The notes under the pieces were generated by a model that saw only the letters and a program-made list of their open reading frames with translations, searched no databases and was not told the origin of the DNA. DNA of 23,175 nucleotides from a virus, in the IMG/VR virus record IMGVR_UViG_3300009285_000420, positions 1-23,175 of that record; one strand, 5' to 3'. Shown piece after piece: positions 1 through 23,175 of this stretch. Each line of letters opens with the position of its first letter. The first letter of the stretch is position 1. Both the position numbers and the translations under genes were made by a program.

Positions 1-2
1 GC

Positions 3-1889
3 TTTGTGCCGATAACCCTGCTCGGAGCAAAGGGGATGATAAACCAGGGGGAGCGGGAGAAGGCGGAGGGCTTCTTCGACCGCCTGTTGCGCGGCGGCTT
101 CAACGTGCTGGCGAAGATCGTGAATAGCGACGCGCTTAGTTTAATCCGCGTCGGCGCGGGGATGGATGAACTGAAACAGTCGTATATCGAATTACGTCGG
201 GATGCGAAGGAATCTGTCGCGGATAGTTTCGGCATCCCGACCGCCCTGTTCATGAGCGATAACGCTTTTGCCAGTGAATTCGACGCGCTGCGTAAGCAGT
301 GGTACACCGCATCCCGCTTTGTCGGCATCAAGCAGACAATCGAGGAAACATTCACCGACCAGTTATTCAAGCCCTACGGCTACAGGATGCGCTTCAACTT
401 GGAGGCGTTGGAGATATTCCAGGAAGATGAAGTAAAGCGTAACGAGTCGCTCGTTTCGTTTGTTACCGCCGTAACGACTGACCCGGAAGTGGCTGATTTG
501 GGCATGAGCTTCATGGGCTACGATCTCGATAAGGTGCAGCAGGGAAAGATGGATAGGATCATTGCCCGGAAAGAGGAAGCGCGGCTTGCAGTGGTGGAGC
601 AGATGAAGCCGCCGGTCGCGGAGCAGAGCAAGCCAGTTGAGACAGAGTTGGAAGATATGAAGGCTTTCAAAGCGGGTGAATACTCGGCAATGATCGCGTT
701 ACGTATCCCTGACTTAATCAAGGCAGAGATACAAAGTAAGTACACTTTCGCGGATGAGGAATTACTAAAGGATTTGCACATCACGCTTGTTTACCTGGGC
801 GATAACAGAACGATAGACAAACTAGATGTTATTCGCGCCGTGTCAGATTTGGGAATGTTCCAAAGCCCGATCAAGGGCAGACTGCAAGGACTGGCGCGCT
901 TTGTTAGCGACGGCGAGAACGACCCGGTTGTTATGACGTTCGATAGCCCGCAGGCGCCGAAGCTGTATAACATGCTTTGCGGCTTGCTGGATAACTATCA
1001 TGTGCCATATCATAAAGATTACGGGTTTATCCCCCACATGACACTAGCTTATATTCCAAAGAATAGCGATCTGCCCGTTGAAACCATCGAGCCGATTGAG
1101 ATCAATTTTTCGGAAGTCTATTATGTAGATGGTGAGGTGTGGTTCCCTGTCGATTTGGTCGGCTACGAAAACAAGAGCGCGACCGCATCCAACGCCGCGA
1201 ACCTTACCGCCGATGAGATCAAGGACCTGGCGCTATGGTATGACCGTGCGCGACAATGGTACGCAAAAGGCAAGGGAACGGCGGTGGATTGGGAGTGCAA
1301 ACATTTGCGCGAGACTATCGCCGCTCCGATCCGTCTGAAACTGGCGGACGCAAAGAGTGAGGCGGATATTGCAGCTGCGTTTGTGATCGGCGAGACGACA
1401 TCCACGCCTGTGCCGATATATCAGTCTGTGCCCGATAACACCGAAGCGATCAAGGCGCTGGCGCTGACCATCGAGCGGGCAATTGTCGCCGCGAAGGTAG
1501 AGCCAACGGGCACACACGGGAGAGATGAAATGATTATCAACATTACAAATCCTGCTAACGTGGATATGACCAGCAAGGAAACGATTGCAGCGGTCAAGGC
1601 AATGACGGAAAATCTGGCGGCAATGAAGCAGGCGGTTGAGACTCCCCTGCCCCCGCCGAACGTGACATTTGCGCCTGTCATCCATCCGTCGGAGGTGGCG
1701 GTAAGCGTGACAAATGAAGTACAGACGCCCATCGTCAATGTGACCAACACGGTCCAGCCTGCGCCGGTCGAGAATAACATCACAGTCGAGCCGTCCGATG
1801 TTGTTATCCAGAAAGAGGAACGGAAGCCGCGCAAGGCGACCGTCAAGCGCGGAGCGGACGGTAAGATCACAGAGATAGAGAGTAAGTAA
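3..1889 (+). CDS. Portal protein C-terminal part fused to 2H phosphoesterase (5' partial)
   Basis: The reading frame is open to the left edge, so the portal N-terminus lies outside the window. Counting from the GTG at 6, residues 1-205 look like the C-terminal part of an HK97-type portal, the dodecameric DNA gate of the head. Residues 225-390 form a 2H phosphoesterase (2'-5' RNA ligase/LigT-like) domain with both HxT motifs, HIT at 258-260 and HMT at 344-346, 86 residues apart as the fold requires. Residues 400-465 are helical. The tail from about 509 is Pro/Val/Asn-rich with imperfect VTNxV repeats and ends in a basic stretch plus GADGKITEI. 2H enzymes cleave 2',5' or cyclic phosphodiester bonds; this one's substrate is unknown. 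The stop overlaps the next ATG by one base. The portal assignment is moderate, the 2H assignment strong. Confidence 0.8.
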   Translation, partial: FVPITLLGAKGMINQGEREKAEGFFDRLLRGGFNVLAKIVNSDALSLIRVGAGMDELKQSYIELRRDAKESVADSFGIPTALFMSDNAFASEFDALRKQWYTASRFVGIKQTIEETFTDQLFKPYGYRMRFNLEALEIFQEDEVKRNESLVSFVTAVTTDPEVADLGMSFMGYDLDKVQQGKMDRIIARKEEARLAVVEQMKPPVAEQSKPVETELEDMKAFKAGEYSAMIALRIPDLIKAEIQSKYTFADEELLKDLHITLVYLGDNRTIDKLDVIRAVSDLGMFQSPIKGRLQGLARFVSDGENDPVVMTFDSPQAPKLYNMLCGLLDNYHVPYHKDYGFIPHMTLAYIPKNSDLPVETIEPIEINFSEVYYVDGEVWFPVDLVGYENKSATASNAANLTADEIKDLALWYDRARQWYAKGKGTAVDWECKHLRETIAAPIRLKLADAKSEADIAAAFVIGETTSTPVPIYQSVPDNTEAIKALALTIERAIVAAKVEPTGTHGRDEMIINITNPANVDMTSKETIAAVKAMTENLAAMKQAVETPLPPPNVTFAPVIHPSEVAVSVTNEVQTPIVNVTNTVQPAPVENNITVEPSDVVIQKEERKPRKATVKRGADGKITEIESK

Positions 1890-3682
1890 TGCCTACTTCA
1901 TTTCCAGTAACACTCGATGACTTCACCAACCCTACCCCGGCGGACAATCTCTCTACGCCTGCCGTCTTGCACTCGACCCAGCACGCCAACATCAACGACG
2001 CAGTTGAGGCGCTCGAAGCGAAGATAGGGGTAGACGGTTCGGCGGTTGCATCGTCGCTCGATTACCGGGTTGTGCAGTTGGAAGCCATTGACCACGCCGC
2101 CGTCACCATCGGCACGGCTAACGGGCTGTCTCTGGTGGGACAGGCATTATCTCTTGGCCTTGCTTCTGCTGGTGTGACAGGCACGCTATCCGGTACAGAC
2201 TGGAGCACATTCAACGCGAAGCAGGCCGCGCTCACCTTCCCGTTGGGTGCAGACTTGGGCGGTACAGGCATTGCCAACGCGGCAGGCTCGACGCTCACGC
2301 TCGGAGCGGCGACCACCATCACAGGCGGGGGAACCGTGGCACTCGGTGGGTTCACCCTGACCATCCCGGCCACAGGCACGGCCGCGCTGCTGGCAACGGC
2401 GAATGTGTTTACGACTCAGCAGATGGTGGACGGCACAAGCGACCAGATACAGTTTCGGGTACAGGGGCATAGCACACAGACAAGCGCACTGCAAACGTGG
2501 GAGGCGAGCACGGGTGCTGTATGGGCTAGTATATCAGGCGCTGGTAAACTTATAATTGGAACGACTGATACGGCGGGGGTCGGGTTTTTTGAAATCAACA
2601 AAACCGTCACACAAAAACTTGTCTACCTAAAGCAAGTTAGTACGGCATTATCGGGCGACAACGAAAGGACATTGTGGGTTCAACAAACCGTAAATCCTGC
2701 GTCAGCGTCGTCCGCCAACTTCTACGGAATGTTTGTACAAGTTGGGACTAATACAATCCAAAATCTGACCGGTACTATAAGGGGTGCTTATTTCTCAGTG
2801 GCTAATTCATTTGCGTCCGCAATGAGTTCAGCGATAGGAGCGCAGTATGATATTTTCAACTCGGCAGCAGGAACACTCACAAGCGCTTCTGGTTTTGTTG
2901 CGACTATTTGGAATAATTCAACCGGAACCATCACCGACTCTAGCGCGGCTGTGGTTGATATTCGGCAGGCAAATACGGCAGGGACGATCACTGATGCTAG
3001 AGGTCTATTTGTAAAGACGCCAACTAAAGGTGCAGCCGGAACTATTGTAAATATGTATGGGGTGTACATCCAAAATCAGAATATAGCCAGCACTCTGAAT
3101 TACGCCATTTACACCAATATAGGAGATATATCATTTCTAGGTTCTGGCACACGCGCAAGCGCAGCAGGCGCGGTCTGGAAAGGGATTGAACTACGCGCCG
3201 CAACTGCAACCATTTCAGGCTCGACCAATATCACAACCGCGACAGGCTTCAACTATCTCGACATCGCACGTCCTACCCTTTCGGCAGCCTCCGCCTTGAC
3301 TGTGACCAACGCCGCAACCCTGTACATTGCCAATTCACCGCTTGGAGGCGGAGCAGGGCCAGCGACAATCTCAAATCCCTACGCTATTTGGGTGGATGAT
3401 GGATTATCCCGCTTTGATGGCGGACTAGATTTATCGGTTGCGAACATCCAGACTGATACTACCACTGGAACGAAGATCGGCACGGCAACAACGCAGAAAC
3501 TAGGCTTTTGGAACGTGGCGCCGATCATACAGCCAGCAGGAGCAACGCAGGCCGCGCCCGCCGCGTATTCTACCGGCATATTTGGATTGGATAGCGATGC
3601 CAACATGCACGCATTGTATGATTTAGTCGTTGCAATGCGGACGGCATTAGTCAACACAGGAATCATGAAAGGAGCAGCTTAA
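1889..3682 (+). CDS. Fibre-like virion protein (head or tail fibre)
   Basis: A 597-residue protein. It has a short N-terminal module with QHANINDAVEALEAKIGVDG at residues 32-51, a pattern common at the start of phage fibre-like proteins. A fibre motif follows (SGTDWSTFNAKQAALTF, about residues 101-117). The rest is Gly/Thr/Ser/Ala-rich and beta-repetitive, with recurring GTITD.., YGVYIQN and NYAIYTN-type units at about 330-410, typical of beta-helical fibre shafts. Its place right after the portal and before the minor head protein favours a head fibre, but a tail fibre is possible. The start ATG overlaps the portal stop (TAATG). The central part, around 2550-3130, is clearly more AT-rich than its flanks, suggesting domain exchange. 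A fibre role is likely; the receptor is unknown. Confidence 0.6.
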   Translation: MPTSFPVTLDDFTNPTPADNLSTPAVLHSTQHANINDAVEALEAKIGVDGSAVASSLDYRVVQLEAIDHAAVTIGTANGLSLVGQALSLGLASAGVTGTLSGTDWSTFNAKQAALTFPLGADLGGTGIANAAGSTLTLGAATTITGGGTVALGGFTLTIPATGTAALLATANVFTTQQMVDGTSDQIQFRVQGHSTQTSALQTWEASTGAVWASISGAGKLIIGTTDTAGVGFFEINKTVTQKLVYLKQVSTALSGDNERTLWVQQTVNPASASSANFYGMFVQVGTNTIQNLTGTIRGAYFSVANSFASAMSSAIGAQYDIFNSAAGTLTSASGFVATIWNNSTGTITDSSAAVVDIRQANTAGTITDARGLFVKTPTKGAAGTIVNMYGVYIQNQNIASTLNYAIYTNIGDISFLGSGTRASAAGAVWKGIELRAATATISGSTNITTATGFNYLDIARPTLSAASALTVTNAATLYIANSPLGGGAGPATISNPYAIWVDDGLSRFDGGLDLSVANIQTDTTTGTKIGTATTQKLGFWNVAPIIQPAGATQAAPAAYSTGIFGLDSDANMHALYDLVVAMRTALVNTGIMKGAA

Positions 3683-3683
3683 T

Positions 3684-4007
3684 ATGGCACTCACTCGACT
3701 ACCCAACACACCCTCAGCAGGACTGACCGCGTACCGTTTCCAATACAGCGCGACCACCGCACTCATTGATAAGAAAGCAGACCAGGCAGCGCATTATCTT
3801 TTCGATGTTGGTATGGGCAATCACGGCACGCCAGAAGCGCCGCGTGTCTATGCCGACTTATCGGCGGCTGAGAAGCTGGCAATATTGGATAAGTATGTTC
3901 TCAGTACCATTCTGGACGCGTCCAAGTCGTACAAAGCCAACGTCGACGCAAACGCCGCCAGAGACGCCGCAATCACAGCGGAAGAAAGCGAGATAGTGAC
4001 CCCATGA
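3684..4007 (+). CDS. Hypothetical protein, 107 aa
   Basis: Not recognised. The ATG at 3684 has a good ribosome binding site (AAAGGAG at 3668-3674), and the stop overlaps the next gene's ATG (ATGA). The protein is soluble-looking, with an N-terminal polar part and a C-terminal Ala-rich helix (about residues 60-100) ending in acidic residues. It has no signal peptide, membrane segment or cysteine motif. It lies between the fibre and the minor head protein and belongs to the same transcription unit, so a small virion or assembly role is possible but not shown. Confidence 0.6.
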   Translation: MALTRLPNTPSAGLTAYRFQYSATTALIDKKADQAAHYLFDVGMGNHGTPEAPRVYADLSAAEKLAILDKYVLSTILDASKSYKANVDANAARDAAITAEESEIVTP

Positions 4008-4204
4008 AAGGTAAAACCACCCCCGCCCCGGCAGTGACGCCGCGCAAGTACGCAGAGAAGGACTTTGTCGAACTCTATCAGGAGCTATGCAAAGAGACAG
4101 GCTTCCAGATCGTGTTCGCGCCGCAGTGGGCACAGAGTAAGGACACAGGCGATTACCGGCTGGTGATTGTGTCATCCGTCGCGCCGATGCCGAAAGAGGA
4201 ATAG
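4004..4204 (+). CDS. Hypothetical protein, 66 aa
   Basis: Not recognised. The ATG at 4004 overlaps the previous stop by four bases (ATGA) and its own TAG overlaps the next GTG by one base, so it is translationally coupled on both sides. The sequence starts with a Pro/Thr/Ala-rich, basic stretch. A predicted helix (YAEKDFVELYQELCKETG) and a strand-rich C-terminus follow. Small proteins of this size are common between head genes of siphoviruses. No function is assigned. Confidence 0.55.
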   Translation: MKGKTTPAPAVTPRKYAEKDFVELYQELCKETGFQIVFAPQWAQSKDTGDYRLVIVSSVAPMPKEE

Positions 4205-4389
4205 TGGCTATCACTAGCTACGACGAGTCGATCAATTACGACGCTGCGATCCCCTACAACGGAGCGGAGGAGGCAGCAGCGGAGGCCGCTGGCTACCTTC
4301 TTATGCACGCGCCGGTACGCCGTCCGCCGGAGATAGACGATGAGGACGAATTGCTCGCCTGGTATTTCCTTGAGGTGATGGATGACTGA
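4204..4389 (+). CDS. Hypothetical acidic protein, 61 aa
   Basis: Not recognised. It begins with GTG at 4204, overlapping the TAG of the upstream gene by one base, and ends in TGA overlapping the next gene's ATG region by eight bases. The protein is acidic, especially at residues 41-61 (EIDDEDELLAWYFLEVMDD). It has an Ala-rich helix in the middle and no membrane segment. The tight overlaps support a real coding sequence despite the small size and GTG start. No function is assigned. Confidence 0.5.
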   Translation: MAITSYDESINYDAAIPYNGAEEAAAEAAGYLLMHAPVRRPPEIDDEDELLAWYFLEVMDD

Positions 4390-5077
4390 CGCATTGACCA
4401 AGATCGTGCTCGACACAGTGCAGACCGTACCGGAAGTCCTGCCGTACCTGTCCGCTGATGCGCGGCGGTTCGTGAAGTTACACGCGCTCAAGGCGGCTGG
4501 CGATTACACCTCTATCCGCGCCGAGATGAGCGGCGAAATCCACGATGCGATATATGATTACCTGACCAGCTCAGGCTATATCACGATATACAAGGCGTTG
4601 ATGGCTGCGGCTATCTCGAAGGCGTATGTCGCCGCGGCTGACGCAGGGTATCAGGACGCGGGAGCGGAACTACCGCTTGACGCAGAAACCGCAGCCTGGG
4701 CGCGGGCAGAACTGGATTCGCAGCTTGGTTTCGTGGATCAACTCTTTGAGAACTTGCGGGAATTACGGAAAGAGGGTGACGTGAACGCAACGGCGGAGGC
4801 GCTAGCGCGGGCGAACGGGTACGCAAGCGGATTGGATGGCTTCTACAATGAGGCAGTCTTACGCGGGTCCAAGAATAAGATGCTTACATTCACGCAGATA
4901 AGCGACACAAAAGAATCTTGTCCTGATTGCGTGAGGCTGCGCGGGCAGAGACATCGCGCGTCGTGGTGGGTTGAACATGATTTCGTACCCCCGAAAGGCG
5001 GCGGCTTGGCATGTGCGCCGGGCGGTAACTGCGGCGACGGTCTTGTAGACGATGACGGAAATGTAGTTACACTTTGA
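4382..5077 (+). CDS. Minor head / head morphogenesis protein (Mu gpF / SPP1 gp7-like)
   Basis: A 231-residue protein. It has an N-terminal helical half and a C-terminal cysteine-rich module: C180-x2-C183, then GQRH at about 189-192, a Trp-rich stretch, C211 and C217 followed by the small motif GDGLVDDDG. This arrangement matches the C-terminal region of phage minor head proteins of the Mu gpF/SPP1 gp7 group, which sit inside the procapsid near the portal. The four cysteines could bind a metal; that is inference. Its position downstream of the portal fits the family. It overlaps the upstream gene by eight bases. It is the last head gene before the cargo block, and no strong terminator follows. 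Confidence 0.6.
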   Translation: MTDALTKIVLDTVQTVPEVLPYLSADARRFVKLHALKAAGDYTSIRAEMSGEIHDAIYDYLTSSGYITIYKALMAAAISKAYVAAADAGYQDAGAELPLDAETAAWARAELDSQLGFVDQLFENLRELRKEGDVNATAEALARANGYASGLDGFYNEAVLRGSKNKMLTFTQISDTKESCPDCVRLRGQRHRASWWVEHDFVPPKGGGLACAPGGNCGDGLVDDDGNVVTL

Positions 5078-5103
5078 GACTTTTAAAATTAGAACATGCG
5101 GAC

Positions 5104-5109
5104 TATAAT
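5104..5109 (+). promoter_or_regulatory. Candidate promoter -10 box at the start of the cargo block
   Basis: A perfect TATAAT lies in the only gap (5078-5132) between the minor head gene and the cargo genes. The -35 region is weak: TTTTAA at 5081-5086 gives a 17-base spacer, while the better TTGAGA at 5074-5079 is 24 bases away. Transcription would start around 5116, leaving a short leader before the ribosome binding site AAAGGA at 5122-5127. Confidence 0.4.
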
Positions 5110-5132
5110 CGAATCGAGTAGAAAGGATTGGC

Positions 5133-5321
5133 ATGAGGATATTTGCAACAGACCAAAACGGCAACAAACAAGAAATAACCGATCTATATTGGTTTGAGGA
5201 AAACTACGTACATGATTTCAGCGGTCATGGGCGATTTACTATCGAGATCATCAACGAGACGCCAGCCGAAATCGAACTACCCGCCGAGCGGCTGGAGTTG
5301 CTAGAAAGTACAGACGAGTGA
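5133..5321 (+). CDS. Hypothetical protein, 62 aa (first gene of cargo block)
   Basis: Not recognised. The ATG at 5133 has a strong ribosome binding site (AAAGGA, 5122-5127), and its TGA overlaps the GTG of the SDR gene. The protein is acidic, has an aromatic patch (LYWFEENYVHDF, about residues 18-29) and ends in a Glu-rich helix. It contains no cysteines and no membrane segment. As the leading gene of the sugar-type cargo block it may be only a coupling gene that improves translation of the SDR. No function is assigned. Confidence 0.5.
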   Translation: MRIFATDQNGNKQEITDLYWFEENYVHDFSGHGRFTIEIINETPAEIELPAERLELLESTDE

Positions 5322-6007
5322 TCGCCCTTGTTACCGGCGGCTCACGCGGGATCGGCGCGGCATGCGTCCGTGCATTGAAGGACGCAGGGCATACCGTCGC
5401 GGTGGCAGGAAGGACAAGGGCGGACTGTGATTTATTCATCCATGCTGACCTGACAGATTTTTTTGGACGTAACCCGGTTGTATCTGAAGTGATAGACAAA
5501 CTTGGTAGTATTGACATCCTTGTCAACAACGCAGGCTCGCAGTATCATCAAAATCTTATCGAATACAGCGCGGGAAGATGGCGTGAACAAATCGAGTTGA
5601 TGCTTACCGTCCCGTTCTTTCTGTCCCAGGAAGCAGCCCGGCACATGCTCGCGCACGGCGGCGGGCATATCGTCAATATCCTTTCTACGTCCGCCTTCCA
5701 GGGAGCACGCAACATAGCCGGCTACGTCGCCGCGAAACATGGTCTGCTCGGCCTCACACGGGCGATGGCAATCGAACTCGCGCCGCTGATTCGGGTCAAT
5801 GCAGTGTGCCCCGGTTTAACGCAGACTAGCATGGTAGATGAATACATAACACCCGAACGGCGCAAGCTACTTGAAAGCATCACGCCCGCGGGCAGGTTCG
5901 GGAAGCCGGAGGAGATAGCCGGGGCGCTGATGTATCTAATTTCGAGTACATACGTTTACGGTCAGGTTATTACCGTTGACGGAGGGTGGCTTTCAAAAAA
6001 TGGCTAA
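5318..6007 (+). CDS. Short-chain dehydrogenase/reductase (classical SDR)
   Basis: A 229-residue NAD(P)-dependent oxidoreductase. It shows the classical SDR signatures in order: TGGSRGIG cofactor loop at residues 6-13, NNAG at 70-73, active-site S123 and Y136-x3-K140, and a C-terminal PEEIAGALMYL..VDGGW segment typical of the 3-oxoacyl-reductase-like group. R32 after the second strand hints at NADPH. The position usually held by the catalytic Asn (seven residues after W88) is Met95 here. The length is close to the usual 240-250. The GTG start at 5318 overlaps the previous stop, and the ATP-independent Rossmann start (MIALVTGG) fixes this start. It sits at the head of the sugar cassette and could reduce a keto-sugar or similar carbonyl; the substrate is unknown. 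Confidence 0.88.
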   Translation: MIALVTGGSRGIGAACVRALKDAGHTVAVAGRTRADCDLFIHADLTDFFGRNPVVSEVIDKLGSIDILVNNAGSQYHQNLIEYSAGRWREQIELMLTVPFFLSQEAARHMLAHGGGHIVNILSTSAFQGARNIAGYVAAKHGLLGLTRAMAIELAPLIRVNAVCPGLTQTSMVDEYITPERRKLLESITPAGRFGKPEEIAGALMYLISSTYVYGQVITVDGGWLSKNG

Positions 6008-7007
6008 ACTCATTCAGGCGAAAGACTTGCGCGGCGAGCGGCGGGAGCGGCTGATAGATGTCGTACCATTGCCCGCGCCGTGGACGCTTTTTATTGATCC
6101 GTGCAACGCGTGTAACTACAGATGCAAATTTTGCCCGACTGGACACCCCGACTTACTGCGTGAGTACGGGCGCAAGAACGTACTAATGAGTTACGAACTG
6201 TTCTGCAAGATCGTGGACGACCTGCGAGAATTTGACAGACCATGTAAGCAGGCGAATCTATATAAAGATGGCGAACCAACTCTACACCCCCGCTTTACCG
6301 ATATGGTGCGCTACATGAAGGATGCAAATGTGTCAGAGCGTATATGGGTGAAAACAAATGGTCATGTTTTGCGGCCTGAACTAAATGCCAAACTGGTAAC
6401 GTGCGGGCTGGATATGATCGGCGTGAGTGTAACAGGCATAAACGCGCAGATGTTTTACGACATTGCAGGCGTCAAAGTGGATTACGAAAAGTTTAGGGAT
6501 GGTGTGCTTGACCTGTTCGAGCGGAGCCGGGATACGAGTACACGGGTGTCAACAAAGATAGCAGACGTGGGTTTGACGGACGGCGACAAGCAGAAATTCC
6601 TTGACGACTTCTCTGACCGCTGTGATTTCATCGCCATAGAAAACCTGCATGGCTGGAGTACGTCCGACAAATTCGATTGGAAGCTGGGAACTAATCAGAG
6701 TTTTGATGGCACGCCGCGCACACAGAAAATAGCCTGCCCGCTGGTGCTCTACATGCTCGCGATCAACTCCAACGGCGACATTTCAATATGCAACGATGAC
6801 CAATACCATCTACACCAATTAGGGAACATCAAGAATGAAAGTCTGTACCAGATTTGGAACGGCGCACGATTGCGTGACTTCCGGCTGATGCACCTGGAAG
6901 CGCGCAAGAGCGAGAACGCGGCTTGTGGTACGTGCGACTATATACAGGCATTACCAGATAACATCGACAATGACCGCGAAGAATTCGCAGAAAGAATACA
7001 AAAGTGA
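6000..7007 (+). CDS. Radical SAM enzyme with SPASM-type C-terminus
   Basis: A 335-residue protein from the ATG at 6000, which overlaps the SDR stop by eight bases and has GGAGGG upstream at 5981-5986. The radical SAM cluster motif is C38-x3-C42-x2-C45, binding a 4Fe-4S cluster that cleaves S-adenosylmethionine. A C-terminal SPASM-like region follows with C246, C264, C309 and C312, plus the typical NSNGDISICNDD and LGN..SLYQIWNG patterns, expected to hold auxiliary iron-sulfur clusters. SPASM proteins modify peptides, but homologues are also frequent in polysaccharide and deoxysugar clusters. Here the neighbours (SDR, methyltransferase, ThDP enzyme, 3-dehydrase) favour a small-molecule or sugar substrate; that is inference. 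An iron-sulfur enzyme of this kind suggests low-oxygen conditions in the host. Confidence 0.88.
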   Translation: MAKLIQAKDLRGERRERLIDVVPLPAPWTLFIDPCNACNYRCKFCPTGHPDLLREYGRKNVLMSYELFCKIVDDLREFDRPCKQANLYKDGEPTLHPRFTDMVRYMKDANVSERIWVKTNGHVLRPELNAKLVTCGLDMIGVSVTGINAQMFYDIAGVKVDYEKFRDGVLDLFERSRDTSTRVSTKIADVGLTDGDKQKFLDDFSDRCDFIAIENLHGWSTSDKFDWKLGTNQSFDGTPRTQKIACPLVLYMLAINSNGDISICNDDQYHLHQLGNIKNESLYQIWNGARLRDFRLMHLEARKSENAACGTCDYIQALPDNIDNDREEFAERIQK

Positions 7008-7210
7008 GAAATATTAAAATAATTCCGCAGGTTGGTGAAAAAAGAATAAAAAGGTGGTTTGCGTGGTTCCCGGTTACAACCGAAAACTATCATGTCTCTG
7101 AAACCAGATGGCTTGAGTGGGTTACTGTTGAACAGAATTACGAGGGTATATCAAGAAATTACGGAATTGTCTATTATTGGGCAAATTCTTCTTTCGTGGA
7201 GGAAGAATGA
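7004..7210 (+). CDS. Hypothetical aromatic-rich protein, 68 aa
   Basis: Not recognised. The GTG at 7004 overlaps the radical SAM stop by four bases, and the TGA overlaps the ATG of the methyltransferase. The gene is distinctly AT-richer than its neighbours. The protein is rich in Trp and Tyr (RWFAWFPVTT at about residues 17-26, then W, L, E, W, V, T, V) and has a basic N-terminus and an acidic end. It has no cysteines and no clear membrane segment. Small Trp-rich proteins of this type are common accessory genes in phages. Its end supplies the GGAGGA (7198-7203) that serves the next gene. Confidence 0.5.
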   Translation: MRNIKIIPQVGEKRIKRWFAWFPVTTENYHVSETRWLEWVTVEQNYEGISRNYGIVYYWANSSFVEEE

Positions 7211-8223
7211 CCCGCCCCTGCCCCGTCTGTGAACACCCCTCCCGCACAGAAGTATTCCGTATGCCCTACCGCGTGCCCGATTCGTGGCCCTTGCCGTCCG
7301 AGATCATCTGGTATACCTGTTACGCCTGTTCGATGCTCTACGGCGACGGGGATTTCAATCAGGCGATGCTCAATGAGTATTACCTGAAATACTACGGTTA
7401 TGGCATCAACAACCCATCCAATATCGAGCGGCTAAAAATGGACGCGGTCGTGATAAGCGGTCTGGCGAAGCACGAGAGAGAGGCCGTCATTGTGGACTTC
7501 GGCGGCAACGGAGACGATGGTCGGAGCATCATCGTAGATATGTTGCGGGACAGGGGATATATCAACGCCGTCTGCGTGGGCGCGGGCGCCCCCCTGCCCC
7601 AGCAATGTGACCTTATCTACGCCTCACACGTTGTTGAGCACGTCTACGATCTGCCCGAAACGATGGAGCGCATCAGCGGCGCGCTTGCGCCTGACGGCCT
7701 ACTCATTATAGATGGGCCGGACGCGACGGGGCTTTTGCAACACTGGAAAATGCCGATTCTGGATTTCAACACGAAGCACATCAACCATTTCACGCTGCGA
7801 AACTATCTCGACTTGGGATACCGGCACGGCTTCGAATTGATAGACGTGCGGAAGTACGAGCTTGAGAACGCGCCCGCGTACCAGTTGCAATTCAGGCGGC
7901 TGGACGTGGCGCAGGAGTCAGCGAAGCACATCACAGACAATATATCCGCCCGCGTGGACAGGCTCAGGACGCTTGAGGGCTTGCCGCTCAACGTGTGGGG
8001 CATGGGTGATATTACGTGGCATCTGCTGGCACAGGTGGAATTGAACATCTTGGACTACATTGACAATGATCCCGCGTACCGTGGGCAGACGTACAACGGC
8101 AAGCCGGTACAGGAACGACCTACCAACGCCGCGCCGATATTAATAATGAGTCAAGGTCAAAGACAGAGACTTATCGAAAATATACGAAAGGCCGGGATTA
8201 CCAATCCCCTGATCGAAACATGA
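7207..8223 (+). CDS. Sugar C-methyltransferase-like protein
   Basis: A 338-residue protein from the ATG at 7207, preceded by GGAGGA at 7198-7203. Residues 5-41 form a zinc ribbon (C5, C8, C38, C41) as in NDP-hexose C-methyltransferases of the TylCIII group. A class I methyltransferase core follows: IVDFGGNGDDG near 95-105 in place of the usual glycine-rich motif I, and a YASHVVEHV segment near 145. The C-terminal domain (GMGDITWHLL, then DYIDNDPAYRG and NGKPV) matches the C-methyltransferase C-terminal domain. In that family a methyl group is added to a ring carbon of a keto-deoxysugar. The spacing after motif I is short and the usual acidic ribose-binding residue is not obvious, so SAM binding may be altered. 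The stop overlaps the next ATG. Confidence 0.65.
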   Translation: MTRPCPVCEHPSRTEVFRMPYRVPDSWPLPSEIIWYTCYACSMLYGDGDFNQAMLNEYYLKYYGYGINNPSNIERLKMDAVVISGLAKHEREAVIVDFGGNGDDGRSIIVDMLRDRGYINAVCVGAGAPLPQQCDLIYASHVVEHVYDLPETMERISGALAPDGLLIIDGPDATGLLQHWKMPILDFNTKHINHFTLRNYLDLGYRHGFELIDVRKYELENAPAYQLQFRRLDVAQESAKHITDNISARVDRLRTLEGLPLNVWGMGDITWHLLAQVELNILDYIDNDPAYRGQTYNGKPVQERPTNAAPILIMSQGQRQRLIENIRKAGITNPLIET

Positions 8224-8729
8224 ATGTATCACAAGCAATTTGGGAAAGACTGAAAAGTGAAGTTTCCACCGTATTCTACCTCCCCGGCGGTGGCTCCGGT
8301 CCGCTGGTGGATGCGCTGGGCGCGTCGGGATTGCGCGCCGTATGCTGTCTCCATGAACAATCAGCCGGGTATGCCGCGGTCGGGTATGCACAATACAAGG
8401 GTTTTGGCGTGTGCCTTGTGACGAGCGGACCCGGCGTTACCAATGCCATGACCCCCTGCCTTGCGGCGTGGCTGGATAGCGTGCCTGTTCTATTTATATC
8501 CGGGCAGGTTATGGTCAAGTGGCTGGCTCTACCTGGGATGCGCTCACGCGGGACGCAGGAAGGGCCGACGATTGAAATGGTGAGACCGATAACGAAATAC
8601 GTGGCGCAACCACAAAGCGCGGTAGAGGCGATGATTGAGTTAGACAACTGCATTACCGCAGCTAAGGAAGGCAGGCGCGGCGGTGCTTGGCTCGATATTC
8701 CAATGGATGTGCAGGCCGCCGATGTATAA
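8220..8729 (+). CDS. ThDP enzyme, N-terminal (PYR) half, acetolactate synthase-like
   Basis: A 169-residue protein equal to the pyrimidine-binding domain of acetolactate synthase-like thiamine diphosphate (ThDP) enzymes. It shows YLPGGGSGPLVDAL (20-33), the cofactor-activating glutamate E46 in HEQSAGYAAVGYA, TSGPGVTNA and the terminal WLDIPMDVQ. It ends cleanly at the domain boundary. Family members are normally one chain of about 550 residues; this half and the next gene (379 aa) together make 548. The ATG at 8220 overlaps the upstream stop (ATGA), and its TAA overlaps the next ATG by eight bases, so the two halves are likely co-translated and assemble. In a sugar cluster the closest functional precedent is YerE, which transfers a two-carbon unit from pyruvate to a keto-sugar; that role here is inference. 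Confidence 0.82.
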   Translation: MNVSQAIWERLKSEVSTVFYLPGGGSGPLVDALGASGLRAVCCLHEQSAGYAAVGYAQYKGFGVCLVTSGPGVTNAMTPCLAAWLDSVPVLFISGQVMVKWLALPGMRSRGTQEGPTIEMVRPITKYVAQPQSAVEAMIELDNCITAAKEGRRGGAWLDIPMDVQAADV

Positions 8730-9858
8730 GCCAGTGATAATTCTCGGTAACGGCATCCGCAATAACCCTGCGCTCATCGAACATCTATGCAGTCTGAACA
8801 TCCCGATTTGCACAACTTGGATGGCGGCGGACTTACTCCCTGAAAACTCACCTGTGTTTATAGGCCGCCCCGGAATCTTCGGGCAACGCGCCGCGAATAT
8901 TGCGACGCAAAAAGCGACCCATCTCTATTGCTTCGGCGCGCGGCTGGACGGCGAACAGGTCGCCTACGACTACGACCGCTTTGCGCCGAATGCTCAAATC
9001 TATGTGTATGACATTGATGAGGCGGAAGCGCAGAAGTTCCCGAAGCGTTACCATGTTTCGCAGACCCTTGACTGTAGAGACGATATTGATTTTCTTCCAT
9101 CCCTTGCCCCGCCTCATCGCGATTGGCTCAACTGGTGCAAGGCGCTCTACGCCCGCTTCCGCCCGGAACTGGACGGCTGGGTGCATGAAACTATGGATGT
9201 TCACAAGTGGGCACAGTATGTTAATCCGTTTCGGCTGATGTCTTTACTTCATGAATTCAGCCATCCCGATGACGTATTCGCCCTCGGCTCATCGGGCAAC
9301 GCGCCAACCGTGTTCTTTCAGGCATATAAAGTCAAGGCGGGGCAGCGAATCTCCAACGTCTGCACGATTGGCGCAATGGGCGCTGATATTCCGATGGCTC
9401 TCGGCTCTGCTCTCGCATCCGGGCGGCGCACCATCTGCGTGACGGGCGACGGCGGCTTTGCCATGAACGCGCAGGAACTTGAGACGATCCGGCGACTGAG
9501 ATTGCCGATTATCTTCTTTGTGATGAACAACGGTGGCTATAACAGTATTCGAGTGGGACAGCTTGCGCGCTTCGGGCGCGTGACAGGAGCGAACCCACAA
9601 AGCGGGCTGACGCTCCCCAGCATCGAAGCGATTGCGGAGGCGTATCGCTTTGTGTACATGCCGCTGAGGGGCATGGATTTGTCAAACTTCTGCAAATGTC
9701 TGGACTTTGCTCCGATGATAGTTGAGGTATTCGTAGACCCCGACTGGCAGCAGCTCCCGCGCGTAATGGCATCGGGCAACCCTATCAGGACAGATGACAT
9801 GCAGGACATGACGCCTAAGATTGATGATTTACAGGCTCTTATGGAGTGGGATGGGTAA
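8722..9858 (+). CDS. ThDP enzyme, central + C-terminal (PP) half, acetolactate synthase-like
   Basis: A 379-residue protein from the ATG at 8722 (MYKPVIILGNGIRNN). It starts exactly where the central domain of acetolactate synthase-like enzymes begins and contains the C-terminal diphosphate-binding domain: G242-D243-G244 and N269-N270, the GDG-x24-NN Mg2+/ThDP motif. Together with the preceding gene it supplies all parts of one enzyme, but in two chains and in different frames. The linker of about 20-30 residues that usually joins the first two domains is absent, which argues for a true split rather than a sequencing frameshift. Family enzymes decarboxylate pyruvate or a related 2-keto acid and transfer the resulting fragment. 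A longer start at 8683 (CTG/TTG type) would overlap the upstream gene by 47 bases and is not preferred. Confidence 0.82.
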   Translation: MYKPVIILGNGIRNNPALIEHLCSLNIPICTTWMAADLLPENSPVFIGRPGIFGQRAANIATQKATHLYCFGARLDGEQVAYDYDRFAPNAQIYVYDIDEAEAQKFPKRYHVSQTLDCRDDIDFLPSLAPPHRDWLNWCKALYARFRPELDGWVHETMDVHKWAQYVNPFRLMSLLHEFSHPDDVFALGSSGNAPTVFFQAYKVKAGQRISNVCTIGAMGADIPMALGSALASGRRTICVTGDGGFAMNAQELETIRRLRLPIIFFVMNNGGYNSIRVGQLARFGRVTGANPQSGLTLPSIEAIAEAYRFVYMPLRGMDLSNFCKCLDFAPMIVEVFVDPDWQQLPRVMASGNPIRTDDMQDMTPKIDDLQALMEWDG

Positions 9859-9881
9859 CGCCTCATCCAGAAAGGAAGAAA

Positions 9882-9998
9882 ATGAACAGTGATAAACCAG
9901 GATGCTTTGGATTGGTGGAGGTGATTTCAAGAGCCGTTATGATTCTAATCGCCTCAATTATAATAATACAACTTATACAATCATGTTCGCCTGTCTAG
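9882..9998 (+). CDS. Small single-pass membrane peptide, 38 aa
   Basis: The ATG at 9882 has a strong ribosome binding site (AAAGGAAG, 9871-9878). The peptide has a short polar N-terminus and a hydrophobic stretch at about residues 14-33 rich in Ile (including IASIIIIQLI), followed by a short C-terminus with one cysteine, and stops with TAG at 9996. It is AT-rich compared with the flanking enzyme genes. The size and single helix recall small phage membrane peptides, but no family is recognised. Confidence 0.45.
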   Translation: MNSDKPGCFGLVEVISRAVMILIASIIIIQLIQSCSPV

Positions 9999-10030
9999 CG
10001 CGTTGACGCTGGCGGCAAGAAAGGAAAACT

Positions 10031-10210
10031 ATGTTAACAGGTATATCTATTTTGTTGGCCTTGGTAATTGGTTTAATAGGTATTGCTCTAATACCGCCCG
10101 ATAAGAGAATGGGAGATTTAGAACCAGACCCGCCCCTATGCGATATTTGCGGAGCGATCAGCACAATACTGTTTCTTCTCTCTCTGGTATTCTATTATTA
10201 CCACATATAA
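10031..10210 (+). CDS. Small two-helix membrane protein, 59 aa
   Basis: The ATG at 10031 is preceded by AAGAAAGGAAA (10017-10027), a good ribosome binding site. The protein has a hydrophobic N-terminal helix (about residues 4-22), a short polar loop with acidic and proline residues and a CDIC motif (37-40), and a second hydrophobic segment (about 42-58) ending in an aromatic YYYHI. The layout resembles a holin or a small inner-membrane modifier, but the length and context do not settle it. Its place between sugar enzymes also fits a membrane protein of a surface-modification cassette. No family is recognised. Confidence 0.5.
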   Translation: MLTGISILLALVIGLIGIALIPPDKRMGDLEPDPPLCDICGAISTILFLLSLVFYYYHI

Positions 10211-10300
10211 GGCGATTACTAATTGTTTCGTAAGTCCTTTGCTTTACGAGTTATCGCAGTAAAACAGGAAATAAAATAATTTTCAACCGTAGAGTGTCGT

Positions 10301-10330
10301 TGTACACCTGCTACTCAATGGAGGTGTGCA
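10301..10330 (+). promoter_or_regulatory. Hairpin that buries the ribosome binding site of the 3-dehydrase gene
   Basis: Bases 10301-10309 (TGTACACCT) pair with 10322-10330 (AGGTGTGCA) in a nine-base-pair stem with one G-T pair and a 12-base loop. The strong ribosome binding site GGAGGTG (10320-10326) lies in the 3' arm, and the ATG follows directly at 10331. The upstream stretch 10211-10300 shows no gene. Confidence 0.5.
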
Positions 10331-11479
10331 ATGAAAGTCCCTATTTCGGGGCAAGTGACTGGAAAGGAAGAAGCGGATAACGTGATGCAGGTCGCAAACT
10401 CGCAGAGCTATGGCGGCTTCATCTGGACGAACCGCTTCGAGCGCGGCTTTGCCCGATTCATGAGCGCGCGTGAGGCGATCCTGTGCAATAGCGGGTCATC
10501 CGCAAATCTGCTGGCATTGGCTGCGCTGGAACTGCCAAAAGGAAGCGAAGTCATCACGACGGCGGTGAACTTCCCCACGACGGTCAATTGCATCATCCAG
10601 CTTGGGCTAGTGCCGGTGTTCGTGGATAGTGACCCAAAGACGCTGAATAATATTAATATGGCGAATGTTTGGGAAGCCATCAGCGATAAAACACGCGCTG
10701 TCATTATGGCGCATGCACTCGGAAACCCTGTTGATCTGTCTGGTATATGTGATTGGTATCCAACTATCGAAGATTGCTGCGACGCGGTAGGGAGCACAAT
10801 CAACGGGCAAATGGTTGGTCGTCGCGGCATAATGTCTACCGTCTCATTCTACCCGGCGCATCATATCACTACCGGGGAGGGAGGCGCGGTGCTAACAGAC
10901 AGCCCGCGGCTGAGGAAGGTCATCGAGAGTTATCGCGACTGGGGGCGGGATTGTTTCTGTGAACCAGGTAAAGATAATACATGTGGAAAACGCTTCAACT
11001 ACGAAGTCGATCATAAATATATTTACAGTCGTATCGGATGGAACCTCAAAGCTAACGACTTAGCCGCCGCTGTAGGTGTAGCGCAATTAGATAGATTAGA
11101 AGGTTTTATACAGAAGCGCCGCGAGAATTGGGCTTACTTGAACGAAGGTTTGAAGGATTTGCCGATTGAGATAGTTCAAGCTACTCCTGGTAGCAATCCG
11201 TCATGGTTTGGTTTTGCGTTCTTGACAGAAAGACGTAACGAATTGGCGCGTTATCTTGACGAGCACGGTGTAGGCAGTAGACCTGTGATGGCTGGTAATT
11301 TATTACGGCAACCAGCTTACCGAAAATTGATAAATGGCGTAGATTATCGTGTGGTAGGTAATTTGGATGGAGCCGATTTAATATATGAGCGCGGTATTTG
11401 GATTGGCGTATTCCCAGGAATCACCCCGGACATGCGAGACTATCAAGTCGAAGTAATACGGAAGTATTTCAATGGATAA
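10331..11479 (+). CDS. rfbH: CDP-4-keto-6-deoxyglucose 3-dehydrase homologue (E1/RfbH/AscC family)
   Basis: A 382-residue DegT/DnrJ-fold protein. The usual PLP lysine is replaced by histidine in SFYPAHHITTGEGG (H177 in the position of the E1 catalytic His). The four [2Fe-2S] cysteines of E1 are present with exact spacing: C150-x57-C208-x1-C210-x7-C218, in the signature RDWGRDCFC..DNTCGKRF. E1 uses pyridoxamine phosphate plus the iron-sulfur cluster to remove the C3 hydroxyl from CDP-4-keto-6-deoxyglucose, with electrons from a separate reductase (E3). It is shorter than family members of about 435 residues, lacking mainly N-terminal sequence and a short loop before DHKYIYS. The substrate is inferred by family. 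The stop overlaps the next ATG by eight bases. The second half of the gene is visibly AT-richer than the first. Confidence 0.88.
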   Translation: MKVPISGQVTGKEEADNVMQVANSQSYGGFIWTNRFERGFARFMSAREAILCNSGSSANLLALAALELPKGSEVITTAVNFPTTVNCIIQLGLVPVFVDSDPKTLNNINMANVWEAISDKTRAVIMAHALGNPVDLSGICDWYPTIEDCCDAVGSTINGQMVGRRGIMSTVSFYPAHHITTGEGGAVLTDSPRLRKVIESYRDWGRDCFCEPGKDNTCGKRFNYEVDHKYIYSRIGWNLKANDLAAAVGVAQLDRLEGFIQKRRENWAYLNEGLKDLPIEIVQATPGSNPSWFGFAFLTERRNELARYLDEHGVGSRPVMAGNLLRQPAYRKLINGVDYRVVGNLDGADLIYERGIWIGVFPGITPDMRDYQVEVIRKYFNG

Positions 11480-12149
11480 AGTTTTAGTCACAGGCGGGAC
11501 CGGCTTCTGCGGTTCATGGATGCGGCAGACCGCCCCGCCCGATTTACGTATCAGTTACTTCGGCAAAAGCGACTACGAACTACGACACTGGGAATGGATG
11601 ACCTGGGATTACATCGTACACCTTGCGAATATCTCGCCGTATGAAGTCCTGGAATTCAGCCAGCCATTCGGTGTCCGCGTGCTATACGCTTCGAGCGGGA
11701 TCGTCTACCACGATGAGAACGATACCGAGTACAGGCAGAATAAACTCGATTGGGAAAAAGAGTGCCTGGACAGCGGCATCGATGTAGTCATTGCGCGCCT
11801 GTTCACCTTCTACGGCGAGCGCCTAGACGATGGCAAGGCATACACCCAATTTGTCCAGGCGGCGAAGGCAGGCGAGCCGCTCAAGATTTGGGGCGACGGG
11901 TCTTGTGTGCGGTCATATATGTATGGCGCAGAACTTGGCCGCTGGCTGTGGGCGATCCTGCTACGGGGCGAGCGCGGGCAGGCGTATGACGTGGGGGATG
12001 ATACGCCGGTCACGATGCTGGAACTTGCGCGCAGGATCATCAGCCACTACCGGAGCAAATCTGAGATCATCATGGAGCCAGACCACCACATCCCGATGCC
12101 GTTCTATATGCCGCGTGACACGGCTAAAACGAAGAGGCTTTTGAAATAG
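11472..12149 (+). CDS. NAD-dependent sugar epimerase/reductase (extended SDR, short)
   Basis: A 225-residue Rossmann protein. It has the cofactor motif TGGTGFCG at residues 7-14, LYASSGIVY at 71-79 (active-site Ser), Y87-x3-K91, RLFTFYGERL near 109-118 and GDGSCVRSYMYGAEL near 141-155. These are the hallmarks of nucleotide-sugar epimerase/dehydratase/reductase proteins. It is about 80-100 residues shorter than typical members, with a shortened segment after the first strand and a trimmed C-terminus. It is coupled to the 3-dehydrase by an eight-base overlap. By context it may reduce or epimerise the 4-keto group of the sugar made by the preceding enzymes, as YerF or abequose synthase do; the exact reaction is not shown. 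Confidence 0.82.
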   Translation: MDKVLVTGGTGFCGSWMRQTAPPDLRISYFGKSDYELRHWEWMTWDYIVHLANISPYEVLEFSQPFGVRVLYASSGIVYHDENDTEYRQNKLDWEKECLDSGIDVVIARLFTFYGERLDDGKAYTQFVQAAKAGEPLKIWGDGSCVRSYMYGAELGRWLWAILLRGERGQAYDVGDDTPVTMLELARRIISHYRSKSEIIMEPDHHIPMPFYMPRDTAKTKRLLK

Positions 12150-12153
12150 AGCT

Positions 12154-12291
12154 ATGTGGTCATATCGTTTTATGATTTATATCTGTGAGATTGGGTGGAT
12201 AATTTATGACCGTGCTTTAGTTACCCACCGCTGGCGGGCGCTGGACAAGCACCGCCGCGACTGCAAAGAATGTTGGAAGAAAGGAAGTTGA
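12154..12291 (+). CDS. Small basic protein, 45 aa
   Basis: A short frame from ATG 12154 to TGA 12291, starting four bases after the epimerase stop. The protein is Trp-rich and basic. The C-terminal half (THRWRALDKHRRDCKECW) has an H-x3-C-x2-C pattern that could bind metal. The 3' end supplies the AAAGGAAG (12280-12287) used by the next gene. It resembles short accessory peptides of phages, but no family is recognised. The ribosome binding site (TAGAG at 12147-12151) is weak, so confidence is moderate. Confidence 0.4.
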   Translation: MWSYRFMIYICEIGWIIYDRALVTHRWRALDKHRRDCKECWKKGS

Positions 12292-12294
12292 GTA

Positions 12295-12564
12295 ATGGGC
12301 AACGATAACGATATTGAGAACGATATTGAGTTTGTAGGGTTAGAGGATATTACCCACCGATACACAGAAATGTTTGATTATTACAAGCCTCCACTGCCTG
12401 ACGATGTGTTTGCATATCTATTAAAGGTGAAAATAGGTGGGTATGGATATACCTGGGTATACAGATTCGCAGGTGATTTTGTAAGGTCAAAGGATTTTGC
12501 CAACATCGCGAAAGACGTGGCGATACGCAAGACCAAAAGGTACTTGACAGAACATAAAATCTAA
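12295..12564 (+). CDS. Hypothetical protein, 89 aa
   Basis: Not recognised. The ATG at 12295 follows AAAGGAAG (12280-12287). The N-terminus is acidic (MGNDNDIENDIEFVG). A Tyr-rich middle (YYKPPLPDDVFAYLL, then GGYGYTWVYRF) and a basic C-terminal helix (KRYLTEHKI) follow. The gene is AT-rich. It is the last gene of the cargo block before the promoter-terminator unit. There is no cysteine motif or membrane segment. Confidence 0.55.
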   Translation: MGNDNDIENDIEFVGLEDITHRYTEMFDYYKPPLPDDVFAYLLKVKIGGYGYTWVYRFAGDFVRSKDFANIAKDVAIRKTKRYLTEHKI

Positions 12565-12569
12565 TTCTG

Positions 12570-12578
12570 TGTTATAAT
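12570..12578 (+). promoter_or_regulatory. Extended -10 promoter upstream of the capsid gene
   Basis: TGTTATAAT is a perfect extended -10 box (TG, one base, TATAAT). TTGACA stands at 12544-12549, but its 23-base spacer is too long for a normal -35, so the extended -10 would carry the activity. Transcription should start near 12585. Confidence 0.5.
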
Positions 12579-12584
12579 GCTTGC

Positions 12585-12712
12585 AGGCAGGAATGCCGAA
12601 GTTTAAGGCACTGAATACGTGTTGACACAGACAGTGCTTAACTAATACAACCCCAGGTTATAGCCGGTTATCTTTCGACTCGAAATGGGTCGGGAAAGAT
12701 AACCGGCTTTTT
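12585..12712 (+). ncRNA. Candidate small RNA or terminated leader
   Basis: The stretch from the predicted start near 12585 to the terminator at 12712 has no open frame of note. It can fold into two hairpins: 12606-12613 with 12632-12639 (eight base pairs, one G-T), and the 15-pair terminator stem. A transcript of about 128 bases would result. It could be a stand-alone small RNA, or a leader that is read through to express the capsid gene. Confidence 0.35.
12662..12712 (+). terminator. Strong intrinsic terminator
   Basis: Bases 12662-12676 pair perfectly with 12694-12708 (15 base pairs, AGCCGGTTATCTTTC and its complement) across a 17-base loop, followed by TTTTT (12708-12712). It lies 23 bases before the capsid ATG and closes the cargo block. 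Confidence 0.8.
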
Positions 12713-12735
12713 GCGTTAATACGCAAAGGGACAAA

Positions 12736-14802
12736 ATGCCGAACGTTTCGGAATACGACGATAAAGACAAATGGATGAGCGCGTGTATGTCCGCCATGAC
12801 GGAAGAGGGGAAAGAACAGGACGAAGCCGCCGCCGCGTGCATGTCTATGTGGGGAGAAAAAAAGTCATTCTACGGGATGTCTGTGGAAGATGCGGTCAAG
12901 CATTTCCTGAAAATCGGCGCGCGGCACACGCGCAAAGAAACAGAGGCGTTCCAGACCGTGCATGACATCATGGTGGAAAACGGCGCTGAGTGTGAAAAGC
13001 CAGGGGGTGAAATGCCGATGATGGAGGGCAAATCGCTGGATGAGGAATATATCTACCCCGGCGATGCGGTCAAAGCCACGTCATTGGACGGCGGTGCGGT
13101 CAAACTAGGGGGTTATCTAATCAGTTTCAGGGATGCAGAGAATACAGACCTGGCGGGCGACTATTTCACGAAAAGGGCCAACTACGGCGATGCAAAACAG
13201 TCTGATGTATGGTTCAACCACCGCCTGCCGATCCAGATCAAAAAGCACAACATCGAAGTGAAATACACCGAGCCGCTATCCAATAAAGCGACGCTTACCA
13301 TTGATGACGTTGGAGTGTTTGCCGAGGTGGTAATCGAAGCGCGTAATGAATACGAAAAGACAATCGCGGAACTGGGACTTGCGGGGAAATTAGCCTGGTC
13401 ATCCGGCACAGCTTCGCACCTTGTAGACCGCAAAGCAATCAAGAGCGGCGTGTGGGAAATCACGCGCTGGCCTCTTGGTCTGGACGCGTCACTGACCCCT
13501 ACCCCGGCAGAATTCCGCAAGACCAACCAGATACTACCAATTAAATCGTTACTAACTTCCCATACGGCGTTGCCCGTTGAGGAGTATAACCAAACTAAAC
13601 CAACCAATCAACCTGTTACCAAACAAAGGGAGAACATCATGGAAGAAGAAATCAAATCCGCCGTTGATAAGGCGGTCGCAGACGCGCTTGCAATGCGCGA
13701 AGCGAAAACCCAGGCGGAATTGCAGAAGGCGGCAGAATTGAAAGCTGCTGAGGACGCCGGGTACAAAAAGGCCATTGAGGAATTGAAGGAGCACGGGCCG
13801 CAGAAGTTCTACCACCCCACCGAGCCGACCGACGATGACAACGATGGTATCGGAGCATTCAAGTCCTGGCTCAAGACCGGGCAGGAAAATCAAGGGCTGA
13901 TCCGCCCCGACTCGTCCTTCGACAACATCAAGGCAGGCAAGGCGGCCTGGAACATCACGACCGGAGCAAGCGGTGGATTCCTGGTTCCTGATCCCCTGTA
14001 CAACCAGATCATCGCCAAGCGCGACATTATGTCGTGGGCGCGGCAGGTTCCTTGCACGTTCCTGACGACCCCTTCCGATCACCTGTTGGTCCCGCGTGAA
14101 GACACCAAGCTAACCGATTTCGTCCTGACGGCTGAGGCTGGTACATACGATGAGAATGAGGGCACGGTATCGCAGAAAGACCTCATCTTGTACAAGTACA
14201 CCAAGCTGACCAAGATGAATGAAGAGTTCTTGATGTACAACGGCACGAACTGGGAAGCATGGTTTACCAATGCCCTGGGTCGTGCGGTTGCCAACACCGA
14301 GAACACCATCTACACCACAGGCACAGGCACGGCGCAGCCTGAGGGTATCGTGACCGGCGCGACGGTTGCAAACACGACCGCCACGACCGATGTCATTCTG
14401 CCTTCAGAACTTTCGGCCCTGATCGGCTATCTCGGCGGCGGGTATAACGTGCCGTCCGAGTCCGCCATGCTCATGGCGAATAAGACCAAATGGTATCTCA
14501 AAGGCAGTGGCGGAACATCGGCTGTCCCGTTTGCATACGTGCAGACCCCGCAGGATGGCGATTTCTTCGGCTACAAGGCTGTCATTGATGACGACCTTGA
14601 CCCGTATACCACAGCCTCAGCCAAGTGCGTCGTGTTCGGCAATTTCTCCTACTACGCAGTAGTGGAAAAGCCGGGCATGGTCGTACAGCGCAACCCCTAC
14701 CTGTACATGGCAACCGGGCAAATCGGTATCTTCGCCTCTATCTTCCGCGGTGGCGGAGTACTTCAGAGCGAAGCATTCTACTATCTGACCAACGCTGCAT
14801 AA
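12736..14802 (+). CDS. Prohead protease-major capsid protein fusion (HK97-like)
   Basis: A single 688-residue frame. Residues 1-100 carry a Cys/Met-rich start (CMSAM, CMSMW at 17-39) seen ahead of phage proteases. Residues 105-260 are an HK97-family prohead protease: NTDLAGDYF, H162 in WFNHRLPI, S222/S223 in LAWSSG and EITRWPLGLDASLTPTPAE (241-259). Residues 300-355 are a Lys/Glu/Ala-rich helix, the likely delta/scaffold region. Residues 400-688 are the major capsid protein, starting at NITTGASGGFLVPDPLY. Normally these are two genes. An in-frame ATG at 13639 (residue 302) has AAAGGGAG at 13625-13632 and sits at the boundary, so a 387-residue capsid precursor could be made separately. The ATG at 12736 has AAAGGGA upstream. 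Confidence 0.85.
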   Translation: MPNVSEYDDKDKWMSACMSAMTEEGKEQDEAAAACMSMWGEKKSFYGMSVEDAVKHFLKIGARHTRKETEAFQTVHDIMVENGAECEKPGGEMPMMEGKSLDEEYIYPGDAVKATSLDGGAVKLGGYLISFRDAENTDLAGDYFTKRANYGDAKQSDVWFNHRLPIQIKKHNIEVKYTEPLSNKATLTIDDVGVFAEVVIEARNEYEKTIAELGLAGKLAWSSGTASHLVDRKAIKSGVWEITRWPLGLDASLTPTPAEFRKTNQILPIKSLLTSHTALPVEEYNQTKPTNQPVTKQRENIMEEEIKSAVDKAVADALAMREAKTQAELQKAAELKAAEDAGYKKAIEELKEHGPQKFYHPTEPTDDDNDGIGAFKSWLKTGQENQGLIRPDSSFDNIKAGKAAWNITTGASGGFLVPDPLYNQIIAKRDIMSWARQVPCTFLTTPSDHLLVPREDTKLTDFVLTAEAGTYDENEGTVSQKDLILYKYTKLTKMNEEFLMYNGTNWEAWFTNALGRAVANTENTIYTTGTGTAQPEGIVTGATVANTTATTDVILPSELSALIGYLGGGYNVPSESAMLMANKTKWYLKGSGGTSAVPFAYVQTPQDGDFFGYKAVIDDDLDPYTTASAKCVVFGNFSYYAVVEKPGMVVQRNPYLYMATGQIGIFASIFRGGGVLQSEAFYYLTNAA
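13625..13641 (+). promoter_or_regulatory. Internal ribosome binding site and in-frame ATG for capsid protein alone
   Basis: AAAGGGAG (13625-13632) followed at six bases by ATG 13639-13641, in frame at residue 302 of the fusion. It lies exactly between the protease domain and the capsid scaffold region. The preceding 25 codons (Thr/Gln/Asn/Pro-rich) read like a translated former gap between two genes. Confidence 0.5.
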
Positions 14803-14813
14803 GAGGTGATGAC

Positions 14814-15251
14814 ATGTCACGCAACAAGAATCCTGATGTCCAGAAGTCGATGGTTGCAGTAGCAGCCAGCGGCGGACAAGTTGGTGCGCTGGTCGGAACA
14901 AAGGTCGACGCGACCGGATACTCCCGCGCGCACTTCATCTTCAATTTCGGCAATGGCGCTGCCACAACCGCCGCACTTTCGGCGGGTATTGGCCCCTGGC
15001 AGGCGTCCACATCCGGCGCAACTTACGCCGCTATTGCCAGTGCATCCCTGGCCGCTGTGACCTCCGGCGTGCTATCGAGCACCTCGGTCACGCTAGAAGT
15101 GGATGTGCCTATTTCGGCGGGCACGCCCTGGTTGCTTGTCTCCGGTGGATCACTGCTCTCGACAGCCGTCCCGCATTCATGCGTGGTGGAACTGTACAAC
15201 GGCATCAATCGTCCGCCAACAGCATCCAGCGTCGAAGTCGTAACCGTCTAA
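14814..15251 (+). CDS. Decoration-like virion protein, 145 aa
   Basis: The ATG at 14814 has the ribosome binding site AGAGGTGAT (14802-14810), which decides this start over longer frames that run into the capsid gene. The protein is Ala/Ser/Thr/Val/Gly-rich and strand-rich, with no membrane segment. It has a short polar N-terminus (SRNKNPDVQKS) and then beta-type sequence (HFIFNFGNG, VTLEVDVPI, VELYNG). It directly follows the major capsid protein, the usual place of capsid decoration or stabilising proteins. The assignment rests on position and composition, not on a recognised motif. Confidence 0.5.
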   Translation: MSRNKNPDVQKSMVAVAASGGQVGALVGTKVDATGYSRAHFIFNFGNGAATTAALSAGIGPWQASTSGATYAAIASASLAAVTSGVLSSTSVTLEVDVPISAGTPWLLVSGGSLLSTAVPHSCVVELYNGINRPPTASSVEVVTV

Positions 15252-15261
15252 CAACTGATAA

Positions 15262-15287
15262 GGGGGAGGCGAGCAATTGCCTCCCCC
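15262..15287 (+). terminator. GC-rich hairpin, possible terminator or translation control
   Basis: GGGGGAGGC (15262-15270) pairs perfectly with GCCTCCCCC (15279-15287) around an eight-base loop. A T-rich run (TTTTGTTTT, 15296-15304) begins eight bases later, further than usual for an intrinsic terminator. It lies just after the decoration-like gene and just before the glycosyltransferase start. Confidence 0.45.
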
Positions 15288-15302
15288 GGAAAGCGTTTTG
15301 TT

Positions 15303-16049
15303 TTGCACATATTCCACTGGGTTCCCTCATCTGGCGCGCCGCCTCCGTGGTCGTGCGTCCACTCGTGGGTAAACCTGCTGTTGCCCGAGGGCGCAAAGCG
15401 GACATTTAGACAGAGCGGCGCGGGATCGGTTCGCGTCATCTGGAACGATATTGTGCGGGAGTTTCTCGCAACCGACGCCGAATGGATGTTCAGCACTCAC
15501 CACGATGTTGTATTTGTCCCTGAAACACTTACGCGCCTTTTGTCCTGGGATAAGCCTCTCATATCGGCGCTAGTGTTCATGAGACATAACCCGGTCGTCC
15601 CGCAGATTTGGAAGTCCTACGACGGCGATGAGGGCCATTATGTGATGCGGATCAATGATACGCGTGATTGGTTCTACGACCACAAAGAGTGGATCAAGTT
15701 CGGGCCGTTCCTAATAGACCCCTGCCCGGACGATGCGCTTGTCTCTGTCGGCTTCACCGCAACCGCCTGCACGCTAATACACCGGACTGTGCTTGAGGAC
15801 ATCCGCGCAAAAGTTCCCGACCAGGGAGACGGCCTGTGGTTCGCCTGCGACAACGAGACTTCGGGCGGCGGGGAAGATCGTCGCTTCTACGAGTACGCGC
15901 GGCAAGCCGGGTATGAAGCGTTTGTAGACCGCTCCTGTATAGCAGGTCATGTAGCTGGCGATATTCCCACATCCAGCGCAGATTTTATCGCCTGGGATAG
16001 CGTGAGCGATTTTCATAACACAGGAGAGCCGGAGGCGGTGGCGGAATGA
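15303..16049 (+). CDS. Glycosyltransferase-like protein (GT-A type)
   Basis: A 248-residue protein. The pattern is that of GT-A glycosyltransferases found in phages: an N-terminal strand (HIFHWVPSSG), EWMFSTHHDVVFVPETLTRLL (about 60-80) with HHD in place of the usual acidic metal-binding DxD, LISALVFMR, then TATACTLIHRTVLEDI (about 158-173) and an acidic/aromatic end (GGGEDRRFYEYARQAGYEAFVDRS). Such enzymes move a sugar from a nucleotide donor to an acceptor. The start is uncertain: no ATG is near the beginning, and the first candidate is TTG 15303 with GGAAAG at 15288-15293. It overlaps the DNA methyltransferase by four bases. It is a possible user of the unusual sugar made by the cargo block; that is inference. 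Confidence 0.65.
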   Translation: MHIFHWVPSSGAPPPWSCVHSWVNLLLPEGAKRTFRQSGAGSVRVIWNDIVREFLATDAEWMFSTHHDVVFVPETLTRLLSWDKPLISALVFMRHNPVVPQIWKSYDGDEGHYVMRINDTRDWFYDHKEWIKFGPFLIDPCPDDALVSVGFTATACTLIHRTVLEDIRAKVPDQGDGLWFACDNETSGGGEDRRFYEYARQAGYEAFVDRSCIAGHVAGDIPTSSADFIAWDSVSDFHNTGEPEAVAE

Positions 16050-16672
16050 CGATTGACTTACGACTGGGCGACTGCCTTGAGATATTGCCAACGCTGGCTG
16101 ATAAGAGCGTGGATGCTGTGATTACTGACCCGCCGTATGGAATCAACTACATAAACGGCGGGGGGCGCAATCCTAAGAACGGCTGGCGCGATTTCCGTCC
16201 CGATGGTGATTGGGATAAGTGGCGACCAACAAGAGAGCATTTTGACCAGTTGCTGAGAATTGGAAAGGTTGTAATTATTTGGGGCGGTAATTACTTTTCG
16301 GATTGTTTGCCGCCGTCGCAACAGTGGCTGATGTGGGATAAGGGGCAGCGGGATTTTAGTCTTGCGGATGGCGAGCTCGCTTGGAGCAGCCAAGATAAGG
16401 CGGTGAGGATTTTTACTTATTCCAGAGCCGCCATGATGAAAGAGAATGGCTTACATCCAACACAGAAACCGATTTCGCTTATGAAGTGGTGTATTGAGAT
16501 TGCGAAGGCCAAAACTATCCTTGACCCGTTTATGGGGTCTGGTAGCACGGGCGTAGCTGCGGCGCAATTAGGTTGTGATTTTACAGGCATTGAGATTTCG
16601 CCTAAGTATTTCGCTATTGCAGAGAAGCGCATTGCAGAGGCACAACAGCAGATGATTATGGAGCTTGCATGA
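16046..16672 (+). CDS. DNA methyltransferase (N6-adenine/N4-cytosine, beta-type order)
   Basis: A 208-residue enzyme with catalytic motif DPPYGINY (residues 28-35) near the N-terminus and the SAM-binding motif LDPFMGSGSTG (159-169) near the C-terminus, the order of beta-class amino-methyltransferases. DPPY allows N6-adenine or N4-cytosine methylation. It is small, leaving about 120 residues for target recognition. It has ATGA overlaps on both sides (with the glycosyltransferase and the connector gene), and no restriction enzyme is next to it, so it is an orphan phage methyltransferase. Likely roles are protection from host restriction or marking of phage DNA. The recognition site cannot be read from the sequence. 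Confidence 0.88.
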   Translation: MTIDLRLGDCLEILPTLADKSVDAVITDPPYGINYINGGGRNPKNGWRDFRPDGDWDKWRPTREHFDQLLRIGKVVIIWGGNYFSDCLPPSQQWLMWDKGQRDFSLADGELAWSSQDKAVRIFTYSRAAMMKENGLHPTQKPISLMKWCIEIAKAKTILDPFMGSGSTGVAAAQLGCDFTGIEISPKYFAIAEKRIAEAQQQMIMELA

Positions 16673-17613
16673 CCATCAAGCAAGTGGAAACTTCAACCGT
16701 CGTCGGAACAGTCACCGGGACGGGGAACGCTACCGTCACTATAACCGCGCTCGGCATGGCAAACACGCCGAAGGCCGTTTCTGTCGCCGTCACGTCAGCA
16801 GATACCGCCTCCATCGTTGGTGGGTTGATACGCACGGCGCTTGCCTTCGATGTAGATGTGGCGGCGTTGTTTTTGGTCTCAGGCTCTGGCGCAAATGTAG
16901 TCCTGACGAAGCATGTCGCGGTCGCCAATGATGACACGCTGAATATCGCCATTGCCAACGGCACGTGTACCGGCCTGACCGCCGCGCCAACATCCACGAA
17001 CACGACCGCAGGAACGGGGCTGACAAACGGCTACTGTACGCTCGCGCAGGTGAAATCGTCTGACGTGCTGAACTTCTCGAACACAACCCATGATGAGATT
17101 TTGGAAACCATCATCGAAGCCGTCTCGCGCTTGATAGACAACAAATGCGCCCGGCGCTTTTTCTCAGCATCCGAAACAAGATATTACACCGCGGACGAAG
17201 GCGATCTTGTCTTTGTAGATGACATCTCGACCTCAAGCGGGCTGACGCTCGTAACGGATGAGGACGGCGACCGAACATATGAAACCACCTGGGCAACGAC
17301 AGACTACGACTTGACATCGTTCAACGCGACACTGGATGGCTGGCCTTACCAGATGATAGAGACCACGCCCGAAGGCGATTACTCATTCCCCGGCACAAAA
17401 AAGGGCGTGAAAGTCACTGCTTCGTTCGGCTGGGCGGCAGTCCCGAAAACCGTTGTACTGGCCTGTATCCTGCAAAGCAATCGCGAATACAAACGCTTCA
17501 ACACGGCGCTTGGACAGGCCGGGGCGTCCAGCGTTGGCACGATCACTCTAACCATTCCAGCGCTTGATCCTGATGTAGAAAAACTCCTGTGTCCTTATGT
17601 GAGGATTACGTGA
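16669..17613 (+). CDS. Head-tail connector (adaptor) with N-terminal beta domain
   Basis: A 314-residue protein with two parts. Residues 1-115 are Thr/Val/Ala-rich and beta-type, like add-on domains found on phage virion proteins. Residues 121-314 look like a phage head-tail adaptor (HK97 gp6-like), with YCTLAQVKSSDVLNF, then a helix (EILETIIEAVSRLIDNKCARRFF), ASETRYY and a C-terminal helical end. Adaptors form a ring under the portal. The ATG at 16669 overlaps the methyltransferase stop (ATGA). A hairpin terminator follows the stop directly. The add-on domain is an unusual feature for a connector. Confidence 0.65.
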   Translation: MTIKQVETSTVVGTVTGTGNATVTITALGMANTPKAVSVAVTSADTASIVGGLIRTALAFDVDVAALFLVSGSGANVVLTKHVAVANDDTLNIAIANGTCTGLTAAPTSTNTTAGTGLTNGYCTLAQVKSSDVLNFSNTTHDEILETIIEAVSRLIDNKCARRFFSASETRYYTADEGDLVFVDDISTSSGLTLVTDEDGDRTYETTWATTDYDLTSFNATLDGWPYQMIETTPEGDYSFPGTKKGVKVTASFGWAAVPKTVVLACILQSNREYKRFNTALGQAGASSVGTITLTIPALDPDVEKLLCPYVRIT

Positions 17614-17642
17614 AAAAAGAGACACCCGAAGGCGTCTCTTTT
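17613..17642 (+). terminator. Intrinsic terminator (possibly bidirectional)
   Basis: AAAAGAGAC (17615-17623) pairs with GTCTCTTTT (17634-17642), with an inner CC/GG pair and a CGAA loop. A-rich sequence precedes it and TTTT ends it. It starts on the last base of the connector stop codon. Confidence 0.65.
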
Positions 17643-17707
17643 GGTGGGCAGGATTTTTACCTGCATCTTCTTACGCGTCGCTATGCTGTCTCTTACACCA
17701 CCACCAA
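17641..17707 (-). other. tRNA-like inverted-repeat element
   Basis: Read on the minus strand, TTGGTGG (17707-17701) and CCACCAA (17647-17641) form a perfect seven-pair acceptor-like stem. GCAGG/CCTGC with a seven-base loop (17664-17648) sits exactly where a T arm would be. The loop (TAAAAAT) lacks the TTC signature, the anticodon stem does not form and the total is only 67 bases. It may be a decayed tRNA or an unrelated structured element. Confidence 0.25.
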
Positions 17708-17722
17708 TAGGATTTTATCACA

Positions 17723-18154
17723 ATGACGCAGGACTACACCACAGCGGTAACGGAAGTCGCGGAGGTAGTGGCGGCGGTGGCGGGCATCGGAGCCGCGCCC
17801 GCGACGCCGCAGGAAAACATCAACGAACGGATTTTCGCATTGACATACCTTATGACATCAATGACTGAGATCAGCGAAACCGGGACGATGCAGCACCTTG
17901 CTACGATTGCTGTTGACATCCTGACGCCGCACACCAATCTCGCATTGAACATCGCCGCGCTTTTGCCGATTGTAGACCTGGTTGACGCGGCGCTTCTGAC
18001 CGAGATCACGACTACCAGTCGCTTCTTCGATGCGTCTATTGACACCTTTGGAATTTTGCGCTGGGAATTCCTGCCCGTATATATTTATTCAAGCGTGGAT
18101 TGCGTAGGTTACCGGGCAATGCTTGAGAACGTGAAGCAGAAGATAAATCTATGA
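17723..18154 (+). CDS. Neck / tail-completion protein, 143 aa (putative)
   Basis: The ATG at 17723 begins 81 bases after the terminator. The ribosome binding site (TAGGA at 17708-17712) is modest. The first half is Ala/Val/Glu-rich and helical. The second half (DILTPHTNLALNIAALLPIVDLV, then TFGILRWEFLPVYIYSSVDCVGYRAML) resembles small neck or tail-terminator proteins of siphoviruses in pattern. Its place between the connector and an HK97 gp10-like gene supports this. The stop overlaps the next ATG (ATGA). It is unclear whether it is the head-closure or the tail-terminator protein. Confidence 0.5.
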   Translation: MTQDYTTAVTEVAEVVAAVAGIGAAPATPQENINERIFALTYLMTSMTEISETGTMQHLATIAVDILTPHTNLALNIAALLPIVDLVDAALLTEITTTSRFFDASIDTFGILRWEFLPVYIYSSVDCVGYRAMLENVKQKINL

Positions 18155-18558
18155 CGCAGTTATCCATCCAGATCAACAACGCCGATATTGTGCGGCGCGG
18201 TTTGCAAGATTTGTCGGCGGAGATCCCAAAAGTCGGGCGCTTGCAAATCTACCAGACATCACAGGCAATTGTCCGCCGGATGAAGATTTACCCGCCTGAG
18301 CGACCGGCGCAGACATATATCCGCACAGGCAGGCTCGGCGGTGGTTGGATGATTATACCGAACACGAACGGCTATACCACGCGCAACGACACGCCATACA
18401 CAAAATATGTCGTGGGCAACGCCTACGGCCTGGAACAAGCCTGGATGCACGAAGGGCGCTGGAATCTGCTGCGCGACGTGCAGGAGGAAGAAGTAGCAAA
18501 ACTTCCGAAGGCAATCGAAGATGAGATCACGATGGTGGCGCGGAGAGTAGGATTATGA
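18151..18558 (+). CDS. HK97 gp10-like neck/tail completion protein
   Basis: A 135-residue protein. An N-terminal helix (IVRRGLQDLSAEIPKVGR) leads to a basic stretch, then the family pattern RTGRLGGGW (about 60-70), an aromatic strand region with NDTPYTKYVVGNAY, and a terminal helix. This matches HK97 gp10-type proteins that join at the neck and tail end. It overlaps the genes on both sides by four bases (ATGA). The context, between connector and major tail protein, is the standard one for this family. Confidence 0.68.
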   Translation: MTQLSIQINNADIVRRGLQDLSAEIPKVGRLQIYQTSQAIVRRMKIYPPERPAQTYIRTGRLGGGWMIIPNTNGYTTRNDTPYTKYVVGNAYGLEQAWMHEGRWNLLRDVQEEEVAKLPKAIEDEITMVARRVGL

Positions 18559-18758
18559 CAATCCCTGATTTGGCTAAGATGTATGAAGAATATCTGAAAG
18601 GCGCTTTGAAATTTCATCGTGTTGTAGCTTCGCCGCCGATAGAAAACACCGAAGAAATTCAAAGACTATATGAAGCAGGTGACACTGTAGGCGCTCAGAA
18701 ATTAATACTGGTAGAACTGGAAAAAGAAAACCAAGAGGCAGGTGAACATGGCAATTAA
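18555..18758 (+). CDS. Hypothetical helical protein, 67 aa
   Basis: Not recognised. The ATG at 18555 overlaps the gp10-like stop (ATGA). The protein is mostly helical and charged, with a Glu/Lys-rich end (LVELEKENQEAGEHGN) that could form a short coiled coil. It contains no cysteines and no membrane segment. The gene is AT-richer than the neck genes. It overlaps the next gene by 11 bases. Confidence 0.5.
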   Translation: MTIPDLAKMYEEYLKGALKFHRVVASPPIENTEEIQRLYEAGDTVGAQKLILVELEKENQEAGEHGN

Positions 18759-18951
18759 ATTACATTACATAGGCCAGGGAGACGCGATCATACACGTACC
18801 CGCCCGCGACCTGACGGACGAAGATTTCGCCGAGCGTGCGGAACTCTGGAAGGAAATTGGAATAGATGAGGCCGGGATACTTGCGAGCGGCCTCTACAAG
18901 AAACCAACAGCCGAACAAAAAAAGGTAATAGCGGCAAAGGAAGGTAAATAA
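18748..18951 (+). CDS. Hypothetical protein, 67 aa
   Basis: The ATG at 18748 is chosen over the GTG at 18742 because AGAGG (18734-18738) lies nine bases upstream. The protein begins with a strand-rich segment (IKLHYIGQGDAIIHVPARDLT) and ends in a basic helix. The GDAIIHVPARDLTDED pattern is like small proteins found next to the major tail protein in many siphoviruses. The stop overlaps the major tail protein ATG by one base. No biochemical role is assigned. Confidence 0.5.
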   Translation: MAIKLHYIGQGDAIIHVPARDLTDEDFAERAELWKEIGIDEAGILASGLYKKPTAEQKKVIAAKEGK

Positions 18952-19952
18952 TGGCTGGTCGTAGAAGTTTGAGAAAGTTACAATTTTACAGGGAGGCAAC
19001 AGCCGGGACAACCTCATCCGCGACGTTTGTTTTTCGCGGCATCGGGACGATCCTGGACAATATCCAGGTGCAACGTGTCAGTGAGGACATCGGAATCATC
19101 AGCGGCACGACCCGCACGAATGTTCCGATGAAGGGCGGAACGCTGGCAATCAGTCAAACCCCCGCGACATTTGAAAGTCTCCTGCATATCCTGGAAATGA
19201 GTGTAAAAACCGTTGCCGGTTCTCAGGATGGCGCAGGGACGGATTATATCTATACCTATGCGTTCCCCACTACCGCAGGCAACGCGATCAAGACTTATTC
19301 CATCGAGAGCGGAGATGATAACGAAGTCGAACGCATGGCGTATTGTTTCGTCAAGGACTGGACGCTATCCGGCAATGGGCGCACCGCATATCAGCTACAG
19401 GCAAACATCCAGGGGCGCGCCCCTGCCCTGGGCGCATTTTCGGCTGGGCTGTCCTTGTTAGCCGTCAATAACATGAATTTCGGGTTGACGAAAATCTACC
19501 AGGATGCAATCGGCGGCACAATTGGAACAACGATCAAGTCCAACACGGTGCGCGGCGTCAATTTCAAGTTCGCATCGGGGATCGAAGCGAAGGATACGGC
19601 GGACGGGCGTCTTGACTTTTCGTTCACGCAAGGCACGGATTATGTAGTTACCTGTGACCTGGAATTCGAGCATGATGCAATCGCCGCCGCGCAGAAAGTC
19701 TTGTGGCGCGCCCAAACCCCCGTCCTACTGCAAGTCAAAGTCGAAGGTTTAACGGCGTTCGCCACTCCCGGCACGACATACAGCGTTCCCACCCTGAAGA
19801 TCAATCTCCCCGGCTATTGGGAGAGTTTCTCGAAGATCGGGGAAGCCAATGGCAATGATATTGTGACGGGTAAATTTGTGTCAGCCTATGACACTACTGC
19901 CGCCGCCGCCGGGTCCGTAGTGGTCGCGGTGGAGCTTAGTACGGTGCCTTGA
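18951..19952 (+). CDS. Major tail (tube) protein
   Basis: A 333-residue, strand-rich protein of the size and composition of siphovirus tail tube subunits. It has a basic start (MAGRRSLRKLQFYREATAG), then GIGTILDNIQV, TPATFESLLHILEM (about 67-80) and repeated Thr/Gly-rich strands, with a C-terminal Ala/Val-rich end. It lies after the neck genes and before the tail chaperones and tape measure, the fixed place of the major tail protein. The minus-strand HNH gene overlaps its 3' end by 17 bases. No single hallmark motif is present, so the call rests on size, composition and order. Confidence 0.7.
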   Translation: MAGRRSLRKLQFYREATAGTTSSATFVFRGIGTILDNIQVQRVSEDIGIISGTTRTNVPMKGGTLAISQTPATFESLLHILEMSVKTVAGSQDGAGTDYIYTYAFPTTAGNAIKTYSIESGDDNEVERMAYCFVKDWTLSGNGRTAYQLQANIQGRAPALGAFSAGLSLLAVNNMNFGLTKIYQDAIGGTIGTTIKSNTVRGVNFKFASGIEAKDTADGRLDFSFTQGTDYVVTCDLEFEHDAIAAAQKVLWRAQTPVLLQVKVEGLTAFATPGTTYSVPTLKINLPGYWESFSKIGEANGNDIVTGKFVSAYDTTAAAAGSVVVAVELSTVP

Positions 19953-20217
19953 GTTCTGGGTGTTCTTTGACCCATACAACAGCCATGTGGTGATGAAGCC
20001 AACGGTGATAACTATTTGTGCAAATCAAAAGATTACAGTTTCGATTATCAGATTTGTTTAGGTTTATGTGATGAACTATCTTGTTGGTGATTTTTACGCC
20101 GCAATACATACACGTTTTGCCTTTGGAAAAATCGTACTTCTTGGATCGGCAATTGGCGCAAAGTCCATAGTATTTAGGCTTCGGCGCTGGATTAATGCCG
20201 CAGATTTTACAAATCAT
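19936..20217 (-). CDS. HNH endonuclease (free-standing, homing type)
   Basis: A 93-residue protein and the only convincing minus-strand gene. A zinc ribbon comes first (C3-x2-C6, C20-x2-C23). The HNH core follows: C36-x2-C39, H49-H50 (IVHHINLN), N62 in NRNCNLL and H71 in SYHRWLHHH. This is the pattern of small phage HNH homing endonucleases, which nick or cut DNA and spread their own gene. The start ATG has GAGGA four bases upstream on the minus strand. It is inserted head-on between the major tail protein and the tail chaperone, adding about 420 bases to a normally tight junction. The mRNA leader can form strong hairpins (20237-20328). Confidence 0.85.
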   Translation of the reverse strand: MICKICGINPAPKPKYYGLCANCRSKKYDFSKGKTCMYCGVKITNKIVHHINLNKSDNRNCNLLICTNSYHRWLHHHMAVVWVKEHPELKAPY

Positions 20218-20236
20218 TTTGTCCTCTTAAAGGAGC

Positions 20237-20328
20237 CAGCCCTTCGCAAATCCGCTTCACTGTCTAGGTGCGCGGGCAAAGGGCTGACATGAGAAACAAA
20301 AAGAAGCAGAACCGCAAGCACCTAGACA
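20237..20328. repeat. Two interleaved inverted repeats in the HNH leader
   Basis: Pair A: CAGCCCTT (20237-20244) with AAGGGCTG (20279-20286), eight bases. Pair B: TGTCTAGGTGC (20261-20271) with GCACCTAGACA (20318-20328), 11 bases, perfect. The two cross, so they are either mutually exclusive or form a pseudoknot. Confidence 0.6.
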
Positions 20329-20372
20329 AGAACGATTATACCACACGCCTACGGGCAGAAAGTAGTTTGTAA
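20289..20372 (+). CDS. Possible basic leader peptide, 27 aa
   Basis: ATG 20289 to TAA 20372, overlapping the chaperone ATG by one base (TAATG). AAAGGG (20278-20283) lies six bases upstream. The peptide is very basic at the start (MRNKKKQNRKH). It could couple translation to the chaperone gene, whose own ribosome binding site is poor. The evidence is only the overlap and the binding site. Confidence 0.3.
   Translation: MRNKKKQNRKHLDKNDYTTRLRAESSL
20335..20343 (-). promoter_or_regulatory. Extended -10 promoter for the HNH gene (minus strand)
   Basis: The minus strand reads TGGTATAAT from 20343 to 20335, an extended -10 box. Transcription would begin near 20328, giving a leader of about 110 bases before the HNH ATG at 20217. 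No good -35 box is seen. Confidence 0.4.
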
Positions 20373-20752
20373 TGTCTGAGGATATACACATTAAGTTTTT
20401 GTTCGACGCAAAAACAATAGGGAAGCGCCTGAAGTGGAAAGATGTAAAAAAGGTGCAAAAATTCAGGCGCTTGAAAGAACAAGGCGAAGGTATTACCGAC
20501 GAGTTTCTGGAACAAATCCAGATTCTATCCTGCCGCTTCATGGCTGACGAAAATAATCAGTACATTCCGCAAGACGAAGCGTATGAAATATTTGATGAAT
20601 TGAGTCGGGATGAAGCGACGGATGCTATCAACAAATTTAGCGAAGCACTTGTGGAATCTACCATCCCAAACGCGAAAGGGGGTCAATTGAACTCTACTTC
20701 AGAAGTCGATTCCCTGACCCCGCAGACCTCCCCGGATGGTTCGACGTTGTAG
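20372..20752 (+). CDS. Tail assembly chaperone, short form (gpG-like)
   Basis: A 126-residue, charged, mostly helical protein between the major tail protein and the tape measure, the place of the lambda G / GT chaperones. Residues 1-40 are basic, 45-95 are helical with acidic patches (DELSRDEATDAINKFSEAL), and the C-terminus from about residue 100 is Ser/Thr-rich and disordered-looking. That fits a tail read only when no frameshift occurs. The ribosome binding site is weak, and coupling to the small upstream frame (TAATG) is possible. Confidence 0.7.
   Translation: MSEDIHIKFLFDAKTIGKRLKWKDVKKVQKFRRLKEQGEGITDEFLEQIQILSCRFMADENNQYIPQDEAYEIFDELSRDEATDAINKFSEALVESTIPNAKGGQLNSTSEVDSLTPQTSPDGSTL
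20665..20671 (+). other. -1 ribosomal frameshift site CCCAAAC
   Basis: A canonical slippery heptamer in the correct phase, C CCA AAC, with CCA and AAC being zero-frame codons of the chaperone gene. Slipping back one base joins the frame to the one that is open from 20641 to 20916. Confidence 0.7.
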
Positions 20753-20916
20753 TGTTGGCGTTCGCTTTGCATCAATTACCCTGGAAAATCACAGGCGAAA
20801 AACCGTCGCGCTGGCGGCGGTATGTATGGCAATTAAGGCTCACTTTATATATCAATGAATTGAATGCGAAGATAGAACGGGAACGAACGCAGGTAAACCA
20901 GCATTTTCAGGAGTGA
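20671..20916 (+). CDS. Tail assembly chaperone extension (gpT-like), made by -1 frameshift
   Basis: A frame open from 20641 to TGA 20916 without a good start codon or ribosome binding site. It is entered by the -1 slip at 20665-20671. The extension is 81 residues, giving a fused protein of about 181. It has FPDPADLPGWFDVVVLAFA, then LPWKITGEKPSRWRRYVWQL and a charged helix at the end. The conserved-looking Trp/Arg-rich core marks it as real coding sequence. In lambda the fused form recruits tail tube subunits to the tape measure. The 3' end carries the CAGGAG (20908-20913) used by the tape measure gene. Confidence 0.68.
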   Translation, partial: RERGSIELYFRSRFPDPADLPGWFDVVVLAFALHQLPWKITGEKPSRWRRYVWQLRLTLYINELNAKIERERTQVNQHFQE

Positions 20917-20919
20917 TAC

Positions 20920-22917
20920 GTGGCGATTGTTGAAATCGTTATACAAGGCAAAGATGAAACGTCGGGGATGTTTGGGAACATCGGCGGCGCTCTTTCCAAT
21001 CTTGGTAATATCGTCACTGGTATCAAGGCCGGTTTCGATTTGCTTGCCGGTGCATTTAATAATATCGTTGAGTTCGGCAATCAATTTGTGGTATCAGCCA
21101 GCGAGAGCGAGCAGGCTATCGCACGACTGGAAGGTATCTTGAGAGCGACAGAGGGAGCGGCTGGATTGACATCCGAGCAATTACAAAGTATGGCGGGTTC
21201 GCTCCAGGGGATAACGCGTTTCTCCGATGAGACTATCCTAGCTGGAGCGTCCCTGCTTTTGACGTTTCGCAATATCAGCGGGGAAACTTTTGAGCGAACC
21301 GTCCCGGCGATGCTCGACATGGCGGAGATATTCGGGAGCGTCGATTCCGCCGCCATGCAATTAGGCAAGGCCTTGAATGATCCCTTGAATATGCTCGGCT
21401 CACTGACGCGTGCGGGCGTCACCTTCACTGACGCTCAAAAGGAAATGATAAAGAATTTCGTGGAAACGGGTAACGTGGCCGCCGCGCAAAATATCATCCT
21501 GACAGAAGTGGAACAGCAGGTCGGCGGATTGGCTGAGGCAATGGGACAGACATTCGCGGGCCAAGTGGAGATTGCCAAAAATAAACTGGATGAAATGAAG
21601 GAAATAATAGGAGGGCCTGTCCTGGCTGTGCTTGGTGATTTGCTTACGAAGTTAATGGAATTTGCCGATACCAACCCTGTTATTCAAGGAGTAATTGGCT
21701 TCTTTGAAAGATTCAATGATCTATTGAGATCAGAGGGCGATATACCTTTTTTGTCCGCACTCGGCGCGGCGATGCTTGATCTTGAGAATTTATCGCCTAT
21801 ATTGCATGACATTGGATATGCCCTGATTGTCATGCAGGGCGGATTGAATTTAGGACTTGAACCGCTGGAGGCGTTCAAGAAAGGGCTGGCTGACCTGGCT
21901 ATCGTATGGGAAGGTACTCCACTTGAGGATGTTATTACAGCCATTCAGAGTTTTATAGAGACAGGAGAGACGGAAGGCTGGGGAACGGCAATTCACAATC
22001 TATTTTCTGAGATTTGGACTAATCTTGATGTGCCTACCAAGATACAAGAATTAGTTGACACGCTCACTACTGCTATTGCAGGGGCGAATTGGGCGGGAGT
22101 TATTGATACTCTTGCTGATGTGGTCGCTGAGGTAATACGACTTACTTTTGCGGGATTGGATATTATTGTCAATCAGGTCGACTGGGGGCCAATGGGTATT
22201 GCTTTGAAAAACGCAATCAGCGAAGCATGGCAGGGCGCGATGGAGGGAGTGGATGTTGGGTATACATTACAAACATATTTGGTTGACCCAATCATGGATA
22301 AACTTGTTGAGGCCTGGGTTGGCATTGTAGATTTCATAGTCGGCAAAGATGCCTGGATACAAATCGGGCAGGCCATCAAAGATGGCTGGCAAAAAGTAGT
22401 GGATTTCGACTGGTCATGGGATGCCAACGCGTGGGTACATGAGAAAATCATTGACCCTATAAAGAAATGGCTCGGCATTTCCAGTCGATCGACTGTGTTC
22501 ATGGAGATCGGCAAAGATATCGTCCAGGGTCTATGGGATGGAATGGCCTTTATGTGGAATGGTTTCGTGGATTGGGTGGGGGAGAAGATAGGCGCACTGC
22601 TCAGTGCTCTTACACTCCAAAATATATGGCAAGTCATCACGACTGATTTGACGCTGGCCGAATTACTCCAGGGCGCATATACCGGCACTTCTACAGGTTC
22701 CGGTAGTCCAGGTGGTTGGGGAGGGTATGTAGGCGGCATGACGGGCAGCGGGACTGGCAGTACCGGCGGTGGTACAGGCGGCGGAACGGGAACGGTTGTC
22801 AATCAATACTTCGCGGGCGCGACGATCAATGTCGGTTCGTGGAGTGAAATCGCCTATGACTGCATTTATCCCAACCCGTTCATCGCAGCGACCAGCGGGC
22901 AGTTAGGCGGAGTATGA
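20920..22917 (+). CDS. Tail tape measure protein
   Basis: A 665-residue protein starting at GTG 20920 with CAGGAG six bases upstream. Residues 1-60 are a Gly/Ile/Val-rich, DETSGMFGNIGGALSNL-type start common to tape measures. Residues 60-260 are long helices with MLGSLTRAGVTFTDAQ, a typical tape measure segment. The middle has hydrophobic helices, and the C-terminal part (WQKVVDFDW, IGKDIVQGLWDGM, about 490-550) is typical too. A Gly/Ser/Thr-rich linker (about 590-625) precedes the short end. At about 0.15 nm per residue the tail would be near 100 nm. The stop overlaps the next ATG (ATGA). Confidence 0.85.
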   Translation: MAIVEIVIQGKDETSGMFGNIGGALSNLGNIVTGIKAGFDLLAGAFNNIVEFGNQFVVSASESEQAIARLEGILRATEGAAGLTSEQLQSMAGSLQGITRFSDETILAGASLLLTFRNISGETFERTVPAMLDMAEIFGSVDSAAMQLGKALNDPLNMLGSLTRAGVTFTDAQKEMIKNFVETGNVAAAQNIILTEVEQQVGGLAEAMGQTFAGQVEIAKNKLDEMKEIIGGPVLAVLGDLLTKLMEFADTNPVIQGVIGFFERFNDLLRSEGDIPFLSALGAAMLDLENLSPILHDIGYALIVMQGGLNLGLEPLEAFKKGLADLAIVWEGTPLEDVITAIQSFIETGETEGWGTAIHNLFSEIWTNLDVPTKIQELVDTLTTAIAGANWAGVIDTLADVVAEVIRLTFAGLDIIVNQVDWGPMGIALKNAISEAWQGAMEGVDVGYTLQTYLVDPIMDKLVEAWVGIVDFIVGKDAWIQIGQAIKDGWQKVVDFDWSWDANAWVHEKIIDPIKKWLGISSRSTVFMEIGKDIVQGLWDGMAFMWNGFVDWVGEKIGALLSALTLQNIWQVITTDLTLAELLQGAYTGTSTGSGSPGGWGGYVGGMTGSGTGSTGGGTGGGTGTVVNQYFAGATINVGSWSEIAYDCIYPNPFIAATSGQLGGV

Positions 22918-23175
22918 ATCTTCTTTTGCTGACATGGAACGGGATTAGCATCAATAACGGCTCGCCGTTCTATTCCGATTTCCCGCCCGGCTCGAAAGTG
23001 AATATACATGGTAATGTTGTTACCGTTCCGCGTGCGGATAACTACCCGTATGTTGCGGGAATAGTGGCAGACCCACAATCTCTTATAATCCGAGTGCGGA
23101 TTGCGGCGGGGCAGGACATTGACACAAACCGGGAATTACTCAAGCAGTATTTCAACTTTGAGGATAACACCCGCC
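22914..23175 (+). CDS. Distal tail-like protein (3' partial)
   Basis: The frame from ATG 22914, overlapping the tape measure stop by four bases, is open to the window end (87 codons). It begins MNLLLLTWNGISINNGSPF and continues with strand-rich sequence (KVNIHGNVVTVPR, IIRVRIAAG). The place after the tape measure and the N-terminal pattern suit a distal tail or baseplate hub protein. The C-terminal part is not visible. Confidence 0.5.
   Translation, partial: MNLLLLTWNGISINNGSPFYSDFPPGSKVNIHGNVVTVPRADNYPYVAGIVADPQSLIIRVRIAAGQDIDTNRELLKQYFNFEDNTR

Follow-up and report, generated by a model that had tools for sequence, protein, structure and literature searches.

A conserved phage operon within the head genes, predicted to make a branched dideoxysugar with a two-chain YerE-like carboligase

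INTRODUCTION

Nucleotide-sugar genes are already known from phages, where they are usually classed as auxiliary and host-remodelling. In particular, the portions of the gene lists available for groundwater phages name galE, rmlB/D, gmd, rmd and manA as O-antigen AMGs, and in those portions no E1, YerE-like enzyme or ordered branched-sugar operon was found (PMC12911398, PMC10980836). Other viruses carry glycan genes of their own: the glycosyltransferases of mycobacteriophage Maravista suggest capsid glycosylation (PMC11256854), and the Megavirinae have their own bacterial-like, clade-specific sugars (PMC10117803). In Yersinia pseudotuberculosis, the yersiniose A of the LPS is made with AscC/E1 and the carboligase YerE. 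YerE-like enzymes branch CDP-3,6-dideoxy-4-ketoglucose into C-4-branched 3,6-dideoxysugars, which are known from LPS (PMC12247030), and the structure of JanthE is available as PDB entry 8rph (PMC12188165).

Here, an enzyme cassette is analysed within a stretch of viral DNA of 23,175 nt from IMG/VR (IMGVR_UViG_3300009285_000420, positions 1 to 23,175; the window). It shares with the yersiniose A pathway an RfbH-type E1 with an Fe-S motif, a YerE-like ThDP carboligase, SDR-type reductases and the logic of CDP-sugars; in contrast, it is phage-borne, its ThDP enzyme is in two chains, a C-methyltransferase and a radical SAM/SPASM enzyme are added, the window holds no cytidylyltransferase or 4,6-dehydratase, and a different use is expected. 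Virus-encoded glycosyltransferases link it to Maravista and, together with rare sugar synthesis, to the Megavirinae, whereas here several enzymes of a branched-sugar operon are encoded among the head genes of a tailed phage. Its likeness to the groundwater phages, as far as those reports are available, lies in the phage-borne nucleotide-sugar genes. A literature search found no description of this pathway, its head location or the split enzyme.

RESULTS

Layout and boundaries of the cassette

The cassette lies between a head gene ending at 5077 and a capsid gene starting at 12736, with all genes on one strand (Table 1). A sequence-only reading had placed six named enzymes there, and Pfam and NCBIfam searches recover all of them. 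Its view of the coupled genes as one operon is borne out by overlaps of 4-8 bases between adjacent enzyme genes, except around the small genes and at a 470-base gap before E1; the C half of the ThDP enzyme starts within the ATGTATAA overlap. Phage genes flank the cassette (portal, capsid and tape measure, with a terminase in a relative). Pfam and PHROG gave no family name to the left-flank head gene, and no RNA families were found in the window.

Table 1. Features of the cassette and its flanks in the window.
Feature	Position	Strand	Basis or remark
Left-flank head gene, downstream of portal	4382..5077	+	same post-portal place in G002, G003, G008, L104
Promoter-like TTTAAA-16-TATAAT, cassette head	5082..5109	+	10/12 match; TATAAT at 5104-5109
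Small protein, 62 aa	5133..5321	+	final 17 residues kept beside SDR
Short-chain dehydrogenase/reductase (SDR)	5318..6007	+	PF13561 4.5e-45
Radical SAM/SPASM enzyme	6000..7007	+	Pfam Radical_SAM PF04055 2.9e-14; SPASM PF13186 3.9e-13
Small protein, 68 aa	7004..7210	+	without family; not conserved
Sugar C-methyltransferase-like enzyme	7207..8223	+	Pfam Methyltransf_23; AF2/Foldseek
Predicted ThDP carboligase, PYR half, catalytic Glu in HEQ	8220..8729	+	TPP_enzyme_N PF02776 5.2e-30
Predicted ThDP carboligase, central and PP half, GDGG..NN cofactor motif	8722..9858	+	TPP_enzyme_M PF00205, TPP_enzyme_C PF02775
Two candidate small hydrophobic peptides, 38 and 59 aa	9882..10210	+	in gap before E1
E1, RfbH-type CDP-4-keto-6-deoxyglucose 3-dehydrase, [2Fe-2S] motif	10331..11479	+	NF011936; 3bcx; Pfam DegT family
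Short extended-SDR epimerase/reductase, GGTGFxG and YxxxK	11472..12149	+	Pfam Epimerase PF01370 1.1e-16
Small protein, 89 aa	12295..12564	+	weak conservation, 40% in G003
Extended -10 (TGTTATAAT), candidate capsid promoter	12570..12578	+	kept in G002
Intrinsic terminator, 15 perfect pairs	12662..12712	+	z = -6.7
Right flank: fused protease/major capsid protein	12736..14802	+	PF05065 5.8e-27; phrog_10
Small protein, possibly decoration	14814..15251	+	always adjoins capsid in group 1
GT-A-fold glycosyltransferase, candidate sugar user	15303..16049	+	A5; AF2; Foldseek

The TATAAT box proposed before the cassette is present and promoter-like. Some 55 bases surrounding it are almost unchanged in the relative G002, where the adjoining genes are only ~70% alike, while a consensus promoter scan, alone uninformative, was overall at chance level (10 found versus 9.5 expected). 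The proposed 15-pair terminator is real because its z value here (Table 1) is accompanied by z = -5.8 in G002, where stem bases have changed and the pairing is retained.

The window is a join of two phage genomes, its left part identical to copy 2 in contig G001 (80 kb), itself such a join, and its right part identical to G002. An assembly chimera nevertheless explains the cassette very poorly: the switch lies between 14841 and 14950, outside the cassette and away from 5100 and 12700, and the junctions near those two positions are crossed at 100% by contigs from independent metagenomes (L032, L002 and L004) and recur in divergent relatives that are 50-90% alike. Misassembly at the cassette edges, which would have undone the sequence-only reading, is rejected on this evidence.

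Distribution and age

In many IMG/VR contigs, two of them circular genomes of 56.3 and 40.0 kb, the block is found again at this junction with its gene order unchanged. A rearranged homologous set occurs between the portal and minor head genes of a second, unrelated head lineage (circular, 46.8 kb), so that circular genomes with the cassette number three across both groups, here groups 1 and 2. Moreover, the cassette is under purifying selection (dN/dS mostly 0.07-0.3). Related phages that lack the block at the same junction were also found, with a clean empty site in L104 and another in G008.

Because the order and junction are the same in many contigs and selection is purifying, the cassette is an old, conserved phage module, not a sporadic one, which speaks against a recent moron. 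The earlier description as a moron agrees with the terminator, the promoter-like site and the empty sites; what finds no support is a recent, loose addition, as the module is old, conserved and present in two head lineages. Recent capture of a host cluster, a moron in the narrow sense, draws on bacterial clusters with homologues of several cassette genes. However, these relatives are only 30-37% alike and their ThDP enzyme is fused, whereas the split ThDP enzymes of phages form one clade; capture, like the chimera, is refuted in substance.

In particular, a close chromosomal cluster free of phage genes, which would have spoken against the sequence-only reading, was not encountered: when 398 Pseudomonadota genomes were searched by profile, the radical SAM relatives lay in LPS-type clusters at only 30-37% identity, and two contig scans, insensitive because they used few short patterns, gave no close chromosomal copy of the radical SAM gene and one ThDP relative at 33%. 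The searched cultured phages contained no radical SAM match, and their ThDP and E1 identities were below 31% and 48%, respectively.

E1 and the two-chain ThDP enzyme

The E1 protein scores 450.2 bits against the NCBIfam RfbH profile NF011936 (cut-off 423), and it matches the structure 3bcx at 2.6e-105. The cluster motif C-X57-C-X1-C-X7-C is exact, its cysteines align to C193/C251/C253/C261 of 3bcx, and the histidine that replaces the PLP lysine (SFYPAHH) aligns to H220; motif and histidine are both invariant in 14 phage proteins. The domain PF00175 of an E3-type reductase partner is absent from 11 related records, which does not exclude the E1 identity because a host electron donor is assumed.

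In PDB rankings, the N half of the ThDP enzyme matches 5ahk (1.2e-25) and then 8rph (1e-21), and the C half matches 8rph (1.4e-43) and then 5ahk (8.6e-27); 5ahk is the YerE homologue of P. protegens. With both halves taken together, JanthE is the best PDB match and shares the canonical catalytic Glu (PMC12247030, PMC12188165); it differs in being a single polypeptide and in having CDG where the phage enzyme has GDG. The phage protein is classified as a YerE-like variant and predicted carboligase, not as a plain member, because it has two chains instead of the usual single chain, which is customary for YerE-like enzymes and not a catalytic requirement.

The enzyme is split in 19/19 phage loci and fused in bacteria and in L110. 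The intergenic distances range from -10 to +960 bases, in different frames; a frameshift or sequencing error is therefore rejected as the source of the split, which is ancestral to the phage clade. To judge by the sequences at hand, a two-chain YerE-like carboligase has so far been seen only in phages.

The Pfam and NCBIfam profiles that match belong to the acetolactate synthase superfamily, and the enzyme could in principle be an acetolactate synthase or other carboligase in a block for cofactor, amino-acid or small-molecule metabolism. This is improbable: the NCBIfam matches all fall far under their cut-offs (~110 versus 538 bits), the C half matches plant or E. coli AHAS at 2.3e-25 or worse, far below JanthE, and the rest of the operon consists of sugar-nucleotide enzymes.

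Methyltransferase and radical SAM enzyme

The methyltransferase carries, in order, two CxxC zinc motifs with invariant cysteine pairs, a SAM domain and a C-terminal Rossmann-like domain. Its AF2 model (pLDDT 87) matches sugar C-3-methyltransferases over the full length in all of the best 18 Foldseek matches. It has the fold, zinc motifs and SAM domain of TcaB9, KijD1 and MtmC, with ~16% identity and 338 instead of about 410 residues.

In the radical SAM/SPASM enzyme, CX3CX2C and the C-terminal cysteines are invariant (alignment A1), and the PDB matches are BtrN and MoaA. Radical SAM enzymes occur in phage base-modification pathways, a precedent for a sugar or radical SAM product that modifies phage DNA; a DNA methyltransferase lies nearby, and PADLOC pVip profiles match the radical SAM domain (9e-13), as for a viperin-like chain terminator. 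Both proposals are very improbable, since the operon has no base-modification partners, a SPASM domain is present and the NCBIfam viperin score is 38.8 bits against a cut-off of 180, on which a viperin-like defence identity is rejected.

Glycosyltransferase and site of use

The model of the glycosyltransferase (AF2 pLDDT 80) matches Mnn9, STIV A197, LH3 and ColGalT1 in Foldseek. A GT-A transferase lies 3' of the capsid gene in every group-1 contig that is long enough, and group 2 has GT4 and Nucleotid_trans genes there. The transferase is neither tied to the cassette sugar nor strictly to the capsid, because it also occurs in L104, which lacks the cassette, and in the tail module of L108, L111 and L115.

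Two uses had been proposed for the sugar, remodelling of the host glycan and glycosylation of the virion; both are matters of inference, and the second fits better. Searches of seven records found no integrase, resolvase, GtrA flippase or GT2, and thus neither the GtrA nor the GT2 GtrB of a serotype-conversion (gtrABC) cassette. Virion glycosylation is preferred because integrase and GtrA are missing from these records, and the virion is given an even chance of being the acceptor.

The same sugar might instead be destined for the O-antigen or capsule of the host, blocking superinfection or re-adsorption to debris. The nearest non-phage relatives do lie in LPS-type clusters (L060, L152, L153 and L155), LPS is a known source of YerE-like products (PMC12247030), and O-antigen nucleotide-sugar genes are reported in the available portions of the groundwater-phage studies (PMC12911398, PMC10980836). 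Against these points stand the missing flippase, GT2, integrase and resolvase, the head-module location in two lineages beside late structural genes, and the soluble-looking transferases after the capsid, which leave a host-surface use rather unlikely, if the strongest of the alternatives.

DISCUSSION

The gene identities, motifs, conservation, location and split are read from the sequence itself. The occurrence of E1 and a YerE-like gene in one operon implies yersiniose logic, and the proposal of a branched-deoxysugar cassette is supported by the E1 motif, the YerE-like ThDP enzyme and the C-methyltransferase matches; the cassette very probably makes a branched dideoxysugar. Overall, the locus is best explained, with modest confidence, as a phage operon for a C-4-branched, nucleotide-activated 3,6-dideoxysugar of the yersiniose type that is likely put on the virion.

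The pathway is incomplete in the window, which lacks a cytidylyltransferase, a CDP-glucose 4,6-dehydratase and a reductase partner for E1. RfbF and RfbG are not among the window's ORFs and have homologues only in sister phages, namely an RfbF-like gene in the circular G015 (TIGR02623 best, 231 bits) and an RfbG-like gene in G014, both scoring below the NCBIfam equivalog cut-offs; comparable ORFs occur in G016 and G017. The missing steps must therefore be supplied by the host, or in sister phages in part by phage genes.

For the exact substrate, step order and acceptor, we infer the following scheme. CDP-4-keto-6-deoxyglucose would be supplied by host enzymes (in sister phages, with phage RfbF or RfbG homologues), and E1 would remove the C-3 hydroxyl with a host electron donor. 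The two-chain ThDP enzyme would decarboxylate an alpha-keto acid and add the acyl group to the C-4 ketone, giving a tertiary alcohol; the product would be reduced by the SDR and/or the short epimerase/reductase, and further tailored by the C-methyltransferase and the radical SAM enzyme. The glycosyltransferase downstream of the capsid gene would most likely move the sugar, as a host-independent glycan, onto a head protein of the virion, timed with late gene expression.

Tentatively, tailed phages from two or more unrelated head lineages may make their own rare branched dideoxysugar for their capsids, and the capsid-side junction may be an exchangeable 'capsid serotype' locus, its single site taken by full, partial, variant or empty cassettes upstream of a conserved glycosyltransferase; if so, phages would have an equivalent of the O-antigen variation of bacteria, based on a two-chain YerE-like carboligase. 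In several lineages of phage, a multi-step rare-sugar operon has a fixed place among the head genes, beside a capsid-adjacent glycosyltransferase, an arrangement in which the idea that tailed phages glycosylate their own heads can be put to a direct test. The split YerE-like enzyme would represent a new, naturally two-chain type of biocatalyst that forms tertiary alcohols, and from the conserved set of enzymes an undescribed branched sugar is expected. A NeuB-like synthase is also encoded by some group-2 phages, which implies that the end product there differs or is more complex.

A sugar cassette at a variable head–capsid junction

The cassette is real and conserved, and looks like a functional phage pathway leading to a branched deoxysugar. 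The window is a 23,175-base virus record from IMG/VR. Within it, profile scans and a listing of ORFs recover every enzyme named by the sequence-only reading, in order and on one strand, with small genes interspersed among them and phage genes on both flanks (portal, head gene, capsid, head-tail adaptor and tape measure). Searches of IMG/VR contigs with the window's proteins, with matches mapped by tblastn, showed one gene order in more than 12 contigs from different metagenomes at 50–100% identity, within the span that each contig covers: portal, head, SDR, radical SAM, methyltransferase, ThDPn, ThDPc, E1, epimerase, capsid, small protein and glycosyltransferase. Two of these contigs, G002 (56,311 unique bases) and G012 (about 40 kb), are circular as assembled; their end overlaps of 115 and 127 bases may be assembler overlaps, and circularity refers to the assembly state only. 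Further, dN/dS among the window, G002 and the related contig G003 is mostly 0.07–0.3 where dS is unsaturated.

Positions of the features discussed, by contig (minus strand marked)
Feature	Record	Position
Portal ORF	window	3-1889
SDR	window	5318-6007
Radical SAM/SPASM	window	6000-7007
Methyltransferase	window	7207-8223
ThDP enzyme, two genes	window	8220-8729, 8722-9858
E1-type dehydrase	window	10331-11479
Short epimerase/reductase	window	11472-12149
Extended -10	window	12570-12578
N-terminal capsid motif	window	12736-12852
N-terminal capsid motif	G009	25216-25332
Switch region	window	14841-14950
GT-A transferase	window	15303-16049
HNH-type ORF	window	19936-20217 (-)
GIY-YIG-like ORF	G003 (= L051)	34744-35730 (= 14744-15730)
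GIY-YIG-like ORF	L068	6666-7268
NeuB-like synthase	L083	11382-12239 (-)
NeuB-like synthase	G016	18561-19430
GT4 gene	L076	14306-16327
Third-lineage gene set	L138	4890-12665

A misassembly at 5100 or 12700, named as a risk in the sequence-only reading, is contradicted by exact copies from other metagenomes (L032, L002 and L004) that span both block edges. The clean empty site between head gene and capsid that it proposed to look for is found in contig L104, where the portal (63%), head gene, a gp10-like gene and about 90 bases precede the capsid (72%). G008 is laid out likewise with a more distant capsid, while the junction holds the methyltransferase alone in L107, a different gene set in L102, and E1, epimerase and a shortened ThDP pair in L105. 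With full, partial, variant and empty sites, this junction acts as a variable locus.

The strong terminator before the capsid is kept in G002 through changed base pairs. The TATAAT site is a plausible promoter, chiefly on account of the unusual conservation around it; an extended -10 is also conserved.

Predicted product

The window E1 matches CDP-6-deoxy-hexulose 3-dehydrase (3bcx) at 2.6e-105. Its cluster-motif spacing (57-1-7) and a His in place of the PLP lysine are invariant in 14 phage proteins, and the motif residues map onto C193, C251, C253, C261 and H220 of 3bcx. Aminotransferases and ColD lack the Fe-S cluster, and E1 is therefore set apart from them. E1 would need a host electron donor, since a search of 11 related records for an E3-like reductase (PF00175) found none.

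The top two solved relatives of both ThDP halves are 5ahk and JanthE (8rph), a YerE-like enzyme (PMC12188165). In the synthesis of yersiniose A, YerE takes activated acetaldehyde derived from pyruvate and attaches it to CDP-3,6-dideoxy-4-ketoglucose (PMC12247030). Because this substrate is the E1 product, the presence of both enzymes in one operon makes a specific prediction, that the cassette would yield a C-4-branched 3,6-dideoxysugar. The methyltransferase matches sugar 3-C-methyltransferases in profile searches, and the first 18 Foldseek matches of its AlphaFold model (pLDDT 87) are enzymes of this kind (E 1e-13 to 1e-15, the next match of another kind at 1.5e-08). TM-scores are low, at about 0.5, which probably reflects a difference in how the domains are oriented. 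The radical SAM/SPASM enzyme weakly matches BtrN and MoaA.

In all 19 loci of this ThDP clade, the PYR half and the remainder are encoded by two genes, which overlap slightly or lie up to 960 bases apart. Single-chain forms occur in bacterial contigs (L060, L152, L155), in phage L110 and in a third phage lineage (L136-L138). In the C-half tree, a branch supported at 100/99 divides bacteria and third-lineage phages from L110 plus the split forms, and one supported at 100/98 divides L110 from every split form, a topology consistent with one splitting event. G003 carries a GIY-YIG endonuclease-like ORF between the half genes, and the ancestral gene may plausibly have been fractured at a homing-endonuclease site. 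By sequence likeness, another such ORF lies between the SDR and radical SAM genes of L068.

Nucleotide-sugar genes are well known in phages, groundwater included (PMC12911398, PMC10980836), and virus-made rare sugars occur in giant viruses (PMC10117803). Among 50,697 phage records, the radical SAM protein was found in no isolated phage and the ThDP enzyme had no close match, and the literature searched contained no description of the operon.

Use of the sugar

The GT-A gene matches no Pfam family; its model, that of a GT-A transferase, resembles Mnn9, the virus protein STIV A197, LH3, mimivirus R699 and collagen galactosyltransferase. Each contig of group 1, the window-type head lineage, that extends far enough has it 3′ of the genes for capsid and small protein. 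Because it also occurs in L104, which lacks the cassette, and has homologues in tail modules of otherwise different phages (L108, L111, L115), its link to the cassette sugar is circumstantial. A search of seven records found no integrase, resolvase, GtrA or GT2, making lysogenic surface conversion less likely; the best candidate use is virion glycosylation.

Other lineages and contig structure

Group 2, a second head lineage (L069/G014, L070/G015, L073/G016, L076/G017), has 40–50% homologues of the cassette enzymes, flanked by a different portal on one side and a Mu-F-type head gene on the other; scaffold, capsid, a GT4 gene and another transferase come next. L070/G015 is circular as assembled (46,825 bases). 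These phages add steps absent from the window: G015 encodes an RfbF-like cytidylyltransferase (best profile TIGR02623, 231 bits, under the 300 cut-off) and G014 an RfbG-like 4,6-dehydratase (TIGR02622, 187 bits, under the 278 cut-off), and ORFs resembling these occur in G016 and G017. NeuB-like ORFs occur in G014 (profile-tested) and G016.

Between the group-2 radical SAM and ThDP genes lies a NeuB-like synthase, tested with PF03102 in L083 and assigned by sequence likeness in G016. The L076 GT4 gene, after the capsid, contains an intein splicing domain (PF14890). In the third lineage, L138 and L137 carry heptose-type genes with a fused YerE-like ThDP enzyme; L138 also has a radical SAM gene, and a GT2-like ORF directly before a terminase-like gene.

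Two related phage genomes stand in tandem in G001 (IMGVR_UViG_3300025030_000076, 80,305 bases): a 26.4 kb stretch that is identical to G002 adjoins the phage of the window's left half. The window equals G001 copy 2 to 14840, the first few hundred bases excepted, and G002 from 14951; the 110-base switch region marks either an assembly chimera or a true recombinant. The window's portal contains a 2H phosphoesterase (2'-5' RNA ligase-like) domain at residues about 225-400; this domain is precisely what the G002 portal lacks, with matches 1-222 and 400-628 abutting. A 39-residue N-terminal capsid motif, MPNxxxYDDKDKWMxxC, is 64% alike across phages with otherwise barely alike capsids, and an HNH-type ORF common to the window and G002 lies on the opposite strand within the tail genes.
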